In this document: positions 1 through 64,000 of the stretch, in pieces
Numbering within the stretch: the stretch's first letter is position 1
Layout: each line of letters starts with the position of its first letter
From: Prolixibacter bellariivorans ATCC BAA-1284
GTDB lineage: Bacteria; Bacteroidota; Bacteroidia; Bacteroidales; Prolixibacteraceae
Direction: 5' to 3'
Length of the DNA stretch: 64,000 nt
Assembly: GCF_000621705.1 (NCBI RefSeq)
Contig: NZ_JHXO01000008.1
Location: 248,001 to 312,000 of the forward strand
Notes under the pieces: generated by a model
Told to the model about the DNA's origin: nothing
Database searches by the model: none
What the model saw: the letters and a program-made list of their open reading frames with translations, nothing else
Position numbers and translations under genes: made by a program

Positions 1-2724
1 TTTCAAATAGTGATCGAAAAATTGTTTCATTCGAATCGACAAATCCATTCGATCACCCCAACTATCGGCTTTCAGATTATGGGGTTCATCATTGTAGCTA
101 AGCATCCAAACCGGCTGATTCAACCTCCGCAAGGCCACAAAAAATTCGATTCCCTGGTACCACGGAACGGCTGTATCGTGATCGTTGTGCATCATGAGCA
201 GCGGCGTGTGAACTTTATCGGCGTAAAACAGCGGAGAGTTTTCAATGTAGCGCCATGGTTTGTTCCACAAGGTTCCTCCCAACCGGCTCTGTGAATGCTC
301 ATACTGAAACATGCGACTCAAACCACTTCCCCAGCGAATACCGCCATAGGCACTGGTCATATTGCTAACCGGTGCTCCGGCCATAGCCGCAGCAAACAAA
401 TTGGTTTGCGTCACCAAATAGGCCGTTTGATATCCGCCCCAGCTCTGCCCCTGCAACGCCATATGCTTCGCATCGACAAACGAGTATTTTTCCATTAAAG
501 CATGAACGCCACTCATAATACAATCATACGCACTTTGTCCCGGGTAACCGGTCGTATACACGATATCCGGCACAAAAACCAGGTAGCCGTTGCTTGTATA
601 AAAAGGTTTGTTGATAATGGAACGGCTAGGCGATGGAGTCCAATAGCGATGAAAAGAATCAGAACTGCGCTCATAGAAATAAACCATCATGGGATATTTT
701 TTCGAAGGGTCGAAGTTCTCTGGTTTATACAACAATCCCTGCAGTTGCACTCCATCCAGGTTGGTCCAGCTCACCAGCTCCGCTGAGCCCCACAGATAGT
801 CCTTTTGCTGTGGATCAGCTTCCGTTTCTTTCTGGTAATTGGCAAACCGGTCATTAGTTTTCCAAACATCAGGGTAATCGGTGAACGACTCCCGTGTGAA
901 TATGATTTGCTTTGCATTTTTCGCTTTCGCAGTATTCCGGAACGTATAATCGCCCAATAGCAGCATATTGGGAGTTGCCGGTTTGTTCATCCGCAGGGAC
1001 GCATAACCCGCTTGCTTGGTTTTCTCCTGGAAAACAGAAAGCAATACCGGAGTTTTTGTTGAGATGTACTCTTCTTCGGGATCCAATTTTACATATCGGA
1101 ATTTCATTTGATGCTTCCGTCCGTATCCTTCGGTTAGGTTAGCCGGCTGCTCTTTTCCCGATGGATCCAATCGCCAAATATCGTAGCGATCGTAAACAAA
1201 AACATATTTGTCATCTTTGGCCCAACCAGCAACGCCATAGGGTCCAGCAGGAGTAGGCATATCATTCAGCTCATTACACATCAGCACGTTAACCTGTGAG
1301 GTGAGCGCCAGCGCTTGCATTGTTTTCGTGTTAACCGAATAATAGATGCTATCCTGCCAATTGTAATATACGAAGTAACGCTGATCGGGACCCAGCCAGC
1401 CCCGCATAATGCCTTTTACCAGCAACTTCTTCTCGCCGGTTGAGATGTTGACCAGGTAATAGTCATCCCGGTCGAGGCCCGTCCACGACATAGCGCGTTC
1501 GTAGGGTACCGGATCAACTCCATAGGCATATTCTCCCTCTCCGGTTCGCTTTGTCCTAACCATTTTCAGGTCTTTGTCAGCCAACTGAGTTATATTACCT
1601 TTTTCAATATCATATACGGCCAGGTATGTCCTTTTCTTTTCCTTCTTCAGGTTGATTTTCTGACGTGGTTGCAACTCCTTGTCGGTCCATGCCCAGATAT
1701 CCAGACGGGCCTTTTCGCTACTCATCAGACTATCTTCGGGCTCCGGTTCCGGTTTTGGAGCCGTGCCAAAAAACAGGCGCTTTCCATCCTTCGAAAAATT
1801 CATCTTCCCATTTTCCGAAGGCGCCCAATCCTTCGGCAACGTTGCAGTAACTGTATCCGCTATCAGTTTGGGTTCTGCATCATTCGCCAACAAGTATAAA
1901 TCGTAGGTCTTATTCTCAACGGTATCTTTCGAAAACAGGAAAGCTCCGCGATCACCAGCTTCGCTGACGGCAATCTTACCTGGAAATCCTTCTCCCGAAT
2001 AGACAACCCGACGCTGGCTCGTTTTGGTATCAAAGTAATTTACCGAAGCCAGGTTAACAGTAGAGTCTTTTTTACCAGCCGTGAACATCAATGTCTGTCC
2101 GTTCTTCGACCAGCTGTAGGATTTCACATCACGAAAAACCAACGTATCCGTCAAGCCGGGTTTTACAACTACCAGATTACCCGATTCCTTTTTCTCCTTC
2201 TTTTTCTTCTTTGTGTCTTTCGGCTGGTCTGTTTTAGTTGTGTCTGCCGGGCTTTCAATTTTGCCATCCGATAAAAATGCTACCCAGTCAGCTCCCTCTT
2301 CCGGAATTTCAAACGACTCTGCGTTGGGATATTTTACCAGCGAATGTGTCTTGAATGAGTATATCCCGATGGAATCCTTCGGTTGCTTATCTTTCTTGAA
2401 CTTTTTTACTTCGGCCTCACGCCTGAGTGCGAGCGGCGGTTTAATTTTGAACGTCACGATGGAGCTGTTTCCGGCTAATTTGGCACCGTATCCTCTTGCG
2501 ATGGTATCGATATAATTACTGGCCATGTCTTTTATGATAAGGCTGCCATCACCATGCCCTGGCTTTAGCTCATAAACCAGGTACTGCCCATTCTCCGAAA
2601 TCTGCGGCTGCCGAATGTGCTTCCAGGTATTGAAATTGTCAAAGGTTAGTGGTTTCTTTTCCTGCTGAGCAAATACCCCCGCAGCAAACCAGACGAGAAA
2701 CATTGAAAGGAATAATTTTTTCAC
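1..2724 (-). CDS. S9 family prolyl oligopeptidase-type serine peptidase, C-terminus cut by window edge
   Basis: Secreted or periplasmic serine peptidase of the S9 family (beta-propeller followed by an alpha/beta-hydrolase domain). The frame is open from a GTG at 2724-2722 to base 1. The N-terminus begins with two lysines after the start, then a hydrophobic stretch ending in VFAQ, a typical signal peptide. An in-frame ATG at 2703 would remove the lysines, so GTG is preferred. The triad is visible: Ser761 in GQSWGGY, Asp850 in HNDHDTAVPW and His882 in NDEPHNL. The last readable residues, FFDHYLK, match the extreme C-terminal region of S9 enzymes, so probably only a few tens of residues are missing. 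About 907 codons are present. The family call is firm; the substrate is unknown. Confidence 0.9.
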   Translation of the reverse strand, partial: MKKLFLSMFLVWFAAGVFAQQEKKPLTFDNFNTWKHIRQPQISENGQYLVYELKPGHGDGSLIIKDMASNYIDTIARGYGAKLAGNSSIVTFKIKPPLALRREAEVKKFKKDKQPKDSIGIYSFKTHSLVKYPNAESFEIPEEGADWVAFLSDGKIESPADTTKTDQPKDTKKKKKEKKESGNLVVVKPGLTDTLVFRDVKSYSWSKNGQTLMFTAGKKDSTVNLASVNYFDTKTSQRRVVYSGEGFPGKIAVSEAGDRGAFLFSKDTVENKTYDLYLLANDAEPKLIADTVTATLPKDWAPSENGKMNFSKDGKRLFFGTAPKPEPEPEDSLMSSEKARLDIWAWTDKELQPRQKINLKKEKKRTYLAVYDIEKGNITQLADKDLKMVRTKRTGEGEYAYGVDPVPYERAMSWTGLDRDDYYLVNISTGEKKLLVKGIMRGWLGPDQRYFVYYNWQDSIYYSVNTKTMQALALTSQVNVLMCNELNDMPTPAGPYGVAGWAKDDKYVFVYDRYDIWRLDPSGKEQPANLTEGYGRKHQMKFRYVKLDPEEEYISTKTPVLLSVFQEKTKQAGYASLRMNKPATPNMLLLGDYTFRNTAKAKNAKQIIFTRESFTDYPDVWKTNDRFANYQKETEADPQQKDYLWGSAELVSWTNLDGVQLQGLLYKPENFDPSKKYPMMVYFYERSSDSFHRYWTPSPSRSIINKPFYTSNGYLVFVPDIVYTTGYPGQSAYDCIMSGVHALMEKYSFVDAKHMALQGQSWGGYQTAYLVTQTNLFAAAMAGAPVSNMTSAYGGIRWGSGLSRMFQYEHSQSRLGGTLWNKPWRYIENSPLFYADKVHTPLLMMHNDHDTAVPWYQGIEFFVALRRLNQPVWMLSYNDEPHNLKADSWGDRMDLSIRMKQFFDHYLK

Positions 2725-3200
2725 GTGTAAAGAATTTATTAGGTTATTAGTTTTCAAACTCGAATACTCACACTTTTCATCACTGAAAAGAAAAGAAAAC
2801 AATAAATGTAAAGAATTTAAAAGAATTAGCCATTGCCGATACATCAAACCTCAGGCTTCTCCTTTTAACAAGTATGCAAACAGGGAGAATCATTATTCAG
2901 TTTGATTATGTTATAAAACAACCTGATTATAAATAGGATTCAGAGAGGCAGGCTGTCCGCTTCAATTCCAGATAATTGACGCTCTTCGTGCAAACAAAAC
3001 CTGCTCTAAAATGTATATGGCAAAGAGCATTATGTGACTTTACCCACTTCTAAGTTTATATAATTCTGTGTATCTTGAAAAGAAAAAGGCCTCTGTCCAA
3101 CTATTTCGAATCGGCTGTCTTAGCGTGATTCACAATAGCATGTAAAACGATACCGAGCTCCAATTAAATTGCATTGTACAAACACTTAATCTGACATAAT
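2725..3200. other. Intergenic region between divergent S9 peptidase and ArsF-like lipoprotein genes
   Basis: This stretch of about 475 bases must hold the two divergent promoters. It is AT-rich and has no convincing ORF. I see no perfect TAnnTTTG box and no strong hairpin, so no specific site is called. Confidence 0.5.
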
Positions 3201-3647
3201 ATGAAAAACTACATCCTTATATCCATCATAGCACTAGCTGTATTTACGGCCTGCAAGCCCGGTCATCAAAAAGAAGCACAACGAAAAGTGGCTATGGAGA
3301 CCGACACAATCATTTCGATTCCCGCACATACGGTGAATGTATACTTTTTTCATGGCGATAAACCCTGTACCACTTGCCAGACATTAGGCAACGTAACCAA
3401 ATCGACGATTCAGAAATACTTCGCCGATTCGGTGAATGTTCACTTCATCGACATCAATATTAACCGGAAGCCCAACCGGAAACTGGCCCGCTACTACCAT
3501 GTCACCAATACATCCATCGTTATTGCCGGACGCGAAGGTTTCGACAATCTGACAAAAGAGGCGTTTGACTACGCTGTTAAAGAGCCCGATAAACTGGAAG
3601 AAATAATAAAGGAAACCATTACGCAACGGGAAGAGTATAACAGATAA
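3201..3647 (+). CDS. ArsF-like thioredoxin-fold lipoprotein
   Basis: A 148-residue predicted lipoprotein. The signal peptide ends in the lipobox FTAC, so the mature protein would be anchored through Cys18. The body reads as a small thioredoxin-like domain with a CTTC pair (CxxC) after VYFFHGDKP, and an INRKPNRKLARYYHV segment before a beta strand, as in proteins annotated as nitrophenyl compound nitroreductase subunit ArsF. That family name comes from annotation, and its biochemical role is poorly defined. A thiol redox or metal-related role is inferred from CxxC. It is monocistronic and convergent with corA. Confidence 0.7.
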   Translation: MKNYILISIIALAVFTACKPGHQKEAQRKVAMETDTIISIPAHTVNVYFFHGDKPCTTCQTLGNVTKSTIQKYFADSVNVHFIDININRKPNRKLARYYHVTNTSIVIAGREGFDNLTKEAFDYAVKEPDKLEEIIKETITQREEYNR

Positions 3648-3666
3648 TATTCGTAACCATACCAAT

Positions 3667-3711
3667 AATTCCCTTGTTGTTTGTCGCACGATAAACGGCA
3701 GGGGAATTTTT
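3667..3711. terminator. Hairpin terminator between convergent genes
   Basis: AATTCCCTTG pairs with CAGGGGAATT (one G-T wobble), with an inner GTTT/AAAC helix, followed by a T run. It lies between the ArsF-like gene and corA, which face each other. Confidence 0.65.
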
Positions 3712-3723
3712 CTGAAGAGAAGA

Positions 3724-4674
3724 CTACAACCAGCCCTTACGGTGAAAATACCAAAGCGTTAGTACAGACGAAGCCAGCATCAGTACAATGGCAAACGGGT
3801 AACCGAAACTCCAGCTCAATTCCGGCATGATACGGAAGTTCATACCGTACATACTGGCAATTAAGGTAGGCGGCATGAATACCACAGCCACCACCGAGAA
3901 CATCTTGATGATTTTGTTCTGTTCGATGTCAATCAGTCCCATCAGGGTGTCCTGCAAAAATTCGAGACGCTCAAAACTGAAGGCTGTATGTTCTAGCAGC
4001 GACCCCGTATCTTTCAGCATAATGCGCAAACGTCCCTCCTTCTTTCCGTGAAAACGCTCGCTTTTCAAGATGGCCGACATCACCCGCTGCTTGTCCATGA
4101 TATTTTCGCGCAGCAACATCGTGGCCTCCTGCAACTGGGTAATTTGCAGGATACTCTCTTCATCTAAATCCCGGTCGATTCGTATCTTTTTACTGATTTG
4201 GTTAATACTCCGTCCAACGGCTTCCAGCAAGTCGGCATCGTAATCAATCCGGACATCCAGTAGTAACAGGAAGAGATCGTAACCATCCATTTCGCTGACC
4301 GACTGGGCCTGAACACGGTCGTACACATGTTTAAATGAATCGACTTTGTCGTAATGGTATGAAAAGAGGATGTGGTTTTTGATGATGAAGGAAACCGGCA
4401 TGTAATCGTATCGACCGTTCTCCATTTTCATGTAGTTGGAGTTGGCAATAATGGTATCGTCGGTTTCGAAGTAGCGGGAGCTACTCTCAATCTCTTCGGC
4501 TTTTTGCCAACTCAGCAGCTTAATGTTGTATTGCGTCTCAACTTGTTTTCGTTCTTCGGGAGTGGGACTTTCCAAATCGATTCCGATGATCTCCTTATCG
4601 CCAAAACCCGCAACCGAATCCCGGGTCTTCTCCATGTGAACTCTTCCGTTTTCCTTATACAGGAATGTAATCAT
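3724..4674 (-). CDS. corA: CorA-type magnesium/cobalt transporter
   Basis: Inner-membrane divalent cation channel, 316 residues from the ATG at 4674. The frame extends upstream to 4734, but the extra residues do not look like CorA. The long N-terminal part is soluble and largely charged helix, as in the CorA funnel. The C-terminus has two membrane segments; the first ends in the signature GMN (MYGMNF) followed by the loop residues MPE, and the protein ends in a basic tail FHRKGWL, all typical of CorA. It stands alone, between the convergent lipoprotein gene and nfo in the same direction about 210 bp upstream. A role in Mg2+ uptake is inferred from the family. Confidence 0.9.
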   Translation of the reverse strand: MITFLYKENGRVHMEKTRDSVAGFGDKEIIGIDLESPTPEERKQVETQYNIKLLSWQKAEEIESSSRYFETDDTIIANSNYMKMENGRYDYMPVSFIIKNHILFSYHYDKVDSFKHVYDRVQAQSVSEMDGYDLFLLLLDVRIDYDADLLEAVGRSINQISKKIRIDRDLDEESILQITQLQEATMLLRENIMDKQRVMSAILKSERFHGKKEGRLRIMLKDTGSLLEHTAFSFERLEFLQDTLMGLIDIEQNKIIKMFSVVAVVFMPPTLIASMYGMNFRIMPELSWSFGYPFAIVLMLASSVLTLWYFHRKGWL

Positions 4675-4884
4675 AAGCTGCCGGATTTGTTTGTAAAACA
4701 AATACCCTGTACAATCTGCCGGCCATTGATTCACGTCTTGAAAATTGGCGGTTCCCGTTTCTTCCGGGAAACCGTTTTCAAGGGGCGGGATTCACAGCAG
4801 GTCTGAACCGGGCCATACAAAATTAACAAATTTGGCAGGGCGAGCACTACCCCACCAGCTCCTTTTTCCGTAACCGAAAAAGGT

Positions 4885-5730
4885 TTACTCGTTGGCAAAC
4901 CCGTACAACATAGCAATTTCTTCGGGCCAGGCTTCCGTGTTGGGCGTTTCCAGAATGATAGGAATATCGTCGAAACGGGCATCCTGCATCATCCGCCTGA
5001 AAGCGTCGATACCGATGAAACCTTTGCCAATGCTGTCGTGCCGGTCGACACGGCTGCCCAGCTCCTTCTTTGAGTCATTCAGGTGAATACCCTTCAGGTA
5101 CTCCAGTCCAACAATTTTCTCAAATTTCCTGAACGTTTCCGCGTATCCTTCATCGGTTATCAAATCGTATCCGGCCGTAAAAGCATGGCACGTATCGATG
5201 CATACGCCCACGCGCGATTTGTCTTCCACCTGGTCAATGATTTCCGCCAGTTGTTCAAACGTAAATCCCAGGTTGGTTCCCTGTCCGGCCGTATTTTCAA
5301 TTACCGCCGTCACACCGTTGGTTTTTTCCAGCACCAAATTGATGGAACCGGCAATGGTCGACAGGCACTCTTTCTCCGAAATCTTTTTCAGGTGACTCCC
5401 AGGATGGAAGTTTAGCAACGACAGGCCCAACTGCTCACAACGCTGCATCTCATCCAGAAACGCGTCCTGCGATTTCTTGAGGCCTTCCTTTTCGGGATGC
5501 CCCAGGTTAATGAGGTAACTGTCGTGCGGCAAAATGTGCTTTGGATCGTAGCCATACTTTTCGCAGTTGGCTTTGAAACCGTCGATGTTTTCCTGCGTTA
5601 ACGGTTTGGCCACCCACTGCCGCTGGTTTTTAGTAAACAAAGCAAAGGCTTTCGCCCCGATAGCATGCGCATTCGCTGGTGTATTTTCCACACCGCCTGC
5701 CGCACTGACGTGTGCTCCTATGTATTTCAT
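4885..5730 (-). CDS. nfo: Deoxyribonuclease IV (endonuclease IV, AP endonuclease)
   Basis: A 281-residue base-excision repair enzyme that cuts at abasic sites using a three-metal TIM barrel. The N-terminus [13 protein letters not shown] is characteristic. Metal-ligand motifs are visible in order: [45 protein letters not shown] and the C-terminal ILETPNTE. Length matches E. coli Nfo (285 residues). The start is the only sensible one. The gene appears to be monocistronic. Confidence 0.97.
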
Positions 5731-6113
5731 CTGTTTATCATTTGTTTTCTATTGCCAGATGGAACTCGCAAATTAAATATCCCCTGGAGGAGGACGTTTA
5801 CTCATGCTCGTTTCATCTTCTTCAAATTTCGAAAAATCAAATCTTCACCCCTATCCCGAAATTTCGGGACCCTAAAGGGGACTTTAAAGCCTCCCTGAAG
5901 GGAAGGCTTGGTGGGGGTATAATATCAAGACTTCATCCTGATAAAGGATTAACAAAATAAAAAGTTCGTACTTATTGAACAAAATAATTCACAACCCCCT
6001 TGCTTCCGGTCCCTACATCAATAAAATTGGCTCCGTGCGCAGGATTCCATTTTGTAAATAAAAAGGAAAATACCATCTTGCCGCCGTCACACGGCAATTT
6101 GAAAAAACCTGAA
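5731..6113. repeat. Intergenic stretch with small palindromic repeat remnants
   Basis: No gene is seen in these 380 bases. Short inverted motifs cluster at 5855-5903: CCCGAAATTTCGGG (5855-5868, perfect), CCCTAAAGGG (5870-5879) and TCCCTGAAGGGA (5892-5903). Related words (CCCTGAAGGG, CCCTTTAGGGTCAGGG) recur at 8871-8932, so this looks like a dispersed intergenic repeat. The rest presumably holds the divergent promoters of nfo and the barrel-protein gene, but no clear box is visible. Confidence 0.5.
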
Positions 6114-7466
6114 ATGAAAAAGATCCTTTTCCTGTCAGCTTTGCTTGCTCTTGTTCCATTTTGGGGCATGGCGCAGCAAAACAACCAACAAGACAACGAG
6201 AAAAAAGAGATAAAAACCGGATGGAACATGGGCGCACTGCCGGCCATTTCGTTCGACAGCGACCTGGGCTTTCAGTACGGAGCTGTAGTGAATTTCTTCA
6301 ACTACGGCGACGGCAGCAACTATCCCGCCTACAACCATTCGTTGTATTTCGAAGTTTCGCGCTACACCAAAGGCAGCGGAACGTACCGGTTTTACTACGA
6401 CTCGGAATCGTTGATTCCTGGTATCGAGATTACCACGGACTTAAGTTATTTGCCCGATCAGGCCTACGATTTTTTTGGCTTCAACGGCTATGAAGCGGTC
6501 TACAATAAAAACTGGATCGACGACAAATCCCCAGACTACCGTACCCGGATGTTTTACAAATTCCATCAGAAACTCTTCCGGTTTAAAACCGATATCCAGG
6601 GCGACTGGGGCGATTCGAATTTCCGCTGGTTGGTAGGTTTCAATCTTCTTGATTTCAACATCAGCTCGGTGGATGTCGATAAACTGAACAAAGGGAAAAA
6701 AGAAGCCGACAAACTGCCGCCGGTGAGCGAGCAGCCCGGATTGTATGAGAAATACCAGCAATGGGGTATTATTTCTCCGAAAGAAGCCAACGGTGGATTT
6801 GTCCCGATTGTGAAAGCCGGCGTGGTGTACGATACCCGCGACAACAAGCCCAACCCGATGCACGGCATCTGGGCCGAAGCCGAACTGGCTACAGCGCAAA
6901 AATTCATGGGGGCCGAAAGCAGCTTTGCCAAGCTATCGATTACCCAACGGCAATATTTCACCCTGATTAAAAACGATCTTTCATTTGCATACCGCGTTCA
7001 GTGGCAGCAAACCATTGGCGGACACGCGCCCTTTTACTATCAGCCGCAAATCATTTCATCGGCGCTGCGCGGCTCGTCCTCATCGGGATTGGGAGGCGCC
7101 AAAACACTGCGTGGTATCCTGCGTAACCGCATTGTGGGCGACGGATTTGTAATGGGTAACACCGAAATGCGCTGGAAATTCGCCCGCATTGAAAAGTGGA
7201 ATCAGCATTTTTACTGCGGACTGAACGGGTTCCTTGATTTTGGACGCGTGGTGAAGAAGATGGATATCCGGAACAAGATTTCCAACATGAACGAGCCGAT
7301 GAACCAGTATTTCAATTTCGGCGCCGAGAAGATGCACTACAGTGTCGGTGGCGGTTTGCGTCTGGCCATGAACCAAAACTTTATCGCCGCGCTTGACTAT
7401 GGTATTGCTCTCGACAAACAGGATGGTGACACAGGTATCTACATCGGGTTGAATTACCTGTTTTGA
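6114..7466 (+). CDS. BamA/TamA-like outer membrane beta-barrel protein
   Basis: Predicted outer membrane protein of 450 residues from the ATG at 6114. An upstream extension is open but precedes a clear signal peptide (MKKILFLSALLALVPFWGMAQ), so the internal ATG is chosen. The mature part is rich in alternating aromatic/polar strands. It has the surface-antigen-like segments GVVYDTRDNKPNPMHG and GDGFVMGNTEMRWKF, and ends in an aromatic-terminated strand YIGLNYLF, the usual outer membrane insertion signal. No POTRA domains are visible, so it is a barrel-only member rather than BamA itself. Function is unknown. A strong terminator follows. Confidence 0.8.
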   Translation: MKKILFLSALLALVPFWGMAQQNNQQDNEKKEIKTGWNMGALPAISFDSDLGFQYGAVVNFFNYGDGSNYPAYNHSLYFEVSRYTKGSGTYRFYYDSESLIPGIEITTDLSYLPDQAYDFFGFNGYEAVYNKNWIDDKSPDYRTRMFYKFHQKLFRFKTDIQGDWGDSNFRWLVGFNLLDFNISSVDVDKLNKGKKEADKLPPVSEQPGLYEKYQQWGIISPKEANGGFVPIVKAGVVYDTRDNKPNPMHGIWAEAELATAQKFMGAESSFAKLSITQRQYFTLIKNDLSFAYRVQWQQTIGGHAPFYYQPQIISSALRGSSSSGLGGAKTLRGILRNRIVGDGFVMGNTEMRWKFARIEKWNQHFYCGLNGFLDFGRVVKKMDIRNKISNMNEPMNQYFNFGAEKMHYSVGGGLRLAMNQNFIAALDYGIALDKQDGDTGIYIGLNYLF

Positions 7467-7493
7467 TCCGGTCGTCACGAACCATGCGACCAT

Positions 7494-7517
7494 AGAGAAG
7501 TAGCGTGCTACGTCTCT
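7494..7517. repeat. Dispersed palindromic repeat, copy 1
   Basis: AGAGAAGTAGC followed by GCTACGTCTCT forms a near-perfect palindrome. It belongs to the same family as 8950-8971, 10374-10395 and 20740-20761 (core GAGACG...CGTCTC), and is adjacent to CATAG. Confidence 0.7.
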
Positions 7518-7525
7518 GCATAAAG

Positions 7526-7567
7526 CCCAATGTCTTCGATTACAGACGAAGACATTGGGTTTTTTTG
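7526..7567 (+). terminator. Rho-independent terminator of the barrel-protein gene
   Basis: CCCAATGTCTTCG (7526-7538) pairs perfectly with CGAAGACATTGGG (7547-7559) over 13 bp, with an 8-base loop, followed by at least seven T residues. Confidence 0.9.
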
Positions 7568-7619
7568 TATCTTTCCTCTCAGACAAACAAAGACTGACTC
7601 TACTCACCAACCTGTTCTT

Positions 7620-8084
7620 ATGAAAAAGACGTATCGATTTAAGAAAGCGTTTGGTCCGGTAGCCTCCACTTCCGGCATCATCGTTTTTCTGGCCGGAATA
7701 GTGGCCAGTTATTATTCCCTCACCGGACTGGCTCTGGTATTTATCGGTGCCTTCCTGGGGTTCACCAACACCAGTACCACCATCGATTATTACAATCGGA
7801 GAGTAAAATTTAGCAACAACCTGTTTGGGCTGATACGCCTGGGAAAATGGCACGACATTTACTGGGACATGCAACTTCACCTGGTGACATCGCGGGAAGT
7901 GTATACCTCATACAGCCGGGGGAACCGCTCGCTGGATACCGAAGTAAAACAGACCTTTGTCGAGCTATACGATGCCAAAGGACATTCCCTCTTTCCCCTT
8001 AAAAGCATCGGTAAAAACGAAGATCCGGAAAAGGAACTGGAACGGTTGCGTCTCAGTCTGGGATTATCGACGGAACCGGTGTGA
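7620..8084 (+). CDS. Hypothetical membrane protein
   Basis: 154 residues from the ATG at 7620 (MKKTYRFKKAF). The frame is open further upstream, but through the terminator, so the internal ATG is preferred. Two close hydrophobic segments lie near residues 15-55, followed by a basic and polar cytosolic-looking domain containing FVELYDAKGHSLFPLKSI. This resembles a PH-like 'two-TM plus domain' layout, but I do not recognise a family. It is 25 bp upstream of another membrane protein in the same direction, so the two probably form an operon. Confidence 0.65.
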   Translation: MKKTYRFKKAFGPVASTSGIIVFLAGIVASYYSLTGLALVFIGAFLGFTNTSTTIDYYNRRVKFSNNLFGLIRLGKWHDIYWDMQLHLVTSREVYTSYSRGNRSLDTEVKQTFVELYDAKGHSLFPLKSIGKNEDPEKELERLRLSLGLSTEPV

Positions 8085-8109
8085 CCCGGACCAGGAAAAA
8101 CGAACGACA

Positions 8110-8796
8110 ATGGGCAAACCCAATAAAGGAAACGGCGCCCGGGCAACATTCAGGAATTTCCTGAAAAGTATAGTTTGGCCAGTCACCCCGCTGACGCTAA
8201 TAACCGTTATTGCATTAGTAATCGCGGCGTGGGAGTGGATCATCTATTTTGTGGACAAACCATCCGAAGCCTTGGTAGTTGCCGTCACTACTGCCCTAAC
8301 AGTTGTCACACTAACACTTTATTTGGTTGACCGGTTATTCATCAGAATTCTCTCCTATCGTAAGTTGGTACTGGGCGAAGTTCTAGTCGGAATCATGGCT
8401 TTTCTGTTCATTTCATTTCAGAACAGAACCCTCGACATCAACTTTCAAACGGATAAAGATTTCATTGTGATCCTGTTCGATTCGAACGAAAAATCCCTTT
8501 CGGACTTCCAACGCAGAGGAATTTTCAGTAAAGAGTTGAAGGTGTACAACACCCACATCGTGCACCTCGACAGCTCACTGGCCTCCATCAACAACCTGCG
8601 TATTATGGAACCGGCCCAATGGGATGCCTTTTCCCGACACAAAGGCCGAATCGAGATAGATGGTCAGTCGATACAATACATTTTGAGCTCAGACAATCGC
8701 ACGAACCCGTACCTACACCGGAATCCGCAACCGTATATCGACAGTTTGCTCAACCTGGTTATTCAGGAACAGCAACCGGTTGGTGAAAAGGATTAA
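8110..8796 (+). CDS. Hypothetical membrane protein
   Basis: 228 residues from the ATG at 8110. The longer frame back to 7957 overlaps the preceding gene and is rejected as the start. A basic N-terminus is followed by three hydrophobic segments (beginning near PLTLITVIALV, ALVVAVTTALTV and VLVGIMAFLFI), then a soluble C-terminal domain of about 120 residues (ILFDSNEKSLSDFQRR, PYIDSLLNLVIQEQ). No family is recognised. It is probably cotranscribed with the upstream small membrane protein. Confidence 0.65.
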   Translation: MGKPNKGNGARATFRNFLKSIVWPVTPLTLITVIALVIAAWEWIIYFVDKPSEALVVAVTTALTVVTLTLYLVDRLFIRILSYRKLVLGEVLVGIMAFLFISFQNRTLDINFQTDKDFIVILFDSNEKSLSDFQRRGIFSKELKVYNTHIVHLDSSLASINNLRIMEPAQWDAFSRHKGRIEIDGQSIQYILSSDNRTNPYLHRNPQPYIDSLLNLVIQEQQPVGEKD

Positions 8797-8891
8797 TTAG
8801 GGGCAATATGCGACCGTAGAGATGCATTGGGAACGTTCAACGCCATTATGATTTTTCAGTCCTTTTACCCCACCCCTGAAGGGTGAGTCCT

Positions 8892-8941
8892 GAAAAATCA
8901 AGGTTTCCCTTTAGGGTCAGGGTAAAAAAGCTTGATTTTTC
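8892..8941 (+). terminator. Hairpin, possible terminator
   Basis: GAAAAATCAAG (8892-8902) pairs perfectly with CTTGATTTTTC (8931-8941). The loop contains CCCTTTAGGGTCAGGG, related to the repeat words near 5870. It lies about 95 bp after the upstream membrane protein gene, so a terminator role is plausible but not certain. Confidence 0.45.
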
Positions 8942-8949
8942 CTTATCAG

Positions 8950-8971
8950 GAGACGCAAAGCATTGCGTCTC
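8950..8971. repeat. Dispersed palindromic repeat, copy 2
   Basis: GAGACGCAA, four bases, then TTGCGTCTC: a perfect 9-bp inverted repeat, followed by TACCATGG. Same family as 20740-20761, which is followed by TACCATAG. Confidence 0.75.
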
Positions 8972-9090
8972 TACCATGGACCACCACAACATTGGCCTTT
9001 TTCGTACCTTCCCTATTCAATTCCGAAAAAAAGATGCAGCCGGGTGTAATAATCCGCGATGCAAGCCACTAAACAAAGAAAAGAGAAAAG

Positions 9091-9582
9091 TTGAGCAGCG
9101 ATTTTTATACAGCCTACATTCTTCCCTATTCGGCATTAATCATCAAGATTTGCCGGGCGTATACCAATACCCAGGAAGATTTTGAAGATTATTACCAGGA
9201 GGTATGCCTGCAAATATGGAGGACCCGGGATAAATTCCGTCGCGAATCGGAATGGAGCACGTGGGTCTACCGGATATCGCTGAATGTTTGTTTGACTTTG
9301 CTGAAGAAGAAGAAAAACAACACGCAGCATTTTGCTTCCGACTATGTGCCCGAAGAAGAAACAGAGGAGACCCACGCTTTTTCCGACGAGAATCTGAATG
9401 TGCTGTACGATGCCATCAGGCGGTTGTCGGAAGTGGACAGAGGCGTCATTTTACTCTACCTGGAGGAAAAATCTTACCAGGAAATCGCGGATATCATGGG
9501 TACGAATGCCAACAACATTGGCGTACGCATCAACCGGATTAAAGAACGATTAAAGAAATTATTAGATGGAAAAGTCAATTGA
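9091..9582 (+). CDS. ECF-type RNA polymerase sigma factor
   Basis: A 163-residue sigma-70 family factor. Region 2 is visible in TNTQEDFEDYYQEVCLQIWR and the following WSTWVYRISLNVCL. Region 4 is the C-terminal helix-turn-helix RGVILLYLEEKSYQEIADIMG then NNIGVRINRIKERLKKLL. There is no upstream ATG in frame; the natural start is TTG at 9091 (then Ser-Ser-Asp-Phe-Tyr), preceded by the purine-rich AAAGAGAAAAG. The gene overlaps the next by 17 bases, suggesting translational coupling with its likely regulator. It would direct transcription of an unknown, possibly envelope-related regulon. Confidence 0.88.
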   Translation: MSSDFYTAYILPYSALIIKICRAYTNTQEDFEDYYQEVCLQIWRTRDKFRRESEWSTWVYRISLNVCLTLLKKKKNNTQHFASDYVPEEETEETHAFSDENLNVLYDAIRRLSEVDRGVILLYLEEKSYQEIADIMGTNANNIGVRINRIKERLKKLLDGKVN

Positions 9583-10195
9583 AACCATTTGGAAAGAGGG
9601 CTTTTTAGAAGCGGATGCTTTGGTGGCCCCGAAATTAAATAACCTGTACACGCAGAAATCAATCCACATCGTCGATAAGTTCAAGCGGATGTTTCGCAAT
9701 AACCTTCGGGGCATTGTGATTGGGGCTATCGTTATCCTGGGCCTTTCTTTTGTGGTTGGCATACCGGTCATGGGCATCATGCTATTGTTGATTGCCGGCG
9801 CCATAGTGTTGGTCAATCGCATATTGCAGAAAAGGTTAATCGAAATCAACCCGAATGTGAGCAGCTACGAGTACGTCAAATCGTTTGACCATTGGTTGAA
9901 CGAGCAAATTGACATCAACGCCAGGATGGCCCGTTTTTATTACCCTTTCATCTTTCTGTCGATGGTTATGGGTTTTTGGTTCTCCGATTACCTCCCGTTG
10001 ATAACGAGTCACCTTCCTTCCATTTATTTGGTCAACGGAATCCCGGTATTTTGGCTGTTGGGTGTGCTCATCATCATGGGGATACTCTACGCTGTTGGCG
10101 GAAGGCTATACAAATGGGACCTGCAGATTGTATACGGCCGGGTATTGAAAAAGCTGGATGAAATCCTTTCGGATATGGAGAAACTCAGGGCTTGA
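9566..10195 (+). CDS. Membrane protein coupled to the ECF sigma factor (putative anti-sigma/regulatory partner)
   Basis: 209 residues, starting inside the 3' end of the sigma factor gene. It has an N-terminal soluble stretch of about 45 residues, two adjacent hydrophobic segments (GIVIGAIVILGLSFVVGI and the following GIMLLLIAGAIVLV), a central polar segment, and two more membrane segments, ending in a charged helix. There is no zinc-binding anti-sigma motif (HxxxCxxC), so the anti-sigma role is inferred only from the overlap and membrane location. I recognise no specific family. Confidence 0.7.
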   Translation: MEKSIETIWKEGFLEADALVAPKLNNLYTQKSIHIVDKFKRMFRNNLRGIVIGAIVILGLSFVVGIPVMGIMLLLIAGAIVLVNRILQKRLIEINPNVSSYEYVKSFDHWLNEQIDINARMARFYYPFIFLSMVMGFWFSDYLPLITSHLPSIYLVNGIPVFWLLGVLIIMGILYAVGGRLYKWDLQIVYGRVLKKLDEILSDMEKLRA

Positions 10196-10212
10196 TTTCA
10201 TCCGTTTGTTTT

Positions 10213-10317
10213 GCTACGCATACGGCGTGCATTGCTAAACGTCCGGAGCGAGCTGCTACAGGTCGGTCGTGTGTTGCTACGCGTTGGTTATGCTTTGCTA
10301 CCGGGCAGTTAACGGAA
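10213..10317. repeat. Five-unit degenerate tandem array, exact 21-bp period
   Basis: GCTA recurs at 10213, 10234, 10255, 10276 and 10297, exactly 21 bases apart. Units share GCTAC, a GG near the middle and a GC-rich end, but are otherwise diverged. The minus strand reads through as a heptapeptide-like pattern (VAKHNQR, VATHDRP, VAARSGR), which simply reflects the 21-base period. The array lies just after the sigma-partner gene and about 55 bp before a palindromic repeat copy. Confidence 0.7.
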
Positions 10318-10373
10318 ACATGAAGCTGTACAGCAAAATGAACACTGAGTTGGAGGAAACAGCTCACCCCATG

Positions 10374-10395
10374 GAGAAGCAAAACATTGCGTCTC
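10374..10395. repeat. Dispersed palindromic repeat, copy 3 (degenerate)
   Basis: GAGAAGCAA, four bases, then TTGCGTCTC-like sequence (ATTGCGTCTC), followed by TACCATG. The left arm has one mismatch against copy 2. Confidence 0.6.
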
Positions 10396-10490
10396 TACCA
10401 TGTGCCATTCCTATTTGAACTGCTAACACAGTTTTTTGAACACTCTCAAAAACTCACGAGTAGTCTTTCGAAACACTTGCAAGAGCAAGG

Positions 10491-11990
10491 TTAGAATTTC
10501 TTTGCTTTTAAATACCCTTCAATATCCGGATTCTTTCCTGTTGCATTTTCAATTCTGTTCTGCCACGGAATTAGTTCTCCGTTTTGCCATAGTTTATCCA
10601 CCAGAAATTCTCCCGCCTGTTTATTCAGGTAATACTTTTTCCCGAACTTCTTTTTCAGGAACTGATGTATCTGCCATGAAATTATATCCGCAAAGAGATA
10701 ATTTTGCTCGTAGACGGGGTAAGAAACATAGGAAATCATAATCAGGTTTGGTTTTTTAGAGAAATCCATATCAACGAAGAGATACTTTTTGAATAATTCG
10801 TGTTTGATTTCAGCAGCCGATTTCGTAGGATCTTTGTATAATTCAATTTCAAACAGGCTATTGACCAGTTTATACCTAAGATAAAAAGCAGCCAAAAATT
10901 TCTTCTCGTTTGCAATGCTGTCTATTTGAGACTTTGTATAACCATACTTCTTCAGATAAAACGGGACATCCGAGAATTTTGCAACAGTTTCAGCCATACC
11001 TTCATAATACATACTGGGAATATTTCCCATGCACCATTCATATCCCTTCAGTACCGGAGACTTCATTTTTACATGCGTCCATTGCAACCCATGACCAATT
11101 TCGTGAAGCAGGTAATAAAAGCTCAACTCCTTTCTGGCAACAGCCCGGGAATCGTTTGGAATTTCGATAGCATCTCCAAAACCACCCAGTCCCGGAGGCA
11201 GTTTCCTGAAAGTAAACCGAATGGGCAGTTTGTTCATGTCAATACCGATATTATTCAGGATCATTTCCAGGAACTGTTGCTTTTCTTCGTTCTTAACCAG
11301 ATTTAAATCCGTTAAATGATCGGTTTTGATAAGATAGGGCCTGATATCAGCATACTCAACATTGTTTTGAGTTCTATTGATTTTTGAAAGGAAATGGACA
11401 TACCCTTGACGCGTTTCCAGATCAATGAGATTTATTATTTTTTCGAACCATACGGTATCAATCCCGGTATTCTGCAATACCATATAGGCATAATTCCCGT
11501 ATCCCAGGCTCTTTGCCTTTTCATTCCTGAGATGAATAAGCTTTTCAATTTCACTCTCTGTTTTTTTACGCTCTTCTACACTTGCACTATAATCGTGGTG
11601 AGACAATTTTTTCTCCAATTTACTTTGCAGCCTGATAATTTTCGGATCAAAATTCACCTGAGCCGTAGTAACAATTTTATGCCATAGCTCCACTCTCCTT
11701 CGCAGCGTATCATTTTTGATGCTATTGATATTATGATACCATTGAGAAATATTATTATTTAGGACCGCATCGCCAAAGAATTTCATGAATTTTTCTTTCG
11801 ATTGATCCTGACCCGACCAGTCTGGGTTGGTATAAGAATTCCAGACCTCGAGTCCCTTTTCCATACAGAGTTTTTCATACACTTTCTCCTTCTGGTTCAA
11901 ATATTCGGCGATGGTTTTATCCGGAGCATTCACTGTTGAAGACAGGAACAGGCCCAAGGCTATTAATATGATAGTTTGTGATTTTTTCAT
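10491..11990 (-). CDS. M2/M3-like zinc metallopeptidase (gluzincin)
   Basis: 499 residues from the ATG at 11990. The frame opens at 12014, but the signal peptide starts at MKKSQTIILIALGLFLSS. The zinc site is clear: HEIGH at residues 296-300, with the third ligand probably Glu in YEGMAETVAKF downstream. Overall size, the all-helical look and the HExxH...E order resemble peptidyl-dipeptidase A (M2) relatives, though identity is remote, so M3-like remains possible. A secreted or periplasmic peptidase is inferred. It is the last gene of a leftward five-gene run, 10 bp after the hydrolase gene. Confidence 0.75.
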   Translation of the reverse strand: MKKSQTIILIALGLFLSSTVNAPDKTIAEYLNQKEKVYEKLCMEKGLEVWNSYTNPDWSGQDQSKEKFMKFFGDAVLNNNISQWYHNINSIKNDTLRRRVELWHKIVTTAQVNFDPKIIRLQSKLEKKLSHHDYSASVEERKKTESEIEKLIHLRNEKAKSLGYGNYAYMVLQNTGIDTVWFEKIINLIDLETRQGYVHFLSKINRTQNNVEYADIRPYLIKTDHLTDLNLVKNEEKQQFLEMILNNIGIDMNKLPIRFTFRKLPPGLGGFGDAIEIPNDSRAVARKELSFYYLLHEIGHGLQWTHVKMKSPVLKGYEWCMGNIPSMYYEGMAETVAKFSDVPFYLKKYGYTKSQIDSIANEKKFLAAFYLRYKLVNSLFEIELYKDPTKSAAEIKHELFKKYLFVDMDFSKKPNLIMISYVSYPVYEQNYLFADIISWQIHQFLKKKFGKKYYLNKQAGEFLVDKLWQNGELIPWQNRIENATGKNPDIEGYLKAKKF

Positions 11991-12024
11991 TTGGTTTAAT
12001 TTTTTGATGAGCACTCATCAAACA

Positions 12025-13620
12025 TCATTTAATTCTCTGAATTATATCCTTCCAATCTACCCTCACCAGATTTAAGTCCTGAAAATCAAAACTAAAATCG
12101 ATATTGGGGGAAATTCCTTTCATTTTAATGGAAGTAGCTTTGCCCTCTGTGTCATAGTTAAATGTTGCGAATGCATCGCATGGCATGTCCGTGTAGTTCC
12201 ATTTTACAGCAAAGGTTGTGGTTTTGTAATAAAACATTTGTCCGGTTAATTTTGGAGACCGAAGAGATTGAAACCATAATTCATCACCTTTTTCAAAAAT
12301 GGCTACTCTTCCAAACCAATGATCTTCATAGGTTCCAATGTAGTCATTGAAGTTGATGTGTTTTGTCTTTGATTTTTCAACGGTTTTCCAAACAGCAACA
12401 CTAACTGAATCGACATTACTTTTTGTCGATTTTAGTGCCCGGTCGGCTAATGTGATCCAGTCTTTCTTTTCAACACCCAAATAGGAATCCATGATTGCCC
12501 GGGTTAACGTAATATGACTTAACCCGCCCGGTTGTGTATTTGTCAAAACAACTACTCCTAAATTTAACTCCGGTATGATGGTCGTTTGCGAAAGCATGCC
12601 CGGTAAGCCTCCCCCGTGTGATAAAGTGATGTAACCACAATAATCAGCGATCTTCCATCCCAGACCGTATGCAACGAAATGATTTCTATATCGTTTATCA
12701 GGTACCACTTTAAAACTTATGGGGGTATATGGTTTCCACATCTCTTGCTGAACAGTTTGTGAGAACAATTGCTTTTCTTGGTTCTCACCATATTTTCCGT
12801 TATTCAATTGCAACATCAGCCACTTGCTCATGTCGTTTGCACTTGAATAAATTCCTCCTGCAGCATTGGTTAATTCATGCGAATAGCTGTTTATTTTTTT
12901 CAATGTTCCGTTTTGAGAACTATGAGGTAACGCTAAATTGTTTTTATTCACCAGTGTTCCGAATGATGGCGCCGAATTGTTCATTCCCAAAGGGGATAAT
13001 ATTCTTGCTTGAATAAAATCGGTATAGGCTGATCCGCTCACTCTTTTAATCACTTCCCCGGCAACGATATACAATAAATTATCATAATCGAACCGGGTTC
13101 GGAATTCGCTTACCGGTTTCTGAAACTGAAAACTTTTGATGACATCCTGTATTGTAAAATCGCTGCCGCCGGGGTAAATCATCAGGTCACCGGCACCAAG
13201 TCCCAGTCCGCTGCGATGCGTCAGTAAATCACGGATGGTGAAGTGTTCTGTAATATAGGGATCATACATTTTAAATTCGGGGATATACTGAACTACTTTA
13301 TCGTCCCATGATAATTTATTTTCATCAACCAAAATGGCCAATGCAGCCGAAGTAAAACCTTTGGTATTTGATGCAATGGCGAAAAGTGTGTTTTCATCGA
13401 CTTTTTGTCCGCTTTCAACGGATACGACACCATATCCTTTTGAATGAATTACTTTCCCATCTTTAACTACAGCAACAGCTATTCCTGCCTGTGGCAGCGA
13501 CTCGAAAGTCTTATGCACCAATGAATCTATTTGGGCACTTGTTAACCTCTGAGATTTTAGGATAGCACTTGTCCCCAATAACAGATAAAACGCTAATATG
13601 TATGACAAATACCTTCTCAT
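12025..13620 (-). CDS. Serine hydrolase, beta-lactamase class C / penicillin-binding type
   Basis: 531 residues with a signal peptide. The catalytic SxxK is SNTK in FAIASNTKGFTSAAL. The Tyr of the YxN motif sits in FDYDNLLY, and the third motif is LSHGGGLPG (HGG). The C-terminal 130 residues form a separate beta-rich domain (FNDYIGTYEDHWFGRVAIF) like DUF3471. Such proteins hydrolyse D-amino peptides, esters or beta-lactams; the substrate cannot be told from sequence. It is 73 bp downstream of the CPBP gene in the same run. Confidence 0.88.
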   Translation of the reverse strand: MRRYLSYILAFYLLLGTSAILKSQRLTSAQIDSLVHKTFESLPQAGIAVAVVKDGKVIHSKGYGVVSVESGQKVDENTLFAIASNTKGFTSAALAILVDENKLSWDDKVVQYIPEFKMYDPYITEHFTIRDLLTHRSGLGLGAGDLMIYPGGSDFTIQDVIKSFQFQKPVSEFRTRFDYDNLLYIVAGEVIKRVSGSAYTDFIQARILSPLGMNNSAPSFGTLVNKNNLALPHSSQNGTLKKINSYSHELTNAAGGIYSSANDMSKWLMLQLNNGKYGENQEKQLFSQTVQQEMWKPYTPISFKVVPDKRYRNHFVAYGLGWKIADYCGYITLSHGGGLPGMLSQTTIIPELNLGVVVLTNTQPGGLSHITLTRAIMDSYLGVEKKDWITLADRALKSTKSNVDSVSVAVWKTVEKSKTKHINFNDYIGTYEDHWFGRVAIFEKGDELWFQSLRSPKLTGQMFYYKTTTFAVKWNYTDMPCDAFATFNYDTEGKATSIKMKGISPNIDFSFDFQDLNLVRVDWKDIIQRIK

Positions 13621-13693
13621 CCGATTCTGATTTTAATTTATCATCGACTTTGGCCTCATCAGGCTCATGACAGTCAATGTTGTAATGATGGTG

Positions 13694-14533
13694 CTAACCT
13701 TGCCTTTTTTGATCCATCCATTTCCAAAACAGATATCCCACGATTAAATAGACTATAGCCGTTAAAATCCCGGTTTCGGAAACGATATAAGATGTGTATT
13801 TTGTTTTAACTGTCATTTCCCAAAACATCGACATCAATATCACATTATGACTTGAATGGACTAAAACTCCTGTCCATAAACTTTTTGATTTGGAAATCAA
13901 TGTTGTTTTTATGAATGAACTCCCTATCAAAACCAGTGAGAAACCGGGCAAGGCAATCCACAACGGCGCATTAAATCCATAAATTCCGCCAATCATGGCC
14001 GGATAGTGCCAAACCGACCACACCAACCCAACGATGATACTTGTAACAGGAACGGATTTAGACTTTAACAGCTTGGGAGTCAAAAAACCCGACCAGCCAA
14101 TCTCCTCACCCAGTGTTAGAATACTAAGAGAAAAAGTATACAGCACTGCTTTAGCTGTAAAACCCACCCAAAAAGGAGCCGGTGTTTCAAACCCTACATA
14201 TCTGGCCCATCGGTAATTTTTCACCTCATCCAGAGTGATATCGGCCATGCCTGTTATCCATACAATACCATAGGCAATAATGGCTACAATAAAAGGCAAT
14301 ATGTAAGCCCACCCCAGATATTTAAGCTTTCCCGGCTTCCATCCATAACTCTTAATATTTTCGCGCGTTATGATTGAGGCAAGCAAGGCCGAAATTCCCG
14401 GAACCCACATCATCAGCATGGCAATGCGACGTTTGTTTGGCAAATCGTTAAACATCCAGATAAAGACACCAGTCGTGAGCAGGAGCAAGACGATAAAAAA
14501 TACTTTTAGCTGATGTTTGGTTTCCTTATTCAT
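13694..14533 (-). CDS. CPBP family intramembrane glutamic endopeptidase
   Basis: 279 residues with about eight hydrophobic segments. Motif 1 of the CPBP (CAAX protease/bacteriocin-processing) family is LGEEIGWSGFL, with the paired glutamates. Motif 2 is VWSVWHYPAMIGG, and motif 3 is LVHSSHNVILMS with the His and Asn. Family members are membrane proteases, some linked to peptide processing or self-immunity. It is 18 bp from the amidase gene upstream and sits within a run of hydrolases. Confidence 0.88.
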   Translation of the reverse strand: MNKETKHQLKVFFIVLLLLTTGVFIWMFNDLPNKRRIAMLMMWVPGISALLASIITRENIKSYGWKPGKLKYLGWAYILPFIVAIIAYGIVWITGMADITLDEVKNYRWARYVGFETPAPFWVGFTAKAVLYTFSLSILTLGEEIGWSGFLTPKLLKSKSVPVTSIIVGLVWSVWHYPAMIGGIYGFNAPLWIALPGFSLVLIGSSFIKTTLISKSKSLWTGVLVHSSHNVILMSMFWEMTVKTKYTSYIVSETGILTAIVYLIVGYLFWKWMDQKRQG

Positions 14534-14551
14534 CTTTATTGCCTTTTATCC

Positions 14552-15970
14552 TTATGGTAATATCCGATTTAACACATAAGTCCCGTAATTATTTTCTATT
14601 CCGGCCATGGTTGCTTTCATTTGTCCCCCATCAAAAACAGACTTTATTTCAATTAATGTTCCCCCTTTTGTTTTAAAAGTAAACTTCACTTTATTTCCAG
14701 CTAAACTTAGGTTGTCCATTGCATAAATGTCTCTTCCATTAGAAACACTTCCCGTTATTGCTTCACCATTTGATTCAAATTTGAGAATAATGTCCATTTC
14801 TTTTTTCAATTTATCCGGCATATTCTTCCATTCCCCTTTGAAAAACTGTGCTTCAGCAGTTTTTGCATAATCCGAATGGGAAGAAGTTCGTTGAGCATAT
14901 TCTTCCAAAGTAAGACCTCCTCCGGTAAAAAATTTAGCTGGTAATTCGGGGATTAAGGAAAATATGAATTTTTCCGTGAAGTTTTTCATCCTTTCATTGG
15001 TAAAAGGTTGCAATTCCGCATACATGTTTCCACCTTCCTTCATATCAATATTAGCTATCAGGGTAGGTGAATTATTAGAGAAGTCAACCTGATCCATAGA
15101 CAGCTTCTTAATCTCAGGATTGATTCTTGTTTTAAAATAAACCGTCCGGCTTCTTACATCAAACAAAACTGACCATTCAGGTACATCATCAACCATCAAT
15201 TGATCAAGCATTTTCAGGCCGTAATCCACGATATTTTCATCAGGATTGTAATCCCGTGTCATCACAGCAGTTTTGACAAAGCGTGGTACTTTCGAATCGT
15301 TTAAGTCAGGTTCATAATCTCCACCGAACCCTTTGTAATACCTTAAAATATCCATTTCTCTTGCGTAAGGTTCATTAAAAAGTCCCGGAACAGGCATGTC
15401 CTTACCCTTATGTACCACTACTTTTCCTTTAATAAACTCTATCGCAGCCGTATTCCCCTGTGCATCACCCACAAAATAATGCCATCCCCATCCGTCAATT
15501 TCAAATTCCGAAGCCGTTTTAATGGCCTCATCGGTCGTTCTGCAATTGTCTAATATGTATTGCATCCAGTTCATCTGGTTGAGTTTTGGCAAATCCTTAT
15601 TTTTTGGATATTGCGTATCATCATTCATTTCCCAGATAAACAGTCCCTCTTCGTTCATGCCGCCGTCGGGGAGATCTCTTCCAAAAGTGTTAAATGTAAC
15701 GGAACCATAGCGCGAAATCCAGGCAAAAGAAGACGGATTCGACTGCTCTTTGGTGAAAATTTCACTCCATGTACGCCCCGTTTTAAATATTCCCCTTTTG
15801 TTTACAAACAGGAGCCCGGGAACCCCAATATCTCCTTCATTCAGGTTATGCCCGTAAACGAGTTTTTTCCCTTTCTGGAGTTTAAAAGAGGAACAAGCTC
15901 TTGCCTGCTGATTATAGCTAAAGGAGATTACCAGTAAAAGCAGTATGAATAGATTCAGTTTAGGTTTCAT
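14552..15970 (-). CDS. Ntn-hydrolase amidase (penicillin V acylase / C45-like)
   Basis: 472 residues. A signal peptide ends at ARA, leaving Cys as the new N-terminal residue (ACSSFKLQKGKKLVYGHNL). This is the expected layout of a linear-amide C-N hydrolase in which the exposed Cys is the nucleophile. The YGHNLNEGD segment and the later NPSSFAWISRYGSVTFNTF fit the choloylglycine/acyl-transferase fold. A C-terminal domain of about 110 residues (GEWKNMPDKLKKEMDI onward) looks like a separate beta domain. The substrate is unknown; acyl-homoserine lactones, bile salts or lipopeptides are handled by relatives. Confidence 0.82.
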   Translation of the reverse strand: MKPKLNLFILLLLVISFSYNQQARACSSFKLQKGKKLVYGHNLNEGDIGVPGLLFVNKRGIFKTGRTWSEIFTKEQSNPSSFAWISRYGSVTFNTFGRDLPDGGMNEEGLFIWEMNDDTQYPKNKDLPKLNQMNWMQYILDNCRTTDEAIKTASEFEIDGWGWHYFVGDAQGNTAAIEFIKGKVVVHKGKDMPVPGLFNEPYAREMDILRYYKGFGGDYEPDLNDSKVPRFVKTAVMTRDYNPDENIVDYGLKMLDQLMVDDVPEWSVLFDVRSRTVYFKTRINPEIKKLSMDQVDFSNNSPTLIANIDMKEGGNMYAELQPFTNERMKNFTEKFIFSLIPELPAKFFTGGGLTLEEYAQRTSSHSDYAKTAEAQFFKGEWKNMPDKLKKEMDIILKFESNGEAITGSVSNGRDIYAMDNLSLAGNKVKFTFKTKGGTLIEIKSVFDGGQMKATMAGIENNYGTYVLNRILP

Positions 15971-16068
15971 ATCTAATTTTTTATAGAATGAGTGTTATAT
16001 GATAAGACAGTCATTTTTCATGACATGTTACACGCTTTTAGTCATTTATAATCAATCCAAACGAAACC

Positions 16069-18702
16069 TTAATTCAAAAACCGATAGGACAATTTGAGCA
16101 GAATAACATCTGTTGGCGTTATCTTGAATAAATCGGAAATATTTTTGCTAAAATCAAATGTACCATCCGCATTAGCACCTGTTCTGGACTGCGACCAAAC
16201 CAGATACAGTACGGAACCCGCATGGTATTCCCAGCGCAATACCAGATTTGACCGAAATTGTTTAAAGTTAAAGTTGGGATTACCAAAGCTGTAATCCGTT
16301 TGTCCGGTACCATTTTCGCTGATATTATACAGCATGTTTCCGGCCGAATAAGATATTTCATCCGGACGATATGTATGGAACCTGTCGGAATACGAAGCAG
16401 CCATTGGATGGGTGACCCGCTTAAACGTATCATACAGTCCGCCACTGATGAATGGCGATGCATAATATTGCAGCGTCAAATCGGGTGTGATACTATAATC
16501 AGCCCGGATGGTCACATAGAATGATTCCTGTTTGATGTGTGACACAATGTACCGCGGTTCTCCTTCATAACTTTTCTGAGTGACATATTGCAAAGCGTTG
16601 GACACATAATCATAGGTCGGAGAAATATAAAACATCAAAGCATTGGCGGGACGGTAAGTAACACTGGATATCAGCGTTGTATTACGTCCGGCCTTATCGT
16701 CAAACAAAGCTTGCCAGATAGCCGCTCCCAACCTCACCTTCTTGGTACGGCTGGTATGCGCCATCACCAGGTATTCAAAATAGCCGGGGCGTTTCAGTGA
16801 CGGCCCGCCACGCAAAGTCGCCCGCTGAATATTTTCGCCGGTCCGGGAAAGCTGAAGGTTTAAGTTCCAATGGTTGGTAAATTCAAAGTACCCTGATGTG
16901 TTTATACTGTACATTTCCCTTCTTCTGAAATTCCAGACGGTGCTGACATCGGCATTTAAATCGACGAGCCTGAAAATAGAAAACGGTTTAGAGATAATAT
17001 ATTCTGCCCAGATATCCTGAAAGACATAATCCGACTTTTTCAGGTAACCGATATCGTTAGTCTCAAATCCGGGCGAACGCCAGGTGATAAGAGTTCCGTA
17101 GTTAAAGCCTTTGTTACCACCTTTGGAAAACATAAGAGAGCCGCCTGAGCCTATCATGGAAGTAAGTGTGGTATCCACCGAGTGCGCCGCATCCGGACTT
17201 TGATAATAACGCCTGGAAGACAGCTGCTGATACAGCATGGCTTCCTTACTGCCCGTAATGTGGCTCGTGGCAAGTTTGGCTGTCAGCGCATATTTCCGGT
17301 TTTTAAAATACTGGGTAAAATCGAGTCCGGCTGTAGTGGCTGACGTGTTGAGAAAATTCAGGTTGTCGTTTTCAATGTTTCTGTAAACGGAAGTCACCAT
17401 TCCTCCCAGAATCGTATTTCCCTGGTTCATATCCTTCTGAAGCCTGGTCAGGAAATAATTGGAGGCAGGCTCCACGGTTTCTTTCCTCCTTTCGCCATGG
17501 TTGTCGATAGTGGCCCTTTCTTTTTTGGTCACGTTTTCCATGACAGCGACCGACCATCCGTTCTTGGTTTTCCCGCTGAGCTTAACAGCGCCGAGAATCT
17601 TTGTCCTTTCCGGCACGGAAACATATTCACCTGCCGTGTAGCTAGGAATTCCCTGAGGTGCACGGCCTATTCTTCGCGAATAAAACAGGTTATCCTGAGT
17701 GGCAATGTCAAAATTGAAATTCGTGATGTTACTACCCTCGATAAAAAAGGGACGTTTTTCATCGTAATACGTTTCAAATGCCGTGAGATTCACCACGGAA
17801 GGATCGGCTTCAACCTGGCCAAAATCAGGATTAATGGCGAAGTCGATGGTGAGGTCGTTTGTTAAACCGATTTTACCATCAACGCCGGCATCAAATTTAA
17901 AATCGCGGCCATCGGCAAAAGGATTTCCATCCTGTTTTTCATAAGTAGTCATTTTGCTCATCACATAGGGAGCTATTTCCACCGACTTCCTGGCTTTGAT
18001 TTTATGAATTCCTTTCAACTTTCCATAATTGTTTATCCACCCCGAAAGGCTGTCGGGAACATTTTGCCAGGTGTCGTATTCCTGGTTCCTGAAAAAGAAG
18101 CGCTTCACCTGCAGGCCCCAGGTCATTTCGTCGGCGTTATTGAATCGTAGTTGGCTGACCGGAATCTTCATTTCCGCGTTCCACCCGTCATTAACGACCT
18201 GTGTTTTTACTACCCAGATGGGATCGGGAGTCAAATCAGCGACCCCATCTTCGCGGACAATTACCCCGTCGTTTTTCACCCCGGCTGCATTCACCCCGAA
18301 AATAAAGCTGGTGCGTTTGTCGTTGTAGCTATCGAACTCAATGGTCACGCGATCGCCTGTTTCGCCATCCCGGCGCGACATCCTTCGGACAATTTTATCC
18401 GGCTCGTTATCGTAGCATTTTATGGCTACGTAAATAAAGTTGTTGTCGTAATACAACTGAAATGCCGTTTGTTGCGAAGGCGCCTTGCCATTCTCGGGAC
18501 TTTTCTGAAAAAAACCGCTCTCCCATTTTCCCGTTTTCCAAAGTTTATCATTAAAAACCCCATCGACAACAGGAATGTCTTTCGTGATTCTTTCAGTCAC
18601 ATACATTTTATTCTGGGCAATTCCATGATCCAATCCGATGCTTAACACCAGCAACAGAAGAGCTGTCATCTTCCTGGCCAATCCATGAATGTTTATTCTC
18701 AT
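16069..18702 (-). CDS. DUF5916 protein with N-terminal CBM9-like domain
   Basis: 877 residues. A signal peptide (LARKMTALLLLVLSIG) is followed by a CBM9-like beta domain (PVVDGVFNDKLWKTGKW, FIYVAIKCYDNEPDKIVRR). The remaining 600 residues contain the DUF5916 core (LTIDFAINPDFGQVEADPS, EKRPFFIEGSNITNF, NLFYSRRIGRAP) and an outer-membrane-like beta barrel ending in ILLKLSYRFLN. The family is common in Bacteroidota, with unknown function. It is the first gene of the leftward run and divergent from the LytS/LytTR pair. Confidence 0.88.
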   Translation of the reverse strand: MRINIHGLARKMTALLLLVLSIGLDHGIAQNKMYVTERITKDIPVVDGVFNDKLWKTGKWESGFFQKSPENGKAPSQQTAFQLYYDNNFIYVAIKCYDNEPDKIVRRMSRRDGETGDRVTIEFDSYNDKRTSFIFGVNAAGVKNDGVIVREDGVADLTPDPIWVVKTQVVNDGWNAEMKIPVSQLRFNNADEMTWGLQVKRFFFRNQEYDTWQNVPDSLSGWINNYGKLKGIHKIKARKSVEIAPYVMSKMTTYEKQDGNPFADGRDFKFDAGVDGKIGLTNDLTIDFAINPDFGQVEADPSVVNLTAFETYYDEKRPFFIEGSNITNFNFDIATQDNLFYSRRIGRAPQGIPSYTAGEYVSVPERTKILGAVKLSGKTKNGWSVAVMENVTKKERATIDNHGERRKETVEPASNYFLTRLQKDMNQGNTILGGMVTSVYRNIENDNLNFLNTSATTAGLDFTQYFKNRKYALTAKLATSHITGSKEAMLYQQLSSRRYYQSPDAAHSVDTTLTSMIGSGGSLMFSKGGNKGFNYGTLITWRSPGFETNDIGYLKKSDYVFQDIWAEYIISKPFSIFRLVDLNADVSTVWNFRRREMYSINTSGYFEFTNHWNLNLQLSRTGENIQRATLRGGPSLKRPGYFEYLVMAHTSRTKKVRLGAAIWQALFDDKAGRNTTLISSVTYRPANALMFYISPTYDYVSNALQYVTQKSYEGEPRYIVSHIKQESFYVTIRADYSITPDLTLQYYASPFISGGLYDTFKRVTHPMAASYSDRFHTYRPDEISYSAGNMLYNISENGTGQTDYSFGNPNFNFKQFRSNLVLRWEYHAGSVLYLVWSQSRTGANADGTFDFSKNISDLFKITPTDVILLKLSYRFLN

Positions 18703-18947
18703 CTTCGGGTAAGGTTAGTTTGTTTTCTTTACCATGCAGACCATGACATCCGGCTCAAAACCAGTCGCATGTCATTCTGGTCCTAAACAAAGGGAAAATA
18801 GTATCGTCAGAAAACAAAACGAAATCAACCAACAGCCGGAAACACTTTGCCTGTTATGGAAGCGGATTTCATTGATTGATTCACGGAGCTTGTTGAAAGA
18901 ATTCGGTGACTTGTATAATATATGGAAACGAAAGCGAGAATATTGTA

Positions 18948-18955
18948 TATTTTTG
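18948..18955 (+). promoter_or_regulatory. Candidate -7 box for the LytS/LytTR operon
   Basis: TATTTTTG is a perfect match to the Bacteroidota TAnnTTTG box, 35 bases before the ATG at 18990. No good -33 TTTG is visible at the usual spacing. Confidence 0.45.
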
Positions 18956-18989
18956 AGACTAACGACTTAATGTACCTAAACGTTGCTTG

Positions 18990-20033
18990 ATGATATTCAA
19001 CAGGGAAATAAATGTCTCGGACCGGCAAATCAGGCTAATGGCACCTGTCATTTTCTGGGCGCTGATTTTTTTGGTGAAAATGATCAGAGTATTCCCATTC
19101 TACGAAGGTCCCAGCCTGACCGAGCACCTTGAAACGATTGTCATTACAACCAGCCTTGAATTGATTCCCTTTTGTCTGTTTTACTTTTACCTGATCCCGC
19201 AATTGTTTTCAAAGGGAAGGATGTTTTGGTATGCCGTCCTCCTTTCCGTTCTCTTTCTGGCCTCGTTTGGTTTTGTGTGGGGGTGGGTATATTATTACCG
19301 GGGAGTTGTAACAAGCCATCAGGAGCAAATGGTGATTTACAAAGCCAGCCTCGGACACAATATTCTGAGTGTTTTGTATGCTTTTGTTCTGGGATTTACC
19401 GTTGAATGGCTCGAGCAGTTCAGAAAACAAAAAGAAATCACCGAGAAGCAAATCCGCTCGGAACTGGCGTTGCTCCGCTCACAGATCAATCCGCATTTTC
19501 TGTTTAATACCCTGAACAACATTAACTCCTTTTCGGGAAGCAATCCCGAAAAAACGTCCTTTGCCATCATCAAGCTGTCGGAAATCATGCGGTACATGTT
19601 ATACGATGCCAGAGATGAACTGGTGCCGCTGGAAAAGGAAATTGCCTACATCCGTAACTATCTTTCGCTGCAGCGGCTCCGTTTCCGAAACCCGGAGTTC
19701 GTGAAGTGTGATATCAGCGATGAAACGGGTCACGTTATGGTTCCCCCGCTGTTGTTTATCACGTTTATCGAAAATGCATTCAAACACGGAAAGACCAGTA
19801 TGACCAATAGCATCGGGATTAAGCTGCGTGTAACGCAAAGCACCATTCATTTCGATTGCATGAATCACATCCGCAACAAGAGCAATACGGAAGAACAGGC
19901 AGAAGGAGGCATCGGGATTGAGAATACCAAACGAAGGCTGGAATTATTGTTCCCCAAGCGACACCAGCTGTTGATAGAAAACGACGGACAGGTTTTTCAC
20001 GTTCAACTAAAAATCCGACTCAATGAAAATTAA
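18990..20033 (+). CDS. LytS-type sensor histidine kinase
   Basis: 347 residues from the ATG at 18990 (a TTG one codon earlier is ignored). Four N-terminal membrane segments lead through a short coiled coil to the His_kinase domain: LRSQINPHFLFNTLNNINSF with phospho-acceptor His169, then the ATPase N-box FIENAFKHG and G-box GGIGIENTKRRL. This is the short 5TM/LytS class that partners LytTR regulators. Its 3' end overlaps the regulator gene by 11 bases, so the two are a cotranscribed two-component pair. The signal is unknown. Confidence 0.93.
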   Translation: MIFNREINVSDRQIRLMAPVIFWALIFLVKMIRVFPFYEGPSLTEHLETIVITTSLELIPFCLFYFYLIPQLFSKGRMFWYAVLLSVLFLASFGFVWGWVYYYRGVVTSHQEQMVIYKASLGHNILSVLYAFVLGFTVEWLEQFRKQKEITEKQIRSELALLRSQINPHFLFNTLNNINSFSGSNPEKTSFAIIKLSEIMRYMLYDARDELVPLEKEIAYIRNYLSLQRLRFRNPEFVKCDISDETGHVMVPPLLFITFIENAFKHGKTSMTNSIGIKLRVTQSTIHFDCMNHIRNKSNTEEQAEGGIGIENTKRRLELLFPKRHQLLIENDGQVFHVQLKIRLNEN

Positions 20034-20733
20034 TTGTATTGTCATCGACGATGAGGTCCCCGCCATCGAATTGATGGAGAACTATATTTCCAGGGTTCCG
20101 TTTCTGCATTTGCTGAAGAGTTTCGACAATGCGATTGAGCCCATTAATTACATTCAGTCGAATCAGGTGGATGTGATATTTCTGGACATTGAAATGGAGG
20201 GCTTCACCGGGCTTCAGTTTATCAAGGCACTGAAGCACAAACCACAAATTATCCTGACCACGGCCTACGACCGGTATGCTATCGACGCCTTTAATCTGAA
20301 TGTGACAGACTATCTGCTTAAGCCCATTTCGTTCGAGCGTTTTATTCAGGCTATCGACAAGTTGTTCGATATATTTACGCAAAACAGGCCCCCGGTGGCA
20401 GAACCCAATCAGTACCGTAAAGATTATTTCTTTGTAAAAACAGAATATCGCATGCAGCGCGTTGATTTTGATGATATCCTATATGTGGAAGGGATGAAGG
20501 AATACCTGCGCATCCATACGAAAACAGAGAAAATTATGATTCTGGAAAGTTTCAGGAACATCATGGAAGCGCTTCCCCGTGATAATTTTTTCAGGGTGCA
20601 TAAATCATATATTGTCGCCATCAATAAGATTGACAGTGTCGAAAAAAACCGGATCACCATTGGCGAAACAAGCATCCCAATCAGTGATACCTACAAGGAA
20701 TCGTTCCTGATTATGCTGAAACAAAACAGTTAG
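20023..20733 (+). CDS. LytTR family response regulator
   Basis: 236 residues. An N-terminal receiver domain has the acidic pair in CIVIDDE, the phosphorylated Asp55 in VIFLDIEMEGF, and Lys in YLLKPISFERF. The C-terminal LytTR DNA-binding domain contains RVDFDDILYVEGMKEYLRIH, NIMEALPRDNFFRVHKSYIV and NRITIGETSIPISDTY. It overlaps the kinase gene. The obvious candidate target is the divergent hydrolase/DUF5916 run, inferred from position only. A palindromic repeat follows 6 bp after the stop. Confidence 0.95.
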   Translation: MKINCIVIDDEVPAIELMENYISRVPFLHLLKSFDNAIEPINYIQSNQVDVIFLDIEMEGFTGLQFIKALKHKPQIILTTAYDRYAIDAFNLNVTDYLLKPISFERFIQAIDKLFDIFTQNRPPVAEPNQYRKDYFFVKTEYRMQRVDFDDILYVEGMKEYLRIHTKTEKIMILESFRNIMEALPRDNFFRVHKSYIVAINKIDSVEKNRITIGETSIPISDTYKESFLIMLKQNS

Positions 20734-20739
20734 TACGTG

Positions 20740-20761
20740 GAGACGTAGCATGCTACGTCTC
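20740..20761. repeat. Dispersed palindromic repeat, copy 4 (perfect)
   Basis: GAGACGTAGCA and its exact complement form a 22-bp perfect palindrome, followed by TACCATAG. It starts 6 bases after the response-regulator stop, so it may also act as its terminator. The 21-bp repeat array begins immediately after it. Confidence 0.85.
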
Positions 20762-20779
20762 TACCATAGACTGTAGCCG

Positions 20780-21425
20780 TCAACGCTGCCCTGGAAGCGC
20801 TCAAGCCTACCGGAGAAGTCATCAACAGAACCCAGGAAACGATCAACACGGGTCGGGAAGCCGTCAACGCTACCTCGGAAATGCTCAAGCCTGCATCAGA
20901 AGCCGTCAGGACTACTCCGGAAGTCCTCATGACTACTTCCAGAATCATCAGGACTACTTCAGAAATGCTCAAGGCTACTCCGTAAGTGTTCAACACAACT
21001 TCGGAAACACTCAAGGCTACTTACGAAATGCTCAAGCCTGCATCAGAAGCCGTCAGGACTACTTCGGAAGTGCTCAGGACTACTTACAGAGCCGTCAGGA
21101 CTACTTTCAAAGTCATCAGGACTACTTTCAGAGCGGTGAGAAGTAGTCCTGACGAAAATTTAACCTGTCCTGACGGGTTGGTCACTCGCCCTGAAGCCTC
21201 TCGTAGTGTTCCTGACAGTTTTTTTATCCTTCCTGACGACTTCTTTACCTTTCCTTAAGGCTTCCACTCCTGCCCTGACGGTTTCGCATCCTCTCCTAAA
21301 CACTTTTCCGGTTGTCCTTAAGCCTTCGCATGTTCTCCCAAAGACTTCTGCAGTTGTCCTGACGAGTTCCCGGGTGCTCCAGAAGGCTTCGGAAGTTGTC
21401 ACAACCACTTACCCGGTTGCACCAA
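20780..21425. repeat. Giant inverted array of 21-bp degenerate tandem repeats (31 units)
   Basis: The forward arm (20780-21136) has 17 units, each starting with TCA or a close variant at exact 21-base steps. Its consensus begins TCAGGACTAC and ends GGAAGTGC. The reverse arm (21132-21425) has 14 units with the same consensus on the minus strand, again at exact 21-base steps. The two arms meet head to head at a perfect 12-bp hairpin. A 39-bp exact direct repeat occurs at 20878-20916 and 21025-21063, 147 bases (seven units) apart. Frames are interrupted by stops (for example TAA at 20983), so I treat the array as noncoding. Function is unknown. Confidence 0.9.
21116..21152. repeat. Apex hairpin of the inverted array
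   Basis: TCAGGACTACTT (21116-21127) and AAGTAGTCCTGA (21141-21152) are perfect complements with a 13-base loop. This marks the switch between the two array arms. Confidence 0.9.
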
Positions 21426-21616
21426 GAACATGTGATGGCTGAATAATTTTTTTGTTAACTTGGGTGAGACTTAAGAATCAATCAAACGAAGGCGGAAATC
21501 AAAGATTCAACATAACAAGTACACAATACATTCCTATGTAGATAAAAAAACCGATGCACATTCATATTATCAACACAACATACAGAGCAATCTCAGTAAC
21601 CTAAAATCAGATAGAA

Positions 21617-23890
21617 ATGATAAGGAAGATCAATAAAATTAAAAATTTTGGGATATTTCAAAACTTCGCTTGGAATGGTTTAAACGATTTCAAAAAGAAA
21701 AATCTGATTTACGGTTGGAATTATTCAGGAAAAACAACGCTGTCAAAGCTCTTCCAAAACCTTGAGTTTAAGGATAAGAATAAATATTTCTCCGGTTCAG
21801 AGTTTGACCTAACAACTGAAAAAGGAAATACAACTACAACTCATACTCAAAATGATTTAGAAGCTTTCCCCTATGCTGTAAAAGTCTTCAATACCAATTA
21901 TATCAGACGGGTTTTTACATTTGACGAACCTAACTCTGATATTCAACCAATATCATTTTATCTTGGTGACCCATCGGGTGAATTAGACAAAAAAATTAAG
22001 AAATTAGATAAGAATAAAGGTCAATTAGAAAATATTAGAGACAACCGCTATCAAGAGATAGTTGATGAATTTGGGAAATATGACAAGAAAACAGGAAGCA
22101 AGTTTACTGATAAAGCAAAGGACATAAGAGAGAATTATTTAGACGGCAAACTGACAAGAGATGATTTTAATATTTCACATTTTAGAAAAATTACTGGTCG
22201 TGTAAAAAATGATCTACCTAAATACATTTTATCAAATACAGAAAGAGATAAAATAAAAGCAGATGCTGTTGTAACAAAAGACTTCGAACCACAAAATGAA
22301 GATTATAATTTTTCTGAAGGCCTTGAAACACTTGCGGAAAAGGTAAAAACTATTTTAGAAGATACCGCACCAAAATCAATTCCCTTTCCTGAGTTGGACG
22401 AGAATCCAGCGTTATTTGACTGGGTTCAAAAAGGTATAAAACTGCACGAAGGAGAAACAGAATGTAAATTTTGCACGAAAACCTTACCTCAAAACAGAAT
22501 TAAGGATTTAAACTCATACTATTCTAAAAAACTTACAGAAATTCAGGATTCAATTGCAAACACACAAGAAAAGATAGAAGCTGAAAAAGAGAAGTTGAAA
22601 ATCACATTTCCAGACAAAAAAAACTTGGGAGGTGGTTTTCAGCCAGATTATCAAAAAGCGATAGATAATTACAGTGAAACTGCGAAGAAGTATAAAACCC
22701 AACTTTCTATCTTAGAGAAAGATTTAAAACGAAAATCCTCTGATTATTTCAATGATATTCCCGTAACTGAAATTGAAATTATTTCCTTTAAAGAGGATTT
22801 TAAGGAAATAAAGAAAGCAGTAAAAGCTCATAATGATTGGTTAGCAGAATTTGACGATAATAAGAAAAAAGCTTTAGATAAAATTTTAAATCATTATGTC
22901 GCAGAATATTTACAAGCCGAGGATTACAACAAGAAAGAATCAGATAAAGACGAAGCTGTAACAATTATATCAAATATCAACTCTAAAATTACAACAAATA
23001 AAGCTGAAAAATTAGCTCTTGAAGCACAGTTGAAAAGTAGCGTGAAAGGTCAGAAAGAATTAAATGATATTTTAGAAATATTACTTCATCGAAACGACAT
23101 CAAAATCGAAATCAAAAATGATATATTCACGCTTGAAAGAAGTGGACACCCTGCGAGTAATTTGAGTGAGGGTGAAAAATCAGCAATTGCTTTTGCTTAT
23201 TTTCTAACAGAACTTAAAGCACTTAGAAACGATGCCCCTCCCAAATTGCCAAACACTATTGTTTTTATTGATGATCCGATTTCAAGTTTGGATAGTAATC
23301 ACATTTTTCAAGTGCGTTCGTTATTGCAAACTTTTTTCAAAGAAGAAAACTACGCTCAATTATTTATTTCAACACACAATTTTGAGTTCTTTTCAGTTAT
23401 GTTGGATACGAACTTATTTGGAAGTAAAAACAAAGATACAAATGGAAATAAACGTCCACTATATTTCATAAAAAGAAATGACAATAACTCATCTGAGATA
23501 AAAAAACTACCTCTTTCTTTTAGTTCTTATAAATCTGAATATGTCGGTCTATTCCATACGATTAAGGAATTTAATGAATTAGCAGATAAAGAAGATTTTA
23601 CAAATTTGTTAATTCTTCCTAATGCTGTTCGTAGATTTCTTGAACTATACACTCTTATGAAATATCCGAGTGATTCAGAAGTTGATAATAGAATAAAAAA
23701 AGTATTTAATCCAGAAGATAAACCTACTTATAATACAAAATTATTGCATTGGTTTTCACATCAAAATCAATTCGAGAAAGTACAACAACACGATGATAAA
23801 ATACTACAATTAGAAGATGCCATAAAAGAACTACTTGAACATATTGAAACGAAAGATGAATTACATTGGAAAGGGCTAAATGGAGAATAA
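21617..23890 (+). CDS. RloC-like AAA_13 ATPase with zinc hook, candidate anticodon nuclease
   Basis: 757 residues. The ATPase is an ABC/SMC-type head split by coiled coils: Walker A GWNYSGKTT (33-41), signature LSEGEK (516-521) and Walker B IVFIDDP (548-554). Between them is a long lysine/glutamate-rich coiled coil with CKFC at 283-286, a zinc-hook-like CxxC as in RloC. The C-terminus has LPNAVRRFLELYTLMKYP with Arg672 and Glu676, then His711 or His715, resembling the Arg-Glu-His active-site order of PrrC/RloC anticodon nucleases. RloC is a DNA-damage or phage-responsive tRNA-cutting protein. The gene is strongly AT-rich compared with its neighbours, suggesting acquisition by transfer. No restriction-modification genes are nearby. 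The AAA_13 call is firm; nuclease activity is inferred. Confidence 0.8.
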   Translation: MIRKINKIKNFGIFQNFAWNGLNDFKKKNLIYGWNYSGKTTLSKLFQNLEFKDKNKYFSGSEFDLTTEKGNTTTTHTQNDLEAFPYAVKVFNTNYIRRVFTFDEPNSDIQPISFYLGDPSGELDKKIKKLDKNKGQLENIRDNRYQEIVDEFGKYDKKTGSKFTDKAKDIRENYLDGKLTRDDFNISHFRKITGRVKNDLPKYILSNTERDKIKADAVVTKDFEPQNEDYNFSEGLETLAEKVKTILEDTAPKSIPFPELDENPALFDWVQKGIKLHEGETECKFCTKTLPQNRIKDLNSYYSKKLTEIQDSIANTQEKIEAEKEKLKITFPDKKNLGGGFQPDYQKAIDNYSETAKKYKTQLSILEKDLKRKSSDYFNDIPVTEIEIISFKEDFKEIKKAVKAHNDWLAEFDDNKKKALDKILNHYVAEYLQAEDYNKKESDKDEAVTIISNINSKITTNKAEKLALEAQLKSSVKGQKELNDILEILLHRNDIKIEIKNDIFTLERSGHPASNLSEGEKSAIAFAYFLTELKALRNDAPPKLPNTIVFIDDPISSLDSNHIFQVRSLLQTFFKEENYAQLFISTHNFEFFSVMLDTNLFGSKNKDTNGNKRPLYFIKRNDNNSSEIKKLPLSFSSYKSEYVGLFHTIKEFNELADKEDFTNLLILPNAVRRFLELYTLMKYPSDSEVDNRIKKVFNPEDKPTYNTKLLHWFSHQNQFEKVQQHDDKILQLEDAIKELLEHIETKDELHWKGLNGE

Positions 23891-24046
23891 AAAAGTATGT
23901 TCACTTAATTCGTATAAGTAATGACAAGGGAAATACTAAATATCAAGGCTTGTAGCAGCCTCAAACAACATAGCTGTTTGACTATAAAGAACCGCGCACT
24001 CTGCCACTATTTATACTATTTGCCTTTACAATAAGCTTACTAAACA

Positions 24047-24583
24047 ATGAAAACACTCTTCATACAAATCTTTATAGCGACTTTTTTATTTACCAACCAT
24101 ACGTTTCAACAAGGGAAACAAAAGGATGATTTAAGTACTCTGAGAATAGTGAATATTAGAGACACTTTAATAATCGCTTTCCAGGGAACAGATTGTGGTG
24201 AATGGGGAGGTCATCGAGAAACGATTTATTTGCAAAGAAATAAAGAGCGTAAAATAACAGCCAGATATCTAAAAGACACGGTTCCTTGCGATATTGTTGA
24301 GAAACACGGAATCGGTGTTCTTGATGATGCTAAAAGGGAGGTCATTGTCGATACTTCGAAAGTCCTGAATACAGAAGAAGAAAGACAAATAAGTAATTTC
24401 ATTAAAAGAGTTTCTGAACTGTACATTGAGGGAGGAAATTGGTATTGGAATTTTGGTGATTATTATACAATTAAAAATACGAATGGAACATTCCTGTTAC
24501 ATTATTGGAATAGCGGAAACAACAGGGAAACTGGCTATCACAATATGATAAAAAAGATTTTTCAAATAACACACAAAAAATGA
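24047..24583 (+). CDS. Hypothetical exported protein
   Basis: 178 residues with a signal peptide (MKTLFIQIFIATFLFTNHTF). The mature part has GTDCGEWGGHRETIYLQR and a C-terminal YTIKNTNGTFLLHYWN segment, with two Cys that could pair. No family is recognised. It is AT-rich like the ATPase gene 156 bp upstream, and its stop overlaps the next start (ATGA), so the two small genes are coupled. Confidence 0.6.
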   Translation: MKTLFIQIFIATFLFTNHTFQQGKQKDDLSTLRIVNIRDTLIIAFQGTDCGEWGGHRETIYLQRNKERKITARYLKDTVPCDIVEKHGIGVLDDAKREVIVDTSKVLNTEEERQISNFIKRVSELYIEGGNWYWNFGDYYTIKNTNGTFLLHYWNSGNNRETGYHNMIKKIFQITHKK

Positions 24584-24933
24584 AATACAGAGAACTAACA
24601 ATCCTGGTTATCTTACTTCTCACCATTGCGATTTTCTCGTCATTCACTCAGCAAAAAGAGGAAAGGGTAAAAATAACGAAACAAAATCTGATGGGTGCTT
24701 ACGGAGGTGACGAAGAAACGGAAAACGCCTATTTCGGAATTTATAAAGATTCCATCTACTATCCCGACTCCAACATTTGGATAAAATACCAATTAAAAGG
24801 CGACACGATTGTTATAACAAATTATGACAACTCGATTGAAAAGCTTTTAATACTAAAACTGACGACTGATTCTCTTGTTGTAAATAACCTAAACTACGAC
24901 ATGGAGAATCACTTAAACAGACGAACCCATTAA
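24580..24933 (+). CDS. Hypothetical exported or membrane-anchored protein
   Basis: 117 residues. An N-terminal hydrophobic segment (TILVILLLTIAIFSSF) is either a signal peptide or an anchor. The remainder is a small beta-rich domain (ENAYFGIYKDSIYYPDSN, IKYQLKGDTIVITNYD) resembling generic lipocalin-like Bacteroidota proteins. The start overlaps the preceding stop by four bases. No function is assigned. Confidence 0.6.
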   Translation: MKYRELTILVILLLTIAIFSSFTQQKEERVKITKQNLMGAYGGDEETENAYFGIYKDSIYYPDSNIWIKYQLKGDTIVITNYDNSIEKLLILKLTTDSLVVNNLNYDMENHLNRRTH

Positions 24934-24986
24934 GTTCTGACAAAAAGAAGAATTAAATGATAAAACTGACAACTAATTGACTGCAA

Positions 24987-25367
24987 ATGATTGATGTAAA
25001 TTCGAATAAATTTTGGTATACATTTTCGATAATCGGGGTAATTATTTTGGGAATAACTGTTGCAATAATACAAACATGGACAGATAGGCAGTATGAAATT
25101 GTAGACACCGAAACAATGATAAATAGTAAAATATCAAAATGCAGACCTGATCATGGAGCAAGTTACGTTGAACTGACAAATAAAAGAAAAATCCTCATCC
25201 CACAATGCACAAATTATTCATATTCTAAATCTGGATTATGTGACATAATAAAATCAGGAGACTCCATCTATAAAAAAGAAAATAATGACACAATAATTAT
25301 TTTAAAGAATCATCAGAAATTTATTTTTACGGTCGGAAAAGCTCTAAATGTTCCAAATTGGAAATAA
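24987..25367 (+). CDS. Hypothetical single-pass membrane protein
   Basis: 126 residues. One N-terminal membrane segment (TFSIIGVIILGITVAIIQT) is followed by a polar domain with three Cys (ISKCRPDHG, LIPQCTNY, SGLCDII). It is AT-rich and lies 53 bp after the previous small gene, so it is the last member of the AT-rich insert. No family is recognised. Confidence 0.55.
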   Translation: MIDVNSNKFWYTFSIIGVIILGITVAIIQTWTDRQYEIVDTETMINSKISKCRPDHGASYVELTNKRKILIPQCTNYSYSKSGLCDIIKSGDSIYKKENNDTIIILKNHQKFIFTVGKALNVPNWK

Positions 25368-25439
25368 AGCTTAAGTTGCTAACCATTTGTCACATGACAG
25401 GCGGACGATTTTAAGTTCGACAACTGAATCTTTACACAC

Positions 25440-26246
25440 ATGAAAAACTTCGAAGGAAAAACGGCATTGATCACCGGAGGCGCTTCCGGCATCGGGAAAC
25501 TGATGGCCGGCATCCTGTTGGATCAAAAAGCCCGGGTCATCATCTGGGACCTCAACCCCGAAGGAATTGATGTAACCATTGGGGAGTTGTCTGCCCGCGG
25601 TTCCATTGCCGGTTACCGGGTGGATGTGGCCAATGTGGAGCAGGTCAAAGAGACCGCTCAAAAGGTAAAGCAGGAACACGGTGTGGTGGATGTGCTCATC
25701 AACAATGCCGGTATCGTGGTTGGGAAGTATTTTCACGAACACACCACCAGCGACATCCTGAAAACCATGGAGGTCAACACCAACGCCCCCATGCTGGTTA
25801 CCCGGGAGTTCCTGGGCGATATGATGAAGCAAAACTCGGGGCACATCTGCAACATTGCCTCATCGGCCGGGATTGTTTCCAACCCGAAAATGGCCGTGTA
25901 TGCCGCCAGTAAATGGGCCGTTACCGGTTGGTCGGACAGTCTGCGCCTGGAAATGAAACAGCTCAAAAAGAATATCGGCGTCACCACCATTATGCCCTAC
26001 TACATCAACACCGGCATGTTCGACGGGGTGCAATCACGCATCCCGATTCTGAAACCCGAACCGACGGCCCGCCGAATCATCAAAGCCATGAGAAAAGGGA
26101 AAAAGATGGTTACCTTCCCGCGGTACATTTACCCGCTGACCCGCATCAGTCAGGGGCTGTTTTCGACCAATGGCTTTGACTGGCTGGCCAGTAATGTATT
26201 TGGAATTTATAAAACAATGGAGCATTTTAAGGGACGCAAATCATAA
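25440..26246 (+). CDS. Short-chain dehydrogenase/reductase
   Basis: 268-residue Rossmann-fold oxidoreductase. The cofactor motif is TGGASGIG near the N-terminus, NNAGIV follows the fourth strand, and the catalytic Ser and YAASK (Tyr, Lys) are present. The C-terminal part (ISQGLFSTNGFDWLASNVFG) resembles the membrane-associated retinol dehydrogenase-like SDRs, which act on lipophilic alcohols. It is 18 bp upstream of an aldehyde dehydrogenase, so the pair could oxidise a fatty or aromatic alcohol to the acid. Base composition returns to the window average here. Confidence 0.92.
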   Translation: MKNFEGKTALITGGASGIGKLMAGILLDQKARVIIWDLNPEGIDVTIGELSARGSIAGYRVDVANVEQVKETAQKVKQEHGVVDVLINNAGIVVGKYFHEHTTSDILKTMEVNTNAPMLVTREFLGDMMKQNSGHICNIASSAGIVSNPKMAVYAASKWAVTGWSDSLRLEMKQLKKNIGVTTIMPYYINTGMFDGVQSRIPILKPEPTARRIIKAMRKGKKMVTFPRYIYPLTRISQGLFSTNGFDWLASNVFGIYKTMEHFKGRKS

Positions 26247-26264
26247 CGTTTGGAACACAACACG

Positions 26265-27644
26265 ATGAACGATACAGCTGAACAGATCATTGTTGACAAA
26301 CTGGAGAGCCAACGGGCTTATTTCGCCACCCACGAAACCCAGGATATCCGTTTCCGGTTAACGCAGCTTCGCCAGCTCAGGCAAGCCATCGACCAATACC
26401 GGGAGAAAATAGAACAGGCATTGTGGGTCGATTTGCACAAGTCGCCCGAGGAAGCCTTTCTGACCGAAATCAGCATTGTGACGGGCGAAATCGATAACCA
26501 CATCAAGCACCTGAAGAAGTGGGCCAAACCGAAACGTGTTTCCACGCCCATTCAGCTGTTACCGTCATCAAGTAAAATCATTTACGAACCACTGGGAGTC
26601 GCCTTAATCGTGGCCCCGTGGAACTACCCGTTTCAGTTGTTGATCAATTCGCTAGTGGGCGCTATCTCAGCCGGCTGCTGCAGTATCTTAAAGCCATCGC
26701 CCGATGCGCCAACCATTGCCCGCGTGATGGAAGAGATGATTCACGAGCATTTCGCCCCGGAATATGTGAGTGTTGTTCAGGGAGGAAGAGAAACCAACAC
26801 CCGTCTGTTTGCCCAACGTTTCGACATCATCTTTTTCACCGGCAGTCCGAAAGTCGGGAAAGTGGTGATGGAAGCCGCGGCCAAACATTTAACGCCGGTG
26901 GTACTGGAACTGGGCGGTAAAAGTCCCTGCATCGTGGATGCAGATGCCAACCTCGATATCGCTGCCAAACGTATCGCCTGGGGGAAATTGATCAATGCCG
27001 GGCAAACCTGTATTGCTCCCGACTACCTGCTGGCCCACCAATCGGTGAAAGACGAGCTGCTGGATAAAGTAGCCGAAAACATCCGGTCGATGTACGGTCC
27101 CGACATCCAACAAAGCCGGTTTTATCCGCGTATCGTCAGTGAACGGGCCATGGAACGGCTGACCGGATTGTTGGAGCAGGGAACCATTCATACCGGCGGA
27201 GAAGTGGATACCAGTGAAAAGTACATCGCCCCCACCATCATCGATGATGTTTCACCCGATTTCAGGATTATGCAGGATGAAATCTTCGGTCCCATCCTTC
27301 CGGTGATGACGTTCGAACACATTGACGAAGCCATTGAGTACGTGAATAAAAACGAAAAGCCCCTCGCCTTCTACTATTTCGGCAAGAACAAACAGGCCAA
27401 AGAAGTTTTATCCCAAACGACCTCCGGCGGTGGCTGCATCAACGACACGCTGATGCACATTGCCAATCACCATATGCCCTTTGGCGGCGTTGGTAACAGC
27501 GGCACCGGCAACTACCACGGCCGGGAGAGCTTTCTGGCGTTCAGCAATCAGCGCTCCATCGTCTCTTCCCCCACGTGGATTGACTTGCCCTTCAAATATG
27601 TGCCGTTTAAATACTTTTGGGTACTGAAGAAAATATTGAAGTAA
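26265..27644 (+). CDS. Aldehyde dehydrogenase (class 3-like)
   Basis: 459 residues from the ATG at 26265 (a TTG at 26250 would add five residues). Motifs include APWNYPFQL (cofactor site), FTGSPKVGK, the general base in LELGGKSP, and the nucleophile Cys in NAGQTCIAPDY. Near the end are DEIFGPILP and the C-terminal MPFGGVGNSGTGNYHG. The length and lack of an N-terminal extension match class 3/fatty aldehyde dehydrogenases. It is cotranscribed with the SDR gene. Confidence 0.95.
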   Translation: MNDTAEQIIVDKLESQRAYFATHETQDIRFRLTQLRQLRQAIDQYREKIEQALWVDLHKSPEEAFLTEISIVTGEIDNHIKHLKKWAKPKRVSTPIQLLPSSSKIIYEPLGVALIVAPWNYPFQLLINSLVGAISAGCCSILKPSPDAPTIARVMEEMIHEHFAPEYVSVVQGGRETNTRLFAQRFDIIFFTGSPKVGKVVMEAAAKHLTPVVLELGGKSPCIVDADANLDIAAKRIAWGKLINAGQTCIAPDYLLAHQSVKDELLDKVAENIRSMYGPDIQQSRFYPRIVSERAMERLTGLLEQGTIHTGGEVDTSEKYIAPTIIDDVSPDFRIMQDEIFGPILPVMTFEHIDEAIEYVNKNEKPLAFYYFGKNKQAKEVLSQTTSGGGCINDTLMHIANHHMPFGGVGNSGTGNYHGRESFLAFSNQRSIVSSPTWIDLPFKYVPFKYFWVLKKILK

Positions 27645-27697
27645 AGCCGGGTTGCGGCCGCCGACGCTACAGGAAAAACCATATCAGCAGATAGTCG

Positions 27698-27705
27698 TAA
27701 ATTTG
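27698..27705 (+). promoter_or_regulatory. Candidate -7 box for the Crp/Fnr-type regulator
   Basis: TAAATTTG matches TAnnTTTG exactly, 46 bases before the ATG at 27752. The -33 element is not clear. Confidence 0.45.
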
Positions 27706-27751
27706 CTTAGTGCAACATTCATCAGCGGCTCACACAGCATCCGATTAAAAA

Positions 27752-28333
27752 ATGAGAGAATTCAAACGCTTCATAGAAAAATACACGACCGTACCTGACA
27801 ATGAATGGAACGCGATACGTCAGGCCTTTACCCAACGAGAATTTACGAAGAACGAAATCATTCTGCAGGAGGGTGAAATCTGCCGGCATTTCTATTTTCT
27901 TGAAAGCGGTTTGCTGCGTTACTTCTACAATCACGATGGCAAAGAGGTCGTCAAAACATTTACTTTTCCTCCCTATTGTTTTACTTCCGAAGCCAGTTTC
28001 ATTAACCGGCGCCCTTCACTCGAAAACATCCAGGCATTGGACGATTCAACGGTATGGCAAACCAACTACGAGCAGTACAGAGAGCTGGAAAAACTGTCGT
28101 CGTGGAAGAGGTTCACCAATGGCCTGCTGAACGAATTTGACATGTTCTCGAAACTGATGATCATTCATCTGAAAAGTCAAACGCCCGAACAACGGTATTC
28201 CTGGTTGACGCAGAATTATCCGCCATCACTGCTTCAAAAAATACTACAAAAGGATATGGCTTCTTTTCTGGGCGTGGCACCGCAGTCGTTTTGCCGCATC
28301 AAAAATAAGTTGCAGGAAAAAGCCAAAAGTTAA
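27752..28333 (+). CDS. Crp/Fnr family transcriptional regulator
   Basis: 193 residues. The N-terminal cyclic-nucleotide-binding fold is visible (EFTKNEIILQEGEICRHFYF, LESGLLRYFYNHDGKE). The C-terminus is a short region ending in KDMASFLGVAPQSFCRIKNK, where the helix-turn-helix would lie. There are no Cys ligands for an FeS cluster as in Fnr. This is the common small Bacteroidota version. It lies between the dehydrogenase pair and the acyltransferase gene and could regulate either. Confidence 0.88.
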   Translation: MREFKRFIEKYTTVPDNEWNAIRQAFTQREFTKNEIILQEGEICRHFYFLESGLLRYFYNHDGKEVVKTFTFPPYCFTSEASFINRRPSLENIQALDDSTVWQTNYEQYRELEKLSSWKRFTNGLLNEFDMFSKLMIIHLKSQTPEQRYSWLTQNYPPSLLQKILQKDMASFLGVAPQSFCRIKNKLQEKAKS

Positions 28334-28395
28334 CTTAAGTGAAGAGAGGTATGAATTAAAACCTGAAAATTTGTCTCTACATAAAACGGATAGAA

Positions 28396-29706
28396 ATGGC
28401 AGGTTTTAAGACAATCCATGTGCCCATGTGGGACCAAATGCAGGTATTCTGCAAGCATATTGCCGATCATCAGATACGGTTGGTTCTCCATTTCGACGGA
28501 ACACTCGATGAGAAAACGTTAAGGGAGGCCGTACAAGTGACTGCTGAAAACAACCCGATTGTTTTTTCTCATTATGTCGAAGGTAAGAAAGGGATACGCT
28601 GGGAGTTTGCCGAAATGAATGTAGATGACATATATTCTTTCCAGGAATCCCACGAGCCAGAGCAATTATTGCAGGAAACCATTTTAAAACCCATCAACAC
28701 ATTTACCGGTCCTCAACTGGCTATATCGTTAATCCGATCGGAAACGGATAGCTTACTACTCAACTGCAACCATGCCATTTCTGATGCCGCCGGGGTAAAG
28801 GATTTCATATACCAGTTAGCTGAGAATTACAGCCGTCTGTCGCGAAACAAACCCGTTGAGCAGTCAGACTACACACCAGCGCGTAGTTTAAAAACCCTGT
28901 CGAAGAAATTAGGAGTGAAAGAAAAGCTTTCCGTTCTGCAAGTGATGCTATCCGGTAAAAAAGATGCTCCGACCTTCCGGAGAACGATGGAATTGGATAG
29001 TGTGCAGAACCCGGGGTTTACCACCTACACCCTCGAACCAGCTGAATTTAAAAAGCTCAGGGAATTCGGTCAGCAACATTCAGCAACCATGAACGATCTT
29101 CTTTTGGCAGTGTACTATTACACGTTGAAAAAGACGCTACCGAATACTAACAAGACCAATCGAATCACCTATTCATCTGATTTGAGACGGTACCTGAGTG
29201 ATGCAGATTATGATGTGTTATCGAATTTTTCGGCCATTCACAACATCGATGTCGATAATTCGATAGACGATTTTGTCGGTTTGCTGAAAGAAATATCAAC
29301 CATCACCAGGACACGGAAACAGATGAAATACAGTCTGGCCGATTTTCCTGCGATGGCTGCCCTGTTTAAAACGATACCCTATTCAAAACTCAAAGGCATA
29401 TTTCACAAAGAATTTGACAAGATAAAGGAAGGTAAATCGGATTCGTCTCCAAGTTTAAGCAATACAGGAATCATTGAAGAGAGCAAAGTAGCTTTTGATA
29501 CGCTCACTCCCAGTCGGGCCTACATGTTGGGAGGAGTCAATCATCCGGGCCTGTTGCAACTAGTGGCATCGACTTATCAGAATCACCTGACACTATCCAT
29601 CGGCTCGTATTTCAATGAAAAGAATGAGGTATTCATTTCTGACTTCCTGGAAGAACTAAAGAAGACCATTCGTCAGGAAGTGTTGCAGAGTCAGGGAATT
29701 AAATGA
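28396..29706 (+). CDS. Condensation-domain-type acyltransferase
   Basis: 436 residues resembling free-standing condensation/alcohol acetyltransferase (PapA5-like) proteins. The catalytic HxxxD is H126-A-I-S-D130 in NCNHAISDAAG, and DLRRYL in the second half corresponds to the DFG-like structural region. There is no adenylation or carrier domain and none nearby, so it is not part of a visible peptide synthetase. It probably esterifies a lipid alcohol or amine; with the adjacent alcohol/aldehyde dehydrogenases this suggests lipid alcohol metabolism, which is inference. Confidence 0.75.
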   Translation: MAGFKTIHVPMWDQMQVFCKHIADHQIRLVLHFDGTLDEKTLREAVQVTAENNPIVFSHYVEGKKGIRWEFAEMNVDDIYSFQESHEPEQLLQETILKPINTFTGPQLAISLIRSETDSLLLNCNHAISDAAGVKDFIYQLAENYSRLSRNKPVEQSDYTPARSLKTLSKKLGVKEKLSVLQVMLSGKKDAPTFRRTMELDSVQNPGFTTYTLEPAEFKKLREFGQQHSATMNDLLLAVYYYTLKKTLPNTNKTNRITYSSDLRRYLSDADYDVLSNFSAIHNIDVDNSIDDFVGLLKEISTITRTRKQMKYSLADFPAMAALFKTIPYSKLKGIFHKEFDKIKEGKSDSSPSLSNTGIIEESKVAFDTLTPSRAYMLGGVNHPGLLQLVASTYQNHLTLSIGSYFNEKNEVFISDFLEELKKTIRQEVLQSQGIK

Positions 29707-29708
29707 AA

Positions 29709-29749
29709 AAAGCACCAAAGAGGCTTTCTTACAACCGCTTTGGTGCTTT
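29709..29749. terminator. Bidirectional hairpin terminator
   Basis: AAAGCACCAAAG (29709-29720) pairs perfectly with CTTTGGTGCTTT (29738-29749) across a 17-base loop. It sits between the convergent acyltransferase and antiporter genes. Confidence 0.85.
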
Positions 29750-29773
29750 GGAACGACCGGTATGATACCCCGG

Positions 29774-31045
29774 TTATTTTTTACCGCCTAACAATTTTTT
29801 CGAAAGAGGTTTTACCCAGAGTGTTTCGAGCAATACGGAAATCAATACGGTCATAATGGTGGCCGAGAGAATTATTTCACCCCAGTAAATCAGGGTCTGG
29901 TCATGACTCATAAACCCGATATTGAGGGGAATAGCCGCCAAAGCTGCCGGAACCACTCCTCTTGGCCCTTCCAGTGAAATAAACAAATATTCTTTCCAGT
30001 TCCATTTTTTCAACGGCACGATGGCTAACGCAGCAATGGGACGGGCAATAAAAACAACCCCTAAAGCAATGATAGCACCTTTCAATAAGGTTTCGTTGAG
30101 AACGGAAATATTAACAGTGGCACCGAACAAAATAAAGATGAACACACTGGCCAAATCAGAGATAATTTCGTTAAAGTGCATCTCCTCATCAACAAATTTA
30201 TTGAATCCTTCGTGCTCATTCCATTTCTTAAACAGGATGGCGTGATTTCCGAAGACAATCCCGATGATGGTGGCCACCAGGTATCCCGATGACTGAGCAG
30301 CTTCACCGACCAGGAACCCTCCGAATGCGATGGAGATACCAAATATCTGAGGAAACAGTCCCGGTTTCAACCAACGGATGGTCCAGTAACCAAGCACCCC
30401 CATTCCCAGTCCCAGCGCCAGGGATGAAACAATCACATAGAGGAAGTAAATCACTCCGGCCGGATAAATGGATGTGTACTGTGCGATATTTTCGATGAGA
30501 TGCGCCTGGTCGGCATGGGGAGCCACCATGGCAATGGCCAGGGTACTCAACACAATCGCCAGCGGATCGTTGAAAATAGATTCGGTGACAATAACGGTTT
30601 TGATGTTCTCATCCACCTTGTTCTGCTTGAACAGGGGAATCAACGTAGCCGGGTCGGTCGCAGCCACAACGGTTCCGAAAAGCATTCCGGCTCCAAAGGG
30701 AAGATTGAACAGATAAGAAAACAGGAAACCACTGACTGCGGCCGTTAAAATCATTCCGACAGTAGCCATTATCCCGATGGTCGCAATGTGCTTTTTAATC
30801 ATGGACCACTTCAGATTATGTCCTTCAGTATACAAGATGAGGACCAGTCCCAGCACACGGGCATAGTTAAAAATGGTGTGCCCCTGGTCATTCGGAATCA
30901 ATCCAAAAACAGGTCCAAATAAGAAACCCAGAACAATCAGTATCGGAATAGAGGAAATATGCACTTTTTCACTCAGCAAAAACGCAAAAAATCCGAGCGT
31001 CATGACGGAAATAATGGTTAAGTCAATAAGATCTGTATGCGACAT
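29774..31045 (-). CDS. NhaP-type Na+(K+)/H+ antiporter (CPA1)
   Basis: 423 residues from the ATG at 31045 (MSHTDLIDL); the frame extends 10 codons further. About 12 membrane segments. Conserved residues include VVAATDPATLIPLFKQ and TESIFNDPLAIVL, where the ND pair of electroneutral CPA1 antiporters occurs, and EGPRGVVPAALAAIPL. There is no C-terminal RCK/TrkA domain. It exports sodium or potassium in exchange for protons for pH and salt homeostasis. Confidence 0.92.
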   Translation of the reverse strand: MSHTDLIDLTIISVMTLGFFAFLLSEKVHISSIPILIVLGFLFGPVFGLIPNDQGHTIFNYARVLGLVLILYTEGHNLKWSMIKKHIATIGIMATVGMILTAAVSGFLFSYLFNLPFGAGMLFGTVVAATDPATLIPLFKQNKVDENIKTVIVTESIFNDPLAIVLSTLAIAMVAPHADQAHLIENIAQYTSIYPAGVIYFLYVIVSSLALGLGMGVLGYWTIRWLKPGLFPQIFGISIAFGGFLVGEAAQSSGYLVATIIGIVFGNHAILFKKWNEHEGFNKFVDEEMHFNEIISDLASVFIFILFGATVNISVLNETLLKGAIIALGVVFIARPIAALAIVPLKKWNWKEYLFISLEGPRGVVPAALAAIPLNIGFMSHDQTLIYWGEIILSATIMTVLISVLLETLWVKPLSKKLLGGKK

Positions 31046-31136
31046 TTTATGGTTCTTTAATCTGGTTATATACAATTATAGAATCATCCGATTCCGGTAT
31101 TCACTATAACAATTTTCAACTCAAAAAATCAGGGTA

Positions 31137-31144
31137 CAAATATA
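31137..31144 (-). promoter_or_regulatory. Candidate -7 box for the antiporter gene
   Basis: On the minus strand TATATTTG matches TAnnTTTG, about 92 bases before the start at 31045. The long leader lowers confidence. Confidence 0.35.
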
Positions 31145-31352
31145 AAAAAGCTGGTAGATTGTTTCTAAATAAGATGGCGATTTTCGATAAAAATGTTTTT
31201 AAGCACAGCAGACATTGAGCATCCTGATTTTCGGCAACGGAAAATCACCGTTAATCACTTCAGAAAATAATGATTTGACTTTGTCGATTTGCCTTTCGTT
31301 GAACTCCACTGCCCGTTGAACAGCATTCGATCGATATACATCAAATTCAGCG

Positions 31353-31360
31353 TATCTTTG
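31353..31360 (+). promoter_or_regulatory. Candidate -7 box for rlmF
   Basis: TATCTTTG is a perfect TAnnTTTG match, 21 bases before the ATG at 31382, the spacing expected in Bacteroidota. Confidence 0.55.
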
Positions 31361-31381
31361 AACGATTTATAAAAGAAAAAC

Positions 31382-32359
31382 ATGTCATCAAAAGAAAATC
31401 GGAAAAAGGAACCCAGATTGCATTCCCGAAACAGAAACCGGGAAAGATACGATATACGCGCATTAGTCACTTCGAATCCAGAACTGGCAAACCATATAAA
31501 GCCCAATAAACTGGGAGAGGATTCCATCGATTTTTCAAATCCTGTTGCGGTAAAAATCCTCAACCAATCGTTACTCAACCACTATTACGGAATAAAGAAC
31601 TGGGATTTCCCCGATGAAAACTTATGTCCGCCCATACCTGGAAGAGCCGATTACCTTCATCATATGGCCGATTTACTGGGCGAAAACAATTTTGGCACCA
31701 TTCCCAAAGGCCGTAAAATTACTTGTCTTGATATTGGCGTTGGGGCCAATTGTATTTACCCGATAATTGGCGTTACGGAATATGACTGGAACTTTATTGG
31801 ATCGGATATCGAGCCCAAATCACTTGAGTCGGCAACGAATATTGTCCGTGCAAATCCAACGCTTAACGGAAAAATAGAGTGCAAACTGCAAGTAAATCCT
31901 GCGGCCATTTTTCACGGAATCGTTGGCAAAGAAGATAAAATTGATTTATCGATATGTAATCCGCCTTTTCATTCTTCATCTGAAGATGCGCAAAAAGGAA
32001 CGCGAAGAAAGATTAAGAACCTATCGGGAAAAAAAGTCAAAGACCCGACACTTAATTTTGCCGGAATTAGCAATGAACTCATATGTGATGGTGGAGAATA
32101 TCAGTTTATTCATACGATGATTCGCGAGAGCAAAGAATTCGGAAAAAACTGCTATTGGTTTTCAACGTTGGTATCAAAACAATCCAATCTCAAGGGAATA
32201 TATAAGGCACTCGAAAAGTTTGAAGCAAGCCAGATTAAAACCATTCCCATGGGAACAGGAAACAAATCGACGCGGATTGTGGCCTGGACATTTCTGTCGA
32301 AGGGAGAACGAAGAGATTGGGCTCAAACCAGATGGAGAAAACAAGATTTAGAACAATGA
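31382..32359 (+). CDS. rlmF: 23S rRNA (adenine1618-N6)-methyltransferase
   Basis: 325 residues. RlmF methylates A1618 of 23S rRNA using S-adenosylmethionine. Recognisable segments are the basic N-terminus KKEPRLHSRNRNRERYD, ALVTSNPELANH, LNQSLLNHYYGIKNWDFP and CPPIPGRADYLHHMADLL. The methyltransferase motifs are LDIGVGANCIYPIIG for cofactor and CNPPFHSS for catalysis, and the later WFSTLVSK segment is typical. Length is close to E. coli RlmF (308 residues). It is monocistronic. Confidence 0.95.
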   Translation: MSSKENRKKEPRLHSRNRNRERYDIRALVTSNPELANHIKPNKLGEDSIDFSNPVAVKILNQSLLNHYYGIKNWDFPDENLCPPIPGRADYLHHMADLLGENNFGTIPKGRKITCLDIGVGANCIYPIIGVTEYDWNFIGSDIEPKSLESATNIVRANPTLNGKIECKLQVNPAAIFHGIVGKEDKIDLSICNPPFHSSSEDAQKGTRRKIKNLSGKKVKDPTLNFAGISNELICDGGEYQFIHTMIRESKEFGKNCYWFSTLVSKQSNLKGIYKALEKFEASQIKTIPMGTGNKSTRIVAWTFLSKGERRDWAQTRWRKQDLEQ

Positions 32360-32540
32360 TAATTTTGTTCTTAATAACTGTTTATATTCAGGTTTCGGAA
32401 GGTTCACCTGCCCTTCATTGATGTGAATATCAATCTCACAGCCGGGCAGGCAACTAATAAGAAATATGTACCTCTGATTTATCTGTAACAGATAATTATA
32501 CCCCAACAAAAAATATTGATATAAGCTCAGAAGTAAAAAA

Positions 32541-32569
32541 ATTAGGAGAACTAAAATAGAACTCCTAAT
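32541..32569. terminator. Hairpin, weak terminator candidate
   Basis: ATTAGGAG (32541-32548) pairs with CTCCTAAT (32562-32569). It lies in the 276-base gap between rlmF and the convergent cupin gene; the T tract is weak (CAATTTTATC). Confidence 0.4.
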
Positions 32570-32635
32570 CAATTTTATCGTTGCACACCTGTTCCGCATT
32601 GGGAAGAGTGCTGTCATTGTCACTAGGCATTGTAG

Positions 32636-33022
32636 TTACCCTTTCACCTTTTCGATCATGTGATTGATGACATGGGTATGCTGGTTTTGTGGACTGAACA
32701 TGACGATCTCTGCATCGGCATTGACCTTTACGTTATGTCCCGACGGCCAGTAAAAAAGGTCTTTTGCGCTGACCGTCTCCTCAACGCCATGCGCATCAGT
32801 GGTCGTAAGTTGACCTTTCAAAACATATCCCCAGTGAGGGCACTGACACAAATTCCCTTCAAGTCCCATAAACAAGGGAGTTGTATCGACTCCTGCAGAG
32901 AGACTGAAGTACTCGCCGCTAATCTTTCCTAATCCGCTTGCATCGCCAAAGTCAGTTCTCTGACGAATAATTGCTCCGGGAATCTCCATTTTGACTTCAA
33001 TGTCGTCTTTTGCAATTTTCAT
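32636..33022 (-). CDS. Cupin-domain protein
   Basis: 128 residues forming a single small beta barrel. The cupin signature is partly visible in CPHWGYVLKGQLTTTDAHG and LFYWPSGHNVKVNADAEIVMFSP, which supply the potential His/Glu-type ligands. A second His-rich stretch, NQHTHVINHM, lies near the end. Such proteins bind a metal or small ligand; the substrate is unknown. It stands alone. Confidence 0.75.
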   Translation of the reverse strand: MKIAKDDIEVKMEIPGAIIRQRTDFGDASGLGKISGEYFSLSAGVDTTPLFMGLEGNLCQCPHWGYVLKGQLTTTDAHGVEETVSAKDLFYWPSGHNVKVNADAEIVMFSPQNQHTHVINHMIEKVKG

Positions 33023-33367
33023 AATTATTTCTCCTTTTTCGTTTGGATGAAATTATCCATTTGGGGAAGATATTGCTGCATCCATTTCAGTCAACAATGG
33101 ATTAATCAACTAATATACCAAACATTACAAAACACTGAATGTTCATTTTCGGCAAGATACTACTTCAAAAAATCATATCTACAAAGACATGATAGCCCAC
33201 AATACTATCTAACAATATATAAAAACGACTTCGATGATAGCAGGAAATCAATCAACGTACAATGTCCGTTCGGATGTTTTCCTGACAGGCACAACTATTC
33301 ATCTCCACCACCTGAAATATTGAAAGAGAATCAGACTTCCCGGGATTCCATTTCATTCAGGGCAAAC
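33023..33367. other. AT-rich intergenic region
   Basis: About 345 bases between the cupin gene and the end of the histidine kinase gene. An ORF on the plus strand crosses it into the antisense of the kinase, but shows no family resemblance. I see no clear promoter box or hairpin. Confidence 0.4.
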
Positions 33368-35329
33368 TCAACTTACCGGCAGCGTAAACCAGAACTCCGA
33401 GCCCTCTCCTTCTACACTGCTTACATGAATTTCGCCGCCATGCATTTCCACGAACTCCCTGCACAGGAACAATCCCAGTCCAGTCCCCTTTTCGTTACTG
33501 GTTCCCGGCAGACTATCGATGGTTTGGTTCTTAAATAGCTGCGCCATCCGCTCGGGCGAAATACCGATGCCATTGTCTTTCACCGAAATTTTCACCTGAC
33601 CATCTTCTTTCTCAACGGACAACTCGATGGTTCCACCTCGTCGGGTGAACTTCAGGGCATTATTCAGCAAATTGACCAACACGATCTGAAGCAAGTTCCT
33701 ATCAGCATCCACCATCAATTCAGCCCCAGCGTTAACGTGGAATTGAATCTCTTTCATCCGGGCCTGATTATCGAACATCGATTCCACCTCAGTCAGCAAC
33801 CGGGTCAAATCAAATTCTTCTTTGTACAATCGAATCGTATGTTGCTGCGAGCGGGCCCAGGTTAGCAAATTGGAAATGAAGCGATAGGTTTCTTCCGAGG
33901 TTTTCTGAATCAAACGGCCGTTGCTTTTGGCTCTTTTCAAATCTTCTTCTTCCAAATCCTCCATCAACAGCTCGCTGGTTCCAAGCAAGACGTTAAATGA
34001 ACTGACCAAATCATGTGAAATAATGGAGAGAATTTTATCTTTCGACCGGTTCGACTGCAACAGCTCGGCGCTCAAACGGGAAACCGTCCGGTGCCGCAGA
34101 ACGAGAACAACCGACAACACCAGTAGCAATACAATGATTATTATGCCATAAATCTGGTCCTTCTGTTTTGCTTTTAAATCCTGATGAACACGATTTAACT
34201 GCTCCGCCATCTGAAACCGGTCCTTAACTTCGGACAAGGTTTGATACTGCAAAACCGAGAACAACGAATCGTAAGTAGCCACATAATTCTGGTAGTTCCC
34301 GGAAGACTTACGGAACTCTTTTAGCTGGTGATAGAATTCGCCCTTGGTTTTGTAAACCTTCAGAATAATCGGCGTAAGTTTCGATTTCCGGGCATTGCTC
34401 AGAGCTTCATCCAGCATTTGTTCCCCTTCTTTCTCTTTTCCTGTATTCGCCAACACTTTCGCCATTCCCAACTGACTGTCGATTTCGCCAGTCGGATTCT
34501 TTCTTTCCCTGCACAATTTCAATGCGCCTTTGAAATACACATAGGCTGAATCATATTGAGCTTTTCGCAAAAAAACATCGCCCATTCCCTGCATGGAATA
34601 AGCCATGTAGTTCTTGTTATTAATCTGTTTGTGCTTTTCCAGCGACCGTCTGAAATAATGCATGGCCGAATCTGTTTGTCCCTTCAGGAACAAGGTCCGG
34701 GCAATCTCGAGGTTGGCTGAGGCAATCCCGGTGGAATCGTTAAAAGTTTGTCGAAGGGCAATTGCCTTCCGGAAGTAATCGAGCGCCGTACCGTATTTTT
34801 CGTTGATACGGCTCAGCTCCCCCATGTTGATGTAGCTATACGCGATACCGGGCGCATTATGCAAACGCTCGAATATGGCCATCGATTTTTTGGCATACTC
34901 AAATGCCAGCGGAATATTTCCAATCTTATAAAATGCGTCGCCCAGATTGTTGTACACATAAGCTATTTCCACCGAATCCTTCACCTGCAAACTAAGGGGC
35001 AGCCCCAGGTCGTAATACGATATCCCTTTTTGAATTTCATACTTGTAATGCTGATACAGGACGCCGACGTAATTGTACAGCGTGGCCAGCTCTTTGTCGT
35101 AGCCTTCCGCTTTGGCAATCTTAATACCTTGCAAGCCATACTTAATCGCTTTGTCAGTTTGCCTCTCCCGGTTTTGCCAACACAACCTTGAAAGTTCCTT
35201 CACCTGCTCCCGTTTGGAAAGGCGATCGAGTTGCTTCAATTCACCGGAAGGACTATTTTGTCCGAAGAGTGGTGAACTACCCGAAAACAACAGAAGATAT
35301 ATAGTGATATACAACAGTTTCCTGCTCAT
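33368..35329 (-). CDS. TPR-containing sensor histidine kinase
   Basis: 653 residues. A signal peptide (LYITIYLLLFSGSSPLFG) precedes about seven periplasmic TPR repeats (for example AYVYNNLGDAFYKIGNIPLAF and SYINMGELSRINEKYGTAL). One membrane segment follows (GIIIIVLLLVLSVVLVL), then a cytoplasmic HisKA with His439 in ISHDLVSSFNVLLG and a HATPase with NLLNNALKF, DNGIGISPE and GTGLGLFLC. There is no attached receiver and no response regulator next door, so it is an orphan kinase. Periplasmic TPRs presumably sense a partner protein. Confidence 0.93.
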   Translation of the reverse strand: MSRKLLYITIYLLLFSGSSPLFGQNSPSGELKQLDRLSKREQVKELSRLCWQNRERQTDKAIKYGLQGIKIAKAEGYDKELATLYNYVGVLYQHYKYEIQKGISYYDLGLPLSLQVKDSVEIAYVYNNLGDAFYKIGNIPLAFEYAKKSMAIFERLHNAPGIAYSYINMGELSRINEKYGTALDYFRKAIALRQTFNDSTGIASANLEIARTLFLKGQTDSAMHYFRRSLEKHKQINNKNYMAYSMQGMGDVFLRKAQYDSAYVYFKGALKLCRERKNPTGEIDSQLGMAKVLANTGKEKEGEQMLDEALSNARKSKLTPIILKVYKTKGEFYHQLKEFRKSSGNYQNYVATYDSLFSVLQYQTLSEVKDRFQMAEQLNRVHQDLKAKQKDQIYGIIIIVLLLVLSVVLVLRHRTVSRLSAELLQSNRSKDKILSIISHDLVSSFNVLLGTSELLMEDLEEEDLKRAKSNGRLIQKTSEETYRFISNLLTWARSQQHTIRLYKEEFDLTRLLTEVESMFDNQARMKEIQFHVNAGAELMVDADRNLLQIVLVNLLNNALKFTRRGGTIELSVEKEDGQVKISVKDNGIGISPERMAQLFKNQTIDSLPGTSNEKGTGLGLFLCREFVEMHGGEIHVSSVEGEGSEFWFTLPVS

Positions 35330-35349
35330 AGAATGCTCCCAGTTTGCAC

Positions 35350-35357
35350 CAAAGATA
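35350..35357 (-). promoter_or_regulatory. Candidate -7 box for the TPR histidine kinase
   Basis: Minus-strand TATCTTTG is a perfect TAnnTTTG match, 20 bases before the start codon. Confidence 0.55.
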
Positions 35358-35456
35358 AAAATTAAACGTGTTGAAATAAACGGTTTTTCCTTTCCAATAT
35401 TGTCATACAGACGTCTTTCAACAGGAAACCTGACCCCAAACAGGAATTATTTAAAC

Positions 35457-35491
35457 GAGGGATTATTCTGAAAAATCAGAAATAATCCCTC
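35457..35491 (-). terminator. Hairpin downstream of the methyltransferase gene
   Basis: GAGGGATTATT (35457-35467) pairs with AATAATCCCTC (35481-35491), with an inner CTG/CAG. It lies 12 bases after the methyltransferase stop. The T tail is poor. Confidence 0.6.
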
Positions 35492-35503
35492 TCAATCATA
35501 GAA

Positions 35504-36277
35504 TTACAGCTTTTTCCCTATATAGAAAACATAGCCGTAATACGCTTTGTACTTGCCATATAACCTAGTCTCATGCCGTTGATTGGCAATGAACTCCTCT
35601 GCCATTGTATCGCCGGCATTTTTCTTCAGAAAAGCTTCCTGTGCAGCCACCTGCGGCTTATAGAAATGTTCTGTCCAGCAGTTTTCCGGGAGGATAAAAG
35701 TTGCTACCGGAATGTAGCCGGCGTGTTGCATTTGAGCCACCTTACGGGGAATCGTGTCGATCTCAGGATATGCATCCTGCCAAAACGTGTCGATCTCAGC
35801 AGGACGTTCGTCAGTAAACCACGAAGCCTCGGAAACAGCGATATAGCCACCAGTTTTTAGGAATTTCCGCCATTCTTTCAGACCCCGTTCGAAGCCGATG
35901 TTGTAGATTGCGCCTTCCGACCATATCAAGTCCAGTTCTTCTTCCTGAAAAGGAAGATCATCCATGGAACCAACGATACCTTTTATCCGATTTTGAAGAT
36001 TCAGCTTACGGGCATTTTCATTGAACTGGTTCACAAACCTTGGAAACAGGTCGACACCGGTAATTTGTCCCGGAGCATGCTGCGCCAGCACCATCGTCTG
36101 GCCGCCTGTTCCGCAACCAATGTCGACAATACGGGACTCGTTCGTCAGGTTATCAACAAAGCTCAAAGCCTTTGCGGTTATTTCAGGACTGCCGGGTCCT
36201 TGTCGTTCAACGGTGGCAAAATATTCGCAGATTAAATTCAAATCGAATTCGTGAATGGATTTATTTTCGTTACTCAT
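35504..36277 (-). CDS. Class I SAM-dependent methyltransferase
   Basis: 257 residues. The cofactor motif is [15 protein letters not shown], with the acidic loop GVDLFPRF and the motif [14 protein letters not shown]. The C-terminal half has a Trp/aromatic-rich cap ([19 protein letters not shown]), typical of small-molecule methyltransferases of the UbiE/Methyltransf_11 type. The substrate is unknown. It is upstream of the orphan kinase in the same direction, but separated by a hairpin. Confidence 0.85.
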
Positions 36278-36616
36278 AATGTTTAAATTTTAGATACCTG
36301 AAACCTCCGCACAAGAGCACAATACTCACTTACAGTGGATCAGAAAATGATTTACTATACGGACATGAAAATAACTCCGGCAGGACTGCCTGAGTTTCTT
36401 AAGGGATAACCCTGGGCAGAACACCTAGGATTATTTACTTCACCAAATCCATTTTCAATTTAAACATCCAACGTTTTTAGACGGAATAAAGGTAGGGATT
36501 TTCCAGCTACTGGTTATCAGCCCAATGAAATTCGTTTCACCTTTTTCGAAAAAAAATGTAACGATTCATCAGTTGCCAGTCTAATCGAATAGAAATAAAT
36601 AATCAAAAACGAACTA
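36278..36616. other. Intergenic region between divergent genes
   Basis: About 340 bases without an ORF. They separate the methyltransferase from the small membrane protein gene. TAAAGGTA (minus strand TACCTTTA) near 36487 is a one-mismatch -7 box for the methyltransferase. Nothing else is seen. Confidence 0.4.
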
Positions 36617-36823
36617 ATGAAAAAGCCGATACGCATCTTACTCTTCCTGACATTTGGAGTTGGAACCCTTCAACTCCTGTTTAGCAGAATATTCAGTGAA
36701 AATCTGAATGATTTCCTGCGGGGATTTCTGGTCGGACTCTCTGTTGTGTTAATCATCAGTGGCGCAATTTACCTGACACGATGTGCCGTCAAAGGGGAAC
36801 ATCCGTTGAGAGCAGGCAAATGA
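36617..36823 (+). CDS. Small two-segment membrane protein
   Basis: 68 residues. Two hydrophobic segments (ILLFLTFGVGTLQLLF and FLVGLSVVLIISGAIYL) are linked by a short polar loop SENLNDFLRG, with a basic C-terminus. There is no recognised family. The start ATG follows an AT-rich leader (AAAAACGAACTA). It ends 18 bp before the convergent DUF819 gene. Confidence 0.55.
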   Translation: MKKPIRILLFLTFGVGTLQLLFSRIFSENLNDFLRGFLVGLSVVLIISGAIYLTRCAVKGEHPLRAGK

Positions 36824-36841
36824 GGTTAATTGAGCATATTC

Positions 36842-37996
36842 TTACCAGTTCTTCAACAACTCGGCAATCACAAAGCCCAGGTAGTTGCCAATCGCATAGC
36901 CAATAATTCCAACGGTAAGGCCGGGAACTACTATGCGACGATTATGGAGCGCTCCGGCGACTACCGGCACGAAGGGTGGGCTGCAAATCAATGCCGTACT
37001 GGTAATAATCACCGTGTCCGTATCGATTTTGAAGATGCGCGACAGGATGACCTGCAGAATGAGTGACCCGAAAATCACCATCGTGACGTAGTAGAACAAC
37101 GTCGGTGCACCGTTAATCAAATCGGGAATACTTACCATGGATGCCACCACCACGGAGAACACCAGCACCAGGTACATTCCCAATTCAAACGATTTCTCGA
37201 TGCGGTTGAATGCCGGCACAAACGAAGCGCCCAGTCCCAGCGTGGTTATCAACAACATCACTACCGGAACCTGGTAGCTTTCGGGAAACAGAAAGGAAGC
37301 GCCTCCAGCTAATGCGAAAATGACGACTGCCAACGCAAACGCCTTCAACAACGGGATGTATTTGTCGTGCTTCAGCATGCCCCAATAAGGGTCGGTTCCA
37401 TCCAAATCGTTGAAATCATCATCGATAGCAGCTACTTTTGGTGTAGCCGGTAATACCCAATTAAAAACCCGCTGCCCTATCGAAATCAGAAAGAAGAAAT
37501 AGGCTCCGGAAATGATCATATCGCTCGTATGCGTAATGAGGTAATGCGTATCGTCGACACCCAGCATAAACTTCAATGATGCGAGGTTAGGCGTGCCGCC
37601 GGTATACACGCCAATCAGCAGGCCAGCAATCTTCCACAAATCTTTTTCCTGCCCCCGTAAAGTTAAATACCCAATGACCACAATCACAGTAACGCTAAAA
37701 ATCCCGATGAGCATTGCAACCATAGTACGCCTGGCCAGATGCGCTGCATCGCGCAGATTGGCCGAAAAAAGCATCAGCGGAATGGCCAATGGAATCACAA
37801 TGGCTGTAAGCGCATCCTGAATGCCATGGCTCCCTTCGGGCAAAATTGGCAGGTTACCCAACAACAATCCAATCAGGTAAGCCACCACTACCGCCCCCAG
37901 CTTATTCACAAACTTGTATCGGTGATTCAGGTGCAGAACCAGCAACGGAGAAAATAAATAAAAGATAACCAACAGGATTTGTTTCAGGAGCAGCAT
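36842..37996 (-). CDS. DUF819 family membrane protein
   Basis: 384 residues from the ATG at 37996; the longer frame starts inside the intergenic region and is not used. About ten hydrophobic segments. Family hallmarks are the early GAVVVAYLIGLLLGNLP, LIGVYTGGTPNLASLKFMLG in the middle and ALICSPPFVPVVAGALHNR near the end, with two related halves. DUF819 proteins are predicted secondary transporters of unknown substrate. It is monocistronic. Confidence 0.85.
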   Translation of the reverse strand: MLLLKQILLVIFYLFSPLLVLHLNHRYKFVNKLGAVVVAYLIGLLLGNLPILPEGSHGIQDALTAIVIPLAIPLMLFSANLRDAAHLARRTMVAMLIGIFSVTVIVVIGYLTLRGQEKDLWKIAGLLIGVYTGGTPNLASLKFMLGVDDTHYLITHTSDMIISGAYFFFLISIGQRVFNWVLPATPKVAAIDDDFNDLDGTDPYWGMLKHDKYIPLLKAFALAVVIFALAGGASFLFPESYQVPVVMLLITTLGLGASFVPAFNRIEKSFELGMYLVLVFSVVVASMVSIPDLINGAPTLFYYVTMVIFGSLILQVILSRIFKIDTDTVIITSTALICSPPFVPVVAGALHNRRIVVPGLTVGIIGYAIGNYLGFVIAELLKNW

Positions 37997-38181
37997 AAGC
38001 TTAAGTTTATGTACAGCAAAGTGGCCGTAAAAATAGAATATTATCCGCATTTCGCCTATTTTCACCGTCATCTTGCGACCAGCAGTGAACCTCTGTAGAA
38101 GTTCCCTGTTGAAGGAAAGCACTTGTAGCATTTTCCGCTATTGAATTCTTTTTCAGGAAAAAGTTAACGTTCAACCATATC

Positions 38182-38826
38182 ATGAGAACAGCGATAATTG
38201 CCGGAGCTACCGGCCTGGTAGGTAAAGAACTAGTCTATTATCTTTCCGGTTCACCGGAATACAGTCGGATACACCTATTGGTCCGTCATCTGACTGGAAA
38301 TACCAATGAAAAAATCATTGAGCATCTGATTGATTTTGACCAGCTACAAGACTTCTCGTTGGAAGAACGTATCGACGACGTTTATTGCGCGCTGGGCACG
38401 ACCATGAAAAAAGCAGGTAACAAGGATGCCTTCCGTAAAGTTGATTTGGAATACGTGGTGACGCTGGCCCGTCGGGCCAAAGAGCTGGGGGCACACCGAT
38501 TCCTGGTCGTCAGTGCCATGGGTGCCGAGCCCAAATCGATGTTTTACTACAACCGCATCAAGGGAAAGATGGAAAAAGCTGTCAGTAAGCTCGGAATTGA
38601 AACCACCGTTATTGTTCGTCCTTCTCTCCTTTTGGGTGAACGAAATGAAAAACGTTTTGCCGAAGAAGTCAGCGCGGTATTCATGAGGATTCTACGACCG
38701 TTCATCCCAAAGAAATACCGGGCCGTTGCAGCCGAAAAAGTGGCCGGAAGCATGTATCACATGGCATTGACTGCAACACCGGGATTGCACATACTGGAAT
38801 CGAAAGAAATCGAGGATATAGAATAA
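38182..38826 (+). CDS. NAD(P)-binding oxidoreductase of the HTATIP2/atypical SDR type
   Basis: 214 residues. The N-terminal dinucleotide motif is AGATGLVGKELV (GxxGxxG), and after VYCALGTT comes a Rossmann core with FLVVSAMGAEPKSMFYYNRIKGKME, holding the Tyr and Lys of an atypical SDR. It lacks a large C-terminal domain. Relatives are annotated as oxidoreductase or nucleoside-diphosphate-sugar epimerase; the substrate is unknown. Confidence 0.85.
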   Translation: MRTAIIAGATGLVGKELVYYLSGSPEYSRIHLLVRHLTGNTNEKIIEHLIDFDQLQDFSLEERIDDVYCALGTTMKKAGNKDAFRKVDLEYVVTLARRAKELGAHRFLVVSAMGAEPKSMFYYNRIKGKMEKAVSKLGIETTVIVRPSLLLGERNEKRFAEEVSAVFMRILRPFIPKKYRAVAAEKVAGSMYHMALTATPGLHILESKEIEDIE

Positions 38827-38843
38827 TCTCCTGCCGGGAAAAA

Positions 38844-40298
38844 TCAGGTTTTGTAGAACGAGGGTGTAAAAATGGCCAGCACTGACAGTATCTCCAGACG
38901 GCCAAGGATCATATTGAACGAAAGGTAATATTTTCCGAAATCGGTTATCCCGGAAAAGTTATTAGCTGGTCCTACTTTCCCCAAGCCCGGACCGATTCCG
39001 CCCAGCGTGGTAATCACGCTACTGAATGCCGATTTGTAATCGAGGCCGGTACCCATCATGATAATGGAACCAATCAGGAAAGTCAGGAAATAGATGAAGA
39101 CAAAGGAGTAAATACTCAGAATGACCCGTTCACTCACCACCTGCTTATTATAGCGCACCTGTACTACCGAATGACGACTGATCATCCGATGGAAAATTCG
39201 ACGGGCATTTTTTAACATGATAAGGTGACGAGCAATCTTGATTCCTCCACCGGTAGACCCAACACTTGCGCCGATAAACATGATGAAAAAGATGACCAGG
39301 ATGGCCATGGGTGGCCACTGGCTGTAATCAGCCGATGAAAATCCCGTAGCGGTGATAATGGAAACCACCTGAAAAAGCGATTGCCGGAAAGCTTCCTCCA
39401 GGTCGCCGTGATAGAAATGACGAACCTCATTCGCCAAAAAGAGGGAAACCAGGATCAGAATTCCCCAATATACCCGGAATTCCTCGTTTTTGAATACGGC
39501 TTTCCACCGTTTATGTACGAAGAAATAATGCAATGAAAAGTTCATCCCCGAAAGGGCCATGAAAACGATGAGAACATATTGAGTATAAGGTGAAAACTGC
39601 ATCGCACTGGTATTCTTGGTAGAAAAACCACCAGTGGCCACCGTAGCAAACGAATGGCAAACCGAATCGAACCAGTCCATTCCACCCGCCATCAACAAAA
39701 TAGTTTCTGCGACAGTCAGCACCAGGTAAATAAACCACAAACGCTTGGCCACATCGATGAAGCGGGGCTTGATTTTATCGACACCAAAGAAGGAACCTTC
39801 GGCAATCATCAGGTGTTGTCCTCCTACTCTGAAATAGGGCATAATGGCAATCACCAGCACAATAATACCCATTCCGCCAATCCAGTGTGTTTCGGCACGC
39901 CAGAATAAAATACCTCGTGGAAGCGATTCAATATCGACAAGAATAGACGAACCTGTGGTCGTAAATCCGGACACCGTTTCAAAGAATGCATCGACAAAAC
40001 GTGGAATGGAATGACTGAGCAGGTACGGCAAAGTTCCAAACAGCGATATAAAAATCCAAACCAGTACCACCACCAGGAAGCTGTCTCTTAAACCAGGTTC
40101 TTTCATCAGGTTGCGCTGGGTTAAGAGCACCATGGCACCTCCTGATACCAAGGTAATCAGAAACGACAAACCAATGGCATGGGCATCAGTTCCACCATAT
40201 AAAAGAGAGATGGGTACATCGATGAGCATAAATAAGCTTTCGAATATCAAAGCAATGCCCAACGTATTGGTAACCAGTTTAAAATTTATGTCCTTCAT
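38844..40298 (-). CDS. trkH: TrkH-type potassium uptake protein
   Basis: 484 residues with about ten membrane segments and four pore-loop-like repeats: FFETVSGFTTTGSSI, SVCHSFATVATGGFST, QVVSIITATGFSSADY and VITTLGGIGPGLGKVGPANN, each carrying the Gly of the K+ filter. The segment FIGASVGSTGGGIKIARHL is a TrkH signature. The gating partner TrkA is not adjacent and must lie elsewhere. It imports K+ for osmotic and pH homeostasis. Confidence 0.95.
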   Translation of the reverse strand: MKDINFKLVTNTLGIALIFESLFMLIDVPISLLYGGTDAHAIGLSFLITLVSGGAMVLLTQRNLMKEPGLRDSFLVVVLVWIFISLFGTLPYLLSHSIPRFVDAFFETVSGFTTTGSSILVDIESLPRGILFWRAETHWIGGMGIIVLVIAIMPYFRVGGQHLMIAEGSFFGVDKIKPRFIDVAKRLWFIYLVLTVAETILLMAGGMDWFDSVCHSFATVATGGFSTKNTSAMQFSPYTQYVLIVFMALSGMNFSLHYFFVHKRWKAVFKNEEFRVYWGILILVSLFLANEVRHFYHGDLEEAFRQSLFQVVSIITATGFSSADYSQWPPMAILVIFFIMFIGASVGSTGGGIKIARHLIMLKNARRIFHRMISRHSVVQVRYNKQVVSERVILSIYSFVFIYFLTFLIGSIIMMGTGLDYKSAFSSVITTLGGIGPGLGKVGPANNFSGITDFGKYYLSFNMILGRLEILSVLAIFTPSFYKT

Positions 40299-40388
40299 TC
40301 AAATGCTTGCGATGTGTTGCCTATGCCATTAAAAGCAACCTACTCAGGTTAAAACAAAATTGAAATGAAAAAGCTTACTATCCTCTTT

Positions 40389-40721
40389 TCAACACGTAGG
40401 AGGCGATGAATCGGTTACGTCCAAAGGTATATGTCCCCGAACAAGACCAGAAAAAGAGGAGAAGAAAATATGATAGTCAGCTACCAACAAATATTCATTT
40501 TCCAACAGAAGCAAAGCTGACAGTCCGCTTTCGGTATCCGGAGTACTTTCGGCCGGACTGCTCGTTGCATCAGAAAACAAAGCCCAAACCATCGTTGATT
40601 TTGCTGGTTCACTTTTCCCGGGATATTGATTCGAAAACCCAACATATATTTTTCCCATCACCTGTATCATACAGGCAAACACGACCAGAACAATACTATG
40701 TCGAATGACCTTTCTTTTCAT
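40389..40721 (-). CDS. Small exported protein of unknown function
   Basis: 110 residues from the ATG at 40721 (MKRKVIRHSIVLVVF). A signal-peptide-like start is followed by KIYVGFSNQYPGKSEPAKS, an acidic Ser/Pro-rich stretch, a Leu-rich segment and a C-terminus PPTC with a terminal Cys. A perfect -7 box only 10 bases upstream supports transcription. No family is recognised; the gene call is tentative. Confidence 0.4.
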   Translation of the reverse strand: MKRKVIRHSIVLVVFACMIQVMGKIYVGFSNQYPGKSEPAKSTMVWALFSDATSSPAESTPDTESGLSALLLLENEYLLVADYHIFFSSFSGLVRGHIPLDVTDSSPPTC

Positions 40722-40731
40722 TTTAACGGCG

Positions 40732-40739
40732 CAAAAATA
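40732..40739 (-). promoter_or_regulatory. Candidate -7 box, leaderless or very short leader
   Basis: Minus-strand TATTTTTG is a perfect TAnnTTTG match, 10 bases before the ATG at 40721, implying a leader of only a few bases. Confidence 0.4.
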
Positions 40740-41005
40740 GAATATTTCCTTCCTATTCAAAGCCACACAACAACTGAATCTAAATCAGAGACCGGTAAGA
40801 TAAGATTAACTAAACATTGATTTAAGATTCTCGTTCATCAAAATACTTCTGGAAATTCCACCGAAATCTGAATACATAAAAAAGCTCTGCTTTAGACAAA
40901 ACGTTATTGCTCGCTGAAATGTCTGTACCGTTTACTCAACACTTTCAAATATTTCATGTCAGAGACAAAATCATTAACTTACATTCCAAATCATTAACAG
41001 CCTGA

Positions 41006-42511
41006 ATGAAATCAAATTCATTAACAAAAGATTTTCTGCTTTTGTTGGCAGGATTTACCGGGATGATTGGTTTTGGCCTGAACTGGCATATGGCCATTGC
41101 AGCCTGGCTTACACCACTGTTTCTACTTGCCTTTATCAGAAGTACGAAAGTCTGGGGCTTTCTTCTCTTCTTTTTGTCATCCGTCGTAGCCGGAAGTATT
41201 TCGCGCACCTGTTTTGTCATGAATGGAATGCTGTCGGAACACATTGCCAACGGCCTGTTTTTTGGAGTCGGCTATACGGTTCCCTACCTGATTGACCGAC
41301 TACTGTACCGAAAACAAAGAGGTTTTTATACCACGCTTATCTTCCCGGCAGCATTTGTCGCTATCGAATACCTGGTAGCATTGATTTTAGGAACCTGGGG
41401 TTCCGTTGCACATACGCAATATAATCTTCTGCCTTTCATGCAAATCATATCAGTCACCGGACTCTTCGGCCTAACTTTCTTGGTTTCATGGTTTGGTGCT
41501 GTTATCAATTGGGTGTTCGAGAACCGCGAGCATCAAGTGGTCATTCGAAGAGGCATGTGGATTTATGCTATCGTATTTCTACTCGTCTTTTTGTTTGGTG
41601 ACATCAGACTTTCCTTCTTTTCACCACAGGCTGAAACGGTAAAGGTCGCTGCCATCACAGGTGATACTGATATACAAAAAGTGATGAAGGATGAATCCGA
41701 AACATTTCAGCAGTATAAAAAACAAGGAAATTTCGATATTCCTGACCGGATTTTTTCCAATAACCAACATATAGAAAACATGTTGGACCGGACACGACAG
41801 GCAACTAATGCCGGAGCAAAAATTATAGCATGGAATGAAATTTCACTGATACTCAACAGACATCAGGTAGAAAGTCTCCTGAGCCAGGTAAAATCCATAG
41901 CACTTGCCAGGAAAGTTTATATTTTAACTGCCTTTCTGGAACAAAGCTCCCCGTCATCGGCGAAACCATTCAATAACAAAAGTGTGCTCATTCAACCGGA
42001 TGGACAGGTTGGTTGGGAATACCTGAAATCGGCATTACATCCAACAGCCGAAGCTCCGATCATTAATCCAGGTAATTTTCGGATACCTACGGTTATTACC
42101 CAATACGGCCGGTTAGGCAACGTGATTTGTTACGACATGGAATTTCCCCGTTTCATTCGCCAGGCTGGAAAGCAAAATGTCGATATTATGCTGGTTCCAT
42201 CCTTCGATTGGCCGGGTATAACTCCGTTACACGCTGAAATGGCCAGCTTTGAAGCCATTCAAAACGGTTTTTCTTTGTTACGCCCAAACGGGCAAGGACT
42301 CTCTGCTGCATTCGATTACCAGGGAAGAGTGTTGGCACAGATGAACACACTGACAACCGATTCGAAAATTATGTATGCTGACTTACCCATAAAATCAGCT
42401 ACGACCATCTCCCCTGTCGTGGGTGACTTACTGGTTTTTCTATCAGTCCTCTATTTGTTTTTTATACTGGGCACTACCGTGAGTAAAAGAAGAAAGAAAA
42501 CCAAGATATAA
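41006..42511 (+). CDS. Apolipoprotein N-acyltransferase-like protein (nitrilase superfamily)
   Basis: 501 residues. About six N-terminal membrane segments are followed by a carbon-nitrogen hydrolase domain, and one C-terminal segment (PVVGDLLVFLSVLYLFFI). The Glu-Lys-Cys triad is visible: Glu278 in IAWNEISLI, Lys341 in YLKSALHP and Cys375 in NVICYDMEFP. This is the Lnt layout, an enzyme that N-acylates lipoproteins in the inner membrane. Sequence is divergent from proteobacterial Lnt, so a related acyltransferase is possible. Confidence 0.82.
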   Translation: MKSNSLTKDFLLLLAGFTGMIGFGLNWHMAIAAWLTPLFLLAFIRSTKVWGFLLFFLSSVVAGSISRTCFVMNGMLSEHIANGLFFGVGYTVPYLIDRLLYRKQRGFYTTLIFPAAFVAIEYLVALILGTWGSVAHTQYNLLPFMQIISVTGLFGLTFLVSWFGAVINWVFENREHQVVIRRGMWIYAIVFLLVFLFGDIRLSFFSPQAETVKVAAITGDTDIQKVMKDESETFQQYKKQGNFDIPDRIFSNNQHIENMLDRTRQATNAGAKIIAWNEISLILNRHQVESLLSQVKSIALARKVYILTAFLEQSSPSSAKPFNNKSVLIQPDGQVGWEYLKSALHPTAEAPIINPGNFRIPTVITQYGRLGNVICYDMEFPRFIRQAGKQNVDIMLVPSFDWPGITPLHAEMASFEAIQNGFSLLRPNGQGLSAAFDYQGRVLAQMNTLTTDSKIMYADLPIKSATTISPVVGDLLVFLSVLYLFFILGTTVSKRRKKTKI

Positions 42512-42554
42512 TCATTAAATGCACCTTGACCATTTTTTCTGATTTGCTAATGAA

Positions 42555-43472
42555 TTAAATACCGAATTGACCAGTGTCTATCCATGCCATACTCAACAAC
42601 GACCAAAAATCGGTCGCCAATTTGTTGTTCACATATTCATAGGGCATCCAGCCATAGCCTTGTTCGCCCCAGGTTGTTCCCCATGAATTCCTGATAAGGA
42701 AAGCACCTGTTGTCGTTTTATTGCACCTGGTGTTTTTCAGTTTCTTGCTGTCGTCGCAACCAATAGCCACGATGGCATGTCCCCATTGTGCCTGTTCTCC
42801 CGGACACGGAAAGGGAATTCCGCCAACTACGTCACACGAGTCAAACGAGGGAAATCCCCAGAAACCAAACATCGACGGAATGCCGACTGCCAGGTATTTC
42901 TTCACGCTGAGTAGCACATCACCGCCTGCCACATTCGCTCCCTGCGGATCGTGGCAGAAGTATTTCAAGGCCTCGTAATTATCGGCAATGGCGTAAATAA
43001 AACTGCCCGGTTCGTTGTCAAAATCAGGATTGGAATCGGTATAAGGCCAAAACTTCTCATCCGGGACACCGCAAAGCACCAACGCTCCCATCGTATTTCG
43101 CAACCAGGCACCGGTATCACCGGTCACCTGCATCAGGTTCCGCGTGGTTTTGTAGATAAACAGCCTCGATGCATCTATATATTTGTTGCTTGCCTTCTTT
43201 TCAAAATATTCAATTACACCGGCTGCCGCATGGGCTGTACAGGCTCCGAGATTTTTCTGATTCTCGACCGGCGAACACCATTCCCGTAAATCTATTTTTT
43301 CGGGAAGCGCTTTCAACTCTTTCCCTTTGGGCAATTTTAGTTTTTTTGCCATATCAGCAATTTCCGGCTTCTTCTCGGTATAATCACGCAGGTCGGGCAG
43401 CGGCGGCAACCACCCGGTTCCAACTAACTGGTTGTTTTCAGCTAATTTCACTTGTTTGTACGTTGCATACAT
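42555..43472 (-). CDS. Papain-family (C1A) cysteine peptidase
   Basis: 305 residues. The catalytic region has Gln and Cys in VENQKNLGACTAHAAAGVIEY, His in QWGHAIVAIGC, and Asn in FLIRNSWGTTWGEQGYGWMPY. No signal peptide is seen: the N-terminus (MYATYKQVKLAENN) is polar, so it may be cytosolic or exported by another route. An approximately 60-residue leader before the mature-like region could be a propeptide. The bacterial papain relatives often lack disulphides. Confidence 0.9.
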   Translation of the reverse strand: MYATYKQVKLAENNQLVGTGWLPPLPDLRDYTEKKPEIADMAKKLKLPKGKELKALPEKIDLREWCSPVENQKNLGACTAHAAAGVIEYFEKKASNKYIDASRLFIYKTTRNLMQVTGDTGAWLRNTMGALVLCGVPDEKFWPYTDSNPDFDNEPGSFIYAIADNYEALKYFCHDPQGANVAGGDVLLSVKKYLAVGIPSMFGFWGFPSFDSCDVVGGIPFPCPGEQAQWGHAIVAIGCDDSKKLKNTRCNKTTTGAFLIRNSWGTTWGEQGYGWMPYEYVNNKLATDFWSLLSMAWIDTGQFGI

Positions 43473-43695
43473 TTTTCGTTCCTCCTCTATTCTGGTTAAT
43501 AAAATAATGGTGGATTAATTCTGCTTCTGACAAACTGTTACGAGTCAGCAAACCAATGGCAGGTTGAGAGAATAGAAATAACGGTGGGATAAATAGTAAA
43601 TGTACAACTTATGCCACATGATATCAATGCGATACAAAATAAACTACGCTTATTATCATTTACTTTATACTTTTATTGCCTACAAAAGTTAACCA

Positions 43696-44202
43696 ATGTT
43701 GCGACTAAAGACTGCCCGATTGAACATCCGGGATGTAGAAGAAAGTGACTTCGACAAGCTTCTTCGCATCTATAACCGGAAGGAAAACATGCTGTATGTT
43801 TCTGATGGTAACTATCACTGGTCGAAAGAACAGCTTATTGCGAAATACCGGAAATTCAACCAAACCGTAAAGGATGGCTACGGCATATTCTCCGTGGAAT
43901 TGAAAGCGACCAACCAATTTATCGGTGAAGCCGGCTTATTTAATTCTTTCGATAATTTATCTGTACTAGAGCTGGGGTATATTATCGATTCAGTATTCTG
44001 GCAACAAGGCTTTGGAACGGAAATCTGCCAGGGACTAATCGATTATGCATTTGGTAACCTGAAAACGAAACGGCTGATTGCCCGAATGTATGCAGCGAAT
44101 CTATCTTCAATAAGAGTTTCAGAAAAGTGTGGCATGAAAAAAGTCAAAAATGGATTTACCCCGAATGGCCGGGAATTCCTCGAATACGCGATTTCGCGGT
44201 AG
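43696..44202 (+). CDS. GNAT family N-acetyltransferase (RimJ/RimL-like)
   Basis: 168 residues. The acetyl-CoA site is in the middle: ELGYIIDSVFWQQGFGTEICQGLI (Q/RxxGxG/A), followed by RLIARMYAANLSSIRVSEKCGM, the usual end of the GNAT fold. The N-terminus LRLKTARLNIRDVEESDF matches the RimJ/RimL subfamily, which acetylates protein N-termini or small molecules. The substrate is not predictable. Confidence 0.9.
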   Translation: MLRLKTARLNIRDVEESDFDKLLRIYNRKENMLYVSDGNYHWSKEQLIAKYRKFNQTVKDGYGIFSVELKATNQFIGEAGLFNSFDNLSVLELGYIIDSVFWQQGFGTEICQGLIDYAFGNLKTKRLIARMYAANLSSIRVSEKCGMKKVKNGFTPNGREFLEYAISR

Positions 44203-44328
44203 CGGCAAAAATCGCTAATCCCTAATTGATTCCCACATATTTCCTATCCATCAGGAATTCATCAATTTAAAATCATTCAAGGGGGCTCAAGCGCGAATTT
44301 TGATAATTTTAAGGCAGTAACCGAACTT

Positions 44329-46137
44329 ATGAAAATGAAACGTAGCCTTATATTCTATTCCCTTGGCGGGATAACACTCATTGCCATTGTTTTCTTTGTT
44401 ATCCGCACGATCTCCAATTCCGGTTATGCCACGCAACTACCGGAAATTCCCAGGATAACATCATCAAATGAAGCATTAAAAGAGCAGATTACTACAGCTG
44501 CTGAAACAGCTTCACGAAAACCGACTGCCGAAAATATCGGCAAACTGGGAATGGTGTACCACTCCAGCGCTTTTTACGAAAGAGCAGCGCAATGCTATCG
44601 GCTGGCAATGAAAAGAGACCCAAAAAACTGGCGATGGCCCTATTATCTCGGTTACCTGGACAAAGAAATGGGAGATTCCAAATCCGCCATCGATAACTTC
44701 CGGAAAGTAATCGCCATTAACCCAAACATTTACTACGCATGGTATTATGCAGGCGAAGCATTTCAAAACCTGAACTATAACGAGCAGGCCGAAGTTTCAT
44801 ACAAGAAACTTGTTTACACAAACTTCACATCTTCTGCAGAGTCCGAAATATCGAACAGAATGGATTTCTTTCCATTAAATACTTACGCACGGTACCAACT
44901 GGCCCGGATTTACCTGAGCACGAAACAGCTCGATAAAGCGGAAGCTATTCTGAATGAAATCATCAGCGACCAACGTTCTTTTGGACCGGCTTACCGGTTG
45001 ATTGGCAACCTGTATAATGCCAAAGGTGATTCGGCATGGAGCAAATATTACATTATCCGGGCAAACGATTTGGTTCCCTACGCCGCTCCGGTGGACACCA
45101 TTGCCGACAAACTGGCTATGCTTTCCCGGTCGGAAATGTACCTGCTAAAACAGATTGATGAGGCGGAAAAGTCAGCAAACATTGAATGGACTAATAATCT
45201 GGTCAAGCACGCGATGACCTACCTGCCCGAGAATCAATACCTGATTTCCAAGGCGCTAAAGATCCATCTAAAAATGGATCAAGGACAAAAGGCTATTGAA
45301 TTGGTCGATAAACATTTGGTCGCTTACCAGAACCAGTTCACCGAAATTCAGGAAGTAGCCAACCTCTTTTTCGATAAACGCTTGTATGCTCCTGCCGCCC
45401 GTTATTATGCGCAAGCAGTGAAATTAAAGCCCAATGATGTGAAATTGCAATCGCGGTTAGCCATTAGCCAATGGCAATCGGGACAAAAAGAAGAAGCACG
45501 TGATTTGACTCAGCAACTATTGAAAAACGGACAACCGGACCAACTGGCCAGCGGTATCAACCTGTTACTCATGTTTGGTGAAATACAGCAGGCTCAGAGG
45601 TATTTAAACACACTGAAGATGATAGCTCCATTGTCGGCACAAACGCAGCGGATGGAGGGCCTAATGTCAGAATATTTGGACCGCCCGGCGCAAGCAATCA
45701 AGCATTATGAGGCAGCCTTTCAAAAAGAGCCGGAAGATATGACCAATGTAAAGAACCTGATTGAAATGCTGTTCGGTCAGAAAATGTGGAAACAAGCGCT
45801 AAGCCGGCTAGGCGAAGCTATGAAAATCCATCCAAACGCCCCTTATGTTTTGGAGCGCACCGGAACATTGCTAGTGACCTGTGAAAATCAAAGCCTGCGA
45901 AATGTGAATCTGGGCAGAGAATTGTCCGAAAGGGCTTTCTTTCACTCTACTGCATTACCGGGAACGATGCTTTCTGCCGGAAGAAGCCTGGTACTCGCCT
46001 GTGCCATGCAGCAAGACTACACCACCGCAAAAAAATATATGGTGGTTGTGTTGAATTTGGCGAATAACCAAAACCTTCCGGAAGAATACATGAACGACCT
46101 GCTGAAAATCAATAGTTCCCTGCAGGCTCATATGTAG
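44329..46137 (+). CDS. TPR-repeat protein, membrane anchored
   Basis: 602 residues. An N-terminal anchor (IFYSLGGITLIAIVFFVI) is followed by about ten TPR-like helices (FYERAAQCYRLAMKRDPKNW, YYLGYLDKEMGDSKSAIDNF, YARYQLARIYLSTKQLDKA, PAARYYAQAVKLKPNDVK). No catalytic domain is present; it probably scaffolds envelope protein contacts. It ends 2 bp before the convergent FG-GAP protein gene. Confidence 0.85.
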   Translation: MKMKRSLIFYSLGGITLIAIVFFVIRTISNSGYATQLPEIPRITSSNEALKEQITTAAETASRKPTAENIGKLGMVYHSSAFYERAAQCYRLAMKRDPKNWRWPYYLGYLDKEMGDSKSAIDNFRKVIAINPNIYYAWYYAGEAFQNLNYNEQAEVSYKKLVYTNFTSSAESEISNRMDFFPLNTYARYQLARIYLSTKQLDKAEAILNEIISDQRSFGPAYRLIGNLYNAKGDSAWSKYYIIRANDLVPYAAPVDTIADKLAMLSRSEMYLLKQIDEAEKSANIEWTNNLVKHAMTYLPENQYLISKALKIHLKMDQGQKAIELVDKHLVAYQNQFTEIQEVANLFFDKRLYAPAARYYAQAVKLKPNDVKLQSRLAISQWQSGQKEEARDLTQQLLKNGQPDQLASGINLLLMFGEIQQAQRYLNTLKMIAPLSAQTQRMEGLMSEYLDRPAQAIKHYEAAFQKEPEDMTNVKNLIEMLFGQKMWKQALSRLGEAMKIHPNAPYVLERTGTLLVTCENQSLRNVNLGRELSERAFFHSTALPGTMLSAGRSLVLACAMQQDYTTAKKYMVVVLNLANNQNLPEEYMNDLLKINSSLQAHM

Positions 46138-46139
46138 CA

Positions 46140-47537
46140 TTAGTTCTTTTTCATCATTTTGCCGTTATTCATCCAAAGCGCAACACGCGACATATGTGTG
46201 TAAGGCGGATAAGCGTGCATGGCTCCGGTCACCATGTCCATCAAACCATCGTTATTGAAATCACCCAGTTCGAGTGAAAGCAAATGCGTCGGTATTTTGG
46301 CAATGCTGTGTTTTACAAACTGCATATTCCCGGTATTCTCGAGCCAGATAAAACTTAATGCATCGGGACGTTCCCAAAGATTGAACGCACTCACTACAAA
46401 TAAATCGAGGTCACCATCGCCATCAATATCGGTTGGGCGGGCGTTGTAAGCTCCTGTAAAGTTACAGATGCGGTGAAACTGGAATTTCAGGTCACCTTTA
46501 TTCTCCAACCATTGTACTCCGTGCCATGGTCTGCCTTGCGGCGGAATATAGTCAAACGCATCACCATTGGTGTACAAAATATCGTCATCACCGTCCTGAT
46601 CAACATCAGCCATATAGATACCGCTGGAACCAAAATCCTGGTTACTGGAACCATACAATAGTTTTGGCTGGAAGTTTCCTTTTCCGTCATTCACAAAGCA
46701 GTAAATCTCCTCCCACTCCTGGCTTACCAGCGAAATCAAATCATTGTCGCCATCCTTATCAATGTCCACCACTTCCACATTGATGGGACCCGAAAGGTTC
46801 TGCAAAATATGACTCTTGAATTTCCAGTTGCCGAGGTTCTCAATCCAACGGGTTTCGCCATCGTCGTACCCAAATTGCGCAACCGCCAAATCGTTATCTC
46901 CGTCACCATCCAAATCGCCGCCACGCACATCCGTTACCCGGGCAATTTTATCGACAATTACATGCTTGGTAAAGTTGAAATTTCCATCATTCTCGAGCAC
47001 AACTACCGAACCAATTTTATCGTTGTTTGGGAATAGCATGCCCATGACGGCCACCAATAAATCCAAATCTCCGTCATTATCAAAATCGTACGCCTGCACA
47101 TGAGCTGGAGCAATCAATTCGTCAGCCAGTATCTTTTCGGTGAAAACACCTAAAGAATCCTGTCGTATCCACGAAATGAAGTTTCCTTTGCTGTCGCAAA
47201 CAATCACATCCAGCAATCCGTCTTTGTCCAAATCAACCGCCTGAACATGAGAAATCAAAGGTGGCTCTTCAAATGACTGCCCGATTAACACCGGATTCAG
47301 AAAATCAATTTGTTCTCCTTTTTTGCTATCCGGCATTACCTCGGCGATGTTCTCTCCCGAACCGGAACGATTCATTACCCGCTCGACAACTTGTCCCCAG
47401 GTCATCCCGGTACGACTAGCCTGATATTGAATCAGCAACAACGGAATTCCAATAAACACAAAAAGAATAATGACGACGGGAATTAGCGTTTTTATTCCAC
47501 GTCCGGACTTCTTAGTCCCGTTGGTATTTTTTTTCAT
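46140..47537 (-). CDS. FG-GAP/VCBS repeat protein, membrane anchored
   Basis: 465 residues. An N-terminal anchor (LIPVVIILFVFIGIPLLLI) is followed by a beta-propeller of seven FG-GAP/VCBS repeats. The calcium-type loops are visible: DLDKDGLLD, DFDNDGDLD, DLDGDGDND, DIDKDGDND, DVDQDGDDD, DIDGDGDLD and DFNNDGLMD. A binding or structural role at the cell surface or periplasm is likely. Its upstream region is shared with the divergent CuA-like/ferredoxin gene. Confidence 0.88.
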   Translation of the reverse strand: MKKNTNGTKKSGRGIKTLIPVVIILFVFIGIPLLLIQYQASRTGMTWGQVVERVMNRSGSGENIAEVMPDSKKGEQIDFLNPVLIGQSFEEPPLISHVQAVDLDKDGLLDVIVCDSKGNFISWIRQDSLGVFTEKILADELIAPAHVQAYDFDNDGDLDLLVAVMGMLFPNNDKIGSVVVLENDGNFNFTKHVIVDKIARVTDVRGGDLDGDGDNDLAVAQFGYDDGETRWIENLGNWKFKSHILQNLSGPINVEVVDIDKDGDNDLISLVSQEWEEIYCFVNDGKGNFQPKLLYGSSNQDFGSSGIYMADVDQDGDDDILYTNGDAFDYIPPQGRPWHGVQWLENKGDLKFQFHRICNFTGAYNARPTDIDGDGDLDLFVVSAFNLWERPDALSFIWLENTGNMQFVKHSIAKIPTHLLSLELGDFNNDGLMDMVTGAMHAYPPYTHMSRVALWMNNGKMMKKN

Positions 47538-47717
47538 ATGACGGTTAAGTTTGGTAGGCTAAAACTAAAGAAAAAACAAATATCGTTCGAACGGAGAAGC
47601 AAATATATATGATATGTAGACTCTTTACATATAAGGCTCTACGCAGTAAATGACAAGTCGGAGCTTTAGCAGTCTACTCTAATTTTTCTAATTTAGTCCG
47701 CAAGCTGAACCTAACCA

Positions 47718-49664
47718 ATGCATAAACTTAAACGTACTTTTGAAAATTTCCTGATCGTTGTGATGCCGGGCCTGATGCTAGCTATTCTTGTCCAGTTTTT
47801 CACTCATGCTCCCGTCGATCGATACATCCACATTACCAGTTTCCGTTACGGAAAAGAACCGTCCGTTATTCGCTGTAACCGGGGAGACCGGCTACACCTT
47901 ACCTTCTCTACCGACGATACAGCTCACTCCTTCTTTCTCGAGGAATTTGATATCGATATAAAAGTGAGCCCCTCCCGCGAGGAAGTAGAAGTATTTAAAA
48001 CCAGCAATCCAACCGACAAACAGTTAGTCACGAAAGAATACATTCTCACAGCCAAACATCCGGGCATCTATAATTACATTGTATCCCGAAGCAACTACCG
48101 CTGCCACGTCTGGTGCGGACCGATGCATGCATTCGAGCAAGGGAAGATCATCATCCTTCCAAATACACTACTGGCTTTCAGTCTCGGTTGTCTTGCCGGC
48201 ATAATCCTGCTATGGTTGTTTGGCATTTTCGGAAGAAAGAAATCTACTGAAGAGTCAGTACCAAAACCGACCTCCAAAGATGACCTGTTCCTTCGTTTTC
48301 CATTCCTGAAAAAGATGGCACGCTCACGATGGTTACAGGCCACTCTCATTTTGTTGTCCATGATAATGATTTATGTGGTCATCCTCACCTCTGTTTTCGG
48401 GACGCAAATGTCAGGACGGAACCTGGGGGTTCTGCTAATGTGGGCCGTTTGGCTTTTTCTTTTGGTGGCCATTCTTACGCCCTTCATGGGACGAATCTGG
48501 TGCACCATATGTCCGTTGCCATTTTTCGGTGACCTCATTCAGCGACAAACACTTTTCACTCCGTTGAAAGGACGTACCAAAAGCTACAATAATAAGTTCT
48601 CCGGATTCTTCCTGAAATGGCCGAAGAAACTTGACAATAACTGGCTAAAATTGTTTGTTTTTCTGGCCCTCGCCACCTTTTCTACTACGCTGGTAGCTAA
48701 ACCACGTGTTTCCGGACTCGTACTGCTTGGACTATTGCTTGTGCCTACCGCAATGTCAATTGTATGGGAGCTTCGGGCATTCTGTCGGTATGTCTGTCCG
48801 GTGAGTGTTTTCATCGGGCCGTTTTCCCGGATGAGTACGGTAGTACTGGGCAGTAAATCGCAGGAACGATGTGATACCTGTAAACCGCATTACTGCGAGA
48901 AAGGAAGTCCGAAAGGCTGGGCATGTCCGTATGGAATCAATGTGGGAAAGATAGACGAAAATCCGGATTGTGGTTTGTGCATGGAATGTACCCGCAGTTG
49001 CCTGTATGATAATGTCACCATTTATAAACGGCCCCTGGCGTCGGAATTAGGAACACGCAACCTGAGCGAAGCCTGGATGACGTTGGCCATCTATACCATT
49101 TCAATTGTTTACAGCATCCTGTATCTGGGTCACTGGCCCATCGTCCGCGATTACATTAACATTCTCGATAAGCAAAACTGGGATTTGTTCGGACTGTATG
49201 CAATAATCCTCTGGATGCTGGCATTGGTTGTTACACCTGCGTTGGTTTACCTTCTTTCGCTTGGCGCGAAGAAACTATCCCGTAGCTCCTTATCTGTTAA
49301 GGAAATATTCATGGCTTCCAGCGGAGCCTTATTACCGCTCGGCCTGATGATTTGGATTGCCTTTGTGGTGCCGATGTTATTCGTGAATGTGACGTTCATC
49401 GAACAGTCATTTTCCGACCCGTTCGGTTGGGGATGGGATTTCTTTGGAACGGCCAATATACCGTGGCATCAATTCATTCCACGATTTATTCCATGGATTC
49501 AGGCAGCACTCATTCTGTCCGGAGCCTGGCTGAGCTTACGAAATTACAGGCGCTCATGGAACCATTCTGACATCACAACCAAACAGCTATTCCGCCTGCT
49601 TCTGCCCATCAGCCTGCTTGTCATTGTCACGGCAGTCGGAATGTTGCTCTTCTTTACAAATTAG
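47718..49664 (+). CDS. Membrane polyferredoxin with N-terminal CuA-like cupredoxin domain
   Basis: 648 residues with an unusual fusion. After a signal anchor (FLIVVMPGLMLAILVQFF) comes a periplasmic beta domain with His70 (TAHSFFLEEF) and Cys129-x3-Cys133-x3-His137 (CHVWCGPMHAFE), the spacing of the CuA site of cytochrome oxidase and N2O reductase; the usual Met ligand is replaced by Glu140. Next are about ten membrane segments with NapH/NosR-type CxxC...C motifs: CTICPLPFFG, CRYVCPVSVF, CDTCKPHYC, WACPYGIN and CGLCMECTRSC, enough for two or more 4Fe-4S clusters. A quinol or electron-transfer role is inferred. No nos or nap genes are in the window. Confidence 0.8.
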   Translation: MHKLKRTFENFLIVVMPGLMLAILVQFFTHAPVDRYIHITSFRYGKEPSVIRCNRGDRLHLTFSTDDTAHSFFLEEFDIDIKVSPSREEVEVFKTSNPTDKQLVTKEYILTAKHPGIYNYIVSRSNYRCHVWCGPMHAFEQGKIIILPNTLLAFSLGCLAGIILLWLFGIFGRKKSTEESVPKPTSKDDLFLRFPFLKKMARSRWLQATLILLSMIMIYVVILTSVFGTQMSGRNLGVLLMWAVWLFLLVAILTPFMGRIWCTICPLPFFGDLIQRQTLFTPLKGRTKSYNNKFSGFFLKWPKKLDNNWLKLFVFLALATFSTTLVAKPRVSGLVLLGLLLVPTAMSIVWELRAFCRYVCPVSVFIGPFSRMSTVVLGSKSQERCDTCKPHYCEKGSPKGWACPYGINVGKIDENPDCGLCMECTRSCLYDNVTIYKRPLASELGTRNLSEAWMTLAIYTISIVYSILYLGHWPIVRDYINILDKQNWDLFGLYAIILWMLALVVTPALVYLLSLGAKKLSRSSLSVKEIFMASSGALLPLGLMIWIAFVVPMLFVNVTFIEQSFSDPFGWGWDFFGTANIPWHQFIPRFIPWIQAALILSGAWLSLRNYRRSWNHSDITTKQLFRLLLPISLLVIVTAVGMLLFFTN

Positions 49665-49697
49665 AAGACCGTCACAGCGGATGGAATAAAGCACAAT

Positions 49698-50078
49698 TCA
49701 CAATTTAACGCCCATTATCTCACTCTTCACATTCCTACGGTGTTCAATTCCCCACTCCACCATCACGTCCAGCACAGCTTTGAAGCGCTGGCCCGACTCG
49801 GTCAACTCATATTCCACGGTTACCGGGATGGTATTATGTACCGTACGCGACACAATGCTGTTCATCTCCAGGTCTTTTAATTCCTTCGAAAGCATACGGG
49901 GCGTAATTTTCTCAATATCCCGCTCCAGTTCCTTAAAACGCTTTTTACCATAGAGTAAGGAGCCAATAATCGGTAATTTCCACTTACCACTAATCACATT
50001 CATCGTATCGTTCACAGCCATTACATAATTGCCCGAACACATTTTTACTTCGGCCAAAACAGATGCATCACATGCCAT
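49698..50078 (-). CDS. HxlR family transcriptional regulator
   Basis: 126 residues from the ATG at 50078 (MACDASV); an upstream in-frame start at 50099 would read into the palindrome. The winged helix-turn-helix is clear: VISGKWKLPIIGSLLYGKKRFKELER, then ITPRMLSKELKDLE and VEYELTESGQRFKAVLD. Cys at position 3 and Cys in MCSG resemble the redox-sensing Cys of HypR-type members. It is divergent from a nitroreductase gene, the usual HxlR target arrangement, with a 36-bp palindrome between them. Confidence 0.92.
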   Translation of the reverse strand: MACDASVLAEVKMCSGNYVMAVNDTMNVISGKWKLPIIGSLLYGKKRFKELERDIEKITPRMLSKELKDLEMNSIVSRTVHNTIPVTVEYELTESGQRFKAVLDVMVEWGIEHRRNVKSEIMGVKL

Positions 50079-50097
50079 AACCTTTGATTTTACTAAC

Positions 50098-50133
50098 ACT
50101 ATACTAAAGTATACCGGTATACTTTAGTATAGT
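50098..50133. promoter_or_regulatory. Perfect 36-bp palindromic operator
   Basis: The left half, ACTATACTAAAGTATACC, is followed immediately by its exact reverse complement. It contains smaller palindromes around GTATAC on each side. It lies between the divergent HxlR gene and nitroreductase gene, in the 5' leader of the regulator and just upstream of the nitroreductase promoter. It is the obvious candidate binding site for the HxlR protein. Confidence 0.9.
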
Positions 50134-50149
50134 AGTTACTTTTCGATAG

Positions 50150-50168
50150 CAAACATAGTGTATTTTTG
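50150..50168. promoter_or_regulatory. Divergent overlapping -7 boxes
   Basis: On the minus strand TATGTTTG (50157-50150) and on the plus strand TATTTTTG (50161-50168) are both perfect TAnnTTTG matches, two bases apart. They would drive the HxlR gene leftward and the nitroreductase gene rightward, so the two promoters must compete and both flank the palindrome. Confidence 0.65.
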
Positions 50169-50201
50169 CCATTATTTTTAATTGGTCTAAAAAAAAGCAC
50201 A

Positions 50202-50834
50202 ATGAACTTAATCGATAATTTGAAGTGGCGTTATGCCACCAAGAAGATGAATGGTAAAGCCGTTCCCGAAGAGAAACTGCAATATATACTGGAAGCCGCT
50301 CAACTGGCGCCGTCTTCCTCCGGATTGCAACCCTACTCCGTCCTTGTCGTCACGAATAAAGAGTTAAAAGAAAAGATGAGGCCCATTGCCTGGGACCAAA
50401 GTCAGTTGACCGATGCTTCTCATGTATTGGTTTTTGCCGCCTGGGAGAATTATACCGAAGAGAAAATCAAAGAGGTATTCAAACGCACCACCGATGAGCG
50501 CGGTTTACCCGAAACGGCCATGGACGATTACCGGGCGAGGTTATGGGGCATGTACTCTCAAATGCCGGAAGAGTGGCACTTCCATCACGCTGCTAAACAG
50601 GCATACATTGCCTTTGGTCTGGCCATTGCTGCCGCTGCTGAGCAAAAAGTAGATGCTACTCCGATGGAAGGTTTTGACGCAGCAGCTATGGATGAATTAT
50701 TGAATCTGAAAGAAAAAGGTCTCCGCAGTGTGCTGGTACTGCCGTTGGGCTACCGCGATGAAACGAACGACTGGCTGGTGAACATGAAAAAGGTTCGCAC
50801 TCCGAAAGAGGACTTTTTCATTGAGTTGAACTAA
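50202..50834 (+). CDS. Nitroreductase family NAD(P)H-dependent oxidoreductase
   Basis: 210 residues from the ATG at 50202. The flavin-binding motifs are RYATKKM at the N-terminus, AAQLAPSSSGLQPYSVLVV and the C-terminal LVLPLGYRDETNDWL. The NfsB-like subfamily reduces nitroaromatics, quinones or flavins. It has its own promoter next to the HxlR palindrome, 34 bases upstream, and a UUCG-type terminator after it. Likely induced by electrophiles through the HxlR protein. Confidence 0.93.
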   Translation: MNLIDNLKWRYATKKMNGKAVPEEKLQYILEAAQLAPSSSGLQPYSVLVVTNKELKEKMRPIAWDQSQLTDASHVLVFAAWENYTEEKIKEVFKRTTDERGLPETAMDDYRARLWGMYSQMPEEWHFHHAAKQAYIAFGLAIAAAAEQKVDATPMEGFDAAAMDELLNLKEKGLRSVLVLPLGYRDETNDWLVNMKKVRTPKEDFFIELN

Positions 50835-50896
50835 ACAGTTTATCTCGCAACATAACTTCAACTATACAAGTTAATACTTGATAATTATTCATGCTA

Positions 50897-50931
50897 CGGA
50901 TGGAAGGCTTCGGCTTTTCATCCGTTTTTTT
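50897..50931 (+). terminator. Rho-independent terminator with TTCG tetraloop
   Basis: A 12-bp stem (CGGATG...CATCCG with two wobbles) closed by a TTCG loop at 50909-50912, then seven T. It ends the nitroreductase transcript. Confidence 0.9.
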
Positions 50932-51039
50932 GTATGAAAGATTAAAATAGGTGAGTCAGTGAATAAAACATAAAATTTGTATTTTCATCGCCGAGTGTTT
51001 ATTCAAGAACATTAACCTTTAACCCAAACTTTCATTATC

Positions 51040-51474
51040 ATGGAAAATACAAACAATCGAAAACGCATTATATCAAGCGTAGTAGGAGCTGTAGTTGCAG
51101 TACTGGTTGCAGCATTGGTTCAGCAATACTTTTTCAAAGCGCCAACTTTTGATAAGACCATGATGCAGGCTGCCAGCCAAATCAACCAGTCGTGCCCGAT
51201 CATGGTCGACCAGGAAACGCGTCTCGATAATGCCGTGGCGATGCCCGGGAAGATATTTCAATACAACTATACGTTGGTAAATTTAGCGAAGGACTCCATT
51301 AACATATCCGGACTGGAAAGTTATATCAAACCAATGATTCTGAACAACGTGAAAACCAACCCGGACATGAAGAGCTTTCGCGATAACAAGATAACCATGA
51401 CATACACCTACAAGGACAAGTACGGCGTATTCATTACCCGGATTGACATTACACCGGAGATGTACGAGGAATAA
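51040..51474 (+). CDS. Hypothetical membrane-anchored protein
   Basis: 144 residues. One N-terminal membrane segment (ISSVVGAVVAVLVAALVQQYFF) is followed by a soluble domain with SQINQSCPIMVDQETRLDNAV and MTYTYKDKYGVFITRIDITPE. The central Cys is alone. Homologues are widespread in bacteria without known function; I give no symbol. It is a single-gene transcript bounded by hairpins. Confidence 0.7.
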   Translation: MENTNNRKRIISSVVGAVVAVLVAALVQQYFFKAPTFDKTMMQAASQINQSCPIMVDQETRLDNAVAMPGKIFQYNYTLVNLAKDSINISGLESYIKPMILNNVKTNPDMKSFRDNKITMTYTYKDKYGVFITRIDITPEMYEE

Positions 51475-51510
51475 AATCTTCGGCAAGCGCAGCTGAAGAT
51501 TTTCCTACTG

Positions 51511-51580
51511 ACCACAGATAACGCTGCTGTATAGAGAGGACAGACTCTCTGATTGTGCATGTTATCTGTGGTTTTATTTT
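51511..51580. terminator. Large hairpin downstream of the hypothetical gene
   Basis: ACCACAGATAAC (51511-51522) pairs perfectly with GTTATCTGTGGT (51561-51572), followed by TTTATTTT. The 38-base interior contains a second inverted repeat, AGAGAG / CTCTCT. It is a terminator or a structured RNA. Confidence 0.7.
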
Positions 51581-51726
51581 ATCTAAATCTCTCCCTCCAC
51601 CTCGATCATTCTCTCCAATACTAACAAGGCCTCTCACACAAACCGGAACACTAAAAATCAAAAAAAGTTAACCACAATAAACGGCATAAATTTATTAAAT
51701 TAGAGAAACACTAATCTCGCCGAAAA

Positions 51727-52572
51727 ATGAAAACCAGACTTCCGGCCCTGAAACAAAAAGTCCTGTTATCTATCATTGTTTTGATTTCCTGCCTCAGCCT
51801 GCATGCGCAATCACCAGAGCCGCTACACATGGAAAAATACACCACCGTTAACGGGGAGAAATTTGTTGTCCATTCAAATGTGCTGAACCAGGATAAGGAA
51901 ATTTTCGTCGGGTTACCGAAAAACTTCAACGACGCAACCGATTACCCGTTGGTGCTCGTACTGGAAGGCGAAGTTGTTTTCGACACTTTTGCCCCGCTGA
52001 TGCGATTGATGGCCGACGTAGGTGAAATTCCTGAGTGCGTGATTGTCGGAATTCCTTTCTACAACAAACATTTGGAGTACGCTCCCAAGATAAGCTCTCA
52101 TCCTGAAAGCGGCAATGCCGACAACGTGCTCAATTTCTACCGGAAGGAATTGTTTCCGCTACTCGATTCGCTCTATCATTGCGGAAAGGATAAAATCATA
52201 TGGACACACTCGGGACTTGGCGGCATCTTCTGCACCTATCTATTGCTGGGCTCCGACAATCAATTCAATGGTATCATCTCCTCCAGTCCCAATCTCAAAT
52301 TTATGCGAGATTACATCGAAAAAGAAAATGCTTTCGCCGATTTAGCCAAAAAAGGAAACGTATTTTACTATTTGACTTTCGGGAGCAATGAAGGTGAGGA
52401 TTACATGAGCGGCATGTACACCGAGGTAAAACAATTCAAGGAAAAACTGGAAAAAGAAGCGCCTGACAATTTAATCTGGAAATACCAGTTAAACGAGAAT
52501 GACGATCATTTTACGAATGCCGTAGAAACCTTTACGGATGGATTAATCCTATACTTCCGAATGATGAAATAA
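51727..52572 (+). CDS. Secreted alpha/beta-hydrolase (putative esterase family)
   Basis: 281 residues with a signal peptide (VLLSIIVLISCLSLHAQ). The nucleophile elbow is in KIIWTHSGLGGIFCTYLLLG (Ser after His-Thr), the central strand YPLVLVLEGEVVFD precedes, and GIISSSPNLKF follows, as in the Fes/esterase D group. A His near the end, in ENDDHFTNAVE, completes the triad. The substrate is unknown; siderophore-type or carbohydrate esters are possible. Confidence 0.82.
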   Translation: MKTRLPALKQKVLLSIIVLISCLSLHAQSPEPLHMEKYTTVNGEKFVVHSNVLNQDKEIFVGLPKNFNDATDYPLVLVLEGEVVFDTFAPLMRLMADVGEIPECVIVGIPFYNKHLEYAPKISSHPESGNADNVLNFYRKELFPLLDSLYHCGKDKIIWTHSGLGGIFCTYLLLGSDNQFNGIISSSPNLKFMRDYIEKENAFADLAKKGNVFYYLTFGSNEGEDYMSGMYTEVKQFKEKLEKEAPDNLIWKYQLNENDDHFTNAVETFTDGLILYFRMMK

Positions 52573-52854
52573 AAAAGGCTGTCTCAGGAATATCATCGAA
52601 TATATCCGGAACTTGAAAATGAACAGGTCATTTCCATTTTGGTGAAAACAAACAATATTCCCTACCTTCGTATTGCTTTGAAAACAAAATAATCATATCA
52701 CCCAACTCCCTTCCGGGAGAAGACAGAAGAGCCGGATAATAGCCTTTTGAATGTTATCTTTACTTCACGTGCCCTTCGAATTCCGTTATTCATCATTTAT
52801 TCAGGCCATGTGTGAATATTCGCGCATATACCATCACACATTAAATTTAAAGCT

Positions 52855-53697
52855 ATGAAAATCATAGACATACTGGCAAAAGTTCAAAAGCCAGCTTTAT
52901 ATGAGAAAGGTTCCGCCGTGATGTGGACCGACCCGTACATTTCAAAGCAATTATTAGAAATTCACCTCAACGAGGAAATCGACCTGGGAAGCCGAAAAAA
53001 GTCCACGATTCAGCAAACCGTTGACTGGATGCTGCAGCAAACAGATAAACAGTCGCTGAACATCCTGGATTTGGGATGCGGTCCGGGATTGTACGCCGAA
53101 GAATTGGCCCACAAAGGCCACAAGGTGACCGGAGTCGACTTTTCGGAAAATTCCATAGCGTATGCCCGCGAAGAAGCGCAACGCAAACACCTCGACATTA
53201 CCTACCTGCAGGCTGATTATACATCGCTGAAACTGGAGGCCAACCAATTTGATTTGGTTATCCTGATTTACACCGACTTTGGTGTACTACTTCCGGAAAA
53301 ACGGGAAAAACTCCTCAACCTGGTTTATACAGTGTTGAAGCCCGGAGCTAAGTTTATCTTCGATGCACTGAACGACAACGAACCGGAAAAGAAAACCACG
53401 CCTAAAACGTGGGAAGCATCTGCCGGAGGATTCTGGCAACCGGATCCCTACCTTGCTCTTTCTGAATCATTTCTCTATCCGGAAGAAAAGGTGATTCTCT
53501 ATCAGCATACTATTGTCGACGAGCAGGATAAAAGCGTTGTTTACCGTTTCTGGACACACCTGTTCTCCCACGAAGATCTGACCGGAATGCTGAGCAAGCA
53601 TGACTTTCAATCCATCAGCTTTCACGAAGATGTGCTGCCCGGCGATGATCCCTGGAGCGGACAGAATGTTGCCTTTTGTCAGGCAATGAAGGCTTAA
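52855..53697 (+). CDS. Class I SAM-dependent methyltransferase
   Basis: 280 residues. The SAM motifs are LDLGCGPGLYAEELAHKG, the acidic VTGVDFSENSIAYA and FDLVILIYTDFGVL, followed by a long C-terminal cap with WQPDPYLALSESFLYP. No signal peptide. The substrate is unknown. The preceding 280 bases hold no gene. It ends at a shared terminator with ppc. Confidence 0.88.
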   Translation: MKIIDILAKVQKPALYEKGSAVMWTDPYISKQLLEIHLNEEIDLGSRKKSTIQQTVDWMLQQTDKQSLNILDLGCGPGLYAEELAHKGHKVTGVDFSENSIAYAREEAQRKHLDITYLQADYTSLKLEANQFDLVILIYTDFGVLLPEKREKLLNLVYTVLKPGAKFIFDALNDNEPEKKTTPKTWEASAGGFWQPDPYLALSESFLYPEEKVILYQHTIVDEQDKSVVYRFWTHLFSHEDLTGMLSKHDFQSISFHEDVLPGDDPWSGQNVAFCQAMKA

Positions 53698-53725
53698 GCA
53701 ATTGAATACATTTTATCGTAACAAT

Positions 53726-53755
53726 AAAGGCAGCCTGATTAGGCTGCCTTTTTAT
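53726..53755. terminator. Bidirectional terminator
   Basis: AAAGGCAGCC (53726-53735) pairs with GGCTGCCTTT (53742-53751), a 6-base loop and a T-rich tail. It is placed between convergent methyltransferase and ppc genes. Confidence 0.92.
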
Positions 53756-53785
53756 TTTCTTAAAAACTTTACGATCTCAAATTCA

Positions 53786-56557
53786 TTATCCTGTAGTTCC
53801 CAGCGCATTGGCAATGGCGTTCACACATTGCAGGAGCGCAAACAGGTACTGGTCTTCATCCGGAAGATTGTCCTTTTTGGCAGCCCTCCATTTGCTGAGC
53901 AGTTCAATCTGCGCTTCGTGCAAATGAGCTAATGCTTCGGCCCGCAGCATGGTAGAATAATAGTGGTTCTTTCGACGTTCGTGAATGGGTATTTTCAACA
54001 AATCGGCCAACATATTTCGGGTTAGTTCCAGCTCGGTCACCATTTTGGCCATCATCCGTTCCCGAACATTGGCATCTTCCACTAACGAGGCATACTTCGC
54101 CATGATGTGCTCGTCGGTAGCGGCCAGACTCGAATCGAGGTTGGTGATCACATAGCGTACAAACGGGTCGTATTTCACCAGCTCGCGAAGCTTTGCGTAC
54201 TCCTGCGTATCGCCGGTCTGCATTTCCTTCAAGGTAGAGCCCACGCCATACCAGCTGGTTATATTGAACCGCGACTGCGCCCAGCTAAATACCCAAGGGA
54301 TGGCCCGCAAATCTTCGATGGAACGTTTACCCGTGCGGCGGGCCGGGCGCGAGCCAATTTTACTCGACTCGATCACGTCAATGGGCGTAGCCTGTGAAAA
54401 GAATTGAATGAAATCTGGGTCCGAAATCAATTCATGGTAGTAGTACTTTCCCCGCTCTCCCAGCTTGCCAAACAACCCGGCTACATCGCCATTCCCGGAA
54501 GGCAGAAACTTATGCAATGCTGTTTGCGCGGTGACGCTGGCCAGCATCAACTCGAGGTTATAAGCCGCGTTCACCAGGTTGGCATATTTCCGCTCGATGG
54601 TTTCGCCCTGTTCTGTTACCCGGAATTGCCCGTTCACCGAACCATGCGGAAGTGTTTTAATGAACCAGTGTAACGGCCCTGAACCACGGCTGATACTTCC
54701 TCCCTTTCCGTGGAAGAACCGGACAATGACACCGTGCTTCTTCCCTACTTCCGTGAGGTCGCGCTGTGCTTCGTTCAGAAACCATGAACTGGCCAGAATA
54801 CCGCCGTCCTTGTTGCTGTCGCTGTACCCGACCATCACATCCTGATAAAGGACTTTAGCTTTGGTCCTTTCCCGCTGCAACTCCAGACTATTCTTCACTA
54901 CTGGATGACTTAGGTAATCATCCAGAATTTGTGGGCTGTCTTTTAAATCTTCAATAGTTTCAAAGAGCGGTACCACGGGCAGCTTGGCCGCCAGGGCATT
55001 GTTGTATTGTATCGTGAGGCCTGCTTCCCGCATAAACAGATATACGGTCAACAGGTCCTCGGCATTGCGTGTCATACTAATGATGAGCTTCCCGATGGAA
55101 CGTCGGCTGTACCGGCTGATGTGATTCTGCACCACCTGAAGCGTCTCGATGACATTGCGGGCTTCGCTGCCGGTTCCGGCATGCTCCAGCAGAAACGGAC
55201 GGTTCATCTTCAGCTCCGCATCCAGAAATTTACGTTTCTCCGTCTGCGATGAAAGAGCCAGGCTCTCTGTATTCGCTCCCAACGATGCAGCAACCAACTG
55301 TTCCAGCGCTTTCTCGTGAAACTGGCTGTTCTGCCGAATATCGAGCTGTGCCAGGTGAAAACCAAAAATCGTCAGCAGTCGTTTGCAACGGCCAACATCG
55401 ACGTGAGCCACTTCCGGAATCCCATAATTTTCCAACTCTTGCGACAGTATATTCAAATCGGCTACTAACTGTTCAGAATGACGATAACGGTTTTCCGCGT
55501 CCTCCAGCGATAAGTTGTGCTCCTGCGTCACATCAATGGGCAACTTGTGAAGCAACAGCATCACATACGCCTTGAAAATCTCGTTCTGGTTCTCTTTCAA
55601 TACCTTTTCACCCGAAGTACCCAACTCAGATACCAGTTGTCCCAACCGGGTAGCAAACTCCTCTCCTGCTCCGTGCAAGCTGATATAAATACTCAGCTTT
55701 TGCGCCAGTGCTAATAGCTCCTTCTTCACAATCACAAAAGCATGAATGCGAAGTTTGTTAAGTGTCATACGGGTAATGTCGGGCGTTACCAATGGATGAC
55801 CATCACGATCGCCCCCAACCCAGTTTCCGAACGACAATCCCGGGAATAAATCTGTGTTATTCAATTTGGCAACATCAAACCCCGATTCTCGCCAGGCCTG
55901 TCGTAACCGTTTATCGAGGAAAACCACCACGTCGGGAAAAACGTTGGTGAGGTAGTGCAGAATATTGTCGAGCTCCGACTCCAGCCGGGGCTTTTCGATG
56001 TATATCTCGTCAATGTTCCAAAGCCGGTGCAGGATTTGTTTGATCTCATCGCGAATGTCTTCCCGCTCGATGTGGGTATACATCTTGTTCTCGCGGCGAA
56101 CCAGTAACAGGTAAAGTCTTCGGTATTCCTGCAGCACCACCGTTCGTTTGGCCTCTGTAGGATGCGCCGTCAGAACGGGCTCGACCAACACATCTGGCAA
56201 AACTTCCAAAATTTGATCTTCCGTGATACCTTTTTCTTTAAGCAATTTGAAGTTCGCCGACCAAAGTCCGTTTACAGAACTCATGTCCCCGTCCTCCTTC
56301 GCACGCCGGCTTTGCACGGCACCATTCACTTCCACCAGGTTCACCAGCTGGAAACTCATCGAAAGCATGTGAATGTAGTCATTACTCAGTAGTACTTCTT
56401 CGGGAGGTTGTTCATCGGAACTAATCCAGGGAATGTAAGGAACAATAGCCTGCTTACCGCTCTCTTCTAGCACTTCGCGAAAGCAAGTCAACAAAAAATC
56501 CAAATCGTCATACGGCCTTCCCAGCGCGTTCCTTACTTCGGTGAATACAGTTTTCAT
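53786..56557 (-). CDS. ppc: Phosphoenolpyruvate carboxylase
   Basis: 923 residues from the ATG at 56557. It carboxylates phosphoenolpyruvate to oxaloacetate to refill the TCA cycle. Motifs in order: LTAHPTEAKRTV (His132), SFGNWVGGDRDGHP, GYSDSNKDGGILASSW, FFHGKGGSISRGSGP, PARRTGKRSIEDLRAIPWVF and FNITSWYGVGS. The C-terminal end is TTG rather than the usual NTG. Length agrees with the bacterial family (about 880-930 residues). It is monocistronic. Confidence 0.97.
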   Translation of the reverse strand: MKTVFTEVRNALGRPYDDLDFLLTCFREVLEESGKQAIVPYIPWISSDEQPPEEVLLSNDYIHMLSMSFQLVNLVEVNGAVQSRRAKEDGDMSSVNGLWSANFKLLKEKGITEDQILEVLPDVLVEPVLTAHPTEAKRTVVLQEYRRLYLLLVRRENKMYTHIEREDIRDEIKQILHRLWNIDEIYIEKPRLESELDNILHYLTNVFPDVVVFLDKRLRQAWRESGFDVAKLNNTDLFPGLSFGNWVGGDRDGHPLVTPDITRMTLNKLRIHAFVIVKKELLALAQKLSIYISLHGAGEEFATRLGQLVSELGTSGEKVLKENQNEIFKAYVMLLLHKLPIDVTQEHNLSLEDAENRYRHSEQLVADLNILSQELENYGIPEVAHVDVGRCKRLLTIFGFHLAQLDIRQNSQFHEKALEQLVAASLGANTESLALSSQTEKRKFLDAELKMNRPFLLEHAGTGSEARNVIETLQVVQNHISRYSRRSIGKLIISMTRNAEDLLTVYLFMREAGLTIQYNNALAAKLPVVPLFETIEDLKDSPQILDDYLSHPVVKNSLELQRERTKAKVLYQDVMVGYSDSNKDGGILASSWFLNEAQRDLTEVGKKHGVIVRFFHGKGGSISRGSGPLHWFIKTLPHGSVNGQFRVTEQGETIERKYANLVNAAYNLELMLASVTAQTALHKFLPSGNGDVAGLFGKLGERGKYYYHELISDPDFIQFFSQATPIDVIESSKIGSRPARRTGKRSIEDLRAIPWVFSWAQSRFNITSWYGVGSTLKEMQTGDTQEYAKLRELVKYDPFVRYVITNLDSSLAATDEHIMAKYASLVEDANVRERMMAKMVTELELTRNMLADLLKIPIHERRKNHYYSTMLRAEALAHLHEAQIELLSKWRAAKKDNLPDEDQYLFALLQCVNAIANALGTTG

Positions 56558-56821
56558 AGTCATCGCAATTTATCTAAGGAACTAAACATCCGAAATTATG
56601 AACAGTTCAAAATGATTTGAAATTGGAAAATGAATAACGGTGGAATAATGTTGGCAAATCGCAGTAATCCGTTACGTTCTATCATCTAACCAGCGATATC
56701 AGAAGATTCGTATTCACCTGTATAAACGAAAGTGCCATTTTCAACAAAACATATAAATGGGTACATTTGACCATCAGAACCGTGCTATTTGCCATCATTA
56801 ATGACGAGCAATTAATTTTGA

Positions 56822-57697
56822 ATGAAAAGTCGATTTTACCATTGGATTACCGGAAGATTTCCGCAGAACTACCTCATTAAATATCCTTTCAGAGGGGCCA
56901 TCATCCTTACATTCTTTTCATTCCTGTTTACCATGCTGTACGATCCGCTTAATTTCCATGGTAACCAGATTTACACCTACCCTCAACTGATGGGATTATA
57001 TTGTTTTGTTGGAGGTTTTACAGTTTACTTGTCTACTCACTTACTGAAAATAATTCCCTATTTTCATTCAGAGGAAGAGTGGACACTTATAAAAGAAATT
57101 CTGGCCATTTTCATCATTCTTTTTGGAATCGGTTTAGGACTCTACTTCAGTGCCTTTTTCATCGATCCTCAAAATCCCCAGTGGACATTTCACAATCTCA
57201 TCGGCTCCGAGACGAATGCTTATTTAATCGGGAGCCTTCCTTTTCTGTTCTCTTTAGTTATCAACGTTTCGCACAAAGCTCATCTCGGCAGCAATCGAAG
57301 TGTTTCCGCTTCGCTAACAGATGACATCCCAATTGACGTTGCGGAAGAGATGATTCAAATCGAATCGAAGTTGAAAAAGGAAACCCTGAAATTTTATCCC
57401 AGCCAGTTCCTGTATGCCGAATCGGACGGCAACTATGTGGTATTTTATCTGAAAGAAGAAAACGAAGTACGGAAGAAGATTATTCGCAACTCCATTAGCC
57501 AGGTAGAAAACCAGCTTTTCGGCCAAGATCATTTTTTCCGCACCCACCGCTCATTCATTGTTAATCTGAAAAAGATATCCAGAAAAGAGGGAAATACCTC
57601 GGGCTATCGTTTAAGCTTGAAAGGTCTTTCTACCGAAATACCGGTTTCGCGTCAAAATGTGGCCAAATTCGATGAGATTTTTCCGCTCAAAGACTAA
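56822..57697 (+). CDS. Membrane-anchored LytTR DNA-binding regulator
   Basis: 291 residues. Four N-terminal membrane segments (ILTFFSFLFTMLYDPL, GLYCFVGGFTVYLSTHLL, EILAIFIILFGIGLGLYF, LIGSLPFLFSLVINV) are followed by a LytTR domain: QFLYAESDGNYVVFYL, IIRNSISQVENQLFGQDHFF and RTHRSFIVNLKKISR. There is no receiver domain, so it may sense directly in the membrane. It lies 180 bp upstream of a TonB-dependent receptor gene in the same direction, with short direct repeats between them. Confidence 0.9.
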   Translation: MKSRFYHWITGRFPQNYLIKYPFRGAIILTFFSFLFTMLYDPLNFHGNQIYTYPQLMGLYCFVGGFTVYLSTHLLKIIPYFHSEEEWTLIKEILAIFIILFGIGLGLYFSAFFIDPQNPQWTFHNLIGSETNAYLIGSLPFLFSLVINVSHKAHLGSNRSVSASLTDDIPIDVAEEMIQIESKLKKETLKFYPSQFLYAESDGNYVVFYLKEENEVRKKIIRNSISQVENQLFGQDHFFRTHRSFIVNLKKISRKEGNTSGYRLSLKGLSTEIPVSRQNVAKFDEIFPLKD

Positions 57698-57713
57698 ATC
57701 GAACGTTTCCACT

Positions 57714-57786
57714 GGTCACAAAATTTTGTCACTCATCACACATTCCAGCTGATTTAACAGGCCTTTCCAACCACTTGTCACAAATT
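57714..57786. promoter_or_regulatory. Direct repeats upstream of the TonB-dependent receptor gene
   Basis: GGTCACAAAATT (57714-57725) and TTGTCACAAATT (57775-57786) share GTCACAAA with 61 bases between starts. A third GTCAC follows at 57728. The 12-bp palindrome ACAAAATTTTGT covers 57718-57729. These may be binding sites for the LytTR regulator just upstream. Confidence 0.5.
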
Positions 57787-57806
57787 CTTGCCGTGTACCC
57801 CAACTC

Positions 57807-57838
57807 TTTGGAAGGTGAAAAGGAGTTTCCTCAATTTG
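57807..57838 (+). promoter_or_regulatory. Promoter of the TonB-dependent receptor gene
   Basis: A -33 TTTG at 57807-57810 and a -7 TCAATTTG at 57831-57838 (one mismatch to TAnnTTTG) are separated by 20 bases. The expected start point makes the ATG at 57879 more plausible than the one at 57840. Confidence 0.55.
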
Positions 57839-57878
57839 CATGAAAGACATCACGCAAATTTTAAACTTTCAGGAAACA

Positions 57879-60248
57879 ATGAAACGATTTTTCATCTTAG
57901 CAAACACCTCAAAGATTCTTTTCACGACGCTTATCGGGTTAATGACCTTCCAAAGCCTTTGGGCGCATTCCATCACCGGTCAGATTAAGGATGGTAAAAG
58001 TGACCAGTCCATTCCATATGCCACCATTTCGCTTTATAACGCGAACGATTCTTCATTAATAACCGGAACAGTCAGCGGAACCGATGGGCATTTTGCGATC
58101 GCGAAAGTAGCGTCGGGCAAATACAACCTTCACGTTAGCTTTATGGGGTATCAAACCGTAAGCCGTAAGATTGATCTAACCAACCAGGAAAATTATCACG
58201 CGGGTACCATTTTATTACAGGCAACGTCTGTCAAATTAGGAGAAGCGGTAGTAACCGGCGAACGCATCAGGGCCAAAGCAGAACCGGATAAAACAACGTA
58301 TTTCATCAACAAGAAGTTGGAAGATGCATCGAACACCGGCCTTGATGTGCTGAAATATATTCCGGGCGTACAACTCGATTTTAGTCAAAATCTTTCGCTT
58401 GAAGGAAACCAGAACATTCTGTTGCTTGTCGACGGCAAAGAGCGCGATACCGGATTCATCCGGCAGCTCGATGCCAGCCAGATTGATAAAGTAGAAGTAA
58501 CCACCATGCCCGGCTCGAAGTATGATGCCAGCCTCTCCGGCGTCATCAACATCATTTTGAAGCACAGGGAAACCGGTGTTAATGGTTACGTGCACGGCGA
58601 AATACCGACGTCCCAAAATGCCGTCTATATCTTCCCGGGATATGGATTGAATTATGGAGGAAAGAAATTCAGTTTTCAGACTTCATATAGTGGACAAATC
58701 AGTGATTTCCCAATTATTGAGAACAATTACCGTGAAATTAGTAAGCCTCAGCAAACTACTACCATTACCTCGCAGCAGGACGTAATGCAAAACAACTGGT
58801 CGCACCGGTTTAATTTCGGCATCGACTATTTCATGAACAAACAAAACCAGATCAACCTCTACACCTTTTACAACCCCTATTCCAGTGAGCACAACGGCAC
58901 AATGACCTTACAGTCGCAGATAAACCAAACACAGGACCGTTACTGGCAAGCAAAGAAAACTGACAACGACCGGAATCATAAGCTATTCGGTTCACTCTTT
59001 TACAAACACTTGTTCCATCAGCCCAACCAGGAATTGACTGTTGATGCCAGCTATTACTACCTTACAGCACATAACGCCACAACCTACGCTTATGATTCAT
59101 CTTCCGAAGGTGGTGCCTCAGAGCAAACCAATATCGTCAGGCCCCGGCAGCAGAACGCCAGCATAAAAGCAGATTTCACCACTCCGCTTACTGAATATTT
59201 TAAGCTGGAAACCGGAATGAAAGGTTTATTAAAATCGATGACCGACCGGCAATCTGACTCCTTCCGCTACCGCGAAAACATTATGGCAGGATACGGCTCG
59301 TTTTCTTTCGCGAAAGATAAGGTTCAACTCAACGCCGGTTTGCGTGCCGAACACTCGACCAATGATTTCATCGACCACTTCACGCGTCACTCCTGGGCGT
59401 GGTTGCCTTCAGCTTCATTGAACTATCAACTCTCAAAAACAAAGAGTCTCAAAATCTCTTACCGGCGCTCCATTTTTCGCCCCAATATCTATCAGCTGAA
59501 TCCATATCTGTCACAAAACGATCCGTATAGTTTACAGAGTGGAAACCCTTGGTTGAAACCGCAATTCAGCCAGGACCTCTTCCTTGATTATTCGATGAGG
59601 TTGGGGAATAATTTCCTTTCGACCCGCCTGTTTTACAACCAATCAAATCATGTCATCAATTCACTGACTTTCGTGAATGATTCGAATCTGTTTGAAACAA
59701 ACATTCACAACGCGGGAGAAATCGAACAACTCGGGCTACAAATCAGCGGCGCACTAAAGCTGGGCAAGACCTTCGCATTCAACCCCTACCTGAAGGTATT
59801 CAGTAATTGGACGCACCCCAATGCTATTGCCACGCAATATCAAACCGTAGCAAAACAGGAACTTAGCTATGAGATGGGGTTGTCAGCCATCGCATCCTTC
59901 AAACACGACTGGACTGCAGCTTTCCGGATGCAGTATTACCATCCCACCACCGATATCCAGACAATTCGTAACATGTCCGATGCTCTCTACTTTGTTTCGG
60001 TTGAGAAAACCATCAAAAAGAAGATTAAGTTAGGTATCGTTAGCGGTTTGCCCTTCAAACGCTCGTTCGCCTATCACGGAGAGAAAACCCAGGGACCAAA
60101 TTTCTATCAACGTTCTGTAGGAAGTGTTATCCTTCCCTCGGTTCCCATCTGGTTTTCCATCCGCTACCAGTTTAGTTCCGGCAAAAAAGTACACACCATT
60201 CAACGGGAAACAGAAAAACTTGACCGGATTCCGAAGAAAGGATTCTAA
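57879..60248 (+). CDS. TonB-dependent receptor, outer membrane beta-barrel family
   Basis: 789 residues from the ATG at 57879 (MKRFFILANTS), a better start than 57840 given the signal peptide. An N-terminal carboxypeptidase-regulatory-like domain (ITGQIKDGKSDQSIPYATIS) is followed by a plug (GLDVLKYIPGVQLDFSQNL, NQNILLLVDGKERDTGFI, VEVTTMPGSKYDASLSGVIN) and a barrel. No SusD-like partner or substrate enzyme is adjacent, so it is a solo importer. Likely controlled by the upstream LytTR protein. Confidence 0.9.
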   Translation: MKRFFILANTSKILFTTLIGLMTFQSLWAHSITGQIKDGKSDQSIPYATISLYNANDSSLITGTVSGTDGHFAIAKVASGKYNLHVSFMGYQTVSRKIDLTNQENYHAGTILLQATSVKLGEAVVTGERIRAKAEPDKTTYFINKKLEDASNTGLDVLKYIPGVQLDFSQNLSLEGNQNILLLVDGKERDTGFIRQLDASQIDKVEVTTMPGSKYDASLSGVINIILKHRETGVNGYVHGEIPTSQNAVYIFPGYGLNYGGKKFSFQTSYSGQISDFPIIENNYREISKPQQTTTITSQQDVMQNNWSHRFNFGIDYFMNKQNQINLYTFYNPYSSEHNGTMTLQSQINQTQDRYWQAKKTDNDRNHKLFGSLFYKHLFHQPNQELTVDASYYYLTAHNATTYAYDSSSEGGASEQTNIVRPRQQNASIKADFTTPLTEYFKLETGMKGLLKSMTDRQSDSFRYRENIMAGYGSFSFAKDKVQLNAGLRAEHSTNDFIDHFTRHSWAWLPSASLNYQLSKTKSLKISYRRSIFRPNIYQLNPYLSQNDPYSLQSGNPWLKPQFSQDLFLDYSMRLGNNFLSTRLFYNQSNHVINSLTFVNDSNLFETNIHNAGEIEQLGLQISGALKLGKTFAFNPYLKVFSNWTHPNAIATQYQTVAKQELSYEMGLSAIASFKHDWTAAFRMQYYHPTTDIQTIRNMSDALYFVSVEKTIKKKIKLGIVSGLPFKRSFAYHGEKTQGPNFYQRSVGSVILPSVPIWFSIRYQFSSGKKVHTIQRETEKLDRIPKKGF

Positions 60249-60299
60249 TTAAAATGGAAAATTGAAACAAAAGCTCACATTTGGACATGTGATAGCTAC

Positions 60300-60344
60300 G
60301 CACACAAAGGAATCATCTTTATTTATTGATTCAACTTTGTGTGC
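60300..60344. terminator. Hairpin after the receptor gene
   Basis: GCACACAAAG (60300-60309) pairs with CTTTGTGTGC, extended by GAATCA/TGATTC inside. It follows the receptor stop by about 50 bases. The T tail is weak. Confidence 0.65.
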
Positions 60345-60461
60345 TTTAGTTGGAAAACAATACAGCAGAACAGCCAACGCATCAACAACTTGGCATGAAT
60401 ATGAATTCATTTCGAACGAATAAAGTTGTAATTTTCCGCTAAATAGAAATAACTAACCAAC

Positions 60462-60815
60462 ATGGCAAATCATCTGTTTTTTTATGCAGCTCTTTCTCTC
60501 ACTTTAGTTCACGAAATGGATGCCATCCGTTGCCGGGAATGGAGTATTCTTCCGGGCTTATCCCTTCTAAAAGATGAAACAGCTTACCTCCTATACATGT
60601 TGGCTCATATTCCGTTGTATTTCTTACTATTCCTGAGTCTCGTGGGCAATCGACCTAAGGAAGGCTTGATCATTGGACTGGACATTTTCTTCATCGCTCA
60701 CCTTCTCATCCACATTCTCTTTTTGAAGAACCATAAAAACAAATTCAAAAATTGGTTTACATGGTCATTGATCACCGGAGCATCTGTCTTCGGTCTTCTG
60801 TACCTGTTTTTCTAA
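60462..60815 (+). CDS. Small membrane protein with HEMDAI motif
   Basis: 117 residues with four membrane segments. The N-terminal motif LVHEMDAIRCREW places His, Glu and Asp in the first segment, and AHIPLYFLLFL and AHLLIHILFLK carry further His. It resembles a family of unknown-function membrane proteins (DUF6713-like); I am not certain of the family number. A metal-binding membrane enzyme is possible from the His/Glu pattern. Confidence 0.65.
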   Translation: MANHLFFYAALSLTLVHEMDAIRCREWSILPGLSLLKDETAYLLYMLAHIPLYFLLFLSLVGNRPKEGLIIGLDIFFIAHLLIHILFLKNHKNKFKNWFTWSLITGASVFGLLYLFF

Positions 60816-60963
60816 ACAATATTTTCATTCCATTCGTTACCTTTACGGCCAATTCAAATCAAAACCTGCCAAGCTTCAAGTCCCTCGTTCATTTATTTGG
60901 CCAATCATCATTTTGACTATTTCAATTGACAAAAATACATCATAAACAAGAAAGCCACAGGTA

Positions 60964-63228
60964 ATGAAAAAAATCTTGCTTCTCCCGATGCTTCTTGCCG
61001 GCATCGTGCTGACCTTAAAAGGACAACCACCAACAGAACAACTTACTTCATTTGTCGTTCCATTCATCGGAACTGAAGGTGCCGGTAATGTTTTTCCAGG
61101 CGCTTCACTTCCTTTCGGGATGGTGAAACTGGGCCCCGATTGCGCAGACAAAAGTTCCAACTCCGGCTATGTGCCCGGAGCGGTGATTCATGGTTTCAGC
61201 CATGTTCACGTCAGCGGAACCGGCGGAGGCCCTAAATACGGAAATGTGCTGGTAATGCCTTTCACCGGGCCGTTTCAACCAGAAGAAATTCAATCACAAC
61301 CAGCCAATGAGCAGGCCAGTCCGGGCTACTTTGCCGTCGACCTGACCGATTACCACATCAAGGCCGAAATGACCGTCAGCCGTCGGGTTGGTTTCCACCG
61401 GTACACGTTCGGTGACAACAAAGAGCGGGGCATTCTAATCGATGCCGGGAGCATGCTGGGTGAGCATCACTGTTGTGGCGAAGCACAACAACTGATTGGC
61501 TCGGAAATCAATATTGTTTCCGACACACTGATTCAAGGTTACACGCGCGTGAGAGGTGGCTGGAACAAAGGAGGCGAATACACCGTATTCTTTTCCGCCG
61601 TTTTCGATACGCCAGCCAAATCATACGGGACATGGAAAGGAAACGTAGCCTCACCCGAAAAAGCGTCGGAATACGATAGCGGCGAAAAAACCGGTGCCTG
61701 GTTCTTCTTCGGCAATGGAAGTAAAAAAGCCATCCAGGCAAAAGTGGGCATTTCGTTCATCAGCAGCGGAAAAGCATTGGCCAATCTGCAGCACGAAGTT
61801 CCGGGATGGGATTTTGATAAAGTGCATCAGGACGCTGTTCAAACATGGAACAAAGTACTGAATACAATTCATGTTGAAGGCGCTTCGGATGATATGAAAA
61901 AAGTGTTCTATACCGCCATGTATCATGCCATGCTAATGCCGGTCGACCGGACCGGGGAAAATCCGAAATGGCACTCTGATGAACCGTATTACGACGATTT
62001 TTACGCCATCTGGGACACCTTCCGGGCAACGAATCCCCTGCTAACGCTCATTCAACCCGACCGGGAAAGAGATATAGTCCGTTCACTAATTGACATATAC
62101 CGTTACGAAGGCTACATGCCCGATTCGCGCAGCGGCAACCAGACCGGGCGTACCCAGGGCGGCAGCAACTGTGATATGGTGGTAGCCGACGCTTTCCTGA
62201 AAGGCTTGAAAGGCATCGACTACCAAACAGGATACGAAGCGATGGTAAAAGATGCAGAAATTCCGCCGGGAGGCAACCAGCAAACTGACGGACGAGGCGG
62301 CATTAACGAATACATCAAGCTGAACTACGTACCTGCGGAATACGAACCTAAAGAGAAATCGCCAACACTGCATACACCCAAGTTGTACGACCGGGCCGGA
62401 ACACGCACCGTGGAATATTCAGCGAACGATTGGGCCATCGCACAGGTAGCGAAAGGCATGGGTAAAGAAGCAGACTATGAAAAATACCGGAAACGGGCAT
62501 CCAACTGGGCCAACCTGTGGCGAAGCCAGGTAACTGATAGCGGTGTAAACGGATTCATCTGGCCCAAGCGACGGGACGGTTCGTGGGTCGAAGATTTCTC
62601 AACAACAAAAGCCGGCAGCTGGGGAAACTTCTTTTACGAGGCCGATTCATGGGAGTATTCCTTCTATGTGCCGCAAGACGCACGAGCATTGATTGACAGT
62701 TGTGGCGGACCGGAAACGTTCGTGAAAAGGCTGGATACCTTCTTTACGGGCCCCAACTACCGGGTAGACAATGAGCCGAGCTTCTTTACGCCGTGCTTAT
62801 ACACTTACGCCGGTTACCAGTATAAAAGCAGCGACCGCGTTCGCGATATCATTCAAAAGCACTACACCTCCGCAAAAGATGGTATTCCGGGTAACGACGA
62901 TTCGGGATCGATGTCAGCATGGCTGGTATTCAACACTGTAGGATTCTATCCCAACGCCGGACAGGATGTCTATCTCATCACTGCTCCACATTTCCATCGG
63001 GCCGTACTCGATTTGGGAGGCGGAAAGCAGCTGGAAGTAATTGCATCGAATCTTTCGGAGACAAACCGGTACATTCAGTCGGCCACATTGAACGGCCAAC
63101 CACTGAACAGGGCCTGGTTCCGCCACAGCGAAATTGCGAACGGCGGAAAACTCCGGTTCGTGATGGGACCGAAACCTTCGGATTTTGGAAAAGAGCATTT
63201 ACCTCCGTCCCTTTCCGATCCGGAATAG
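60964..63228 (+). CDS. Glycoside hydrolase family 92 alpha-mannosidase
   Basis: 754 residues with a signal peptide (MKKILLLPMLLAGIVLTLKG). GH92 enzymes are calcium-dependent exo-alpha-mannosidases that trim N-glycans. Motifs include FVVPFIGTEGAGNVFPGASL, GFSHVHVSGTGGGPKYGN, AIWDTFRATNPLL, DSRSGNQTGRTQGGSNCDM, GNDDSGSMSAWLVF and NTVGFYPNAGQDVYLI. Full length. It is not in a SusC/SusD cluster here, so uptake genes are elsewhere. The protein is probably periplasmic. Confidence 0.96.
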   Translation: MKKILLLPMLLAGIVLTLKGQPPTEQLTSFVVPFIGTEGAGNVFPGASLPFGMVKLGPDCADKSSNSGYVPGAVIHGFSHVHVSGTGGGPKYGNVLVMPFTGPFQPEEIQSQPANEQASPGYFAVDLTDYHIKAEMTVSRRVGFHRYTFGDNKERGILIDAGSMLGEHHCCGEAQQLIGSEINIVSDTLIQGYTRVRGGWNKGGEYTVFFSAVFDTPAKSYGTWKGNVASPEKASEYDSGEKTGAWFFFGNGSKKAIQAKVGISFISSGKALANLQHEVPGWDFDKVHQDAVQTWNKVLNTIHVEGASDDMKKVFYTAMYHAMLMPVDRTGENPKWHSDEPYYDDFYAIWDTFRATNPLLTLIQPDRERDIVRSLIDIYRYEGYMPDSRSGNQTGRTQGGSNCDMVVADAFLKGLKGIDYQTGYEAMVKDAEIPPGGNQQTDGRGGINEYIKLNYVPAEYEPKEKSPTLHTPKLYDRAGTRTVEYSANDWAIAQVAKGMGKEADYEKYRKRASNWANLWRSQVTDSGVNGFIWPKRRDGSWVEDFSTTKAGSWGNFFYEADSWEYSFYVPQDARALIDSCGGPETFVKRLDTFFTGPNYRVDNEPSFFTPCLYTYAGYQYKSSDRVRDIIQKHYTSAKDGIPGNDDSGSMSAWLVFNTVGFYPNAGQDVYLITAPHFHRAVLDLGGGKQLEVIASNLSETNRYIQSATLNGQPLNRAWFRHSEIANGGKLRFVMGPKPSDFGKEHLPPSLSDPE

Positions 63229-63257
63229 ACAGAAAATTCTGACAACAAAGCATAAAA

Positions 63258-63282
63258 AAAGTCCCGCCAAAAGCGGGACTTT
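63258..63282. terminator. Bidirectional terminator
   Basis: AAAGTCCCGC and GCGGGACTTT are perfect 10-bp complements with a 5-base loop. It lies between the convergent GH92 and cold-shock genes. Confidence 0.93.
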
Positions 63283-63310
63283 AAAATTTTCAATGTCTGT
63301 TATTTCCAGA

Positions 63311-63502
63311 CTATGCTAGTTTCACATTGACTGCATTTAAACCTTTTTTGCCCTCCTGCAATTCAAACGTTACTTCATCATCCTCACGAATCTGGTCGAT
63401 TAATCCGGATGAATGTACGAAATATTCTTTTGATGAATTTTCGTCTTTAATGAAGCCAAAACCTTTTGATTCATTAAAAAATTTTACTGTTCCTTTGTTC
63501 AT
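63311..63502 (-). CDS. Cold-shock domain protein
   Basis: 63 residues, a single CspA-type beta barrel. RNP1 is KGFGFIKDE and RNP2 is EYFVHSSGL, both RNA-binding. The start MNKGTVKFFN and length match the family. It probably acts as an RNA chaperone. The upstream 150 bases hold no gene and are expected to contain its leader. Confidence 0.95.
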   Translation of the reverse strand: MNKGTVKFFNESKGFGFIKDENSSKEYFVHSSGLIDQIREDDEVTFELQEGKKGLNAVNVKLA

Positions 63503-63654
63503 GATAATTGAATTAATTCGGTCTAAGTTACGGCTAATAATTGAAATCTAATCCTGTTTTGAAATTAATCTGCGGACTTATTTTTCCAGTTATTGTTCAA
63601 ATACCTGTTCTTATCAATAAATCTCTGGCCGTTAATCCTTAACCGAAAGACACA

Positions 63655-63840
63655 TCAAAGCGAAGCAATCATTTTCTCCAACTCCCTGCGAGAGAGTTTT
63701 AATTTCACGGCCAGAATTTTGAAAAAGTCCTCTTTTGTCTCATGCCTCCACATTAAATCGGCATTCGTCAATTGAGGGTATTTCCTTTTCAGATCCATTT
63801 GAATGCTGTTCCACTTGTTGATGTCAAAATCTGTACTCAT
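63655..63840 (-). CDS. CsbD-like small stress protein
   Basis: 61 residues, a helical hairpin. The pattern WNSIQMDLKRKYPQLTNADL then EDFFKILAVKLKLSRREL resembles CsbD/YjbJ proteins, whose role in general stress is not understood. It lies 152 bp upstream of the cold-shock gene in the same direction. Confidence 0.7.
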   Translation of the reverse strand: MSTDFDINKWNSIQMDLKRKYPQLTNADLMWRHETKEDFFKILAVKLKLSRRELEKMIASL

Positions 63841-63978
63841 TATTGTTGTTTTTTTAAATAAATAGATTCCTGAAGAGATAAATCATGAAGGTCTTTCCGA
63901 TGGGATGTAATAGAATTCTGATCTTTCGGAAGGCAGGTTCCGTTATGGGAAGCTTTTCGCATCAGTTGATTTAGTCTG

Positions 63979-63986
63979 CAAATATA
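63979..63986 (-). promoter_or_regulatory. Candidate -7 box upstream of the CsbD-like gene
   Basis: Minus-strand TATATTTG is a perfect TAnnTTTG match, about 138 bases before the start, implying a long leader. It could also serve a gene outside the window. Confidence 0.35.
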
Positions 63987-64000
63987 CAGAAATCAGCCGA

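Follow-up and report, generated by a model that had tools for sequence, protein, structure and literature searches.

The 31 units of 21 bp that occupy a non-coding intergenic stretch of the window (the whole 64-kb piece of DNA that was analyzed) lie in two opposed arms and are well supported as an inherited, dispersed, two-armed intergenic minisatellite of Prolixibacter. The minisatellite lengthens and shortens in steps of whole 21-bp units and drifts by substitution, keeping its register through the arms and the center. Our best reading overall, which we hold tentatively, is that of a dispersed minisatellite held in helical register and serving as a phased DNA platform. Genomes are labeled G and loci L; G000 is the own genome, G001 a congener, and G002 Prolixibacter denitrificans DSM 27267.

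Architecture of the array

Unit starts fall at 20764, 20785, and so on to 21121 in the F arm, and from 21148 to 21400 in the R arm, with no slip of register within either arm (18 and 13 units, respectively); the earlier note's claim of an exact 21-bp register over 31 units in two opposed arms is thus confirmed. The perfect 12-bp hairpin that it placed at the junction of the arms is also there, the pair being TCAGGACTACTT at 21116-21127 and AAGTAGTCCTGA at 21141-21152. The local match at a lag of 21 bases peaks at 0.67; in 40 copies of the 64-kb window generated by a first-order Markov model, the maximum was 0.374. Identity between units averages 0.61 in the + arm, 0.52 in the - arm, and 0.50 between the arms in register, compared with 0.16-0.34 for units taken out of register. 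In the window-array family, the strongest columns are T and A within the TCA core, together with one A of GAA. A CRISPR array was rejected: the 21-bp units have no constant repeat, and column identity in the window arms averages 0.66-0.72.

A conserved end box, absent from the earlier note's description, sits just outside the - arm; it was found on one side of the array only, and no terminal inverted repeat was noticed. Allowing up to two mismatches, a search of 118 genomes of the phylum (a draw that did not include G001 and G002) found the box in the own genome only. Features of the array and of its surroundings are collected in Table 1; the left-edge palindrome and the second array are likewise absent from the earlier note.

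Table 1. Positions of the array, its neighbors, and related features
Feature	Sequence	Position	Strand	Remarks
Second, degenerate 21-bp array, 5 units	window	10209..10313	+	core TTGCTAC; 10 kb upstream of the main array
Upstream gene, LytTR response regulator	window	20023..20733	+	stop ~31 bases ahead of the array
22-bp perfect palindrome, REP-like	window	20740..20761		GAGACGTAGCATGCTACGTCTC; left edge of the array
F arm, 18 units x 21 bp	window	20764..21141	+	consensus ~ACTACTTCnGAAGTGCTCAAG; TCA(A/G)(G/C) core
Center, junction of the arms	window	21116..21152		perfect 12-bp inverted repeat, 13-base loop
R arm, 13 units x 21 bp	window	21148..21420	-	F-arm consensus on the opposite strand
Conserved end box	window	about 21410..21470	-	CTCACCCAAGTTAACAAAAAAATTATTC...ATGTTCTTGGTGCAACCGGG (- strand letters); common to two loci, three species
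Downstream gene, AAA_13 ATPase	window	21617..23890	+	PADLOC PDC-S06 candidate defence protein
Cargo, end box to short-chain dehydrogenase-like gene	window	21478-25420
Cargo, as above	L047	182-2714
Cargo, as above	L045	868-3412
attC-like site, ~150 bp	L046	175-335
attC-like site, ~150 bp	L043	1740-1896
attC-like site, ~150 bp	L044	578-730
attC-like site, ~150 bp	L048	4608-4739
11-bp array of G013	L101	15000-15113
11-bp array of G013	L102	5164-5308
11-bp array of G013	L109	3855-4015

Orthologs and relatives

BLAST with the + arm against 61 genomes gave matches in G000, at four places in G001, and over 32 bases in G033, the last (L003) being without 21-bp periodicity and taken as chance; there was no match in G003. 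G001 carries four such two-armed arrays, and the end box lies at two loci of G000. G001 L047 is orthologous to the window array, with matching synteny: its outer arm is 87% identical to window 21247-21477 (the part of the R arm concerned is 21247-21420), its other arm is 70% identical to 20782-21035, and its flanks match 8997-10198 and 25420-25601. At the same locus in P. denitrificans (L045, close to a contig start), the end box persists with about two units; beyond this remnant lie a piece of palindrome and then a 21-bp array with core GTAGCAA matching window 10189-10413. The end-box pattern in this species has a match in NZ_PYGC01000007.1. Judged from these alignments, the window array is inherited and has been almost lost at its locus in P. 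denitrificans, and it is therefore dispensable there. At a further place, locus A, arrays with the same end box lie in equivalent positions in G000 (L043), G001 (L046), and G002 (L044). The earlier note had named loss of the arms in close relatives and variation in unit length as findings that would weigh against it: no variation in unit length was seen within the window array's own family, but the arms are almost gone at the one P. denitrificans locus, and G003 gave no match to the + arm.

The second window array is homologous to a 7.9-copy array at G002 L045 404-568. Copies related to the left-edge palindrome lie at about 7493-7517, and others end near 8974 and 10398. Window 10414-20739, a stretch of ~10.4 kb, has REP-like CGTCTCTACCAT palindromes at both ends, and its flanks adjoin each other in G001; for these two reasons, the stretch is probably an insertion in G000. 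The part of it that was searched, 19000-20733, had matches in G001-G003 that were short or weak.

Register and substitutions

With their ends matched, the ortholog arms align over 442 bases with 56 substitutions and a single gap, which is exactly 21 bases, or one unit, long; the three pieces, of 174, 215, and 53 bases, account for 23, 25, and 8 of the substitutions. Unmatched ends gave 59 substitutions in 505 bases, part of which is box, and odd gaps of 1 and 22 that are absent with matched ends. The fourth piece, the 254 bases at 70% identity, has 77 substitutions and no gaps, having been picked by BLAST without gaps. Beyond the box, the intergenic DNA has 67-83% identity and 2-9 gaps per 92-108 aligned bases, its alignment being less certain than that of the arms; divergence is 11-15% in the ortholog arms versus 17-33% in these flanks. 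This pattern of gaps and substitutions supports a putative constraint on register.

The TCA core was not spared in the three outer ortholog pieces, being changed at 6/24, 4/36, and 1/11 positions versus 17/150, 23/215, and 8/69 elsewhere, or 11/71 versus 48/434 when pooled, ~60 bases of those pieces being box. The core was spared in the fourth (inner) piece, with 3/38 changed versus 74/216 elsewhere.

The offset between the arms was computable in seven of the 11 arrays examined, several of which show one clear arm only. It is 12 modulo 21 in five of the seven (the window, L046, L047, L048, and L049), but these five are not independent, as L047 is the window ortholog and the arrays of L048 and L049 are 82-91% alike; L043 has an offset of 13, and L044, where there is no clear opposed arm, an offset of 4. 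Center lengths of 6, 27, 27, 69, and 27 in five arrays are equal modulo 21, which restates the offset. Expansion by whole units is seen as 105-bp blocks in L046, L048, and L049 and as 42- and 63-bp blocks elsewhere. The earlier note's proposal that phase is kept while the letters drift holds up against the ortholog counts, with their single whole-unit gap, and the offset shared by five of seven arrays; its interpretation as a whole is partly supported.

Predicted curvature, computed from dinucleotide wedge values and compared with composition-matched DNA, was ordinary (z=-1.1 in the window; mean z 0.10), two of 20 arrays, L048 and L049, lying above z=2. A 10.5-bp sub-period, hinted at by lags near 52 and 73, was not clear in the pooled fold of 21 arms, which gave 0.27 at 10-11 and similar values at 1, 3, 18, and 20.

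Unit lengths in related genomes

TCAR every 21 bases, four times over, was matched in 116/149 genomes, many of the matches looking coding or like other simple repeats; the search also revealed intergenic arrays with other units. Counts against a reversed control were 37 vs 2 in G000, 75 vs 1 in G001, and 5 vs 1 in G002, with no excess in G003 (9 vs 12).

A less biased sample consisted of 20 stretches of 20 kb each from G001, G031, G013, and G003, all of the same family, scanned with Tandem Repeats Finder (minimum score 80, minimum 2.8 copies, minimum unit 9). Unit length was taken as the shortest accepted sub-period, so that program units of 63, 44, 42, and 82 at L060, L078, L082, and L087 became 21, 22, 21, and 41, respectively. 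In this small survey, in which the periods of G013 differ from the rest, 12 of the 25 arrays labeled intergenic had units of 21, 22, 41, or 42 bp (five in G001, four in G031, three in G003, and none in G013); the remaining units were six of 11 bp, all in G013, and single or paired cases of 23, 24, 27, 66, 66, 99, and 126 bp. The fraction becomes 12/15 once ten arrays are left out: the six of 11 bp from G013, the two of 66 bp, which look CRISPR-like, the one of 99 bp, whose consensus resembles tRNA genes, and the one of 126 bp. Arrays labeled coding were left uncounted, though L067 at least sits between called genes. The controls G169, G181, and G240 (240 kb) yielded four intergenic arrays, of 11, 28, 30, and 32 bp, and thus 0/4 of the lengths in question; a further 400 kb of G181 contained one 42-bp array (L183), which is unlabeled and outside the 0/4.

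Arrays of 41-bp units with 84-91% matches lie at L070 7307-8145, L077 17624-18024, and L137 14997-15219; 41-bp arrays occur in G001 and G003 and also in G031, and 41 is not divisible by three. G013, which belongs to another genus, has intergenic arrays of 11-bp units (CATGGACAAAC, GGTTACCCTTT), seven in a 400-kb sample; one of the seven has exact cores on both strands, and more do so by eye on degenerate copies. On contig C1 of G003, at about 430500-432200 (L059, L191), there is a 21-bp array of about eight copies with 94% matches.

Variable genes beside the box

Genes on the box side differ between species at both loci, with no blastn homology. At the window-array locus (B), the position downstream holds AAA_13/PDC-S06 in G000 and other genes, encoding SEC-C-ended proteins, in G001 and G002; the box side of locus A has small genes without a blastn match to one another. 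attC-like sites are found at locus A and close to L048, and L050 has a partial one nearby; full or partial matches number 12 in G000, 8 in G001, 6 in G002, 1 in G003, and 21 in G031, and there are none in G013 or G181. Folded as single-stranded DNA, the sites are strongly structured (z -2.3 to -5.7). An integron integrase (TIGR02249) scored above the curated cut-off once each in G000, G001, and G002 (three of five genomes searched), weaker matches being present also in all 14 control genomes. Prolixibacter probably has a chromosomal integron whose cassettes are scattered. Half of an attC-like site is matched over 28 bases at window 25377-25404, just before the dehydrogenase-like gene.

That the array itself belongs to integron-cassette machinery, marking together with the end box a site of gene-cassette exchange, we consider very unlikely. 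The unrelated box-side regions, the attC-like sites, and the integrases are as such an exchange would predict; furthermore, DNA resembling that left of the box recurs in G003 next to an integrase-like gene that scored below cut-off, within ~700 bases of the L059 array. However, neither box nor array was matched at the integrase loci of G000-G002, the window holds the half site only, and the other arrays have none in the pieces examined.

Competing explanations

Twenty-one base pairs correspond to seven codons, and a decayed or live heptad-repeat protein gene could draw on long open frames: 152 codons of one + frame through the F arm, 162 codons in L002, and, in L004, a - frame open for 504 bases over most of both arms. 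These frames nevertheless differ between arrays; among the five arrays compared, not one is spanned by a frame and no frame is shared by all; every frame of the whole window element contains four or more stops; and ortholog substitutions counted from the ATGTTC of the box are spread evenly over codon positions (7/7/9 and 12/13/11). The 22-, 41-, and 11-bp units are not multiples of three. The decayed heptad-coding gene proposed in the earlier note was thus rejected, and we give a coding origin next to no weight. The giant transcribed hairpin proposed with it fares better. A two-arm hairpin transcribed 3' of genes, as a REP/BIME-like terminator or mRNA stabilizer, would suit the inverted arms and the positions of the arrays: 16 of 27 lie between tandem ORFs, 7 between convergent, and 3 between divergent ones, with 1 unassigned (orthologs counted separately; flanking ORFs of at least 100 aa, those that are mostly array excluded; three arrays overlap the neighbor's end by 2-37 bases), and of the 16 tandem arrays, 8 start no more than 75 bases past the upstream stop. 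Reversing R units into F units weakened folding in all five arrays tested, and the native order was clearly better in three of them, only 1, 2, and 0 of 30 unit permutations folding as well in L004, L005, and L006. The window is not among these three, as 9 of 30 permutations folded as well, and in L002, 25 did. A hairpin also has no need of a fixed offset over the center, several arrays show one clear arm only, and Rfam gave no match for window 20000-22000 (E up to 1) or for the whole window (gathering scores). A hairpin is possible, but it seems quite unlikely to be what the array is for.

The fixed step could also arise without any function, from a minisatellite whose duplication step favors two or four helical turns and which subsequently undergoes unequal exchange, giving length changes of whole units, the arms dating from one old inversion or template switch. 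We regard this as a possible explanation. Near-identical and probably young arrays are already at such lengths (21 bp at 94% in L059; 41 bp at 84-91% in L070, L077, and L137), unit sequences and cores differ between loci, with other arrays of the family having other cores, the array is dispensable at its P. denitrificans locus, and the core is unspared in three of the four ortholog pieces. Against a pure duplication rule, the drifted ortholog arms lack the small gaps seen beyond the box and are less diverged than the DNA there, and columns are unequally conserved (p<0.05) in 10 of 21 arms. As the cause of the fixed step, a function in helical phase is narrowly favored over a duplication rule. 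A phased platform of this kind would act as double-stranded DNA whose repeats are required to face one side of the helix, and might serve a candidate architectural or nucleoid protein for which spacing matters more than the exact letters; this would also account for the frequent two- or four-turn units in other arrays. The phased protein-binding platform of the earlier note is supported as to register, but its sequence-specific version is weakened by the TCA core, unspared in the three outer pieces though spared in the inner one, and by the other cores elsewhere.

The same reasoning can be extended, though here we are rather doubtful, to a class of elements in Prolixibacteraceae, and perhaps in Bacteroidales widely, that would be read by register, be indifferent to letters, keep a two- or four-turn step, and organize DNA for a putative architectural protein. 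That there are many arrays per genome is based on the five of 21, 22, 41, or 42 bp in 400 kb of G001, or dozens by extrapolation.

Arrays with different letters in one family often share a two- or four-turn step, and between orthologs, the step outlives the letters. Helical turns would thus be counted by a mechanism of duplication, or else spacing would be read by a protein.

Comparison with known elements

Bacterial intergenic minisatellites are mostly used as typing markers. Searched by titles and abstract openings, the literature yielded no helical-turn rule for intergenic arrays and no account of these arrays in Prolixibacter. REP/BIME elements are intergenic, often downstream of genes, and inverted, their REP units being 20-40 bp palindromes in pairs. 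The window array is likewise intergenic with an inverted organization, but it has up to 31 phased units, which are only partly palindromic and make up long arms in inverted orientation. Iteron arrays, ParR/parC among them, consist of helically phased protein sites one to two turns apart; such arrays, however, lie beside a partition or replication gene of one replicon, whereas the Prolixibacter arrays are dispersed and have locus-specific cores.

Porphyromonas gingivalis, like Prolixibacter, belongs to the Bacteroidales. The BrickBuilt MITE of this species is intergenic, with 23-nt units and 19 copies in ATCC 33277, and had promoter activity in an E. coli reporter; the species also has 464/PgRS elements and 22- and 41-nt tandem repeats (PMC4596501). 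BrickBuilt and the Prolixibacter arrays are alike in being intergenic and multicopy, with spacerless tandem units that are gained or lost whole and with non-repetitive ends (PMC4596501); in Prolixibacter, this is seen as whole-unit steps of 21, 42, and 105 bp, the ortholog gap of 21 bp, and several intergenic copies per genome (four two-armed ones in G001). They differ in that the 23-nt units of BrickBuilt lie between a leader and a tail with terminal inverted repeats (PMC4596501), whereas the Prolixibacter array has 21-bp, far more diverged units in two opposed arms with one conserved end box. The 22- and 41-nt units of P. gingivalis match lengths found in Prolixibacteraceae arrays, with no sequence relation shown, and the 22-, 23-, and 41-nt units described in that species (PMC4596501) together suggest that the rule may extend past Prolixibacteraceae. 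These tandem-repeat elements of P. gingivalis are the closest known relatives in kind of the Prolixibacter arrays.
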